Assembly: GCA_025963935.1 (NCBI GenBank)
Contig: JAOPZV010000251.1
Span: forward strand, 1 to 39,026
Origin: Solirubrobacterales bacterium
GTDB lineage: Bacteria > Actinomycetota > Thermoleophilia > Solirubrobacterales > Solirubrobacteraceae
Reading direction: 5' to 3'
Length of the DNA: 39,026 bases
Position numbers and translations under genes: made by a program. The notes under the pieces are model-generated. The model did not search any database. It saw only the letters and a list, made by a program, of their open reading frames with translations, and was not told the DNA's origin. Position 1 is the first letter of the stretch. Each line of letters starts with the position of its first letter. This document shows positions 1 to 39,026 of this stretch, piece after piece.

Positions 1-55
1 CGATGACGCTCAGCGTGCCGCGGAAGGACAGCGCGGGGCCCGGCCGGCGCCAGGG

Positions 56-1867
56 ATGACCGGCCGGCGGCCAGTGGCGCTCGCGCTGCTCGCGAGCGCC
101 AGTGCCCTATCCGCGTGCGGCAACAGCTCGCCGGCGCGCTCGGCCGAACTGCCACCGCAGGCCTCGGTGTCAGCCGCGAGTGCGAACCCTGTGACCGTCT
201 CGCCACTTCCCGGAACAAGCGACGCCTCACCGGCGACCCAGATCAGCTTCCTCGGCGGCCGTGGCACGCGTGTCTCGGAGGTTCGCGTGGTCGGCTCGCG
301 CAGCGGGGTTCATTCCGGGAGCGTGCGGGCCTACTCCACCGGCACCGGCCAGAGCTTCCTTCCCGCGCATCCGTTCCTTTCCGGCGAGCAGGTGCAAGTG
401 ACTGCGCGCCTCGGCCGTGGCGTCGGCGCGCGCGCGGCGAGCACCACCTTCACGGTCGCCGATCGCGCTGCGGTCAGCGAAACGGAGTTCCCGAGCACCC
501 CCGGGGACGCGCGGGCGGTGCAGCACTACAGCTCCGCACCCGAAGTGACGCCCTCAACCGTCAGCGTCACGACGCCGGCCCAGCCTGGCGCCGCACCCGG
601 TTACCTCATGCTCGCGCCCTACCAGGGGCAGGGCTCACCCGGGCCGATGATCGTCGACCAGGCCGGCAGCCTGGTGTGGTTTCACCCGCTGGCGAACGGC
701 CGGCAGGCGACCAACCTCGGGGTGCAGCTGTACATGGGAAGGCCCGTCCTGACGTGGTGGCAGGGACGCATCCTGCAACTGGGGTTCGGGGTCGGCGAAG
801 GCGTCCTCTACGACACCTCCTACCGCCAGCTTGCGCGGATAGCAGCGGGCAACGGCTATCGCGCGGATCTGCACGAGATCCGCCTCACGCCGCAGGGCAC
901 CGCGTGGATCGACGCGTTCGACCCGATCCACATGAACCTGTCGTCCGTGCACGGCGCGGCGCGCGGCCAGCTCAACGATTCGATCGTGCAGGAGATCGAC
1001 ATCAAGACCGGACTGGTGATGTGGGAGTGGCACGCGCTCGGGCACATTCCGTTTGCCGAATCGAACAACCCGCCGCCGTCCTCGAGCTACCCCTGGGACT
1101 TCGCGCACGTCAACTCCATCGACCCGGGCTCGGCCAATGACGTGCTCCTGTCCGCTCGCAACACGTGGGCCATCTATGACGTGGACATCCACAGCGGAGC
1201 CGTCCGCTGGCGGCTCGGCGGTACGCGCAGCAGCTTCACGATGGGACCGGGCGCGCGCTTCTACTGGCAGCACGACGCCAGGTTCCGGCCCGGCGGGCTG
1301 ATCTCGCTGTTCGACAACGGGTCCTACCCCCCGAAGGAGAAGGAGTCGCGCGGCCTGGTGCTTGCCCCCGATCTCGCCAAGCACACCGTCGCGGTCGCCC
1401 GGCAGTTCACGAACCCGACACGGACGCTGCTCGCCGAAAGCCAGGGCAACGCGTTCAGCCTGCCCGGCGGCGGCTGGCTGCTCGGCTACGGCCGCCTGCC
1501 GAACTTCACGGAGTTCGACTCATCCGGCCACGTCCTCCTCGACGGCTCGCTGGGGCGCGACGTGCAGAACTTCACGACGACGCTGTCGCCGTGGCACGGC
1601 AGGCCGCTGAGCACGCCTTCGGTCACCGCGACGCGCGGCGCCGGGGGGACGCTCACAGCTGCCGTGAGCTGGAACGGCGCGACGGATGTCGTCTCGTGGC
1701 GACTGCTCTCCGGGGCCTCGCCGAGCCGCCTCGCGCCGCGCGCGACGACCGCCAAGACAGGTTTTGAGACCGCCGTCTCAGCGCGCGCGCCGGGACCCTA
1801 CGTGGCCGTTCAGGCGCTCGACGGCGCGGGCGCGGTCATCGGGTCCTCCCGCGTTTTGAAGCGCTAG
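56..1867 (+). CDS. Secreted arylsulfotransferase (ASST family), lipoprotein
   Basis: A 603-aa protein that probably transfers sulfate between phenolic sulfate esters outside the cell, independently of PAPS. The N-terminus is a lipoprotein signal with lipobox LSAC (Cys21). Residues about 45-135 look like a beta-sandwich (Ig-like) domain; the rest is the ASST propeller. The residues expected for the catalytic set occur in order in local motifs: DLHE (His273), FAHVNS (His351), SARNTW (Arg368) and WQHDAR (His406). By family knowledge these match the His/His/Arg/His set of E. coli AssT, with His436 there as the sulfo-accepting nucleophile. An FDNGS motif follows. It is a close paralogue of the gene at 3658. 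Its last 32 bp overlap the convergent sulfatase. No clear Shine-Dalgarno is seen before the ATG, so the start rests on the signal peptide. Substrate unknown. Confidence 0.85.
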   Translation: MTGRRPVALALLASASALSACGNSSPARSAELPPQASVSAASANPVTVSPLPGTSDASPATQISFLGGRGTRVSEVRVVGSRSGVHSGSVRAYSTGTGQSFLPAHPFLSGEQVQVTARLGRGVGARAASTTFTVADRAAVSETEFPSTPGDARAVQHYSSAPEVTPSTVSVTTPAQPGAAPGYLMLAPYQGQGSPGPMIVDQAGSLVWFHPLANGRQATNLGVQLYMGRPVLTWWQGRILQLGFGVGEGVLYDTSYRQLARIAAGNGYRADLHEIRLTPQGTAWIDAFDPIHMNLSSVHGAARGQLNDSIVQEIDIKTGLVMWEWHALGHIPFAESNNPPPSSSYPWDFAHVNSIDPGSANDVLLSARNTWAIYDVDIHSGAVRWRLGGTRSSFTMGPGARFYWQHDARFRPGGLISLFDNGSYPPKEKESRGLVLAPDLAKHTVAVARQFTNPTRTLLAESQGNAFSLPGGGWLLGYGRLPNFTEFDSSGHVLLDGSLGRDVQNFTTTLSPWHGRPLSTPSVTATRGAGGTLTAAVSWNGATDVVSWRLLSGASPSRLAPRATTAKTGFETAVSARAPGPYVAVQALDGAGAVIGSSRVLKR

Positions 1868-3659
1868 GCGGGATCGGTGGCCCCGCGCCACTTTCGGTGG
1901 CGCCTTCGATCCGGCCGACCTCGCGTTCGGTCAGGCGTTTGCGCCGGGCGGCTGCGCCTTTCGCCGCGCGCTTTGCAGTCGAGAAGTAATCGGCGAACCC
2001 GCGACCGTGCGCGGCGCGCAGCCGCTGGGGGAGGGGTGCCCGCAGCTCTTCGCTGAAGGCCCGCCGCAGCGTGTCGCGCAGGGCCGCCTCCAGGTGGCTC
2101 TTGCCGGCGCTGCTGTGGAGCTCCAGCCGGCCGCTCTGCGTGCGGTAGTCATATAGCTCTGCTTCCTCGCCGGTCGTCAGCGGCGCGATGCCTTCGGCGG
2201 GCCAGTTCGTGTAGGTCGCGTACTTCGCCGCGGGCGTTCGCAGCCCGACGACGTGCAGCGGCGCGCTGGCGTCGAACTGCTCGATCGCGAACTCGGTGAC
2301 GACCTCGTCGGTCGCATGCAGCACGTAGGGACGACCGGGCGCCGCCGGGTCGGCGAGGATCCCCGCGAGGTCCGCCCGCCCGGCGATATGCGAGTAGTGC
2401 GGCTCTCGTCGCCACCGGCTCGAGCCCGTGGCGATCGTCAACAGCAGCGGCGCCACGTCGACGCTGGAGGTCATCTGGGTTCGGTCCTGCTGCGGCGCGC
2501 GGGTCAGCACGCCACGCGGGTCCTTGACGATCAGCGGTACGCGGATGCACTCGTCGTAGACGCCGGCGCCCTTCCCGCGCAGTCCATGGGAGCCGCCGTA
2601 CTCGCCGTGGTCGGAGGTGAACACGACGACCGTGTTGGCGGCCACGTCCGGCCGGCTCTCGAGCGTTCGCATGACGTGCCCGATGTGTCGGTCGACCTCC
2701 ATCTGCAGCTTCATGTACAGGTCGAGGAAGCTGAGCCACCGCTGGGCGGCTTCGGCGCCCGTGAAGGGCACCGGGCCGAAGGAGGCGGCCGCTGTGGCCT
2801 GCAGTGATTGCTGAAGCCGCGGCTTGCCGCGCCTGCTCAGCATTTCGGGTGTCTCGAAGTTCGGCGGTATGCGTCGCTGCGCGTGCCGGGCCCTCGCCTC
2901 AAAGGCGATGCGATCGCTCCACACGTACCACCAGGCGATGTCGTGCGGGTTGACGAACGAGACGGTCGTGCACCACGGCTCGCCCCCGCCGTCCTTTGCG
3001 TACCACTCGGCGAACTGCGCCGCCACGTGGGGGTCCCTGCGCCAGCCCTGTCCGGGCGCGCCGTCGGGCGAGGGGAACGTGCCGCCGGCAAAGCCATAGC
3101 GCTCGAGCGCCAGTTCGCCGCTCGCCGGCGTCCACCGGTTGTCGTGGTGGGTGAGGTGCCACTTGCCGTACCAGCGGGTGTGGTAACCGTGCTCTCTGAG
3201 CATCGTCCCCCAGGTCGGGAAGCCCGGATCCAGGGTGCTGCCTCCCGTGATCATGCAGCCCGTCTGATGGGTGTACAGGCCCGTGAGAAGCGCGGCGCGC
3301 GAGGGGCTGCAGTCGTTGGAGGCGGTGTAGTGCCTCGTGAATGAGACTGCCCCCTGACGCAGTCGCTGGATGTTTGGTGGCAGCCCCGTCCCGGTGAGCC
3401 CCGGCGAGGTCCACTGGGGAAAGCGCAGCTGATCGACGAGGATCACGAGGATGTTCGGGCGCGCGCTGCCCCGATGGTGCCCGGCGCGGGGTACCCGCGG
3501 TGCCGGCGAGGTGCTTGCGGGCGGACCTGAGTCGCTCGTCGCGTCGGCGACCGCACGGATCGCGAAGCCAGCGCCCAGAGCGCCCCCGACGGCGAGGCCG
3601 CCGCGCAGGAACGTGCGCCGGTCGACTCTCTTATCCTGTTTGCGATCGATGTTGTCCAT
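1836..3659 (-). CDS. Tat-exported sulfatase (alkaline-phosphatase superfamily)
   Basis: A 607-aa sulfatase expected to hydrolyse sulfate esters outside the membrane. From the chosen ATG the N-terminus has a twin-arginine signal (RRTFLRGG, residues 14-21) and then a hydrophobic stretch. The sulfatase signature CSPSR sits at 117-121; by family knowledge Cys117 is converted to formylglycine by a separate maturase not seen here. Metal-site residues include Asp76 (VDQ) and Asp350-His351 (SDHGEYGG), with KWH at 166-168. The C-terminal 60 residues are rich in Lys and Arg. An alternative ATG at 3671 adds four residues; a still longer reading frame to 3884 would bury the Tat signal and is rejected. 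It is divergent from the second ASST, and its start codon overlaps that gene's start. Its 3' end overlaps the first ASST. Substrate not predictable. Confidence 0.88.
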   Translation of the reverse strand: MDNIDRKQDKRVDRRTFLRGGLAVGGALGAGFAIRAVADATSDSGPPASTSPAPRVPRAGHHRGSARPNILVILVDQLRFPQWTSPGLTGTGLPPNIQRLRQGAVSFTRHYTASNDCSPSRAALLTGLYTHQTGCMITGGSTLDPGFPTWGTMLREHGYHTRWYGKWHLTHHDNRWTPASGELALERYGFAGGTFPSPDGAPGQGWRRDPHVAAQFAEWYAKDGGGEPWCTTVSFVNPHDIAWWYVWSDRIAFEARARHAQRRIPPNFETPEMLSRRGKPRLQQSLQATAAASFGPVPFTGAEAAQRWLSFLDLYMKLQMEVDRHIGHVMRTLESRPDVAANTVVVFTSDHGEYGGSHGLRGKGAGVYDECIRVPLIVKDPRGVLTRAPQQDRTQMTSSVDVAPLLLTIATGSSRWRREPHYSHIAGRADLAGILADPAAPGRPYVLHATDEVVTEFAIEQFDASAPLHVVGLRTPAAKYATYTNWPAEGIAPLTTGEEAELYDYRTQSGRLELHSSAGKSHLEAALRDTLRRAFSEELRAPLPQRLRAAHGRGFADYFSTAKRAAKGAAARRKRLTEREVGRIEGATESGAGPPIPPSASKRGRTR

Positions 3660-3675
3660 GCGCGCTCTCATCCTA
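3632..3675. promoter_or_regulatory. Overlapping divergent promoters of sulfatase and second ASST
   Basis: TATCCT at 3632-3637 (+) is a good actinobacterial -10 for the ASST gene; TAGGAT read on the minus strand (3675-3670) is a matching -10 for the sulfatase. Each lies inside the other gene's signal-peptide coding region. Expected start sites near 3644 (+) and 3663 (-) would give transcripts that overlap by about 20 nt at their 5' ends. No convincing -35 boxes are seen. This is inferred from motifs only. Confidence 0.4.
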
Positions 3676-5472
3676 GGGCCGGCAACCGTCCTGGGGCTTG
3701 GGATCGGCAACGTGGCCGCGGCCGCCGCCCAGCCGGCGCCCAACTGCACGCCGGCTACGCTGAACAACTCCGCGATCCAGGGCGGCAGCGTGACGGTGTC
3801 GCCACTCGCCGGCAGCCGGGACGTCTCCCCACGCTCGCAGATCAGCTTTCTCGGGGCGCCGGCGGCCCGCCTCAGCGCGATCACCGTGGTGGGCTCGCGG
3901 ACAGGGCGCCATACCGGGCGACTCGCCGCCTACTCGCAGGGTGACGGTGCGAGCTTCCTCCCGGCGCGTCCGTTCGCCGAAGGCGAGCGGGTTACGGTGC
4001 TTGGCCGGCTTCGCAGCGGCAGGTCTCTCACGCCGCTGCGCGACACATTCAACATCGCCCGGGCGAACCCGGTCAGCTCGACGCCCGAGGCGATCCATCC
4101 GGGGCGCGAGGTCCAGAGCTTTCTCTCGCGTCCCGACCTGCACCCCCCGGCCCTCTCCGTGACGACTGCATCGCCGGCGGTCGCACCCGGGGAGGAGTTC
4201 GTCGCGCCGTACTCCGGGCCCGGTCAGGCCGGCCCGATGATCCTCGACCAGAACGGCCGGCTGGTGTGGTTCAAGGCGCTCGCGACGCATACGTCGGCGA
4301 CAAACTTTCGCGTCCAGCAATTCCAGGGCAAACCGGTCCTCACATGGTGGCAGGGCGACGTCACGGAACATGGCTACGGGCTGGGCACGGACGAGATAGA
4401 CGACAGCACCTACTCGACCCTCGCGATCGTGAGGGCCGGTAACGGCCTCAGCGCCGACCTCCACGAGTTCCAGCTCGGCGGCCAGGGGACCGCCCTGATC
4501 ACCGCTTACAACCCGATCCTCTGCAACCTCTCGACGGTCGGCGGCCCTGCGGCCGGCGCGGTGACCAACGGCATCGTCCAGGTCATCGACGTGGCCACCG
4601 GGCTGGTCAGGCTCGAATGGACGAGCCTCGACCACGTTGCGCTGAGCGAGTCCTACGGGCGTGCGAGCAGCTCCACAACGACATGGCCGTTCGACTTCTT
4701 CCACATCAACTCGATCGACCTGAACACCGACGGCAGCCTGCTCGTGTCGGCCCGCAACACCTGGACCGTCTACAAGGTCGACGGCCACAGCGGGCAGGTC
4801 ATCTGGCGGCTGGGGGGCCGCCACAGCAGCTTCGCGGCCGGAGCCGGCACGCGCACCGCCTGGCAGCACGACCCGCGGCTGCTGGCCAACGGCTCGGTGA
4901 GCGTCTTCGACAACGGGTCCTCGCCACCCGTGCGGGCGGAGTCCCGCGGCATCGTCCTCGACATCGATGCGCAACACAGGAGCACGAAGCTCGTGGCGCA
5001 GTTCACCCACGCTCCGGCGCTGCTCGCCGAAAGCCAGGGGAACATGCAGGCGCTCGACAACGGCGACTGGTTCTTCGGCTGGGGCCAGTTGCCCTACCTC
5101 TCCGAGTTTGGCCCTGAAGGCAAGCTGCTGTTCGACGCGCATTTCCCGGCGCACACCCAGTCCTATCGGAGCTTTCGCTTCCCGTGGACCGGTACCCCGG
5201 CGCACCGCCCGACGTTCGCCCTACAGACCGGCAGGGGGCCGGCGACCGTCTTCGCCACCTGGAACGGCGCCACGCTCGTCGCCTCCTGGCGGGTCCTCGC
5301 GGGCCGCGATCCGGCGAGCCTTCAGGTCGTCGCACAGGCCCCGCGCGAAGGCTTCGAGACGCCGGTGGCGTTGCCCGCCGGCACCGTCGGTCCGGATCTC
5401 GCCGTGCAGGCGCTGGACGCGGCGGGACAGGTGCTTGGAACCTCCGCGACGGTCGCCGAGCCGGGCTTATGA
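3658..5472 (+). CDS. Secreted arylsulfotransferase (ASST family), second paralogue
   Basis: A 604-aa paralogue of the gene at 56, with the same architecture: N-terminal signal peptide (hydrophobic about residues 3-24, Ala-rich cleavage region, no lipobox), an Ig-like N-domain (about 43-135) and an ASST propeller. The catalytic-type residues are conserved: His269 (DLHE), His349 (FFHINS), Arg366 (SARNTW) and His404 (WQHDPR), then FDNGS. The first paralogue is a predicted lipoprotein while this one looks freely secreted, so the two may act in different places. The ATG at 3658 is chosen because it gives a compact signal peptide; an in-frame ATG at 3649 is also possible. The start codon overlaps that of the divergent sulfatase by 2 bp (CATG at 3657-3660). 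The pairing suggests shared handling of sulfate esters, which is inference. Confidence 0.86.
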   Translation: MRALILGPATVLGLGIGNVAAAAAQPAPNCTPATLNNSAIQGGSVTVSPLAGSRDVSPRSQISFLGAPAARLSAITVVGSRTGRHTGRLAAYSQGDGASFLPARPFAEGERVTVLGRLRSGRSLTPLRDTFNIARANPVSSTPEAIHPGREVQSFLSRPDLHPPALSVTTASPAVAPGEEFVAPYSGPGQAGPMILDQNGRLVWFKALATHTSATNFRVQQFQGKPVLTWWQGDVTEHGYGLGTDEIDDSTYSTLAIVRAGNGLSADLHEFQLGGQGTALITAYNPILCNLSTVGGPAAGAVTNGIVQVIDVATGLVRLEWTSLDHVALSESYGRASSSTTTWPFDFFHINSIDLNTDGSLLVSARNTWTVYKVDGHSGQVIWRLGGRHSSFAAGAGTRTAWQHDPRLLANGSVSVFDNGSSPPVRAESRGIVLDIDAQHRSTKLVAQFTHAPALLAESQGNMQALDNGDWFFGWGQLPYLSEFGPEGKLLFDAHFPAHTQSYRSFRFPWTGTPAHRPTFALQTGRGPATVFATWNGATLVASWRVLAGRDPASLQVVAQAPREGFETPVALPAGTVGPDLAVQALDAAGQVLGTSATVAEPGL

Positions 5473-5508
5473 GCGGTCGAGGAGATCAGGTCTCGGGCGG
5501 CGGGCCGC

Positions 5509-6276
5509 TCAGGAGCCCTCGGCGGCAAGCGCATCGAGCAGCGCGAGCAGCCGGGCCGCGTTACGGGGCGCGAAAGCCTCCCAGTCGTTGTTGAAGTAGA
5601 CGAACACGGGGCCGTCCGCGCGCCACCGGTGCAGTCGCTCCGCCCAGGTCTGGAGCTCGGCCGGCGAGTAGTTGCCGCGCCGTCCGCGGCTTCCGTAGTG
5701 CATGCGCACGTAGCGCCACGGAGCGGTGGCCTCGTAGCTCTGAAAGCGGCGCTGCGGATGATCGCCCACGACGAGCGCCGCTTCGTTTTCGCGCAGCAGC
5801 TCATAGACGTCCGGCGAGAACCAGCTCGGGTGGCGGAACTCAAAGGCGTGCAGGCCTTGGGGCAGCTGATCCAGGCAGCCGGCGAGGCGCTCGAGGTCCT
5901 TGTGGAAGTTCTCCGGGAGCTGCCACAGGACCGGGCCGAGGCGCTCGCCCTCGAGCATCGGCTGAAGGCGCTCGTAGAAACGCTCCACTCCGTCGGCGAT
6001 GCTCCCCAGGCGACGCACGTGCGTGAGGTAGCGGCTGGCCTTCACCGCGAAGATGAAGCTCTCGGGCGTCTGCTCCACCCAGTGTGCGACGGCGTCGCGC
6101 GCGATCAGGCGGTAGAAGGTGGTGTTGACCTCAACCGTGTCGAAGTGGCGCGCGTAGTGCTCCAGCCAGCGTCGCGCCGGCAGCTTCGCCGGATAGAAGG
6201 AGCCACGCCAATCGCGATAGTTCCACCCGGAGCAGCCGACGTGAGCGGGGTGTAGTTCTGTCTGGATCGCGGGCAT
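5509..6276 (-). CDS. DUF72 (YecE-like) TIM-barrel protein
   Basis: A 255-aa protein of the DUF72 family, usual length about 240-290 aa. Diagnostic features are GCSGWNYRDWRG near the N-terminus, FDTVEVNTTFYR, FAVKASRYLTH, a central LWQLPENF and a late VYFNNDWEA. The family is a soluble TIM barrel of unknown activity, sometimes linked to DNA or nuclease functions without firm proof. The start at 6276 places the conserved GCSGWNY about 12 residues in; an in-frame ATG at 6342 would add 22 residues that do not look conserved. It converges with the second ASST (36-bp gap) and diverges from the GH76 gene. No membrane segment or signal peptide is visible, so it should be cytoplasmic. Confidence 0.85.
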   Translation of the reverse strand: MPAIQTELHPAHVGCSGWNYRDWRGSFYPAKLPARRWLEHYARHFDTVEVNTTFYRLIARDAVAHWVEQTPESFIFAVKASRYLTHVRRLGSIADGVERFYERLQPMLEGERLGPVLWQLPENFHKDLERLAGCLDQLPQGLHAFEFRHPSWFSPDVYELLRENEAALVVGDHPQRRFQSYEATAPWRYVRMHYGSRGRRGNYSPAELQTWAERLHRWRADGPVFVYFNNDWEAFAPRNAARLLALLDALAAEGS

Positions 6277-6362
6277 CCTCGACCGGCCGTTCGTCCATGC
6301 TATTCGCGGGTGCCGCGGATCCCACGTCGTGTCGGTTAGCATCGCGAGCAGCGCTTATCGCC

Positions 6363-6369
6363 GAGGAGG
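6363..6369 (+). promoter_or_regulatory. Strong Shine-Dalgarno of the GH76 gene
   Basis: GAGGAGG lies 3 nt before the ATG at 6373. It is one of the few strong ribosome binding sites in the window and fixes the start of the secreted glycanase. Confidence 0.6.
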
Positions 6370-6372
6370 CAC

Positions 6373-7563
6373 ATGTTGGGGGGTCCAGACTTGAAAGCCG
6401 GCGCCGTCGCGCGCCTAGCCGTTGCGGTTGTCCTGTGCGTGCTCGCGGCCTCCCCAGCCGCCGGTGCCTCCGCCTCAACCGGCGGCTCCGCGCTCGCCCG
6501 CACACCGACCGCCGGCCATGCCAGCGCGGCGACGGGCTACCTGCAGCTCGCCGAACAGGGCGTGGCACGCGCGCAGCACGCGTGGCGTGACGCGCGCCGC
6601 GGCTGGTATGACGAACGGCTGGGCGACCGCGAACGCTTCCCGCTTGCCACGATCTGGGGCATCGCGCCGCTGTTCGAGGCGCTCAACGCAATCGATATCG
6701 CGGCGCCGACCGCGCCGCACCGCGCCGCGGTCAACGCGTTCGCCGCAGGCGCCGAGCGCTACTACAACTCCCACCTGCGACCGACGCCGGGTTACGCGCC
6801 GTATCCGAACGACCGCGGCCAGGTGCGCACGTGGTTCGACGACAACGGCTGGTGGGGCCTTGCCTTCATGGACGCCTATCGCGCCACGGGCAACGCCCGC
6901 TACCTGCGCGACGCCGAGCGGGCCTTCGCGTTCATCGCCGCGCAAGGATGGGATAGCGCCCACGGCGGCGTGTGGTGGAACACCTCACACCCCTACAAGG
7001 CCGGTGAGGCGCTCGCGGCGGGCTCGCTGCTCGGCGCGCTGATCTTCCAGCGGACCCACAACGCGTTCTACCTCAACCAGGTCAACAAGTTCCTGACGTG
7101 GGCGGATGCGCACTTCCTGACCGACCTGAGGCTGTATGCGCGCACGGATTCAGACTCGACCCCCACCCCCTATGTCGAGGGGCCGCTCGTCGAGGCCCAC
7201 CAGATCCTCTGCCAGGCCGGGCAGCAGGCTGCCTGCGCCCGGGCGAGGGAGCTCGCGAAAGCCTGCTGGGACCGCTTCGAAGCGAGACTTGAGATGGGCC
7301 CCCAGTTCGACGCGATCTACCTGCACTGGATGCTCGTGTACGCGGCTCAGACCGGCGACAGCCGCTGGCCGGCGCTCGCGGCCCAGATGGCGGTCAGCGC
7401 ACAGGCGAACGCGCTCGATCCGCAACGCGGCCTGTACCTGCGGGCGTGGGACGGGACGTCGATCACTCAGCACGAAGCGAGGCCTAACATGCTCCAGACC
7501 GACGCCGCCACCCTGCAGCTGTTCGCCTGGGTCGCGGCGGGAGCTGCGGGGAAGCTGCCGTGA
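6373..7563 (+). CDS. Secreted glycoside hydrolase family 76 protein
   Basis: A 396-aa secreted protein with the alpha/alpha-toroid pattern of GH76, whose characterised members are endo-alpha-1,6-mannanases. A signal peptide covers residues 1-32 (hydrophobic core, Ala-rich cleavage region). The aligned catalytic pair is WFDDNGWW, with Asp156 and Asp157. Other family-like stretches are GWWGLAFMDAYR, GGVWWN, YVEGPLVEAH and the late RPNMLQTDAA. Length matches the family. Likely substrates are alpha-mannan from fungal walls or actinobacterial mannosides, but the specificity cannot be read from sequence. It has its own ribosome site and diverges from the DUF72 gene. No surface anchor is seen, so it is probably released. 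Confidence 0.82.
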   Translation: MLGGPDLKAGAVARLAVAVVLCVLAASPAAGASASTGGSALARTPTAGHASAATGYLQLAEQGVARAQHAWRDARRGWYDERLGDRERFPLATIWGIAPLFEALNAIDIAAPTAPHRAAVNAFAAGAERYYNSHLRPTPGYAPYPNDRGQVRTWFDDNGWWGLAFMDAYRATGNARYLRDAERAFAFIAAQGWDSAHGGVWWNTSHPYKAGEALAAGSLLGALIFQRTHNAFYLNQVNKFLTWADAHFLTDLRLYARTDSDSTPTPYVEGPLVEAHQILCQAGQQAACARARELAKACWDRFEARLEMGPQFDAIYLHWMLVYAAQTGDSRWPALAAQMAVSAQANALDPQRGLYLRAWDGTSITQHEARPNMLQTDAATLQLFAWVAAGAAGKLP

Positions 7564-7695
7564 CGCTCGCCGTCTCGGTTTGGTGCTCCTCTTCGCGGGG
7601 CTGATCTGCGCCTGCTCGGCAGCCGCCACCCGTGCGGCGTGCCACCACGAGACGCAAGTGTGAAACCCGTCGCTCGTGCGGGTAAGGAGCCGGTC

Positions 7696-8019
7696 ATGAA
7701 CGCCACCCAGCGGCGCAGGACGCAGAACGAGACGATGTCCCGCATCGCCAACGAGGCGATCGAGGAGCAGGAGTCGCCGGGCGAGGGATCGACCGCGGCG
7801 TTCCTCTGCGAGTGCACCCGCCCAGATTGCGAGCGCCTGATCGAGCTCACCCCGCAGGAGTACCGGCGCGTGCGTGCCAATCCACGGCGGTTCATCGTGC
7901 GGCCTGGCCACGAGAGCGGTGATCTGGAGGAGGTGATCGAGGCGCGTAGCGCCTACGTCATCGTCGAGAAGCTCGGCGAGGCGGGGGCGATGGCCGAAGC
8001 CGAAGACCCTCCCGCCTGA
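7696..8019 (+). CDS. Small conserved protein with CxCx4C motif
   Basis: A 107-aa soluble protein not assigned to a named family. The N-terminal 30 residues are polar and probably disordered. The core has Cys38, Cys40 and Cys45 (FLCECTRPDC), then IELTPQEYRRVRANPRRF, PGHE and a C-terminal VIVEKLGE strand. Similar small proteins with this Cys/ELT/Y-x-x-VR/PGHE pattern are, from memory, common in high-GC actinobacteria and lack a known role. The Cys cluster could bind a metal, but a fourth ligand is not obvious. The start is fixed by AAGGAG at 7684-7689, 6 nt before the ATG. It stands alone between the GH76 gene and tRNA-Ser. Confidence 0.7.
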   Translation: MNATQRRRTQNETMSRIANEAIEEQESPGEGSTAAFLCECTRPDCERLIELTPQEYRRVRANPRRFIVRPGHESGDLEEVIEARSAYVIVEKLGEAGAMAEAEDPPA

Positions 8020-8080
8020 ACCGCCAGCCTCCCAGTCAGGCGAGCCAGCCCACGGCGGGTCGTCTCACCGACCATCGAGG

Positions 8081-8170
8081 CGGAAGGGGGGGGATTCGAA
8101 CCCCCGAGACGGGTGTTGCCCGCCTAACGGTTTTCAAGACCGCCGCATTCAACCGCTCTGCCACCCTTCC
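8081..8170 (-). tRNA. tRNA-Ser (UGA anticodon)
   Basis: Read on the minus strand, a 90-nt cloverleaf with the long variable arm of a class II tRNA. The acceptor stem is GGAAGGG paired with CCCTTCC, with discriminator G at 8081. The anticodon loop CTTGAAA gives UGA (serine). The T-arm has GGTTCGAATCC, and the D-arm contains GCAGAGCGGTTGAA. CCA is not encoded. The coordinates were set by hand from the acceptor pairing. Confidence 0.95.
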
Positions 8171-8195
8171 GAGCGCTTCAGAACAACGCCTCACG

Positions 8196-8201
8196 ATCTT
8201 A
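8196..8201 (-). promoter_or_regulatory. Candidate -10 box of tRNA-Ser(UGA)
   Basis: TAAGAT read on the minus strand, about 25 nt upstream of the tRNA 5' end. It fits the TANNNT consensus; no good -35 box is visible. Confidence 0.35.
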
Positions 8202-8742
8202 GACAGAGGCCCTGTACGCCATTGTATGTTTTGGCAAGGTCGGCGGCGATGGCGCGGTCAGCATTTGCCGTCGGCTTTACCTCCTTCGCCTAGCGCGTGG
8301 AGCGCCCTCCGCCGTCTTTCACAGAGAGCCGGCCGGAGCGCTCGCAGGACACGAGCGTCATGGCTTCTCGTCAACAGCCGCTCCAGCCGGCCAGTGCAAG
8401 ATTCCCTTTAGTGGGACACGCCAAACTCGTCGCGTCTCCCACCATGCTCGGTCCACAAAAATATGCCACGGCGGGATATATGTGACAAAGCCTGGGTGGC
8501 TCGCAAAGCGGCAAGGCCCCTGAGGTTCGGATTACCTCAGGGGCTTCGCCTTTGACGACCCGGTGGGCCGGAGCGCGGGATAGTGCGCCCGACAACCGCC
8601 CTTTCGAGGATCACTCTTCGGGACCCGGCGTGGCAAATGTGCCCGCGATTTCGTTGGCACAAACCCAACGGTCAAGCCCAGCTTCGCACCGAGGCCAGTT
8701 CACTGCGGTTTAGGCCCAAGCGGCCCGGGGTATGCGGAAAAT
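8202..8742. other. Gene-poor stretch between the tRNA-Ser genes
   Basis: About 540 bp without a supportable gene. It includes AT-richer patches (around 8440-8490 and 8725-8745) unlike the surrounding DNA. Reading frames here are short, lack ribosome sites and show no recognisable domains on either strand. I looked for integrase or transposase remnants and for a second copy of a tRNA 3' end, and saw none. The only clear structure is the hairpin at 8516-8544. Confidence 0.5.
8516..8544. terminator. Perfect 11-bp hairpin, probable bidirectional terminator
   Basis: GCCCCTGAGGT (8516-8526) pairs perfectly with ACCTCAGGGGC (8534-8544) around a 7-nt loop. Two A's precede the stem and TT follows it, so it can act in both directions, although the T-tract is very short. 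No neighbouring gene needs it on the plus side, which leaves open the end of a small unannotated transcript. Confidence 0.55.
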
Positions 8743-9042
8743 ATGGTGATGCTGGCGATCATCTTGTGCTTTCTCGCGTTAGTGGCCTGGGCGCTATGGC
8801 CGTTGCGGGACCTACCGCCGAGCAGGAGCGAGGGTGAGCCGAAGTTCATTCCGATTGAGCCAATTAACGGTCTGCCCATCTCGGTTGACGTCATGTCTCC
8901 GCCACGGCCCCCGTGGGCTCCGGAAATCTCGCGGCGCCCGGTGGGCAAGGTCAGCCGACGTCTTGGACCGGGCGGCACTCCTCAACCAGGTCGGCCAGTT
9001 TCTTCCCCTCGCGCGCGGCGATCCACTCAAGGACAGCGATAG
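8743..9042 (+). CDS. Doubtful small membrane protein
   Basis: A possible 99-aa protein whose first 20 residues form a convincing transmembrane helix (MVMLAIILCFLALVAWALW). A polar, Pro/Arg-rich remainder follows with no recognisable motif. The upstream GGAAA is a weak ribosome site. The second half overlaps the better supported small gene on the opposite strand (8951-9100), so the C-terminal part is suspect. It may be a genuine short membrane protein, a decayed gene or chance. Confidence 0.25.
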   Translation: MVMLAIILCFLALVAWALWPLRDLPPSRSEGEPKFIPIEPINGLPISVDVMSPPRPPWAPEISRRPVGKVSRRLGPGGTPQPGRPVSSPRARRSTQGQR

Positions 9043-9100
9043 CCTCGTCCTCGTCCTCCGGTCGGGCGTGCACAAGCGCCTCGGCAAGCTCGACGTACAT
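8951..9100 (-). CDS. 49-aa acidic small protein
   Basis: A short gene of 49 codons plus stop. It begins MYVELAEALVHARPEDEDEA, continues with a helix-rich stretch (VLEWIAAREGKKLADLVEE) and ends QDVG. It is strongly acidic, with heptad-like spacing of aliphatic residues that suggests a helical hairpin. A purine-rich AGAGGACGGGAAC lies directly upstream of the ATG and may hold the ribosome site. Third codon positions are mostly G or C, as in real genes here. I do not recognise the family. The size and charge resemble antitoxin-like or regulatory small proteins, but no partner gene is adjacent, so no function is assigned. Confidence 0.5.
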   Translation of the reverse strand: MYVELAEALVHARPEDEDEAIAVLEWIAAREGKKLADLVEECRPVQDVG

Positions 9101-9350
9101 GTTCCCGTCCTCTCATTGCACCGAGAAACTCGGTGTCCGCGCCCGAAGGACCAAAAGGCTGTGCGCGGAGACCAAGATCCCATTCCCCTCAGCGTTCCTT
9201 CGCTCCCATTCCGCCTCCCTGCTGGTGCGAGCGTAGCAGCTAATGGTGTGAAGTCAAGACCAATGAGACCTGGGGCCACCAGCCCCCCCGGGCCCCCCGG
9301 GACTTCGGCGCGCAGACGCCACTCGCTGCCGCGGCACACCTGGCAGGCTC

Positions 9351-9356
9351 TAAACT
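9351..9356 (+). promoter_or_regulatory. Candidate -10 box of tRNA-Ser(GCU)
   Basis: TAAACT, 16 nt before the tRNA 5' end; matches TANNNT. No convincing -35 element. Confidence 0.35.
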
Positions 9357-9372
9357 CGCGTCCAACGCTCAA

Positions 9373-9461
9373 GGAGAGGTGGCCGAGCGGCTGAAGGCAC
9401 TCGCCTGCTAAGCGAGTATGGGGATCAAACTCCATCGCGGGTTCGAATCCCGCCCTCTCCG
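9373..9461 (+). tRNA. tRNA-Ser (GCU anticodon)
   Basis: An 89-nt class II tRNA. The acceptor GGAGAGG (9373-9379) pairs with CCTCTCC (9454-9460), with discriminator G at 9461. The anticodon stem-loop CTCGC-CTGCTAA-GCGAG gives GCU (serine, AGC/AGU codons). A long variable arm precedes the T-arm GGGTTCGAATCCC. CCA is not encoded. Confidence 0.95.
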
Positions 9462-9483
9462 TTTCGCTCGAAACCGGGGCCTC

Positions 9484-9496
9484 GAGCCGCCGGCTC
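9484..9496. terminator. Short GC hairpin between tRNA-Ser and mmpL
   Basis: GAGCC-GCC-GGCTC is a perfect 5-bp hairpin just after the tRNA and before the stop codon of the convergent transporter. Further CCGGC repeats follow. There is no T-tract, so termination is only suggested. Confidence 0.3.
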
Positions 9497-9511
9497 GCGC
9501 GGCGCGCCGGC

Positions 9512-11737
9512 TCACGCCGGCTGCTTCACCGGCTCTGTCTCAGGCGCGGGGACACGCGAGTCGGGACCGTCGATCGCGAGATGCGGCAGCCGTCGCTCGA
9601 GCCAATCAGGCAGCGACCATGTACGCCGTCCGAGGAGCTCCAGCACAGAGGGGAGGAGCAGGATGCGAACCACGAACGCGTCGAGGAACACGGCGCTTGC
9701 GAGGCTCAGGCCGAAGAGCTTGAGCACGCGCTGATCGCCGAAGGCGAAAGACAGGAACACGCAGATCATGATCGTCGCGGCGGCCGTGATCACTCGCCCG
9801 GTGGACGCGAGGCCACGGGTCACCGCCTGCGACGGATCGCGTCGTCGCGTCCACTCCTCGTGGATGCGCGAGACGAGGAACACCTCGTAATCCATCGACA
9901 GCCCGAACACGATCGCGAACAGCATCACCGGGATGAAGGCCTCGATCGGGCCACCCTTCACGTTGAAGAAGCTCCCCAGCCATCCCCATTGGAAGATCGC
10001 GACCACCACGCCCAATGAGGCGCCGATCGACAGCAGGTTCATGAATGCCGCCTGCAGCGGTATCACGAGCGAGCGGAAGACGATCAGCAGAAGCAGTGCC
10101 GAGAGCGCCACCACGATGCCGATGAACAGCGGAAGCTTGCCTGAGAGGACGCTCGTGAAGTCGGTCGTCGCCGCCTGCTGGCCTCCCACGAGGATCCTTG
10201 TTCCTGTGCTCTTGGCGAGCGGCGGAACCGTCACCTTGCGCAGATTGTCCACGAGGTTGCTCGTTGCCAGCGACTGGGGCGCCGAGCTCGGATAGACGAG
10301 GAACACGGCAGTCTGTCCGTTGGGGCTGAGCCGGGCGGGAGAGACGGACGCGACGTCCGGGGCCGTCCGCAGAGACGCGCCAATGGCGGACACGGCGGCC
10401 TTGTCGCCGGCGGTCGGCATCGAGGCGACGATCTGCAGCGGTCCATTGAACCCGGGCCCGAAGCCCCTGGCAAGAAGGTCGTAGGCCTGGCGGCTGGTCG
10501 AGCTGGGAGGGTTGTTGCCCGCGTCGCTGTTGCCGAGGCGCAATGCGAGCGCTGGAGCCGCGAGCGTGAGCATGATCAGCAGGCCCGCGACGGCTCCGGG
10601 CCATGGGTGGCGCTGCACGACCCCGGCCCAGCGCGCCCAAAGACTGCGGGCGTCCAGTGCCGCCGAGGACTCTCCGCTCCTGCGAGCTCGCCGGCCAGGT
10701 CGTGCGATGCGCTCGCCGTAGCGGGAGAGCACGGCGGGCAGGAGGGTGAGCGCAGCGAGCATCGTCATCAGCACCGCGAGCGTGGAGTCGACCGCGAGGC
10801 CGTAGAGGAAGCTCACCCCGAGCGCGAACTGGCCGAGCAGGGCGATGACCACCGTGATGCCGGCGAACAGCACGGCTCGCCCGGCGGTGTCCATCGCTTC
10901 GGTGATCGAGCTCTGCAGGTCCATCCCTGAGCGGTAGTTCTGTCTGAAGCGGGTGATCAGGAACAGCGCGTAGTCGATCCCGACGCCGAGCCCGATCATC
11001 ACCGCGAGCTGCGTCGCGAAGTCGGGTGTCGAGATGACCTGCGAGGCGAGGCCGGCCAGGCCGATCCCCGTGCCGAGGCCGAGCAGGGCGGTGAGGATCG
11101 GCAGCCCCATCGCGAGCAGCGAGCCGAAGGTGATCAGCAGCACGATCATCGCGGCGACGAGTCCCACGGCGGTCACGGCACCGAGCGAGACGCGTTCCGC
11201 CTGCTCGATCGCCTGGCCGCCGAGCTGGACCTCCAGCTGGGGGGAGCGCGCGGTGTGCGCGACGGAGATGACCCGTTCGACAGCCACCTTCGGAAGGACG
11301 TTTGCTCGCTCATCGAAGTTCACCGTCGCGAAGGCGATCTGCCCGTCTCTGGACACGGCCCGCGCCCCCGCAGCGGAGTAGGGGCTGACGACGCTCGTGA
11401 CGTGGGGGAGCCGTGCGATCTGCGCCAGCACCGGCGCCACTCGCGCCTGGACGCCCGGAGCCGTCACGCTCCCGCCGCGTGTATAGAAGACGATCTGGTC
11501 GGAATCGCCCGACTGAGCGGGGAAGTCGCGCTTCAGCAGGTCCACGGCGCGCTGTGACTCGGTGCCCTTCAGCGAGAAGTTGTTGCTGTAGTTCGTGCCG
11601 ACGGCGCTGGAGATGCCGAACGATCCGACCAGCGCGACGACCCAGCCCAGCAGGACGATCCGCCGGTGCGCGGCGGCCCAGCTGCCGACGCGCGCCACGA
11701 TTCCCAGCCTGCGCTCCTGCGGTGTCGTCGGGCTCAT
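9512..11737 (-). CDS. MmpL/RND-superfamily transporter
   Basis: A 741-aa inner-membrane exporter of the MMPL family, about the usual length of the shorter YdfJ/MmpL proteins. An N-terminal membrane helix (28-46) leads to a first extracytoplasmic domain (about 48-185). Five helices follow with GVGIDYALFLITR (Asp255-Tyr256), then a second repeat: helix 380-400, external domain to about 535, and helices with GLSMDYEVFLVSR (Asp616-Tyr617). The two Asp-Tyr pairs are the proton-relay signature of this family. Substrates may be lipids or drugs. The start is supported by GGAGG at 11744-11748 on the minus strand. It is divergent from a MarR regulator, the usual arrangement of a regulated efflux pump. 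Confidence 0.9.
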   Translation of the reverse strand: MSPTTPQERRLGIVARVGSWAAAHRRIVLLGWVVALVGSFGISSAVGTNYSNNFSLKGTESQRAVDLLKRDFPAQSGDSDQIVFYTRGGSVTAPGVQARVAPVLAQIARLPHVTSVVSPYSAAGARAVSRDGQIAFATVNFDERANVLPKVAVERVISVAHTARSPQLEVQLGGQAIEQAERVSLGAVTAVGLVAAMIVLLITFGSLLAMGLPILTALLGLGTGIGLAGLASQVISTPDFATQLAVMIGLGVGIDYALFLITRFRQNYRSGMDLQSSITEAMDTAGRAVLFAGITVVIALLGQFALGVSFLYGLAVDSTLAVLMTMLAALTLLPAVLSRYGERIARPGRRARRSGESSAALDARSLWARWAGVVQRHPWPGAVAGLLIMLTLAAPALALRLGNSDAGNNPPSSTSRQAYDLLARGFGPGFNGPLQIVASMPTAGDKAAVSAIGASLRTAPDVASVSPARLSPNGQTAVFLVYPSSAPQSLATSNLVDNLRKVTVPPLAKSTGTRILVGGQQAATTDFTSVLSGKLPLFIGIVVALSALLLLIVFRSLVIPLQAAFMNLLSIGASLGVVVAIFQWGWLGSFFNVKGGPIEAFIPVMLFAIVFGLSMDYEVFLVSRIHEEWTRRRDPSQAVTRGLASTGRVITAAATIMICVFLSFAFGDQRVLKLFGLSLASAVFLDAFVVRILLLPSVLELLGRRTWSLPDWLERRLPHLAIDGPDSRVPAPETEPVKQPA

Positions 11738-11785
11738 GTCAGACCTCCGGGTATACTGTTGAAGAGAGAACAGTTCTTTTTAGGA
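11738..11785. promoter_or_regulatory. mmpL/marR divergent promoter with inverted repeats
   Basis: The intergenic DNA holds TATACT (11752-11757), a near-consensus -10 for the plus-strand regulator. It overlaps ACTGTT (11755-11760), which with AACAGT (11769-11774) forms a perfect 6-bp inverted repeat with 8-nt spacer. A second overlapping palindrome AGAAC-A-GTTCT occupies 11767-11777. Such elements fit a MarR dimer site controlling both genes. The assignment is inference from position and symmetry. Confidence 0.5.
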
Positions 11786-11821
11786 ATGGTTCGCAGATCG
11801 AAGGAGCGTAGCAGACGCGTC

Positions 11822-12343
11822 ATGGCAGTCACGAGCGATACCAAGATCAATTCTGGAGCGAGTCTCCAGGAGGACGTCACCGAGCTCATTTCGCTCTTGC
11901 CGGTCACCCTGCACGACCTCCGAAGCGCGGTGCCCGCACCTTCGCCCATGCGCAGTGCGCTGGAACGTGCCTCCCTCGGAAAGCGTCACGCAAGCGCGCT
12001 GCTGGCCGTCGCGGCCGCCGAACCGATCGGCGTCAGTGAACTGGCCAAGCGCCTCGGCCTGCTGCTCTCGAGCACGAGCACGATCGTAGGCGAGCTCAGC
12101 CGCGCTGGCCTGGTCGAGCGCGCCGAGGACGATCAGGACCGCAGGCGGACGATCGTACGCGTGCACGAGGACTATCGCGATGCCATGGCGGGCTGGCTGG
12201 TGATCGCGCTTGCCCCGATTCGCCACACCCTCGAGCGGCTCTCGCCCGACGCACGCACGTACTTCATGGAGGGCTGGCGCATCCTCCACGAGGAGGCGGC
12301 GATGCACGGGTCGGGCGAACTCGAGGGCGACTGCGACGCCTAG
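11822..12343 (+). CDS. MarR-family transcriptional regulator
   Basis: A 173-aa regulator from the chosen ATG. The winged-helix domain is clear: ASALLAVAAAEPIGVSELAKR (helix 2), LLSSTSTIVGELSRAGLVER (recognition helix) and the wing DDQDRRRTIVRV, typical of MarR proteins (DxRRxxV). Flanking helices should form the dimer interface. The upstream ATG at 11786 would add 12 residues. AAGGAG at 11801-11806 lies rather far (15 nt) from the chosen start, so the start is uncertain. It is divergent from the MmpL exporter and probably represses it in the absence of a ligand. The stop overlaps the stop of the convergent histidine kinase (CTAG, 12340-12343). Confidence 0.85.
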   Translation: MAVTSDTKINSGASLQEDVTELISLLPVTLHDLRSAVPAPSPMRSALERASLGKRHASALLAVAAAEPIGVSELAKRLGLLLSSTSTIVGELSRAGLVERAEDDQDRRRTIVRVHEDYRDAMAGWLVIALAPIRHTLERLSPDARTYFMEGWRILHEEAAMHGSGELEGDCDA

Positions 12344-13785
12344 CTGCTCGCGAGCGAGACCCCGCGCCCCGGCGTTGCATCCTGCGGCACCACGTCCGCG
12401 GTGTCGGGAAGCGTGATCCACGCCTCCGCCCCGCCGCCGGGCCGGTTGGCGACGTGGGCCTCGCCACCGTGTGCGCGCGCGATGCTCGACACGATTGACA
12501 GACCCAGGCCCGTGCCCTCGGTCGTTCGGCCGACATCGGGACGAGAGAAGCGTTCAAAGGCGATGTCCAGGAATGCCTCGGGAAATCCCGGCCCGCCGTC
12601 TGCCACACGCACCTCGACGAAGCCGTCGCGGCGAACGGCGGTCAGAACGACAGTGCCGCCACCATGACGCAGCGAGTTGTCGACGAGGTTCGAGAGAGCC
12701 TGCTCCAGGCGCAGGGGGTCGGCGTGGATGATCATCTCGTCGGGCACGCTGATCACGAGCATCCGTCCCTCCGAGCGCGCCCGCTGGGCGAAGCGCTGCC
12801 CGATGCGTTCGAGTGCCTCGTTCAGCCGCAGAGGACCCCGCTCGATCGTGAGCCTCCCTTCGTCGGCCTGGGCGAGCGTCAGCAGGTCGCGCGCGAGGTT
12901 CGCGATGCGATCGGTCTCGGCATCTGCCGAGGCAAGGGCAAGACGAAGCTCATCTTCGGAGGCGTCTCCACTGAGCGCCTCCTCCAACTCGGTCTTCAGC
13001 ACCGCCAGCGGCGAACGCAGCTCATGGCTCGCGTCTGCGACGAAACGTCGCTCCCGGGCGAACGCGACGTCGTTGCGGTCGAGCATCTCATTGAGCGTGA
13101 GAGCGAGGCGGCGCATCTCATCGTGAGCCGGCGGCACCGGCAGCCGGCGTCCCGGCTCGGCCACCGAGAGCCGTTTCGCCTGGGTGCGCATCGCCTCGAC
13201 GCTGCGCAGCGACAGGGCGGATACGGCGTATCCGAGCAGCGATGCGAGCACTAGGGCGACGGGGCCGCCGAGGAGCATCACGTCACGCAGGTTCTGCAGC
13301 GTCGTGGCACGGCTCTGCAGCGAGGTGCCGACGACCAGCAGGAGCGAGCGGTCCTGAGCGCGCACCGGTGTCGCCAGCACTCGGACGGAACCGGGCACGC
13401 CGCTGATCGTGGTGGTGGTGAGGATCGGATGCTTGGCTGCCGCCGCGATTTCGCCGGCAGCTAGAAACGGGCTGCGCGGGATGCCGGGGGTCTGATCGAG
13501 CACCTGGCCGCCCGGCGAGAGAACCTGGGCGAACCCGGCGCCCGTGCTGCTGAGCCGCACCCCGCCCGCGTCGGCCAGTCCCGTATCGGCCTGGTTCACC
13601 AGAGCGCGCACGTCGTTCGTGCGCGAATGCAGTCCCTGGTTGAGCGACTGATCCAGGCCGGCTTCAAAACGGGCGTAGATGAACAGTCCCAGGCACGTCA
13701 GCAGCACGCCGATCGCCGCCGCGAACGCAAGCGTCAGCTTGATTCGCAGCGACGGATGAAGGAGAGCGCGGCGAAGGCCTCTCAT
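12340..13785 (-). CDS. Sensor histidine kinase (OmpR-partner type)
   Basis: A 481-aa membrane kinase. The first membrane helix is at about 17-37, then an extracytoplasmic sensor region of about 130 residues (38-165) with no recognised domain. The second helix (168-192) leads into a HAMP-like linker. The H-box is FVADASHELRSP with phospho-acceptor His254; the ATPase part has the N-box NLVDNSLRHG, the G1 box ADGGPGFP and the G2 box GTGLGLSIV. The C-terminus is a short unstructured tail. Its ATG overlaps the stop of the response regulator by 4 bp (13782-13785), which implies translational coupling. The sensed signal is unknown; the secreted His/Lys-repeat protein upstream is a candidate partner (inference). 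Confidence 0.93.
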   Translation of the reverse strand: MRGLRRALLHPSLRIKLTLAFAAAIGVLLTCLGLFIYARFEAGLDQSLNQGLHSRTNDVRALVNQADTGLADAGGVRLSSTGAGFAQVLSPGGQVLDQTPGIPRSPFLAAGEIAAAAKHPILTTTTISGVPGSVRVLATPVRAQDRSLLLVVGTSLQSRATTLQNLRDVMLLGGPVALVLASLLGYAVSALSLRSVEAMRTQAKRLSVAEPGRRLPVPPAHDEMRRLALTLNEMLDRNDVAFARERRFVADASHELRSPLAVLKTELEEALSGDASEDELRLALASADAETDRIANLARDLLTLAQADEGRLTIERGPLRLNEALERIGQRFAQRARSEGRMLVISVPDEMIIHADPLRLEQALSNLVDNSLRHGGGTVVLTAVRRDGFVEVRVADGGPGFPEAFLDIAFERFSRPDVGRTTEGTGLGLSIVSSIARAHGGEAHVANRPGGGAEAWITLPDTADVVPQDATPGRGVSLASS

Positions 13786-14459
13786 CGAGCCTCGCCGTGC
13801 AGGCGGTAGCCGCTGCCGCGAACTGTCTCCAAAGTGCGGCGCCCAAAGGGCCGGTCGATCTTCTCGCGCAGGCGCCTGATGTACGCGTCGACGACGTTCG
13901 AGCGGTTCTCATAGGCCTGGTCCCACGCAGACTCCAGCAGTTCCAGCCGCGAGAGCACCTCACCGGGCCGTGTCATGAATGCCTCCAGGAGCAGCATCTC
14001 CTTGGCCGACAGCGAGAGCTCGGTCTGCCCCCGCCAGACTCTCATGCCGGCCGAGTCCAGGCGCAGGTCACCGACCTCCAGAACCTCGGGACGACGCGCG
14101 GGCGGACGTCTGGCGAGCGCGCGCACACGCGCGAGAAGCTCCTCGAACGAAAACGGCTTGATCAGGTAGTCGTCGGCGCCATCGTTCAAGCCGGTAACGC
14201 GATCTCCGACGCCGTCGCGCGCCGTGAGCAACAGGATGGGCGCCTCCACGCCGTCGGCTCGCAGGCGCCGACATGTCTCGAATCCGTCGATGCCGGGCAG
14301 CATCACGTCGAGGATCAGAACGTCGAACGGCGCGCTTCCGGCCATCCACAGCGCGTCCTCCCCCCGCTCCGTGACGTCGACGACCATCCCGTGCCTCTGA
14401 AATTTGCTGCGCAGCAGGCCGGCCAGCTTGGCGTGGTCCTCGACGATCAACACACGCAT
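13782..14459 (-). CDS. OmpR/PhoB-family response regulator
   Basis: A 225-aa two-domain regulator. The receiver domain has the acidic pair at Glu7-Asp8, phospho-acceptor Asp51 (LILDVMLPG), Thr79 and Lys101 (KPFSFEEL). The C-terminal winged helix (about 128-225) shows SLSAKEMLLLEAFM, the recognition-helix region SNVVDAYIRRLREKI and the terminal RGSGYRL. The start at 14459 is the ATG that gives a standard receiver N-terminus (MRVLIVEDH); an in-frame TTG at 14492 is unlikely. It is followed by and coupled to the histidine kinase. No strong ribosome site is seen. A GC-rich hairpin upstream separates it from the small secreted protein gene. Confidence 0.94.
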   Translation of the reverse strand: MRVLIVEDHAKLAGLLRSKFQRHGMVVDVTERGEDALWMAGSAPFDVLILDVMLPGIDGFETCRRLRADGVEAPILLLTARDGVGDRVTGLNDGADDYLIKPFSFEELLARVRALARRPPARRPEVLEVGDLRLDSAGMRVWRGQTELSLSAKEMLLLEAFMTRPGEVLSRLELLESAWDQAYENRSNVVDAYIRRLREKIDRPFGRRTLETVRGSGYRLHGEAR

Positions 14460-14506
14460 GTCATCAAGGATGTCACCGGGATCTGAATCCAACCTGAATG
14501 GCGCCC

Positions 14507-14538
14507 CGGGGCGAGCCGCTGCTCCGCGGCCCGCCCCG
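14507..14538 (-). terminator. GC-rich hairpin between secreted-protein gene and response regulator
   Basis: CGGGGCG-AG-CCGC (14507-14519) pairs with GCGG-CC-CGCCCCG (14526-14538): 7 bp, a small internal loop, then 4 bp. It lies just downstream of the small secreted protein gene, so it may terminate or attenuate that transcript before the two-component genes. No T-tract follows. Confidence 0.45.
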
Positions 14539-14566
14539 CTTGGTCACTGGGCGCTTGGGCGGGGGG

Positions 14567-14932
14567 CTATTCCTGTGCTTCGCTCTGGAAGTCGACTTCC
14601 CCAGGGGGGTCTTCGTGACCGCCCGGGCCGTCGCTCGGCGTCGAGCTCTCGGATGACGTCTCGGACGCAGTCTCGCTCCCCGTGGCCTCCGAAGAGGCTG
14701 CGGCGCCGGCCGGGTCGGGCGACGTCTGGTCGCCGGACTGCACGGTGTCGGTGTCCGTCGCGGTCGTCGTGCTGGCCGACTTCGTGGCGACGTGCTTCTT
14801 GGCGTGATGCACGGCATGCTTCTTCGCGTGATGGGTCGTGCTCTGGGCGGCCGACGCGATGGCCGAGCCGCCGAGGGCGAGGGCCGCCAGGACGGCGATC
14901 GCGCCCGTGGTCGTCCTCAGTCGCTTGCGCAT
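14567..14932 (-). CDS. Small secreted protein with HHAKKH repeats and acidic tail
   Basis: A 121-aa low-complexity protein. Residues 1-29 form a Sec signal peptide (MRKRLR basic n-region, then IAVLAALALGG and Ala-rich cleavage site). The mature part opens with two HHAKKH repeats separated by two residues (AV), then a Thr/Ser/Ala-rich stretch, and ends strongly acidic. The His clusters could bind transition metals and the Lys clusters could bind anionic surfaces; neither is shown. Low-complexity secreted proteins of this kind occur, from memory, in Solirubrobacterales. The start is chosen from the signal peptide and AAGGAGC, 6 nt upstream. It lies directly upstream of the two-component genes on the same strand, with a hairpin in between. 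A longer start at 14992 is unlikely. Confidence 0.65.
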   Translation of the reverse strand: MRKRLRTTTGAIAVLAALALGGSAIASAAQSTTHHAKKHAVHHAKKHVATKSASTTTATDTDTVQSGDQTSPDPAGAAASSEATGSETASETSSESSTPSDGPGGHEDPPGEVDFQSEAQE

Positions 14933-14957
14933 GATCGGTGCTCCTTCGGTTTGGGGG

Positions 14958-15007
14958 GTCATGAGGCAGCCAGAAGCTACGGCTGCGCTCATGACAGGAA
15001 GATGAAA
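14958..15007 (-). promoter_or_regulatory. Long inverted repeat and 11-bp-spaced direct repeats upstream of the secreted protein
   Basis: GTCATGAGGCAGCC (14958-14971) and GGCTGCGCTCATGAC (14981-14995) pair as an inverted repeat with one bulged base and a 9-nt loop, 25 nt before the start codon. On the minus strand TTTCAT and TGTCAT (15007-14991) are hexamers with an 11-bp period, the spacing typical of OmpR/PhoB-family binding sites. This could be an RNA leader hairpin, a dimer operator, or both. The link to the nearby response regulator is inference. Confidence 0.45.
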
Positions 15008-15073
15008 GGCCCCGCGTCACGGGCGGCTCTCGCCCGCGATGCCGTACCACCAGAGCTCGGCGCGCGCCCACTC

Positions 15074-15079
15074 TAGACT
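15074..15079 (+). promoter_or_regulatory. -10 box of P450 gene, leaderless spacing
   Basis: TAGACT is followed by 6 nt and then the ATG at 15086. A transcript starting 7 nt after the hexamer would begin at the start codon itself. No Shine-Dalgarno is present. Confidence 0.5.
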
Positions 15080-15085
15080 TGGCCG

Positions 15086-16429
15086 ATGGCGCTCCCGCCT
15101 GGCCCGCGTGCCCCCGCTGTGATCAACACGGTGCGCTTCGCCCGGCGGCCCCTCGAGGTGCTGCGGGAGTGGCATGCACGCTACGGCGACGTCTTCACGA
15201 TCAAGATGCTCGGCTTCGGCACAGGCGTCTACCTCGCCGACCCCGAGGCGATCCGTGAGCTGTTCACCGGAGACCAGTCGGATCTGCGCGCCGGCGAGGC
15301 GAACTCGTTCATGGAGCCGGTGCTCGGACCGCACTCGGTTCTCGTGCTCGACGGCAAGGAGCACCTGCGTCAGCGAAAGCTGCTGCTGCCCCCGTTCCAA
15401 GGCTCACGAGTAGCCGGGTTTCGTGAGGTGATCCGCGAAGTGACCGAACGCGAGATGTCGACGTGGGAGCCGGGCGCGCACCTCGTCCTGCGGGAGCGCA
15501 TGCGCGCGCTGACCTTCGAGGTGATCTGCCGAGCCGTGTTCGGGGTGACCGAGCGTGAGCGGGTGGAGCGCCTGCGAACGACGCTCGGCGCAGTGATCGA
15601 CAGCAGCCCGATCTTCATGATGGCGCGGGCGGCGCGCGCTGAGCTTGGGCCGCTCAGCCCCGGCGGACGATTCGGGCGGCGCCTGCGTGCCGCCAACGCG
15701 GCCCTCTATGAGGAGATCGAACGCCGCCGGCTCGAGCCCGACCTCGCCGGGCGCTCCGACGTGCTCTCGCTCCTGCTCTGTGCGCAAGACGAGCAGGGCA
15801 GGGGGATGACTGACGCCGAGCTGCGCGATGAGCTCTTCACGATGCTCGGCGCAGGGCACGAGACGACCGCCACCGGCCTCGCTTTCGCATTCGAGCTGCT
15901 CCTGCGCAACCCGACCGTCCTGGCTCGCCTGCGCAAGGAGCTCGCGGCTGCAGATGACGACGCCTACCTCGACGCGGTGGTCAAGGAGGCGCTCCGCCTG
16001 CGGCCCGTGATCGACGCGGCCGAGCGGACGCTCACAGCACCCCGAACGGTGGCGGGCTGGGAGCTGCCGGCGGGGGTCAAGGTGTACCCCGCCATCCTGC
16101 TGGTGCAGATGCGTGAGGATCTCTATCCGCACGCCGAGGCCTTCCGCCCCGAGCGGTTCATCGACGACGGCGCCGAGTCCTACTCATGGCTGCCCTTCGG
16201 CGGGGGAATCCGAAGGTGCATCGGCGCCGCGCTGGCCCAGGCTGAGATGGCCGAGGTGCTCCGCGTGGTCGTCCCGGCGCTCGAGCTGCGTCCCCTGCGA
16301 CCACGTCCCGATCCCGTCGTCCTCAGAGGCATCACGCTCGCTCCCAGGTATGGCGTGCGGGTCGCCGTCGACGGGCGCGCGCAGGCTCACTCAGCCGAGC
16401 ACGTCGAGAGCGCCGTCTCGGCCGCCTGA
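15086..16429 (+). CDS. Cytochrome P450
   Basis: A 447-aa soluble P450. Oxygen-binding I-helix AGHETT (256-261), the K-helix ExxR at Glu301-Arg304 (EALR), the PERF-like FRPERF (353-358) and the haem loop FGGGIRRCIG with the thiolate ligand Cys378 are all present. The absence of an N-terminal membrane anchor fits a bacterial cytoplasmic enzyme. The sequence style (PPGPRAP start, LPFGGGIRRCIGAALA) resembles CYP110/CYP135-like bacterial groups, from memory. No ferredoxin or reductase gene is adjacent, so electrons must come from elsewhere. It appears to be leaderless. The 3' end overlaps the convergent rhodanese gene by 39 bp. Substrate unknown. Confidence 0.93.
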   Translation: MALPPGPRAPAVINTVRFARRPLEVLREWHARYGDVFTIKMLGFGTGVYLADPEAIRELFTGDQSDLRAGEANSFMEPVLGPHSVLVLDGKEHLRQRKLLLPPFQGSRVAGFREVIREVTEREMSTWEPGAHLVLRERMRALTFEVICRAVFGVTERERVERLRTTLGAVIDSSPIFMMARAARAELGPLSPGGRFGRRLRAANAALYEEIERRRLEPDLAGRSDVLSLLLCAQDEQGRGMTDAELRDELFTMLGAGHETTATGLAFAFELLLRNPTVLARLRKELAAADDDAYLDAVVKEALRLRPVIDAAERTLTAPRTVAGWELPAGVKVYPAILLVQMREDLYPHAEAFRPERFIDDGAESYSWLPFGGGIRRCIGAALAQAEMAEVLRVVVPALELRPLRPRPDPVVLRGITLAPRYGVRVAVDGRAQAHSAEHVESAVSAA

Positions 16430-16804
16430 TCCGGACGCCACGGGCAGGCCCGCTGCACGCCAGGCCTGGAACCCGCCGACCAGGTCGGTCGCGCCGCCCA
16501 AGCCCATGTCCTTCAGCGTCGCGGCGGCGAGGCTCGACTGGTAGCCCGCATCGCACACAACGATCAGCGGCCGGTCCTCGCGACTGACCCGCTCGTCGCG
16601 CCACGGCGAAGACGGGTCGCACCGCCACTCCAACACGTTCCTCTCAATCAGCACCGCGTCCGGGATAAACCCGTCACGCTCCCGCTGGGACTCCGAGCGT
16701 ATGTCCACGAGCACCGCCCCGTGCGCTACCGCGTCGAGCGCCTCGTGGGGATCGAGCCGTCGCAGCTTGCGCCGGGCGCGTGCGAGCAGCTCCTCGACCG
16801 TCAT
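16391..16804 (-). CDS. Rhodanese-like domain protein
   Basis: A 137-aa single-domain rhodanese. The CH2A-like VLVDIRSESQRERDGFIPDA (31-50) and the active-site loop VVCDAGYQSS (Cys84) are clear, followed by LKDMGLGGATDLVGGFQAW. The six-residue loop starting at Cys suits sulfurtransferase chemistry, moving sulfane sulfur through a Cys persulfide. It is cytoplasmic, with no signal. Its promoter motif AAAGAT lies 7 nt before the ATG, inside GTGCAAAGATC, which recurs before the cupin gene at 33044. The 3' end overlaps the P450 gene. The sulfur acceptor is unknown. Confidence 0.88.
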   Translation of the reverse strand: MTVEELLARARRKLRRLDPHEALDAVAHGAVLVDIRSESQRERDGFIPDAVLIERNVLEWRCDPSSPWRDERVSREDRPLIVVCDAGYQSSLAAATLKDMGLGGATDLVGGFQAWRAAGLPVASGSGGRDGALDVLG

Positions 16805-16811
16805 AGGCAGG

Positions 16812-16817
16812 ATCTTT
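16812..16817 (-). promoter_or_regulatory. Candidate -10 (AAAGAT) of rhodanese gene
   Basis: AAAGAT preceded by TGC (extended -10 style) and 7 nt from the ATG. The 11-mer GTGCAAAGATC is identical to the one upstream of the cupin gene. Confidence 0.4.
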
Positions 16818-16868
16818 GCACCCGCCCGCTGCCGCCCGCAAGGGAGATGCGGCCGACGTCTGCAGGCC

Positions 16869-18473
16869 TCAGCCGATGCCCGGTACGGTGACCTTGGCTT
16901 CGACCGGCGGGATGGTGACGTGAGGCAGCGGCACGACCGGCACGGGGAGCTGGGGGAGTGTCACGCCGGGGATCACCGGCGTGGGAGTAACAGGGATGAC
17001 CGGCGGGGGGACGACTTCGACCTGGGGGGACGTGACGGTCGGTGCCGGCGGGGGTGAGCTCACCGGCGATGGCGGCGCCGCGCCGTCGGCAGGGGCTCGC
17101 CCTGCAGCGCTCGGCCGGCCGCTCGAGGTGGTGTTCGGCCGGTGAGTCGGCGGACGACCCGACGTGCCTCTGACCGGTGCGATGCGCGCGATCGTTTGCT
17201 TGTGCGGAGCGGGCCCGGTCGGAGCGCTTCTTCGGGCGGGTGTCGTTGCCTGCCGCACGGCATGCGTTAGCGGGCTCGCCGGGAGAACATGCGGATGGGC
17301 TGCGGCCACCGCGGCAGCGCGGTGAGGGGTCCTCGAGACATGCCGATGCAGGCCAGGGGAGAGGGTCAACAGCCCGGCGGCGCCCAGCGCCGGCAGCAGG
17401 GACGTGATCGCTCCGCCCGCGCCCACGCTGTGTGATGCTGCCTGTATCGCGACTACAGAGCGCTGAGCCACCGCCGTTGCCAGCGCCAGCCAACCCACCG
17501 AACGGCGATCGGAGTAGCGGTGGCGGAAGGCTGCGACCGCGTCGCCGTCGAGTTGCGTGCCCGACCCGCTTGCGAGGGCCTCCAGCGCCTGCTTCTGCGT
17601 CCCGGCGCCGCGATAGGCGCGGTTGGAGGTGATCGCGTCGAACGTGTCCGCTACGGCGATGATGCGCGCGCCAAGCGGGATCTCCGCGCCCGCCAGCCCG
17701 TCGGGATAGCCCCGGCCGTCGATTCGCTCGTGGTGATGGCGGACCATCGCCACGATCTCGCGGTCCCCGACATCCGCGAGCATCTCCGCACCGTCGGCAG
17801 CGTGCCGCTTGATGACGTCGAATTCCGCCGTGGACAGTCGCCCTGGGTTGTTGAGGACGTCTCTCGGCGTGTAGAGCTTTCCCAGGTCATGCACAGCAGC
17901 GGCCGTGCGGATCTTCGCGACCTCCGTCGGGGGGAGGTGCATCGCGCGCGCGATTCGCCCCGCGTGGCGGGCGACCCGCTGGCCGTGGCCGTGGGTGTAG
18001 GCGTCGCGTGCTTCCATCAGCCGGCCGAGGCCGGCCAGCAGCTCGATGCTCACCATCGGCCCGGATCGGCGAGCGGACTCGTAGAGCTCCCGCGCCCGCG
18101 CCAGCCGCCGCTCGGTCCAGCAGCGCCTCAGCCAGCCCCACAGCAGCAGGTCGGCGAAGAGAATGTCGCGCGACCGGGGCTGGCGCTTCCACAGCGCAGC
18201 CGCCGCCGTTGCGACCGCCATTGACAGAGCGACCGCGGCGATTCCCGAACCGACGGTCAGCGCCGTACCCCCCTGCGGGGCGAGCGTCGCTACGAGGGCC
18301 GCCGGGAGGAACGTCACGAGCGTCGTGACGAGAATCGCCATCGGCAGGTACAGCCGCATGCGCGGAGGCGCATGAGCCGGTGGCGGTGCGGCAGCGGTAC
18401 GAGGCCGGGGCGGTGGACGCCTGGAGCGAAGGCCGCCCTGACGCGCATAGGGGGAGGCCAGCAATGACGACAT
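16869..18473 (-). CDS. HD-GYP membrane protein with long Pro-rich C-terminal tail
   Basis: A 534-aa protein. Basic, Pro-rich N-terminus (1-38), two membrane helices (about 41-66 and 72-95), a linker, and an HD-GYP domain (about 150-310) with THGHGQRVARHA, VHDLGK (His195-Asp196), HHHERIDGRGYPDGL (GYP 255-257) and ADTFDAITSNRAYR. By family knowledge such domains hydrolyse cyclic di-GMP or related dinucleotides using two or three metals. After the domain come two more hydrophobic stretches (about 328-390) and then a tail of about 140 residues rich in Pro, Thr, Val and Ala with PVIP/PTPVIPG-like repeats. The start at 18473 is ATG; an upstream GTG at 18518 is possible. It likely links a dinucleotide signal to the envelope, which is inference. 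Confidence 0.85.
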   Translation of the reverse strand: MSSLLASPYARQGGLRSRRPPPRPRTAAAPPPAHAPPRMRLYLPMAILVTTLVTFLPAALVATLAPQGGTALTVGSGIAAVALSMAVATAAAALWKRQPRSRDILFADLLLWGWLRRCWTERRLARARELYESARRSGPMVSIELLAGLGRLMEARDAYTHGHGQRVARHAGRIARAMHLPPTEVAKIRTAAAVHDLGKLYTPRDVLNNPGRLSTAEFDVIKRHAADGAEMLADVGDREIVAMVRHHHERIDGRGYPDGLAGAEIPLGARIIAVADTFDAITSNRAYRGAGTQKQALEALASGSGTQLDGDAVAAFRHRYSDRRSVGWLALATAVAQRSVVAIQAASHSVGAGGAITSLLPALGAAGLLTLSPGLHRHVSRTPHRAAAVAAAHPHVLPASPLTHAVRQATTPARRSAPTGPAPHKQTIARIAPVRGTSGRPPTHRPNTTSSGRPSAAGRAPADGAAPPSPVSSPPPAPTVTSPQVEVVPPPVIPVTPTPVIPGVTLPQLPVPVVPLPHVTIPPVEAKVTVPGIG

Positions 18474-18521
18474 GTCCAAATGGACGCTACGCCCACAAAG
18501 CGACCGTGACCGCGGCACGGA

Positions 18522-18536
18522 CGCATGTTGTATGCG
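18522..18536. promoter_or_regulatory. Small palindrome upstream of the HD-GYP gene
   Basis: CGCAT-GTTGT-ATGCG is a perfect 5-bp inverted repeat about 50 nt upstream of the HD-GYP start. It could be an operator; nothing else supports this. Confidence 0.2.
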
Positions 18537-18593
18537 GACAGCCCACGCGCCGAGGTGCCCGTGGCCTCGGGGCTCGCGCGAGAGAGCGCCTTC

Positions 18594-19664
18594 TCAGCCG
18601 GCCAGCGCTGCGCGGAGCACTCCGCCCATCTCCGCGATCGCCTCGCGCGGGCCGGGGCCGAAGATGAGCACGTGCGTGAAGCCGTGTAGGTAGCCCGGGT
18701 GTCGCCGCAGGATCGTCCGCACGCCTGCCTCCTGCAGCTTCAGCGCATAGGCCTCGCCCTCGTCGCGCAGGGGATCGAAGCCGGCCGTCACCACAAGCGC
18801 AGGGGCCACGGCGGGGTCGACGTCGGCCAGCAGCGGCGATACGCGCGGGTCACGGCGGTCGGCGCTCGAGCCGAGGAACTGCTCCTCGTACCAGTCCATG
18901 TTCTCCTTCGTCAGCACGAAGCCCTCCGCGAACTCCAGGCGCGAGGGGGCGGTCTCGGAGAGGTCGGTGGCCGGATAGATCAGCAGCTGGAACGCCGGAG
19001 CGGGCCCTCCTTCGAGGAGAGCCTGCCGGGCGGTGACGGCCGCCAGGTGGCCGCCGGCGCTGTCGCCGGCGACGGCGATGCGGGCAGGGTCTGCACCGAG
19101 CTCTTCGGAGCGCGCGACGGCATCGTGGAAGGCCGCTACCGCGTCTTCGACGGGCGCCGGGAATGGATGCTCCGGAGCAAGCCGATAGGCCACGCTCAGC
19201 ACGCGTGCGCCGGAGGACTTTGACAACAGCCGGCAGGGGGCGTCGTGCGTGTCGAGGTCGCCGGCCACCCAGCCGCCGCCGTGGTAATAGACGACCAGCG
19301 GTCCTCCGGGGGCGTCTTCCTCAGCGTCGTCCGGAACGTATAGACGCGCCGGCAGATGTCCTTCGGCTCCCGCGACGGTGGTCTCACGCGGTGTCGCGAC
19401 TGCGGGGGGCCGGCCGGAGACGACGCGCACGGAGTGACGGAGATCCTTGCGCGCCCGGTGGGGCGTGCCTGCGGAGAGCGGGGGCCGCGGATCCCGTTCC
19501 TCCAGCTTGAGCAGGACCTGCATGTCGAGATCGAGCTCGAGCCCGTCGCGCCGGATCGGCTCCCCGGCGATTCGCCGCTTTGCGCCCGGGGGAAGCGAGC
19601 CGATCGCGCGCGCGGCGGCGATCTCCATTCGCTCGCCCAGCGTGACCTGTGGCATGGGCTCCAT
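18594..19664 (-). CDS. Alpha/beta-hydrolase, hormone-sensitive-lipase-type esterase
   Basis: A 356-aa cytoplasmic esterase of bacterial lipase family IV. The oxyanion motif YYHGGGW (126-132) and the nucleophile elbow GDSAGG (Ser202) are present. The later VVTAGFDPLRDEG carries the expected acid (Asp) and HPGYLHGFTH the expected His. A cap of about 90 N-terminal residues precedes the core, which is typical. Substrates are probably short-chain esters. Its -10 TACGCT lies exactly 6 nt before the ATG, mirrored by an identical box for the divergent DUF2277 gene. Confidence 0.9.
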   Translation of the reverse strand: MEPMPQVTLGERMEIAAARAIGSLPPGAKRRIAGEPIRRDGLELDLDMQVLLKLEERDPRPPLSAGTPHRARKDLRHSVRVVSGRPPAVATPRETTVAGAEGHLPARLYVPDDAEEDAPGGPLVVYYHGGGWVAGDLDTHDAPCRLLSKSSGARVLSVAYRLAPEHPFPAPVEDAVAAFHDAVARSEELGADPARIAVAGDSAGGHLAAVTARQALLEGGPAPAFQLLIYPATDLSETAPSRLEFAEGFVLTKENMDWYEEQFLGSSADRRDPRVSPLLADVDPAVAPALVVTAGFDPLRDEGEAYALKLQEAGVRTILRRHPGYLHGFTHVLIFGPGPREAIAEMGGVLRAALAG

Positions 19665-19670
19665 GCCGCG

Positions 19671-19698
19671 AGCGTATCGCGGGGTTGATCGCTACGCT
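19671..19698. promoter_or_regulatory. Mirrored divergent leaderless promoters (TACGCT/TACGCT)
   Basis: TACGCT on the minus strand (19676-19671) is 6 nt before the esterase ATG. TACGCT on the plus strand (19693-19698) is 6 nt before the DUF2277 ATG. The two identical -10 hexamers are only 16 bp apart in a 40-bp intergenic gap, so polymerases starting in the two directions would compete. Confidence 0.5.
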
Positions 19699-19704
19699 TG
19701 CGCA

Positions 19705-19974
19705 ATGTGCCGAAACATCAGATCCCTACACAACTACGCCCCTCCCGCGACCGACAGCGAGGTGCAAGAGGCGTCGCTTCAGTACGTGCGCAAGATCAGC
19801 GGCTCGACCAAGCCCTCCCACGCCAACGAGGCGGCGTTCGAGCGGGCCGTCGAGGACGTCGCGCGCGCCACGAGGCGACTGCTCGATGACCTCGTCACGT
19901 CTGCGCCCCCGAAGGACCGGGAGCTCGAGGCGGCCAAGCGCCGGGCACGCTCCGCCCAGCGCTTCGCAGCCTAG
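19705..19974 (+). CDS. DUF2277 family protein
   Basis: An 89-aa protein matching DUF2277 almost end to end. The opening MCRNIRSLHNYAPPAT, then ASLQYVRKISG, TKPSHANEAAF and RRLLDDLVTSAPP are hallmarks of that family, which is widespread in actinobacteria. Function unknown; the conserved Met-Cys-Arg start and HxN residues suggest a conserved N-terminal active or binding site. A cytoplasmic protein of about 10 kDa. The start is defined by the conserved N-terminus and by a -10 box at leaderless distance. Divergent from the esterase. Confidence 0.9.
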   Translation: MCRNIRSLHNYAPPATDSEVQEASLQYVRKISGSTKPSHANEAAFERAVEDVARATRRLLDDLVTSAPPKDRELEAAKRRARSAQRFAA

Positions 19975-19995
19975 GGGCACGCTCGCCGAGGTCGC

Positions 19996-21528
19996 TCAGC
20001 CGTCGCGGCTCGTGTCCACGGCGAGGTAGGAGTAGGAGCCGCGGTAGCCGTCTTTGGCAACGAGTCCCGGGCAGCCTTCTCGCAGTTCCTCGCAGTCGAA
20101 CGCGCCGCCGCCAGCGAGGTGGACGTTCAGTCGCGAGTAGTAGTAGAAGGAGAACGCGTTCCCGTCGTGGTTCGGGTCGATCGCCGCCTCGACGGGATCT
20201 TCGCGCCAGCGCGTCGTCAACAGGCGCCGGTCCGCCGAAGCCTGGTGCTTGACGTACTTGTCGAACCAGGCCGAGGTGTACCACGCGATCTCGTCCGCGC
20301 CGCGCAGCGACGCGCCGAAGGCCTGGTTTGGGATGAAGCTGAAGTCGAGGTGCGAACCACCGCGGATGACGATCTGTCCGCTGTCAACGCCGGCTTCGCT
20401 GTAGGCACGTGACTCCCTCGACTTGGCGACGGGGTCGGGGAGCGAGGTGTTGGGGGTGGGGGGCAGGCCGTAGTCGGCTGAGATCCCCAGGCCGGGCTTG
20501 GTTATCGGCGCCGGCGTACGATTCGCGGGGTTCGCCGGGCACGGCTTCTCACCGAGCGTATGGCCGGAGCCGCCACCCGGGACTTCGGCTCCTTCCGGCG
20601 CCGGCGGGCCGAGGTTGTCCCACGCCACCACTGCGCTGACGCGCGGGTCCCACTGGGCGATGTAGGAGACGCCGAGCGCTCCGTAGGAGTGTCCGACGAG
20701 CCCGATCTTCTTCGGGTTCAGAACACTCCATAGGGGGTTGTACGGCGCGTCGAAGCCCTGTTTGACCCGTTCGTTCTGCTTGGCCGCATGACTCGTGCCG
20801 GTCATGCAGCTTGCCACCGGCACGTACGGATGCCGCGGAGTGGAGAGCATGAAGTTCACGGCGTCCTCGGTGCCGTCGTAGAACGGGCGGCCGTCGCTCT
20901 GCGCCGGCGCTCCCTCTTCCTGGTCGGGCGACTGTCCGAACGTGTCGCTCTGGCCCTGCCCCTGGGGATCGAACGTCAGCACGACGTAGCCGTCCTTCGC
21001 CAGCGCCTGCGCCGCGTACCAGTAGAGCGGTTCGTTGGCCTGGACAGAGCCGTTGGTGAGCACGATGCCCGGGCGCTTGGCCGGACCGGCGGCCGTCGCC
21101 CAGACGCGGCCGGACAGCGTGGCGCCGTTGCGGGCGGTGAACAGCACCTTGCGGACGATCCCGTAGCCGTTCTTTTCCCAGTTGTAGAGACGGACGTCGC
21201 CGGCGCAGCCGTTGCCGCCGTTCCAGCACAGGTTGTTGGTGAAGAAGCGGCCGGGGTCAGCCGCCTGCGTGGCGAGCGCTTCGTTGAGGTTCAGGAGGCT
21301 CTGTTCGGTCAGCTTCGACTGGTATTCGGGCGTGTCGTAGACGGCTTGGCGCTGCTGGGTGATGGAGAAGTTCTTCGCCTCCACCACGGGATCGAAGCTC
21401 GTCGGTGGACTCGCCTGCGCCGCTGCCGGCGCCAGCAGGGCCGCCCCGCACGCCATCATCATGCCGATCCGCATCGCTGCGGCCCCCCGCCTCAGTATCA
21501 CCCGCGCCGACCTCCCTGGTCTGGTCAT
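19996..21528 (-). CDS. Secreted alpha/beta-hydrolase
   Basis: A 510-aa secreted hydrolase. The N-terminal basic region and hydrophobic core (about residues 20-39, ending in AQAS) form a signal peptide; an internal ATG at 21474 would give a shorter one. The hydrolase core shows GIVLTNGSVQ, YVVLTFDPQGQGQSD and the nucleophile elbow GHSYGALG (Ser281). The Asp/His partners probably lie in the C-terminal 150 residues (for example RGGSHLDFS). Several Cys pairs suggest disulfides. It resembles dienelactone-hydrolase or S15-type secreted hydrolases of actinobacteria, without a firm family name. It is distinct from the S15-like protein at 28164. Divergent from yjbQ. Confidence 0.8.
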   Translation of the reverse strand: MTRPGRSARVILRRGAAAMRIGMMMACGAALLAPAAAQASPPTSFDPVVEAKNFSITQQRQAVYDTPEYQSKLTEQSLLNLNEALATQAADPGRFFTNNLCWNGGNGCAGDVRLYNWEKNGYGIVRKVLFTARNGATLSGRVWATAAGPAKRPGIVLTNGSVQANEPLYWYAAQALAKDGYVVLTFDPQGQGQSDTFGQSPDQEEGAPAQSDGRPFYDGTEDAVNFMLSTPRHPYVPVASCMTGTSHAAKQNERVKQGFDAPYNPLWSVLNPKKIGLVGHSYGALGVSYIAQWDPRVSAVVAWDNLGPPAPEGAEVPGGGSGHTLGEKPCPANPANRTPAPITKPGLGISADYGLPPTPNTSLPDPVAKSRESRAYSEAGVDSGQIVIRGGSHLDFSFIPNQAFGASLRGADEIAWYTSAWFDKYVKHQASADRRLLTTRWREDPVEAAIDPNHDGNAFSFYYYSRLNVHLAGGGAFDCEELREGCPGLVAKDGYRGSYSYLAVDTSRDG

Positions 21529-21638
21529 TCGCTCAACGCGGGCATAGATACCCCGCCCAAGCGTTTGCTCAAACCCCTTGGACATCGGCGCCCCGCGGAA
21601 CCTGTCCGGCCGCGGCCCCATCGCTAGGGTGAACCTGG

Positions 21639-22070
21639 ATGTGGCTTCAGCGTGAGCTGACACTCGAGCCGCGCCGCCGCGGGTTTCACCTGATCACCCG
21701 CGAGGTTCTCGGCGCCCTGCCCGAGCTGCAGGAGATGCAGGTCGGCCTGCTGCATCTGCTCCTGCGCCACACCTCCGCCTCGCTGACGCTCAACGAGAAC
21801 GCGAGCCCCGACGTTCGACGCGACTTCGAGACGTGGTTCGACCATGCGGTGCCGGAGCGCAGCGAGCTCTGGACTCACACGATGGAGGGCGCCGACGACA
21901 TGCCCGCTCACGTCAAGGCCTCGCTGCTCGGGGCGACGCTGACGCTGCCCGTAGCGGGTGGGCAGCTCTCGTTGGGCACGTGGCAGGGGCTGTATCTCGG
22001 TGAGCACCGCGACCGCGGCGGACCGCGTTCGCTGACGGCGACCCTGTGGGGCGAGCAGCGCCGGCGGTGA
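21639..22070 (+). CDS. yjbQ: YjbQ family protein (UPF0047)
   Basis: A 143-aa protein of the YjbQ/UPF0047 family, close to the usual 130-140 aa. Signature segments are LLHLLLRHTSASLTLNENAS, WTHTMEGADDMPAHVKASL and LSLGTWQGLYLGEHRD. E. coli YjbQ has weak thiamine-phosphate-synthase activity; the true role of the family is unsettled. It is cytoplasmic. TAGGGT lies 8 nt before the ATG. The last codons (EQRRR and stop) lie inside the first copy of a 51-bp tandem duplication, so a second copy of this gene end sits just downstream. Confidence 0.9.
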   Translation: MWLQRELTLEPRRRGFHLITREVLGALPELQEMQVGLLHLLLRHTSASLTLNENASPDVRRDFETWFDHAVPERSELWTHTMEGADDMPAHVKASLLGATLTLPVAGGQLSLGTWQGLYLGEHRDRGGPRSLTATLWGEQRRR

Positions 22071-22154
22071 TACGCCCGCGAGGAGTGGACCGCGCGCGGG
22101 CCAGAGCAGCGCCGGCGGTGATACGCCCGCGAGGACTGGACCGCGCGCGGGCCG
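22053..22154. repeat. 51-bp tandem duplication with hairpins at the end of yjbQ
   Basis: Two adjacent 51-bp copies (22053-22103 and 22104-22154) differ at only two positions. Each holds the last yjbQ codons with TGA and then a hairpin GCCCGCG/CGCGGGC (22074-22080 with 22095-22101; second copy 22125-22131 with 22146-22152). The unit length is a multiple of three. The region lies between convergent genes, so the hairpins may act as paired terminators. Confidence 0.9.
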
Positions 22155-22161
22155 GCCCCGC

Positions 22162-22458
22162 TCAGGCCTCGGCCTGCTCGGAGGAGGCCACGGCGAAGAC
22201 GATGTGCCGGCGCGCGAGGGTGAGGTAGGGGTGAAGCTCGACCGGCCCTCCCTCGATGGGGGACACGCTGACCTCGGTGAGCGTGATGAAATCGCGCTCG
22301 GAGGCGTTCAGCACGTCGGACACGCGGCTCCGATATCCGTCGCGCGCGAGCCTCAGAACGCCCTCTATGCGGTGGCGCTCGGTCTCGACCCTGATGCGCT
22401 CCTGGCGATATTCCATGCCCGGGTAGTCGTCCTCGCCCGGCGGCTCGTCGTTGCTCAT
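22162..22458 (-). CDS. 98-aa conserved protein, DUF6812-like
   Basis: A small soluble protein with an acidic N-terminus, then RIRVETERHRIEGVLRLARD, GYRSRVSDVLNASERDFITL and VSVSPIEGGP, and ending near LARRHIVFAV. It looks like a small beta-rich domain. From memory this matches a family annotated as DUF6812, common in Thermoleophilia, but I am only moderately sure of the number. Function unknown. GATAAT lies 6 nt before its ATG, so it may have its own leaderless promoter although it sits 16 bp behind the NHL gene on the same strand. It converges with yjbQ. Confidence 0.7.
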   Translation of the reverse strand: MSNDEPPGEDDYPGMEYRQERIRVETERHRIEGVLRLARDGYRSRVSDVLNASERDFITLTEVSVSPIEGGPVELHPYLTLARRHIVFAVASSEQAEA

Positions 22459-22464
22459 CGGCGC

Positions 22465-22470
22465 ATTATC
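22465..22470 (-). promoter_or_regulatory. -10 box (GATAAT) of the 98-aa protein gene
   Basis: GATAAT on the minus strand, 6 nt from the ATG at 22458; near-consensus and at leaderless spacing, in the 16-bp gap after the NHL gene. Confidence 0.4.
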
Positions 22471-22474
22471 GGGG

Positions 22475-24763
22475 CTAGCGGGTCACGAGGTAGCTGGTGG
22501 TCACGCTGCTCCGTCGCCCGGTTGGGCCGGCGGCCACGATGTTCACGCGCGCGACCAGCACGCGTCGGCGGCCGAGAGCCCTGCGCAGGCGGCGCAGCGC
22601 GCTGGGGCCGACACGCAGGCGAACGTGTGTCGTCAGGGCCGCCGGCAGCGATCGGGCGGCGGCGACCAGCGGCACCGAACGGCGCCCGCCAAGCGGCGCG
22701 AGCGTCGCGGCAGCGAGGATCTTGCAGCCGCGCTGGCAGCTGACGCTGAGCGCGAGCGCCCGCCGGCCGAGCACCGATGCGCGCCGCTGGAGAGTGAGGT
22801 GCAGGACTGGTGAGACATCGAGTGGGGGCGGCCACACGCCGGGCGCCAGGCATCCCGTCCCGGCCGCTGCGACGGGGTCGAAGCGCTGCACGCGATTGTT
22901 GTTCGTATCCGCCACGTACACGCTGCCGTTGCAGCCGACCGCGACCGCCGTCGGCTGAGAGAACGCACCGAGGCCCGCGCCCCGCACGCCCCACTTGGCG
23001 AGAAAGTGCCCGTCCGAGTCGAACACCTGGACGCGGTTGTTTTCGCTGTCGACCACGTACACGTTCCCGGCGGCGTCGGTGGCGATCCCGGTCGGAGAGT
23101 GAAAGCGCCCCTCGCCCGCTCCGCGCGAGCCCCACGCGAGGATCACCGTCCCGCCTGGTGAGAGCTTCACGACACGATCGTTCCCCGTGTCGGCCACGTA
23201 TCCGTAGCCGACGCCGTCGACCGCGACCGCGGCCGGATGGGAGTAGGCGCCAGGTTCGCTCCCCGGCGAGCCGTCTCCGTCCCGGGCGCCGAACCTCGCG
23301 AGCAGCGAGCCGGCTGCGTCGTAGAGGAGCACTCGGTTGTGAGCGCTGTCGGCCACATAGGTGGTGTCCGGTCCGGCCGCCACGGCAACCGAGCCGGCGC
23401 CGCTCAGCTGAGCTCCCCCGAGGTCCCCGGGGCCGCCTATTTCCGACAGGAACGTGCCGTCGCCCCACAGCCGGACCAAGCGAGCGTTGCCCTGGTCGGC
23501 GACATACACAGACCCCCGTGGGTCGGCGGCGATTCCTGCGGGTTCCTTGAAGCGTGCGCGATAGCCACCGGCTCCCGTCCACTGGCCCGCCCACGCCTCG
23601 GTGCCGGCTGCGAACAGGTCGACGCGGTTGCCGATCGTGTCGGAGGCGAGCAGCCGGCCGCTCGGGTCGATGGCGAGGCCGCGCGGCGCCGTGAGTCCCG
23701 CCGGGCCGCGTGCGGAGAACCCGATCGTGCGCAGGTAGTTGCCGCTCGGCCCGAATACCTGGACGCGGTCGTTGGCGGTGTCGGCGACATATGTGTCACC
23801 GGCGGGGTCGCTTGCCAGTGCGCGCGGGAACCCGAGCTGCCCCGGCTTGGATCCGAACCCGCCCCACACACCGGCGAACGTCAGCGACGGCGTCAGCTTC
23901 ACGACCCGGTGGTTGATGTCGTCGGCCACGTAGATGTTGCCCGCCGCGTCCAGTGCGACGCCGTAGGGGAAGCCGAACTGTTCGCCGCCGGTTCCGTAGG
24001 AGCCGACCGAGGCCTGGAACACGCCGTTCGGATCGAACTTCTCGATGCGGTGGTTGTCGTCGTCGCTGACGATCACCTCACCTTCGTTCGCGGCGACGCC
24101 GCGCGGATAGGAGAACTGACCGGGGCCGCTGCCCAGCGAGCCCCACTCCATCGCTTCTCCGCCGTCGAGGTTGAAGCGCTCGATGCGGTCATTGCCGCTG
24201 TCGGCGACGTACACGCGGCCTCCCGCCACGGCGATCCCGCCGCCCGGCGGCTTGGTGAAGTCCTGCGAGGAGCCGAACTTGAACTGCCCGAGCGCGGTGC
24301 CGCGATGGCCCCACGCGATGATGAACGCGCCGTTGCCGTCGAACTTCTCGATCCGGTTGTGGCTCGAGTCGACGACGTACACGTTGCCGGCGGCGTCCGT
24401 TGCGAGGCCACCGATCGGCCCGAACTGCCCATGGCCCCCGCCGTAGGAGCCCCACTCGGTCACGAATGTCCCGCCCGCCGTGAACTTCTGCACGACGTAG
24501 CTCAACTGGTCGGCGACGTACACGTTGCCCTGCGTGTCCACGGCCACGGCCTCCGGAAACCGCAGCATCCCCTCAGCCCGCTGGCCGATTACGACCGCGG
24601 AGGCATACGGGCACGGACGGCCGTCCGAGCCGGCGCACACGTCGGCCGCCGCGCTCGCTGCGCCCGCCGCGCCGATGCCGGCCCACAGGCAGCCGAGCGT
24701 CAAGGCCGTCGCACAGCGGATCGCCCAGGCGTCGGTTGGAGGTCGATGCCGGCAGCGTCTCAT
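22475..24763 (-). CDS. Secreted NHL-repeat protein, probable double beta-propeller
   Basis: A 762-aa secreted protein. A signal peptide covers about residues 1-40 (CATALTLGCLWAGIGAAGAASA). From about residue 65 to 640 there are 12 NHL-type repeats of 46-52 residues with the pattern P-x-G-[IV]-A-x-D-x-x-G-N-x-YVAD-x-x-N-x-R-[IV]-x-x-[FL], separated by WG-x-x-G-x-x-x-G-x-[FL]. Twelve repeats equal two six-bladed propellers. The C-terminal 110 residues form an Arg/Ala-rich domain with two Cys (VSCQRGC), often seen at the end of Thermoleophilia surface proteins (from memory). NHL propellers mostly bind proteins or ligands; no catalytic motif is evident. Followed by the 98-aa protein gene. Confidence 0.85.
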   Translation of the reverse strand: MRRCRHRPPTDAWAIRCATALTLGCLWAGIGAAGAASAAADVCAGSDGRPCPYASAVVIGQRAEGMLRFPEAVAVDTQGNVYVADQLSYVVQKFTAGGTFVTEWGSYGGGHGQFGPIGGLATDAAGNVYVVDSSHNRIEKFDGNGAFIIAWGHRGTALGQFKFGSSQDFTKPPGGGIAVAGGRVYVADSGNDRIERFNLDGGEAMEWGSLGSGPGQFSYPRGVAANEGEVIVSDDDNHRIEKFDPNGVFQASVGSYGTGGEQFGFPYGVALDAAGNIYVADDINHRVVKLTPSLTFAGVWGGFGSKPGQLGFPRALASDPAGDTYVADTANDRVQVFGPSGNYLRTIGFSARGPAGLTAPRGLAIDPSGRLLASDTIGNRVDLFAAGTEAWAGQWTGAGGYRARFKEPAGIAADPRGSVYVADQGNARLVRLWGDGTFLSEIGGPGDLGGAQLSGAGSVAVAAGPDTTYVADSAHNRVLLYDAAGSLLARFGARDGDGSPGSEPGAYSHPAAVAVDGVGYGYVADTGNDRVVKLSPGGTVILAWGSRGAGEGRFHSPTGIATDAAGNVYVVDSENNRVQVFDSDGHFLAKWGVRGAGLGAFSQPTAVAVGCNGSVYVADTNNNRVQRFDPVAAAGTGCLAPGVWPPPLDVSPVLHLTLQRRASVLGRRALALSVSCQRGCKILAAATLAPLGGRRSVPLVAAARSLPAALTTHVRLRVGPSALRRLRRALGRRRVLVARVNIVAAGPTGRRSSVTTSYLVTR

Positions 24764-24810
24764 CGCCGGATCAAAACACGCAGAGCTCTGCGGCGGAGCG
24801 GTCGAGAGCG

Positions 24811-25884
24811 TCAGACGATGCGCTCTGGAGTGCGGGCGGCCAGGCCGGCACGGGTCACCGGAGCGGCCGCGGCACGTCCCGGGCCGGTCGGGCGGTTGCG
24901 CTCCTCGCGCACGATGTACAGCGGTCGATGCTTGACCTCGTCGTAGATGCGACCGACGTACTCGCCGATCACGCCGATCGCGATCAGCTGGATGCCGCCG
25001 AGCAGCAGGATGGCGATCGTCAGCGAGCTGAACCCGGGAAGGTAGGAGTCGGCGATGCGCAGGCCGATCACGACAGGGATCGCGATGAAGGCCACGCCGG
25101 CGCTGAGCAGCCCGGCATAGGTGGCCAGTTGCAGCGGGAGATGCGAGAACGACGCGATCGCGTCAAGCGAGAAGCGCAGCATCTTGCGCAGCGTGTACTT
25201 GGTCTCGCCGGCATGACGGGCGTCGCGCTGATAGGACACGGCCGTCTGGTTGAACCCGACCCAGACGGTCATGCCGCGCAGGAAGCGCGAGCGCTCGGTC
25301 ATCGCCAGCAGCGCGTTCAGCGCTCCACGGTCGAGCAGGCGGAAGTCGCCGGAGTTCGGCTCGAGGTCGACCTGGGCGAGCTTGTCGAACAGTTTGTAGA
25401 ACCACGAAGCCGTCGCCAGCTTGAAGGCAGTCTCGCCCTCGCGCTGCTTGCGAACGGCGTACACGACGTCGGCGCCCTGGCTCCACTGGGCGACCATGTC
25501 GGGGATCAGCTCCGGCGGGTCCTGCAGGTCGGCGTCGATCATCGCCACCACGTCGCCGGCGGCGTGCTCGAGGCCGGCGGTCAGCGCGGCCTGGTGACCG
25601 AAGTTTCGTGACAGGTGGATGACGCGCACGCGCGGGTCTGTCGCGGCGATGCGGTCGAGCAGCTCGGGGGTGCGGTCTAAGCTGCCGTCGTTGACGAGAA
25701 CCAGCTCGAATTCGTAGTCGGCGACGGCCGCCACGGCACGCGCGATGAACTCCTCGATGAGCTCCTGCTCGTCGTAGACGGGCGCGACCACGCTCAGCAG
25801 GGTGGGAGTGCGAAGGGGTTTGTCCGAGATCGTCATAGCCTTCAGAGGAGGCGCCGCGGAGCGGCCACTTTCCCAATGTTCCAT
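24811..25884 (-). CDS. Family 2 glycosyltransferase, GtrB/DPM1-like
   Basis: A 357-aa membrane glycosyltransferase that probably moves a sugar from a nucleotide donor to polyprenyl phosphate. The GT-A domain has VVAPVYDEQE, VNDGSLDRT and the metal-binding MIDADLQDP (Asp117, Asp119); SRNFGHQAAL and GDFRLLDR follow. Two C-terminal helices (about 267-290 and 303-330) match the GtrB/Dpm1 membrane anchor, and YVGRIYDEVKHRP is the usual end. The tail of about 25 residues is extra. The ATG at 25884 is used; the internal ATG at 25836 (MTISDK) is also plausible. It is divergent from a GtrA-type protein. Confidence 0.9.
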   Translation of the reverse strand: MEHWESGRSAAPPLKAMTISDKPLRTPTLLSVVAPVYDEQELIEEFIARAVAAVADYEFELVLVNDGSLDRTPELLDRIAATDPRVRVIHLSRNFGHQAALTAGLEHAAGDVVAMIDADLQDPPELIPDMVAQWSQGADVVYAVRKQREGETAFKLATASWFYKLFDKLAQVDLEPNSGDFRLLDRGALNALLAMTERSRFLRGMTVWVGFNQTAVSYQRDARHAGETKYTLRKMLRFSLDAIASFSHLPLQLATYAGLLSAGVAFIAIPVVIGLRIADSYLPGFSSLTIAILLLGGIQLIAIGVIGEYVGRIYDEVKHRPLYIVREERNRPTGPGRAAAAPVTRAGLAARTPERIV

Positions 25885-25930
25885 GAGCGTCCTAAGCCGT
25901 CCATGAATTTATCGTTCATCCTGTCTACGG

Positions 25931-26410
25931 ATGTCTTCCCAGCGCCCTGATCCGCCGAGATCCCCTTCAAGCCTAGCGGGAGCTGGCAGGCGGCTCCGCG
26001 CGCCCCTGTTCGTCCAGCTCGTGAAGTTCGGGATCGTGGGTGTGTCCAACACGTTGATCACGTTCGCCGTGTACCTGCTCCTGTTGAAGGGATTCGGAGT
26101 CTGGTATCTCGCCGCCTCGGCGGTCGGCTTCATCGCCGGCGCCACCAACGGCTTTCTGCTCAACCGGCGGTGGACCTTCCGGGGGCACGTCGGAGATGCG
26201 CTCACGCCGGTGCGATGGGCGATCGTGCAGAGCTGTGGTCTCGGAATCAACGAGGGCCTTCTGTACCTGTTCGTCCACGACGCGCGCCTCGACAAGCTGC
26301 TCGCCCAGGCCTTCGCGACGGCCGTGGTCACCATCACTACGTTCTTCGCCAATCGTGCCTGGACGTTCAGGTCACAGCCGCCCGTCGCGATGGTCGACGG
26401 GGACGTTTGA
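25931..26410 (+). CDS. GtrA family membrane protein
   Basis: A 159-aa protein with four membrane helices (about residues 30-50, 58-77, 95-112 and 120-140). The GtrA signature is present: FVQLVKFGIVGVSNTLITF, GFIAGATNGFLLNRRWTF and FFANRAWTFR. The family is thought to flip polyprenyl-phosphate sugars across the membrane together with GtrB-type transferases. Here it is divergent from such a transferase with a 46-bp gap rather than in one operon. The gap holds no strong ribosome site for this gene. The N-terminal 25 residues are polar and variable. Confidence 0.88.
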   Translation: MSSQRPDPPRSPSSLAGAGRRLRAPLFVQLVKFGIVGVSNTLITFAVYLLLLKGFGVWYLAASAVGFIAGATNGFLLNRRWTFRGHVGDALTPVRWAIVQSCGLGINEGLLYLFVHDARLDKLLAQAFATAVVTITTFFANRAWTFRSQPPVAMVDGDV

Positions 26411-26434
26411 GCCCAAGCGCCCGGCGCCAGCGAC

Positions 26435-27163
26435 TCAGCGGAAGACGGCGAGCAGCGAGAGGCCGGCGGGAATGCGCCCGCCGCCCCCGATCACAGCCGC
26501 CTCCAGTGCGAGCGGGCGCTCGAGCAGCCAGTTGAACGGCGCCGGCGGCACCCACAGGTCGAGACTCGACTCGGTCGTCTTGGTGCTCAGCCGGTCGAGC
26601 ACGCGGAGGATGATCGCGGCCGGCAGCAGGAGCGAGTTGAAGTAGGTCGTCCGCACCTGCTCCCAGCCTGCCCGCTCGGCGACCTGCTCCAGTGAGCGTC
26701 GCGTGTAGCGCCGATGGTGGTGGTTGATCTCGTCGTGGCCGCTCCACAGCCACGGGTAGGCGGGCACCGTGACGAGCAGCGATCCGCCGGGCGTGACCGT
26801 GCGGCGCATCTCACGCAGCGCCGCGAGGTCGTCCTCGAGATGCTCGATCACGTCGAGGCTCACCGCCAGGTCGAAGCTGTCGGCCGAGAACGGCATCTCC
26901 AGCACCGAGCCCTCGATGACCTCGCCGATCCCGCGCTCGCGTGCGAGGCGGACACTCGTCGGCGAGAGCTCTACGCCGGTGACCGTGCCGTGACGCGCCA
27001 GCTCGATCATGTTGCGCCCGCTCCCGCAGCCGGCGTCGAGGATGCGGGCACGCGCCGGTAGGCGCATGCCGGCGAGCACCCGCTCGATGACTGTCCGTCG
27101 GCCGCGATACCACCAGTGGCGGTCCTCGGCCTTGTGGGTTTGCAGCTCGTAATCCCGATCCAT
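26435..27163 (-). CDS. SAM-dependent class I methyltransferase
   Basis: A 242-aa methyltransferase. Motif I ILDAGCGSG (41-49), the acidic VTGVELSP (Glu65), FDLAVSLDVIEHLEDD (post-II/motif II) and the motif III-like VTPGGSLLVTVPAY are all typical of the Methyltransf_11/23 type. HDEINHHHRRYTRRSL is common in such enzymes near polysaccharide or lipid gene sets. A late hydrophobic segment (YFNSLLLPAAIILRVL) may touch the membrane. The start at 27163 is supported by AAAGGA 9 nt upstream. It faces the GtrA gene tail to tail, so the GtrB/GtrA/methyltransferase set may act on the same envelope glycan, which is inference. Confidence 0.88.
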   Translation of the reverse strand: MDRDYELQTHKAEDRHWWYRGRRTVIERVLAGMRLPARARILDAGCGSGRNMIELARHGTVTGVELSPTSVRLARERGIGEVIEGSVLEMPFSADSFDLAVSLDVIEHLEDDLAALREMRRTVTPGGSLLVTVPAYPWLWSGHDEINHHHRRYTRRSLEQVAERAGWEQVRTTYFNSLLLPAAIILRVLDRLSTKTTESSLDLWVPPAPFNWLLERPLALEAAVIGGGGRIPAGLSLLAVFR

Positions 27164-27272
27164 CCGGGCGCATCCTTTCCTATTGGCGCCTGTGAGCGCG
27201 GTGCGCCCCTCCTCGGGGGCAGCTCCGGGGGCGCCGAGGGCCCCCGCCCGCGAGGGCCGCCGGCGGGCGGCC

Positions 27273-27285
27273 GCGGCTTCGCCGC
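27273..27285. terminator. Hairpin in GC-rich gap after the dienelactone hydrolase gene
   Basis: GCGGC-TTC-GCCGC is a perfect 5-bp stem in a very GC-rich 147-bp gap (27164-27310) that has further overlapping hairpin options. It lies downstream of the hydrolase gene on the minus strand. No T-tract is present, so it is a weak candidate. Confidence 0.3.
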
Positions 27286-27310
27286 TCACGCCGGCGACGT
27301 GGTTGGCGTG

Positions 27311-27988
27311 TCAGCTCAACGCCTCACGCAGGAAGCTGACGGTGCGCTGCCAGGAGAGCCGCGCGAGCTCGGGGTTGTGGGTCCCGAGCCGGTTGGTGTC
27401 GTTGAAGAAGGCGTGCCCGGCGCCCTCGTAGAAGTGGAATGTGACGTCCACCCCGGCGGCCCGCAGCTCGGATTCGAGCTCTTTCGCCGCCTCGGGCGGG
27501 ATGAATTCGTCGGCCGTGCCGAAATGTCCCAGCACGGGGCCTTTGATCTTCGTGAAGTCCGGCTTGCCGTGCGGCATCACGTAGTAGTAGGTGACCGTGG
27601 CGGCGATCTGCGGGCAGCTCGCCGCGGCCCAGACCGCCAGGCCACCGCCGAGACAGAAGCCGACCGCCCCCACCCCCTTGCCTTCCACGCCCGGCCGTGA
27701 GGCGAGGTAGTCGGCCGCTCCACACATGTCCTGCTCGGCCTGGTCCATCGACATCGCCATCATCTTCTGTTCGGCCTCGCTCGGCTCGGTAGTCGTCTCA
27801 CCTCGGAACAGGTCCGGCGCAAGCGCGAAGAATCCCTCCGCCGCGAAGCGATCGCAGATGTCGCGGATGTGCTCGTCGAGGCCCCACCACTCCTGCAGCA
27901 CGATCGTCGCCGGCCCACGCTCGCCCTCGGGAACGGCCAGGTAGCCGGGGGTCGTGCCGGAGCTCGTCGAAAACTCGATATCGGGCAT
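27311..27988 (-). CDS. Dienelactone hydrolase family protein
   Basis: A 225-aa cytoplasmic hydrolase of typical family length. Conserved Glu33 (LQEWWGL), the nucleophile elbow GFCLGGG with Cys112, Asp160 (GTADEFIPP) and His192 (GAGHAFFN) form the Cys-Asp-His triad of dienelactone hydrolases, which open enol-lactones in chlorocatechol and related aromatic degradation. Many actinobacterial members have other or unknown substrates. The start is supported by AAGGAG upstream of the ATG. No other ring-cleavage gene is adjacent, so the pathway is uncertain. Confidence 0.9.
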   Translation of the reverse strand: MPDIEFSTSSGTTPGYLAVPEGERGPATIVLQEWWGLDEHIRDICDRFAAEGFFALAPDLFRGETTTEPSEAEQKMMAMSMDQAEQDMCGAADYLASRPGVEGKGVGAVGFCLGGGLAVWAAASCPQIAATVTYYYVMPHGKPDFTKIKGPVLGHFGTADEFIPPEAAKELESELRAAGVDVTFHFYEGAGHAFFNDTNRLGTHNPELARLSWQRTVSFLREALS

Positions 27989-28163
27989 GGTGTCTCCTTG
28001 GGTATGGGTCGGTCGTGGGGCCCGCCGGCCTGCGGCGAGGCGAGAATCCTCTCATGGGCGCGCCGACGGGCGCCTGCCGCAGTCGCAGCGCGTGCCACAC
28101 CCGCCGCCGGCTCCGTTCAGAGCCCGCGGCGGGATGTCGCTGCGGAGGACTGAGCCCGGCGTG

Positions 28164-29945
28164 CTACGGAGTCGGCAGCGAGACTTTCACGTCGCTCACT
28201 TCGATGCTGAACGCGCCGTTGCTCGCTCGGTAGTACGGCGCATCGCGCCCCAGCAGCTGCAGCTTGACCGTGTCGCCGGCCGGGAATTCGTAGCCGTTGC
28301 CGTGCAGCTGGAACGTGATGGTGCCCGTCTGGTTTTCTGTGAGCCTGTACATGCCGCGGCTGATCAGCCGCTGTTCGCCGCTGGGAAGCACGTCCCACAG
28401 CCGCGCCGCGAGCTCGCCGAACGGCCCCACCGTTTTGATCGCGGCGGTCACCTTCGGCAGGCCGAGGAGCGTGAACCCGGGGCTCCCCGTCGTGTAGTTC
28501 GCGGTGTTCGGCTCCGTTTCGGCTTTCACGGCCTTGCACGCGTCGCTCGTCCCGCCGATCGGGTCGTATTCCGCCGCGATCGTCGGATTGCCGCCCGCTG
28601 AGGTGAATGTCTGGGCCGGCATCGAGCCGAAGGTAACCGTGTGCTTGTGCAGCCTCGGCCACGTACTGCCGGTGAACGGGCCGCCGCCGGCGGCGCCCTT
28701 CGGGCAGGTCTGCGTGTACGCGGTCACGCTGAGGTTCGGCGGGACCGTGCCGGAGTGCTGCAGCTTCGCGCCGAAGAAGCTGGCGGCCGTTTCGTTGAAG
28801 GCATGGTCGGTGTTTTCCTTGTTCGAGCCGCGGCTATGCCCGAGGTCTCCCAGCAGCAGCGCCGTGTAGCCTTTCACCGCGTGCGCGGCGTTGTAGACGC
28901 GCAGCGACTGCGACGGCGGGAAGAGATCGTCGGTCCAGCCGCTCTCCAGCAGCATCGGCGCGGGAGTGCCCGGCAGACCGTAGCCCTGATGGTAGGTGTA
29001 GATCTGTTTCGCGATCGCTTCGTCTTCGGGTGACGCCGGCTCCCCGGCGTTCGTCGCTGCGAACCATTTGGTCAGGTCCGCTTCGGGGTCCTGACCGGCC
29101 GGCGCGATGTAGCCGCTGGCGTTGCCCAGCGCGTAGAGCCCGGACGTGTAGCTCTGGATCTCCACGCCGAACGGTTCGTAGCTCTGTGCGAACGGCGCGA
29201 TTTCGTTGTCCAGGAAGCGCCCGTTCGGCGTCAGAGCGTCCACCAGGTCAGACCACGGCCAGCGTGGGAACGTCGCCGTGATCGCCAGCGGGGTTCCTTT
29301 CGGGCTGGTCCATGGCGCGAACTGGCCGTTGGGCAGCCGGATCTGGTTCTTCAGGTACGCGAGCTCGATGCTCTGTCCACCGCCGTAGGAGATGCCGGTG
29401 CTGGCGAGCGCTCCGCGCCTGGCGATTTTCTGATCGACCAGCAACCCGAGCAGGTACTGGCTGTCGCGGGCCTCGTAGCGCTGGTCGGCCAGGCGTATCC
29501 AGCCTTCTTTGCAGCCTGGCGCTTCGCGCGAGGAGGGAGTGCCGCACGAGTTGCCCCAGCCTCGCGCCGAGTAGTTGACGACGGCGTAGCCGTGCTGTGC
29601 GTAGTAGAGGTTGTTGTAGTCGAACGTCTGGTTGCCGTCGCCCAGCGGCGTGCTGGACTCGAACGACGTCTTGCTACCGCCCCAGCCGTGGAGCATCACG
29701 ATCGTGGGGAACGGCCCCGTGCCGGTTTCGGGGAGCGTCACGTCGACGTCCAATGGCACGCCGTCGAAGGTCGCCACGCGCTGTTCAAGCGTCGACGTTG
29801 GGCAGAAGCGCACGCCGTTGCCCATTGTGCAGGGGTGCCCAAAGGGGGCCGGTTCCGCCGCCGAGGCGAAGCTTGGCGCCCCCAGTCCGAGAACCCCCGC
29901 CACCAGCATTCCACCCAGCGTCCGCATCGACCTATGCACGCTCAT
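28164..29945 (-). CDS. Secreted S15/X-Pro dipeptidyl-peptidase-like hydrolase
   Basis: A 593-aa secreted protein. A signal peptide (1-29, ending SFASAA) is followed by an alpha/beta-hydrolase core: VMLHGWGGSK, YAVVNYSARGWGNSCG and the nucleophile GISYGGG (Ser186). A cap region contains the long LYALGNASGYIAP segment, and LLESGWTDDLFPP and LGDLGHSRGS resemble the Asp- and His-bearing loops of S15 enzymes. The C-terminal 170 residues form a beta-sandwich (XPDC-like) domain, as in X-Pro dipeptidyl peptidases and cocaine-esterase-type enzymes. Substrate unknown; peptidase versus esterase cannot be decided. The start has GGGGGAG directly upstream. Confidence 0.82.
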   Translation of the reverse strand: MSVHRSMRTLGGMLVAGVLGLGAPSFASAAEPAPFGHPCTMGNGVRFCPTSTLEQRVATFDGVPLDVDVTLPETGTGPFPTIVMLHGWGGSKTSFESSTPLGDGNQTFDYNNLYYAQHGYAVVNYSARGWGNSCGTPSSREAPGCKEGWIRLADQRYEARDSQYLLGLLVDQKIARRGALASTGISYGGGQSIELAYLKNQIRLPNGQFAPWTSPKGTPLAITATFPRWPWSDLVDALTPNGRFLDNEIAPFAQSYEPFGVEIQSYTSGLYALGNASGYIAPAGQDPEADLTKWFAATNAGEPASPEDEAIAKQIYTYHQGYGLPGTPAPMLLESGWTDDLFPPSQSLRVYNAAHAVKGYTALLLGDLGHSRGSNKENTDHAFNETAASFFGAKLQHSGTVPPNLSVTAYTQTCPKGAAGGGPFTGSTWPRLHKHTVTFGSMPAQTFTSAGGNPTIAAEYDPIGGTSDACKAVKAETEPNTANYTTGSPGFTLLGLPKVTAAIKTVGPFGELAARLWDVLPSGEQRLISRGMYRLTENQTGTITFQLHGNGYEFPAGDTVKLQLLGRDAPYYRASNGAFSIEVSDVKVSLPTP

Positions 29946-30092
29946 CTCCCCCTTCGTCGCCCGTCACCCCACCCGTTTACCAGGCTCGGTTTGTACCCGT
30001 TTTCGCTTGCTTGAAACCCGGCAGCCAGGGCGCCGGCGCCCGGAGCCGCGCTCGCTGCTGCGGGTCAGGGCTGCCGCGAAGAGCGGCGGCGT

Positions 30093-31163
30093 TCAGCCGG
30101 CGAGCGACAGGACGTGCGCGCGAGCCGGGTCGATGCGACCGTCGAGCAGGTCGAGGTAGGCGCTCTCGAGCGGCTCCGGTCCGGAGCCGTGCACGACCTG
30201 CAGCCAGGTGGAGGTCCACTCGACGTAGGGTCGCCACGCCTCCGCGAGGCGCTGCTCCAGGCCATCCCGGCCCCAGTCCTCGCTGCGCTTGGTCACGCGG
30301 TCCGGCGCGAAGAAGAACGTCGGCCGGGGGCCCGGGAGCGAGTCGGGAACCGCGCCCAGGCTGTCGTGGTGCGTCGCCCCGACGACCGCGGAGTGGGCGA
30401 GCTCATCTGCGAAATGGCCGTGCACCGCGTTGCGCAGCTCACCGTCACCGGCGATGTCGACGTACACGGCCCGCCCCGCCGGCAGCGCGTCGAGCTCGTC
30501 GTAGGCGACCACGTGGTCGTACACGCCCAGCCCGCGAGTGAACTCGGCGCTTCGCTGCGAGGTCAGCCCGATGACTTCGACCCCGTCGCGGCGAGAGAGC
30601 AGGAAGGCCAGCCCGCTCGCGGTCTTGCTGGACGCACTCGAGATGACGACCGCCGTGGAGCCGAAGAAGTCGCTGTCTTCCAGGAAGTCGTCGATCAGAA
30701 ACGAGGTGAAGAACAGCGGACGCAGCAGCATCTGCTCGTCCTCGTGGTCGGCGTCGTAGATCGGATCGGCCTCGACGCGCGCATAGCGGTTGTAGGTCGG
30801 CGGGAGCTTCGCGCGATGCTCCGCCGCGTCGATGAAGCCGTGCCGGTCAGCGCGCGCCGGCGTTACGAGAAGCTCGGTGGAGGGAGGGAGGTAGCCGAAC
30901 ACTCGCGTGCCCTCCTGCAGCTCGCGCACGCGGCTCGCGGTCACCTCGGCAAAGCCCCACACAGGCACGCGTCCCCAGCCGTCCTCCGCCGGGAAGAAGC
31001 CCCAGTAGGACATCGCCTCGCCGAACGCCGCATAGGTGATGTTGTTCGACGTCAGTCCGAAGGAGGAGACCGTCAGCAGGGCCTGCTCGGGGCCGGGCTC
31101 CGGCGGCGCCTGCTGACGAAAGCGACACCGGTGGAGGTCGTCCTTGGCAACGAGGAAGTCCAC
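30093..31163 (-). CDS. DUF2855 family protein
   Basis: A 356-aa cytoplasmic protein matching DUF2855, a family related to medium-chain reductases but without proven activity. Diagnostic segments are SSFGLTSNNITYAAFGE, YWGFFPAEDGWGRVPVWGFAEV, RPLFFTSFLIDDFLED and VVISSASSKTASGLAF, the last resembling a nucleotide-binding loop. FFFAPDRVTKRSEDWG is near the C-terminus. The start is GTG at 31163; TAAGCT lies 8 nt upstream. It follows the MFS gene with a 38-bp gap. Confidence 0.85.
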   Translation of the reverse strand: MDFLVAKDDLHRCRFRQQAPPEPGPEQALLTVSSFGLTSNNITYAAFGEAMSYWGFFPAEDGWGRVPVWGFAEVTASRVRELQEGTRVFGYLPPSTELLVTPARADRHGFIDAAEHRAKLPPTYNRYARVEADPIYDADHEDEQMLLRPLFFTSFLIDDFLEDSDFFGSTAVVISSASSKTASGLAFLLSRRDGVEVIGLTSQRSAEFTRGLGVYDHVVAYDELDALPAGRAVYVDIAGDGELRNAVHGHFADELAHSAVVGATHHDSLGAVPDSLPGPRPTFFFAPDRVTKRSEDWGRDGLEQRLAEAWRPYVEWTSTWLQVVHGSGPEPLESAYLDLLDGRIDPARAHVLSLAG

Positions 31164-31201
31164 TTCGCCGCAGCTTACGGATCACGGGCCGGCGGCGCTG
31201 T

Positions 31202-32542
31202 TCACGACCCGCGGTGGGCGAGGCCCGGGAGCGGCTCCTCCTTCGCGAGGACCGCCTCGCCGCCGCCCAGCCGCTCGAGCGAGCGCGTCTGGCGTGGTAG
31301 CAGCCCCATCGCGAAGGCGATGAAGGCAAGCACCGAGCCTCCGATCATCACCTCCACGGCGCCCAGCGCCGAGGCCAGCGGCCCGGCGAGCACGTAGCCG
31401 AGCGGCAGCAGCCCGAGCGAGACCATCCAGTCATACGAGGTCACTCGCGAGAGCTTCTCCGCGGGGATCCGCTCGGCGAGCGCCGTGAGCCACCACACGT
31501 CGAACAGGGCGAGGCCCGTGCCGGCGATCAACGAGGTCGGGACGACGACCGCCAGGGTCACGCCGGCGGCGTAGAGGATCGCCGACAGCGGCCAGAGCAT
31601 CATGCCCAGCATCGCCAGGCGCATCGGATAGCGGGGCCGCCAGACCACCCCGGTCAACGACCCGAGGACGGTTCCCAGGCCGAACGCCGCCTCGACGATC
31701 CCGTAGACGCCAAGGTCGCCGTACTGCTCGCGCGCGACGACCGGCCCGAGCACGTACCACGGAGCGAGCCCGCAGAAGAGCGCGACGCAGAACGATGCAA
31801 GTGTCGCCCACACCCATACCCGCGAACGCACCTCGCGCAGGCCGTCGCGCAGCTCCGCCCACATGCCAGGGGCTTTCGGGGGCTGGGCCACCGGCGCCTC
31901 TTCTGACCCAGCCGGCGGGGCTGGTGCCGTCGCCGCCAGCGCCGCGCCGCGCCGCCGCGGCCGCACGCGGCTGAGCAGCGCGGCACTGAGCAGGAAAGTC
32001 GCCGCGTCGACGGCGAACGCCCAGCCGGCGCCGGCGCCGAGCACGAGTGCGGTCGCCAGGGCAGGCCCGGCGAATTCGGCGACGTTGTTGGACATCGTCG
32101 TGACCGCCGTCGCCTGCTGGATCTCGCTCTCCGGCACGGTCTGCGGAAGCAGGCCGTTGGCCGCGGGCCGGAAGAACGCCTCGGCGCTGCCGAATGCGAC
32201 CTCGATGAGCACGACCTGCCAGATCCGCACGGACCCGGCGAAGATCAGCACCGCGAGCAGCGCATGCAGCGTGAAGCGCACGACGTCGGTCGCGATCATC
32301 ACGCGATGGCGCGGGAGGCGATCCGCCCACACTCCCCCGATCAGCAGGAAGGTGACGAGCGGCAGCGACTGGGCGGCGAGCACGAGCCCGAGGTCGGTTG
32401 CGCTGCCCGTTTGCTGGATGACGAACAGGGCGAGCGCGACCAGCACGATGTTGTCGCCGATCACGCTCGCGGACTGCGCGAGCCACAGGAAGCGGAAGTC
32501 GCGGTGGCCGAGGACGCGACGTATACGGGCGAGGCCGCTCAT
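31202..32542 (-). CDS. MFS transporter, MFS_3-like
   Basis: A 446-aa permease with 10-12 membrane helices. The N-terminus RDFRFLWLAQSASVIGDNI and the motif A-like GGVWADRLPRHRVM are typical of the MFS_3/enterobactin-exporter (EntS-like) group. SEAFFRPAANGLLPQTVPE and AEFAGPALATALV fit the same group. The central cytoplasmic loop (about 190-225) is Ala/Pro-rich. Probable role: export of a small molecule; no substrate can be named. It lies 34 bp behind the cupin gene and 38 bp before DUF2855 on the same strand. Confidence 0.88.
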   Translation of the reverse strand: MSGLARIRRVLGHRDFRFLWLAQSASVIGDNIVLVALALFVIQQTGSATDLGLVLAAQSLPLVTFLLIGGVWADRLPRHRVMIATDVVRFTLHALLAVLIFAGSVRIWQVVLIEVAFGSAEAFFRPAANGLLPQTVPESEIQQATAVTTMSNNVAEFAGPALATALVLGAGAGWAFAVDAATFLLSAALLSRVRPRRRGAALAATAPAPPAGSEEAPVAQPPKAPGMWAELRDGLREVRSRVWVWATLASFCVALFCGLAPWYVLGPVVAREQYGDLGVYGIVEAAFGLGTVLGSLTGVVWRPRYPMRLAMLGMMLWPLSAILYAAGVTLAVVVPTSLIAGTGLALFDVWWLTALAERIPAEKLSRVTSYDWMVSLGLLPLGYVLAGPLASALGAVEVMIGGSVLAFIAFAMGLLPRQTRSLERLGGGEAVLAKEEPLPGLAHRGS

Positions 32543-32576
32543 GTCCGCCAGCTTGACGCAGGCGGGCGTTCTGCCG

Positions 32577-33044
32577 CTACCGCTCTCCGTCCCAGTAGTC
32601 GACGGCCCCGTCGTCGCGCCTCAGCATCACGTTGTCGTCGGCGTTGCCAGGCCACACCCCGATCTTGTCGCTGTCGGGATAAACGGCCACCGCCGGCTCG
32701 CGGGCGCTCGAGAACATCATCACCCGCGCCGAGCCGCTCGTGCGATTGGTGGCCTTGTGCGCGCCCGCCGGGCCGGGCGGGAAGCAGACGATCTCGCCAC
32801 GCTGGAGCTCGTGCTCACCCGTGGGGGTGCGCACCAGGACGGCACCGTCCAGCACCAGCAGCCACTCCTCCTCGTACTCGTAGTGGTAGGGGCACATGCT
32901 CTCCCCGGGGGGCAGCTCATAGACCTTGACGGCCAGCGCCTCGCCGCCGACCGCCTCGCCGACACGGGCGAAGGCCGAGCGATATCCCGGTGGATCCTGC
33001 TCGTCGAACTCACATTCGTCGCTCAGCACATTGGCCCGGCGCAC
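32577..33044 (-). CDS. Cupin-domain protein
   Basis: A 155-aa single-cupin protein. Motif 1 is CPYHYEYEEEWLLVLDG and motif 2 is CFPPGPAGAHKATN. Only one His is in motif 1 (the usual second His position is taken by Glu/Tyr) and one His is in motif 2, so metal binding would use a variant set. YPDSDKIGVW and a C-terminal VDYWDGE are shared, from memory, by a frequent actinobacterial cupin group of unknown function. The start is a GTG at 33044; the ATG at 33110 would overlap the divergent gene's start and add poorly conserved residues. AAAGAT lies 6 nt upstream, at leaderless spacing. Confidence 0.82.
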   Translation of the reverse strand: MRRANVLSDECEFDEQDPPGYRSAFARVGEAVGGEALAVKVYELPPGESMCPYHYEYEEEWLLVLDGAVLVRTPTGEHELQRGEIVCFPPGPAGAHKATNRTSGSARVMMFSSAREPAVAVYPDSDKIGVWPGNADDNVMLRRDDGAVDYWDGER

Positions 33045-33050
33045 CTCTCG

Positions 33051-33056
33051 ATCTTT
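33051..33056 (-). promoter_or_regulatory. Candidate -10 (AAAGAT) of cupin gene
   Basis: AAAGAT, 6 nt before the GTG, within GTGCAAAGATC; the same 11-mer precedes the rhodanese gene. Confidence 0.4.
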
Positions 33057-33095
33057 GCACGTGGCGAGGCGCACGGCCAGCCTCGGCGCCGCCCA

Positions 33096-33101
33096 TATCC
33101 T
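33096..33101 (+). promoter_or_regulatory. -10 box (TATCCT) of the FAD oxidoreductase gene
   Basis: TATCCT ends 7 nt before the ATG at 33109; no Shine-Dalgarno lies between, so a leaderless transcript is likely. Confidence 0.45.
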
Positions 33102-33108
33102 TCGGCAC

Positions 33109-34665
33109 ATGAGCTACGACGCGCTCGTCGTCGGGTCTGGGCCCAACGGCCTGTCGGCGGCGATCACAATGGCTCGCTCCGGCTCGCGCGTGCTCGTGCT
33201 GGAGGCCGCCGAGCGGCTCGGCGGCGCGGTGGCGACCGAGGAGCTCACGCTGCCCGGGTTCCTCCACGACACGTACTCCTCGGTGTATCCGGCCGCCGCC
33301 GCCTCCCCGGTGTTCGCGCGCCTGGCACTTCACCGCCACGGTCTGCAATGGACCCATCCAGGCGCGTGCTACGCGCATCCGCTGCCGGACGGCCGGGCAC
33401 TCGCCCTGTACCGCGACCTCGACCGGACGGTCGCAGGCCTCGAGGGCCATCACCGCGGCGACGGGGAGAGCTGGCGGAGGTTCGCGGCGCCCTTCATGCG
33501 TCAATTCGGCCCCCTGACCGGCACGCTGCTCGGCGGCTTCCCGCCGCTGGCCGGCGCCGCACGGCTGACCGCCGGGATGCGGCCGGCCGCGATGCTCGAC
33601 CTCGCCCGGCTCGTGCTGATCCCCGCCGAGACGCTCGCCGATGAGCTCTTCGGCGGCGACGGGGCGCGGGCCTGGATATACGGCTCGGCGATGCACTCGG
33701 ACGTCGCCCCGACGGCCGCCGGCAGCGCGATACCCGCCGCGTACCTGAACCTGCTCGGCCACGGCGTCGGCTGGCCGAGTCCGCGAGGCGGGGCCGGGCG
33801 CCTGGCCGATGCGCTCGTGTCCTGCCTGCGGGAGCTCGGCGGCGAGCTGCGCACCGTCGCGCACGTCACGGCCATCGCGGCCGAGCGCGGGCGGGTCGTC
33901 GGCGTCGAGCTGCAGGACGGCGAGCGTCTGTCCGCGCCCACCGTCCTGGCCGACGTGATGCCTGCGGCGCTCGCCATGCTGGCCGGCGAGGCGCTGCCTG
34001 CCCGCTACGCCCTGGCGCTTCGCCGCTTCCGCATCGGGCCGGCGACGCTGAAGGTCGACTGGGCGCTCGACGGCGCGATTCCGTGGGCCGCGCCGGAGGC
34101 CCGTGAAGCCGGCACCGTCCACGTCGGCGGGTCGGCTGAGGAGCTGCTGACGGCCGCGGCCAGCCGCGGCCTGCCCGAGCGCCCGTTCATGCTCCTCGGA
34201 CAGCAGTCGATCGCCGACCCCACGCGCGCCCCCGCGGGCCGTCACACGGCGTGGGCGTACACGCACGGTCCCCACGGCGTCGACTGGGGGGCGGAGCGCG
34301 ACGGCCTCATCCAGCGCATGGAGTCTCAGGTCGAGCGCTTCGCCCCCGGCTTCCGCGAGCGGATCCTCGCACGCCACGTGCTCGGGCCGGCCGAGCTGCA
34401 GCGCCGCGACGCGAATCTCGTCGGGGGAGACGTGGGCGGCGGCAGCAACTCGCTCGATCAGCTCCTCTTTCGCCCGGTCCCATCGCTGGCCCCCTACCGG
34501 ACTCCGCTGCGTGGCCTGTATCTGTGCAGCGCCGCGACGTTCCCCGGAGGTGGCGTTCACGGCGTGCCCGGCCACGCGGCGGCGCGGCTGGCGCTTCTCG
34601 AGCGGCGCCTCGGACGCCTCGCCCCCCGGGCGCTTGGGCGCGGCAGGCTCAGCCGCAGCCGGTGA
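33109..34665 (+). CDS. CrtI-like FAD-dependent oxidoreductase
   Basis: A 518-aa flavoprotein of the phytoene-desaturase-like group. The dinucleotide fold VVGSGPNGLSAA (Gly9, Gly11, Gly14) and the FAD ribose-binding Glu32 (VLVLEAAERLGG) open the protein. YSSVYPAAAASP, the long GSAIPAAYLNLLGHGVGWPS and the C-terminal LYLCSAATFPGGGVHGVPGHAAA complete the pattern. True carotenoid desaturases share the fold, but no phytoene synthase or other carotenoid gene is here, so a different substrate is likely. A leaderless start is suggested. The 3' end overlaps the convergent SDR by 17 bp. Confidence 0.87.
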   Translation: MSYDALVVGSGPNGLSAAITMARSGSRVLVLEAAERLGGAVATEELTLPGFLHDTYSSVYPAAAASPVFARLALHRHGLQWTHPGACYAHPLPDGRALALYRDLDRTVAGLEGHHRGDGESWRRFAAPFMRQFGPLTGTLLGGFPPLAGAARLTAGMRPAAMLDLARLVLIPAETLADELFGGDGARAWIYGSAMHSDVAPTAAGSAIPAAYLNLLGHGVGWPSPRGGAGRLADALVSCLRELGGELRTVAHVTAIAAERGRVVGVELQDGERLSAPTVLADVMPAALAMLAGEALPARYALALRRFRIGPATLKVDWALDGAIPWAAPEAREAGTVHVGGSAEELLTAAASRGLPERPFMLLGQQSIADPTRAPAGRHTAWAYTHGPHGVDWGAERDGLIQRMESQVERFAPGFRERILARHVLGPAELQRRDANLVGGDVGGGSNSLDQLLFRPVPSLAPYRTPLRGLYLCSAATFPGGGVHGVPGHAAARLALLERRLGRLAPRALGRGRLSRSR

Positions 34666-35425
34666 TGCCGCCGTCGAGCGGTATCACGTTGCCCGTCACA
34701 TACGAGCCCGCACGCGAGCTGAGGAAGAGCGTCAGGCCGGCGACGTCGTCGGGACGGCCGATGCGCCCGAGCGGGACGCTCTGCTCGATGATCTCCCGCG
34801 TCGGTGGATCGTCGAGAGCGAAGGCCATCATCTTGCTCTCGAACGGCCCCGGCGCGATCGCGTTCACGGTGATGTGCTCCGAGGCGAGCCGCTTGGCGAG
34901 ATGACGGGTGAGCATGTGCACGGCGGCCTTGCTCGCGCTGTAGCTGTAGTTCTCCACCGACGGTGTGCGCAGCCCGTCGATCGAGCCGATGTTCACAACA
35001 CGGGCCGGATCCTCCGCCTGGGCTGCCGCGCGCAGCTGGGGCAGCAGCGCGATCGTCAGATGGAAGACGCCCTCGAGGTTCGTGTTGAGCACCTTCTGCC
35101 AGCCCGAGGAGGGGAACTCCTCCAGGGGCGCGCCCCAGGTCGCGCCGGCGTTGTTGACGAGTATGTCCAGCTGCGAGAAGTGGGCGCTCGTCGCGTCGGC
35201 GAGCGCCCGAGTGCCCTCGGCACTCGACACGTCGCCGGGAATCGCGTGGCAGTCGCCGAGCTGCGAGAGCTCGCGGGCGGCTGCCTGCACGTCCTCGCTC
35301 TTGCGCGAGGAGACGATCACCCGTGCGCCGGCCTCGACGAGGCCGCGGGCGATCATCAGGCCGATCCCGCGTGAGCCGCCGGTCACCAGCGCCGTCTTGC
35401 CGGAGACGCCGAACAGGTCGCTCAT
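34649..35425 (-). CDS. Short-chain dehydrogenase/reductase
   Basis: A 258-aa classical SDR. The cofactor site TGGSRGIG (15-22), NNAG (91-94), catalytic Ser148, Tyr162 and Lys166 (YSASK) and the C-terminal LDGGITGCG are present. Arg and Ser after the second strand (SSRKS) suggest NADP(H). Substrate unknown; the organisation with a hotdog thioesterase suggests an acyl-CoA or acyl-chain context. It starts inside the stop of the upstream thioesterase gene (4-bp overlap, 35422-35425), so the two are translationally coupled. Confidence 0.92.
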   Translation of the reverse strand: MSDLFGVSGKTALVTGGSRGIGLMIARGLVEAGARVIVSSRKSEDVQAAARELSQLGDCHAIPGDVSSAEGTRALADATSAHFSQLDILVNNAGATWGAPLEEFPSSGWQKVLNTNLEGVFHLTIALLPQLRAAAQAEDPARVVNIGSIDGLRTPSVENYSYSASKAAVHMLTRHLAKRLASEHITVNAIAPGPFESKMMAFALDDPPTREIIEQSVPLGRIGRPDDVAGLTLFLSSRAGSYVTGNVIPLDGGITGCG

Positions 35426-35847
35426 CGCTGCTCCCGACCGCGCGGATAGTGGAACGCCTGGCTCTGCGTGACCTTCGCCGCGAGCGCGCCGTCATCGAGC
35501 GCGAGCTCGGTCTCGAGCACGATCATCGTGCGCCCGGCGTGCAGCGGGCGTGTGGTGGCCGTGATGGCGCCGTCGCGGACCGCCCTCATGAAGTTCGTCT
35601 TTGACTCGATCGTGGCCGTGCCGAGCGCCCCCGCGGGGAGGTTCAGAAACGCGCATGCGCCGCCGCACGTGTCGGCCAGAGCCATCATCGCGCCCCCATG
35701 CATCACGCCGCCGGCGGTGCAGCGCTCGGCGCTCCACTGCAGGCGCCCGCGGACGAGCTCGGGACCGGCCTCCAGCAGCTCGATGCCGATCAGCACGGCG
35801 AACGGCATCACGTCGCGGATTTGAGCTGGGGTTGCGGTGTCGGTCAT
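35422..35847 (-). CDS. PaaI-type hotdog-fold thioesterase
   Basis: A 141-aa hotdog thioesterase of the PaaI/DUF4442-like group. The central helix segment GGVMHGGAMMALADTCGGAC carries the conserved HGG and Asp, and IESKTNFMRAV and TRPLHAGRTMIVLETEL form the typical strands. Such proteins cleave acyl-CoA or aryl-CoA thioesters as tetramers in the cytoplasm. It is the first gene of a two-gene unit with the SDR. A GAGAG sequence lies about 10 nt upstream of the ATG. Confidence 0.88.
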   Translation of the reverse strand: MTDTATPAQIRDVMPFAVLIGIELLEAGPELVRGRLQWSAERCTAGGVMHGGAMMALADTCGGACAFLNLPAGALGTATIESKTNFMRAVRDGAITATTRPLHAGRTMIVLETELALDDGALAAKVTQSQAFHYPRGREQR

Positions 35848-35931
35848 CTCACGTGCTCTCAGGTGCCGCGCTGGCTGCTCGATCGATCATATGGGCGCGC
35901 GCGCGGCGGCTGCACACGGCGCCCGGTCTGT

Positions 35932-35937
35932 GACACT
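35932..35937 (+). promoter_or_regulatory. -10 box (GACACT) of the PfkB gene, leaderless spacing
   Basis: GACACT is 6 nt before the GTG at 35944. It differs from TANNNT only at the first base. Confidence 0.4.
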
Positions 35938-35943
35938 GGCGCC

Positions 35944-36798
35944 GTGCGCTCGAGGGGACCGAGGGTCGCAGTTGTAGGCCACGTGGAGTGGGTTCAGTTC
36001 GCGCGCGTGGAGCAGGTGCCGCACGCGGGAGAAGTCGTCCACGCCCGTGACTCCTTCGAGGAGCCGGCTGGGGGCGGCGCGGTCGCCGCGGTGCAGCTCG
36101 CGCGACTCGCCGGCGGGGCGATCCTCGTCACCGCCCTCGGCGAAGACGAGCAGGGGGAGCGCTCGGTGGAGCGTCTGAGCGAGCTCGGTGTGGAGGTGCG
36201 CCCGTCGTGGCGCGCTGCCCCCACGCGCCGCGCGCTGACGCTCGTTGACGACACCGGCGAGCGCACGATAACCACGTTCGGCCCCCGCCTCGATCCGCTC
36301 GGCGGGGACGCGCACGCCGGATGGGAGGAGCTCGGCGAGCTCGACGCGACGTACTTCACCGCGGGAGACGCGGCCGCTCTGCGCGCCGCTCGCCAGGCGT
36401 CGCGGGTGCTCGTCGCGAGCCCGCGCGCCCGGCAGGCGCTCGGGCACGGAGTCGAGCTCGACGCGCTCGTGCTCAGCGGCAAGGACGGGATGGAGCGCGA
36501 TCGGGCGGCGCGGGTCCGCGGGGAGACCGGCCTGCTCGTACTGACCGAGGGCGAGCTCGGAGGCAGCTATACCGATCGCTCCGGCGCGAGCGGCAGGTTC
36601 TCGGCGGTCGCCCCGGGCGGCGAGCCGGTGGACTCCTATGGCTGCGGGGACTCGTTCGCCGGCGGGCTCACCTATGGCCTCGGCGCGGGACTCGGGGTGG
36701 CGGACAGCCTCGACCTCGCCGCGCGCTGCGGCGCAGTGTGCCTCACCGGCCGCGGACCCTACGAGCGGCAGCTCACGGCGCGAGAACTGGAAAGATGA
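35944..36798 (+). CDS. PfkB-family carbohydrate kinase
   Basis: A 284-aa sugar or nucleoside kinase. N-terminal VAVVGHVEWVQF and the Gly-rich EPAGGGAVAAVQLARL match PfkB signature 1. Signature 2 is DSYGCGDSFAGGLTYG, with Asp230 and the catalytic base Asp236; the usual Ala in GAGD is Cys here. The length is slightly short for the family. Substrate specificity cannot be inferred. The GTG start follows from the conserved beta-strand and the -10 spacing; a much longer open frame upstream is rejected. Its stop overlaps the ATG of the crotonase gene by 4 bp (36795-36798). Confidence 0.85.
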   Translation: MRSRGPRVAVVGHVEWVQFARVEQVPHAGEVVHARDSFEEPAGGGAVAAVQLARLAGGAILVTALGEDEQGERSVERLSELGVEVRPSWRAAPTRRALTLVDDTGERTITTFGPRLDPLGGDAHAGWEELGELDATYFTAGDAAALRAARQASRVLVASPRARQALGHGVELDALVLSGKDGMERDRAARVRGETGLLVLTEGELGGSYTDRSGASGRFSAVAPGGEPVDSYGCGDSFAGGLTYGLGAGLGVADSLDLAARCGAVCLTGRGPYERQLTARELER

Positions 36799-37679
36799 CG
36801 GCGATGAGCGAGCAGCAGACCTCCGTGGACTTCGAGCAGATAGCCACCGAGCTCGACGACGGGATCCTCACGATCACGCTGAACCGCCCGGAGCGTCTCA
36901 ACGCGTGGACGGCGAAGATGGGCGCCGAGCTGACCGCCGCGTTCGACATGGCCGACGCCGACGACGACGTCCGCGTGGTCATCGTGACCGGCGCGGGGCG
37001 GGGCTTCTGCGCGGGCGCAGACCTGGCGGCCGGGGGCGAGACGTTCGACTATCGGGCACACGAGAACGCCGGAGCCGTCGAGCGCGACAACGGCGGCCAG
37101 TTCACTCTGCGGGTGTTCGAATCGACCAAGCCGGTGATCGCCGCGATCAACGGTCCCGCCGTCGGCGTGGGGGCGACGATGACGCTGCCGATGGACATCC
37201 GCCTGGCGGCCGACGACGCGCGCATGGGGTTCGTATTCACCCGCCGCGGAATCGTCCCCGAGGCGTGCTCGAGCTGGTTCCTCCCGCGCGTCGTGGGCAT
37301 CAGCCAGGCAATGGAGTGGGTCGCCACCGGCCGCGTGTTCTCAGCCGAGGAGGCGCTCGCCGGCGGCCTCGTGCGCAGCCTGCATCCGTCCGGCGAGCTG
37401 CTCGACGCGGCGCGCACGATCGGCCGTGAGATCGTCGAGAACACCGCGCCGGTGTCGGTCGCGCTCGCCCGGCAGCTGATGTGGCGCATGCTCGGCGCCG
37501 AGCATCCGATGCTGGCCCACCGCGCGGACTCTCGCGGCATGTTGGCGCGCGGGCAGTCCGCGGACGCGGTCGAGGGGATCACCGCCTTTCTCGAGAAGCG
37601 CCCTGCCAGCTTCCCCGATCGCGTGAGCGACGGCCTACCCGAGGTCATGCCCGGCTGGACGGCGCCGCAGTTCGAGTAG
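36795..37679 (+). CDS. Enoyl-CoA hydratase/isomerase (crotonase) family protein
   Basis: A 294-aa crotonase. LTITLNRPERLNAW opens the fold; GRGFCAGADL and INGPAVGVGATM provide the oxyanion-hole loops. RRGIVPEACSSWFLPRVVG holds a Glu at the position of the second catalytic Glu of hydratases, while the first is replaced by Phe (MGFVFTRRG), a pattern seen in an actinobacterial subgroup. It probably acts on an acyl-CoA, as hydratase or isomerase. ATG at 36795 overlaps the PfkB stop; a second ATG at 36804 is also possible. The spermidine-synthase-like gene follows after 17 bp. Confidence 0.88.
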   Translation: MTAMSEQQTSVDFEQIATELDDGILTITLNRPERLNAWTAKMGAELTAAFDMADADDDVRVVIVTGAGRGFCAGADLAAGGETFDYRAHENAGAVERDNGGQFTLRVFESTKPVIAAINGPAVGVGATMTLPMDIRLAADDARMGFVFTRRGIVPEACSSWFLPRVVGISQAMEWVATGRVFSAEEALAGGLVRSLHPSGELLDAARTIGREIVENTAPVSVALARQLMWRMLGAEHPMLAHRADSRGMLARGQSADAVEGITAFLEKRPASFPDRVSDGLPEVMPGWTAPQFE

Positions 37680-37696
37680 GGAAGCTCACCGGCCGG

Positions 37697-39026
37697 GTGC
37701 GCCCTCCGCTCGGCCTTGTCGTGTTCGTGGTCGGCGCCGCGAGCCTCGGAGCGGAGATCGCGGCCGCGCGCCTGCTCGCGCCCTACTTCGGGGCCTCGAC
37801 GATCATCTGGGCCAACACGATCGCGACGGTGCTGGTCGCGCTGTCCGCCGGCTACGCGCTCGGGGGGCGCCTCGCCGATCGTGCGCCGCGCATGTCGCGC
37901 CTCTGCCAGATCGTGCTCGCGGCCGCTGTGCTCCTCGGCGCGGTTCCATTCCTCAGCGGTCCGCTGCTGCACGTGGCCAGCACCGCCATCGGCTCACTGT
38001 CGGTCGGCGCCTTCTTCGGCTCGCTGCTCGCCGTGCTGGCGCTCGTCGCGGTCCCGGTGCTCCTGCTCGGCACCGTCGCGCCGTTCGCCATCCGCCTGTC
38101 GCTAGAGCGCACCGAGGAGTCCGGCCGCGTCTCCGGGCGCCTGTACGCGCTGTCGACCGCCGGCTCGCTCGTGGGAACGTTCCTCGCGGCGCTCGTGTTG
38201 ATCCCGTTCGCCGGGACGCACCGGACCTTCCTCGCCTTCGCGCTCGCCCTCGCGCTGATCGCGGTGCCGGGCCTTCCCCGCCTGTCGCTCATCGTTCCCG
38301 TCCTGCTCGCAGTGCTCCTCGCGCTTCCTCCCGGGGGGGTCGACCTGCGCATCGCGGGCGGTGGCCGGGTGATCTACGAGACCGAGACGCAGTACCAGTA
38401 CGCGCGGGTCGTCGAACAGCCGAGCGGGGAACGGTGGCTGCAGCTCAACGAGGGCGTGGCGACCCACTCGCTGTATGTCCCGGGCAGCTACCTCACCGGC
38501 AACTACTGGGACGGCTTCCTCGTGCTGCCCTTCACGTCGCGTCCGCTGCCGCCGGCGCGCATCGCGATCCTCGGCGACGCGGCCGGCACGACCGCGCGTG
38601 CGTACGGCCATTACTTCCCGCGGACGGTGATCGACGCGGTCGAGCTCGACGGGAAGCTGACGGACATCGGGCGGCGCTTCTTCGCACTCGGCTCGCCGCG
38701 GCGCCTGCACACGATCACGGCCGACGCCCGACCGTGGCTGGCGTCAGTCTCAGGACGCTATGACGCGGTCTTCCTCGACGCCTACCGCCAGCCCTACATC
38801 CCGTTCTACCTCGCCACCCGCGAGTTCTTCGCGCTGATCCGCTCGCATCTGCGAGCGGGCGGCCTGGTCATCATCAACGTCGGCCATCCCGCGGGCTCGG
38901 CTGCGCTCGAGCGGGCGATCTCCGCGACGCTCCGAGCGGTCTTCCCGGTCGTGCTGCGCGACCCCACCGAGCCGACCAACACGCTGCTGCTCGCCAGCGC
39001 CTCGCCGCTGGGCGCCAGGGGCCTGG
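37697..39026 (+). CDS. Spermidine-synthase-like membrane protein (partial)
   Basis: A protein of at least 443 aa, cut by the window end. The N-terminal half has about six to seven membrane helices (residues about 5-210) with GAASLGAEI, YALGGRLADR and LYALSTAGSLVGTF, as in fused MFS/spermidine-synthase proteins. The soluble half (from about 225) is a spermidine-synthase-like methyltransferase fold: ILGDAAGTTAR (293-301), VELDGK (Glu316, Asp318), TADARPW (Asp343) and FLDAYRQPY (Asp361). The usual GGGDG loop is replaced by GDAAG, and the polyamine-site acids are not clearly conserved, so real polyamine synthesis is doubtful. The start is a GTG chosen from the first membrane helix; it lies 17 bp after the crotonase gene. 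Confidence 0.82.
   Translation, partial: MRPPLGLVVFVVGAASLGAEIAAARLLAPYFGASTIIWANTIATVLVALSAGYALGGRLADRAPRMSRLCQIVLAAAVLLGAVPFLSGPLLHVASTAIGSLSVGAFFGSLLAVLALVAVPVLLLGTVAPFAIRLSLERTEESGRVSGRLYALSTAGSLVGTFLAALVLIPFAGTHRTFLAFALALALIAVPGLPRLSLIVPVLLAVLLALPPGGVDLRIAGGGRVIYETETQYQYARVVEQPSGERWLQLNEGVATHSLYVPGSYLTGNYWDGFLVLPFTSRPLPPARIAILGDAAGTTARAYGHYFPRTVIDAVELDGKLTDIGRRFFALGSPRRLHTITADARPWLASVSGRYDAVFLDAYRQPYIPFYLATREFFALIRSHLRAGGLVIINVGHPAGSAALERAISATLRAVFPVVLRDPTEPTNTLLLASASPLGARGL

Follow-up and report, generated by a model that had tools for sequence, protein, structure and literature searches.

This work revealed that two arylsulfotransferase (ASST) genes bracket a sulfatase gene in the genome of a Solirubrobacterales bacterium, that this bracket is conserved in the genus, and that it is only the right half of a larger island which, in relatives, includes a fusion of an exporter with an ASST. 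We propose, at even chances, that the island encodes a PAPS-independent system of the Cpz4 type that transfers sulfuryl groups at the cell surface and is coupled to export. The window, i.e. the whole stretch of DNA that was analyzed (39,026 nt), is an entire contig (C172) of a draft genome that is 82.5% complete. The bracket had been noticed in an earlier reading based on the sequence only; the arrangement is confirmed here, and the interpretation given to it is, as a whole, partly supported.

Organization of the bracket

The features of the locus are the following (coordinates, strand, description, evidence).

3..59, plus strand: 3′ tail of a truncated upstream frame, open at the contig edge, whose stop codon lies in the ATGA over the ASST1 start (frame reading)
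56..1867, plus strand: ASST1 (alpha), putative Cpz4-type arylsulfate sulfotransferase, predicted lipoprotein (PF14269, E = 1.1e-50; Cpz4 chain 9kf4, E = 5.3e-96)
1836..1867, no strand: 32-nt antisense overlap between the 3′ ends of ASST1 and of the sulfatase gene (ORF coordinates)
1836..3659 (start maybe 3671), minus strand: predicted Tat-exported sulfatase, S1 family, FGly-type signature CSPSR at Cys117 (PF00884, E = 1.1e-37)
3632..3637, plus strand: candidate −10 element TATCCT for ASST2, within sulfatase leader codons (codon-end constraint)
3649..3671, no strand: divergent overlapping starts of the sulfatase gene and ASST2 (alignment of nine loci)
3649..5472 (alternative start 3658), plus strand: ASST2 (beta), putative Cpz4-type arylsulfate sulfotransferase, predicted to be secreted (PF14269, E = 2.3e-54; Cpz4 chain 9kf6, E = 6.3e-105)

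Two full-length ASST paralogues had been described around the sulfatase. Both are present; they share 48% identity and each contains PF14269 above the cut-off in a Pfam profile search. ASST1 extends from ATG 56 to a stop at 1867 and displays a lipobox (LSAC) with Cys21. The sulfatase ORF, on the minus strand, ends at 1836, starts at Met 3659 or 3671, and contains the motif RRTFLRGG, predicted to be a Tat signal, and CSPSR. These observations agree with the export signals and the Tat-exported, CSPSR-bearing sulfatase that had been announced. For ASST2, the mechanical ORF start (3451) was rejected as too early: ATG 3649 is kept in all nine alignable loci (of 12), and ATG 3658 is not conserved. 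Since the three genes alternate strands, they do not form one operon and this reading was dropped. Nor is the bracket due to chance, since the 2.6 Mb of the genome carry five ASST genes and two sulfatase genes and other members of the genus show the same arrangement.

The divergent start region is under constraint beyond coding. The Asp/His/Asn codon overlapping TATCCT ends in T in 9/9 readable loci (three of the 12 are unreadable), compared with 64 of the 445 Asp/His codons of these genes. The start-region alignment and the codon count relied on nine of the 12 loci and left out L048, L051 and L019, where the Tat pattern was not found. Between positions 1700 and 5700, a plain sigma-70 scan gave no promoter and a terminator scan gave no terminator.

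Two ASSTs related to Cpz4

By sequence, ASST1 and ASST2 fall in the PAPS-independent arylsulfate sulfotransferase family, Cpz4 type, and probably share its chemistry. Cpz4, the ASST of the caprazamycin pathway of Streptomyces (PDB 9kf4, 9kf6), matches almost the entire catalytic part of both ASST2 (E = 6e-105) and ASST1 (E = 5e-96); the match of its solved chain begins at about residue 147 of ASST2 and leaves the N-terminal part of the ASSTs of the window uncovered. His356, Asn358, Arg374 and His436 of EcAST, from uropathogenic Escherichia coli (PDB 3elq, 3ets, 3ett), align with H349, N351, R366 and H404 of ASST2 and also map onto ASST1. H273, H351, N353, R368 and H406 (ASST1 numbering; H330 and others set aside) are invariant in 14/14 ASSTs, so that the active-site set attributed earlier to both enzymes holds. 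The invariant H273 could correspond to His252 of EcAST, which lies, like Thr501, outside the alignment. The AlphaFold model of ASST2 is weak (pLDDT 56); its best structural match is Cpz4 (39% identity, Z 20.5, rmsd 11.6, 370 aligned residues), and EcAST (Z 13.1) barely exceeds unrelated propellers (Z 12.7). Therefore, the fold alone is no argument for a kinship between ASST2 and EcAST.

The sequence-only reading considered known ASST systems as mostly described in Enterobacteria and anaerobes. This has to be revised, since the nearest solved relative is an already characterized actinobacterial enzyme, Cpz4; LpmB and Aba19/Teg19 are other actinobacterial ASSTs, according to PMC11727664. All of them resemble the ASSTs of the window in family, catalytic set and actinobacterial host. 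However, Cpz4 belongs to an antibiotic pathway, whereas the paralogues here are several, one of them a predicted lipoprotein, and have a sulfatase as neighbor, joined in relatives by an exporter fusion. A transfer "between phenols", as had been suggested, also appears too narrow: PMC13426309 indicates that Cpz4, whose transfer is PAPS-independent, prefers sugar hydroxyls of glycosides to phenols. EcAST shares the propeller fold and export with the ASSTs of the window but is very distant from them (profile E = 0.076). Moreover, it is encoded with DsbL/DsbI (PMC13426309) and, unlike the island ASSTs, has no sulfatase or exporter partner.

Conservation of the bracket

ASSTs flank the sulfatase on both sides in 11 of the 12 genomes of the same genus that carry an orthologue of it, the contig of the twelfth being cut; the neighborhood is thus conserved in relatives, contrary to one of the refuting outcomes named in the sequence-only reading. 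The alpha, beta, gamma and delta ASSTs constitute separate orthologous clades, and the orthologues keep their side and orientation in 11/12 genomes, down to 66% identity of the sulfatase. Of the 12 alpha-type sequences examined, that of the window included, 11 match the lipobox pattern, and the twelfth (L049) reads LCAC. The 3′ ends of ASST1 and of the sulfatase gene overlap by 21–44 nt in 10 of the 12 loci (exactly 32 nt in seven), and L052 and L019 show no overlap. Beyond these orthologues, an ASST lies near homologous sulfatases at six of 79 named loci, all six from Solirubrobacterales. No ASST was seen at 14 loci that have only paralogous sulfatases, several of which are short contigs.

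The sulfatase and its maturation

The sulfatase displays the CxPxR motif and the alkaline-phosphatase-fold metal site of type I (formylglycine) S1 sulfatases. C117, R121, D76, D350, H351, K166, H168, H239 and K363 are invariant, and P119 nearly so, among 35 homologues; the twin arginines R14 and R15 are nearly invariant among 19 sequences. The enzyme shares CxPxR and the metal-site residues with S1 sulfatases of the choline-sulfatase and GlcNAc-6-sulfatase types but, unlike them, scores far under every specific NCBIfam cut-off, and a maturase was not found in most genomes. Canonical FGE was detected in none of the 12 island genomes and in one of the 24 genomes of the genus, and anSME over the cut-off in one (G023) and two of them, respectively. 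A canonical maturase was therefore not found in 11 of the 12 island genomes searched, although the FGE query matches 69 of the 232 genomes of the order. In the 82.5% complete draft studied here, the FGE query found nothing and anSME had no match over the cut-off. Its sole PF03781 protein was not retained as an FGE, because it scores as EgtB-like (321 bits, cut-off 360), adjoins EgtD and is devoid of the cysteine pair present in the G009 protein. Because no canonical maturase was found in 11/12 island genomes, activation of the sulfatase may not follow the usual route, which weakens the proposal that it releases sulfate.

A larger island with an exporter-ASST fusion

In relatives, the island continues into a further ASST and a fusion protein of about 1000 residues (epsilon); the contig of the window stops where these would begin. 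Epsilon combines, in one open frame, MFS_1 and PF14269, an EmrB/EfpA-like exporter of 14 helices being followed by a fifteenth helix and by an ASST domain. Its full-length form occurs in 28 of the 232 genomes of the order. The exporter half is EmrB/DHA2-like (TIGR00711, 206 bits, under the curated cut-off of 230). A model of weak to moderate confidence (pLDDT 64.5) predicts 15 helices (14 + 1) ahead of the propeller and has EfpA as its top structural match (Z 42.6). The added helix and the ASST domain distinguish the fusion from EfpA/EmrB DHA2 pumps. The larger island and the fusion had been missed by the sequence-only reading.

In G014, the relative whose sulfatase is the closest in identity (81%), delta-epsilon-alpha and alpha-sulfatase-beta-DUF72-GH76 occupy separate contigs, each ending in alpha. 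Another contig of the genome studied here (C236) ends in delta, adjoining the same SNF2 gene. The fusion gene and alpha meet in an ATGA or GTGA junction in four of five relatives, and the frame at 3..59, which is short and devoid of demonstrated sequence similarity, is possibly the tail of the island exporter gene. Epsilon was not found in the 82.5% complete assembly. Since G012, whose delta is sister to that of the present genome, carries an MFS without ASST half between delta and alpha, the genome studied here may lack the fusion. Furthermore, epsilon is also found off the island contig in G003, G008 and G020 and therefore does not need an adjacent sulfatase. A search of the open-access literature retrieved no report of an ASST-sulfatase cluster and no description of an MFS-arylsulfotransferase fusion, the accessible part of a fungal transcriptome paper containing no such fusion.

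Alternative explanations

The ASSTs and the sulfatase could remodel, outside the cell, a sulfated exopolysaccharide or glycolipid made by PAPS-dependent sulfotransferases. The preference of Cpz4 for sugar hydroxyls and the carbohydrate sulfatases among the best solved matches of the sulfatase are consistent with such surface-glycan editing. So are arrays of PF13469 sulfotransferases, which lie, in the stretches read by eye, among apparent glycosyltransferase and chain-length genes: at least three matches were found in 11/12 island genomes versus 2/12 others (Fisher p = 6e-4). However, these arrays are off the island contigs, and G004 has the island but no PF13469 match, in a genome only 66% complete. 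An rpoB tree covered 17 of the 24 genomes (seven have no rpoB match); on it, each trait changes only twice, leaving one independent pair. Therefore, the association is unsupported beyond shared ancestry and was rejected as evidence, and we consider this explanation unlikely.

Still less probable, in our opinion, is a defence in which phenolics from peat and soil would be pumped out and sulfated outside against re-entry, the sulfatase being incidental. The pump half of the fusion does resemble the multidrug pumps EmrB, QacA and EfpA, and known ASSTs sulfate many phenols (PMC13426309), but neither the conserved sulfatase bracket with its overlapping starts nor the side-by-side ASST paralogues would be explained. 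The same low probability is given to mere neighbors, i.e. lineage-specific ASST duplications around a general sulfate-scavenging sulfatase: each of the 24 genomes of the genus carries 3–10 ASSTs and no ASST lies close to the sulfatase at 73 of the 79 homologous loci (Nocardia, Mycobacterium and others), but the constant side and orientation of the ASSTs and the overlap of the divergent starts argue against it.

Proposed mechanism and significance

In the complete form of the export-coupled system, found in relatives, the DHA2/EfpA-like pump would expel a lipid or a small hydroxylated compound from the cell, and the ASST domain would sit behind the fifteenth helix on its outer side. Its partners would be ASST1 as a lipoprotein, delta as a membrane-anchored enzyme, and ASST2 and gamma as secreted ones, their extracellular location being predicted from their sequences. 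This scheme guesses at the donor, the acceptor, the direction in which sulfate moves, the functional coupling and the maturation of the sulfatase: aryl sulfates would donate sulfate, by a His-sulfate ping-pong, to hydroxyls on phenols, glycosides or lipids, and the divergently transcribed Tat sulfatase would strip sulfate from the esters, thus ending or reversing the exchange. A bolder version, possible but rather doubtful, is a transporter that carries its own extracellular sulfotransferase, i.e. a 15-helix exporter whose outer domain would sulfate or desulfate the cargo and which would form a PAPS-free relay with surface and secreted ASSTs and the sulfatase. Since FGE and anSME are absent from most of the genus, this version includes a sulfatase that may be activated by a novel kind of maturase or act with an unmodified cysteine.

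What most ASSTs use as natural acceptors, and which physiological roles they play, is unknown according to PMC13426309. The absence of maturase makes the FGE-free activation of such sulfatases directly testable within one genus. If the fusion is an outward-facing sulfotransferase, it would represent a compact coupling of export to chemical modification. Overall, the island, with its several ASSTs, sulfatase and exporter fusion, offers, among uncultured bacteria of soil, a concrete physiological context that can be tested.

Gene Content and Packing

Two arylsulfate sulfotransferases (ASSTs) bracketing an exported sulfatase had been proposed by the sequence-only reading, and this is borne out: all three frames are present, with Pfam matches far above cut-off (leader and CSPSR motifs were read by eye).

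56-1867, + strand: ASST1 (alpha type), PF14269, lipobox with Cys21
1836-3659, - strand: sulfatase, PF00884, Tat motif and CSPSR
about 3649-5472, + strand: ASST2 (beta type), PF14269, secretion signal without lipobox

The two ASSTs share 48% identity, and the closest solved structure for both is a 'Sulfotransferase' chain (E = 6e-105 and 5e-96), listed in the structure library as Streptomyces Cpz4 (caprazamycin synthesis), with a reaction intermediate among its entries. A profile of 13 ASSTs aligns weakly with the ASST of uropathogenic E. coli (EcAST; E = 0.076), and in this alignment the ASST2 residues H349, N351, R366 and H404 (numbering from 3658) fall exactly on His356, Asn358, Arg374 and His436, EcAST residues named in a review (PMC13426309). 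These positions are invariant in all 14 aligned ASSTs, fusion proteins included, in keeping with the active-site set previously claimed. The sulfatase is an S1-type enzyme; its CSPSR signature was also correctly recognized, and 35 homologues show no or almost no variation in CxPxR and the usual metal-site residues. Since it scores far under every specific NCBIfam cut-off, its substrate cannot be named.

The 3′ ends of ASST1 and the sulfatase gene overlap by 32 nt (21-44 nt at 10 of 12 loci, from locus coordinates). The divergent start regions of the sulfatase and ASST2 genes overlap too, and a TAT element is conserved within the sulfatase leader, the codon concerned ending in T in nine of nine readable loci, which are related, compared to 64 of 445 Asp/His codons of the same genes. 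We infer that this TAT may be a -10 element that gives rise to an almost leaderless ASST2 mRNA; a plain sigma-70 scan of 1700-5700 yielded no promoter. ASST2 is followed by a DUF72 gene (5509-6342, - strand) and a GH76-like gene (6373-7563, + strand; both from Pfam), a pair that also follows ASST2 in G014 (L043). ARAGORN detected three tRNA genes in the window: Ser tga (8079-8170), Ser gct (9373-9461) and Gln ctg (14261-14356).

Conservation of the Bracket

The search of 101 genomes revealed sulfatase orthologues (identity ≥66%) in 12, all from the same genus, own genome included. In 11 of them the sulfatase is flanked on either side by ASSTs oriented as in the window, and the twelfth contig is cut on one side; the conserved neighbourhood that had been named as a check does therefore exist in relatives. 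In a 44-row ASST tree, the divergent partner always belongs to the ASST2 (beta) clade, and the convergent one is alpha at six loci and gamma at six; where the contig permits, alpha stands behind gamma at the latter. Two genomes of a sister genus have an ASST solely on the convergent side, and 14 loci with only paralogous sulfatases, several on short contigs, have none nearby. An ASST lies near a sulfatase homologue in only six of 79 named loci, all titled Solirubrobacterales or Solirubrobacteraceae; none was found near the other 73, Nocardia and Mycobacterium included. The bracket therefore looks like a lineage innovation built on a general sulfatase family.

A Larger Island with an Exporter-ASST Fusion

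The conserved island extends beyond the window, its leftward order in relatives being an SNF2 helicase gene, a delta-clade ASST gene, epsilon and alpha. Epsilon is a protein of about 1000 residues in which MFS_1 and PF14269 share one frame (four of four full-length examples scanned). Its MFS half resembles EmrB/LmrA pumps, and its AlphaFold model (pLDDT 64.5) has 15 long helices ahead of the propeller, with the pump EfpA as top structural match (Z 42.6, rmsd 3.4, 457 residues). DHA2 pumps have 14 helices and end inside the cell; therefore, the fifteenth helix of the model would place the ASST domain outside.

Among five epsilon proteins, the other four show 78-83% identity to the first, more than the 44-77% of 13 alpha-to-delta ASSTs relative to ASST2. 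Full-length epsilon occurs in 28 of 232 genomes from the order (18 of 24 in the own genus, four in a sister genus and six in a third), with a partial copy in another family. It lies within the island in six genomes (G002, G004, G010, G014, G018 and G022), forming an inverted block together with delta in G010, and off the island contig in G003, G008 and G020. The genus thus seems to contain both fused and unfused exporters, since L153 (G011:C39) 5617-12767 and G012:C151:22596-24041 carry the exporter half at the epsilon position without an in-frame ASST half.

No epsilon match was found in the own genome, an 82.5% complete draft. Its contig C236 terminates in delta, adjoining the SNF2 gene, and the window contig (C172) starts 55 bases ahead of ASST1 with an open frame stopping in ATGA across the ASST1 start, the kind of junction found between epsilon and alpha in four of five relatives. 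The two contigs therefore probably adjoin in the genome, with an assembly gap between them. The delta of G012 is sister to the own one, and there an MFS gene without ASST half occupies the delta-alpha place; the own genome may thus lack the fusion. A further pair of tandem ASST genes, their ends touching, lies elsewhere in the own genome (L040 2338-5969, C46), flanked by genes for a methylmalonyl-CoA mutase and a TetR-type regulator.

PF13469 Sulfotransferases

At least three PF13469 sulfotransferase matches occur in 11 of 12 island genomes versus two of 12 genomes without island. However, an rpoB tree covering 17 of the 24 genus genomes shows only two changes in each trait and one independent pair; the association was therefore rejected as evidence of anything beyond ancestry. 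The own genome has 12 such matches. Arrays of these PAPS-type sulfotransferases (L186 to L190: own C245, C68 and C107; G002:C20; G008:C1) stand, by eye, among genes resembling glycosyltransferases and chain-length factors, surroundings that suggest a sulfated exopolysaccharide. At L042 693-2863 (own C28), the second own sulfatase gene adjoins a frame that matches PF13469 weakly and contains RSGSTLL, a possible sulfotransferase-sulfatase pair.

Sulfatase Maturation and Proposed Role

Type I sulfatases require formylglycine. The sole PF03781 protein of the own genome (L008 1258-2442, G000:C141) is EgtB-like and adjoins EgtD (ergothioneine). Although CxPxR sulfatases are common in the genus, among its 24 genomes the full-length maturase FGE occurs in one (G009, without island) and the maturase anSME exceeds cut-off in two, of which G023 has the island. 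Therefore, neither was found in 11 of the 12 island genomes, all with a sulfatase; the FGE search itself works, since it matches 69 of 232 genomes from the order. In M. tuberculosis lacking FGE, some sulfatase activity is reported to remain and is attributed to other sulfatase types (PMC3141025). Either a maturase of another kind acts here, or the sulfatase works unmodified, or its role in vivo is not that of a hydrolase; the missing maturase counts against a simple sulfate-release story.

The likeliest reading, to which we give about even chances, is a Cpz4-type system in which surface ASSTs would transfer sulfuryl groups in a process coupled to export, the sulfatase serving as off-switch or recycler. 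Editing of surface glycans appears unlikely as the role of these genes, and defence against phenols quite unlikely; that the ASSTs and the sulfatase are mere neighbours is just as improbable as the latter. The individual parts are of known kinds. In the literature searched, no description turned up of their combination or, most notably, of the exporter-ASST fusion.
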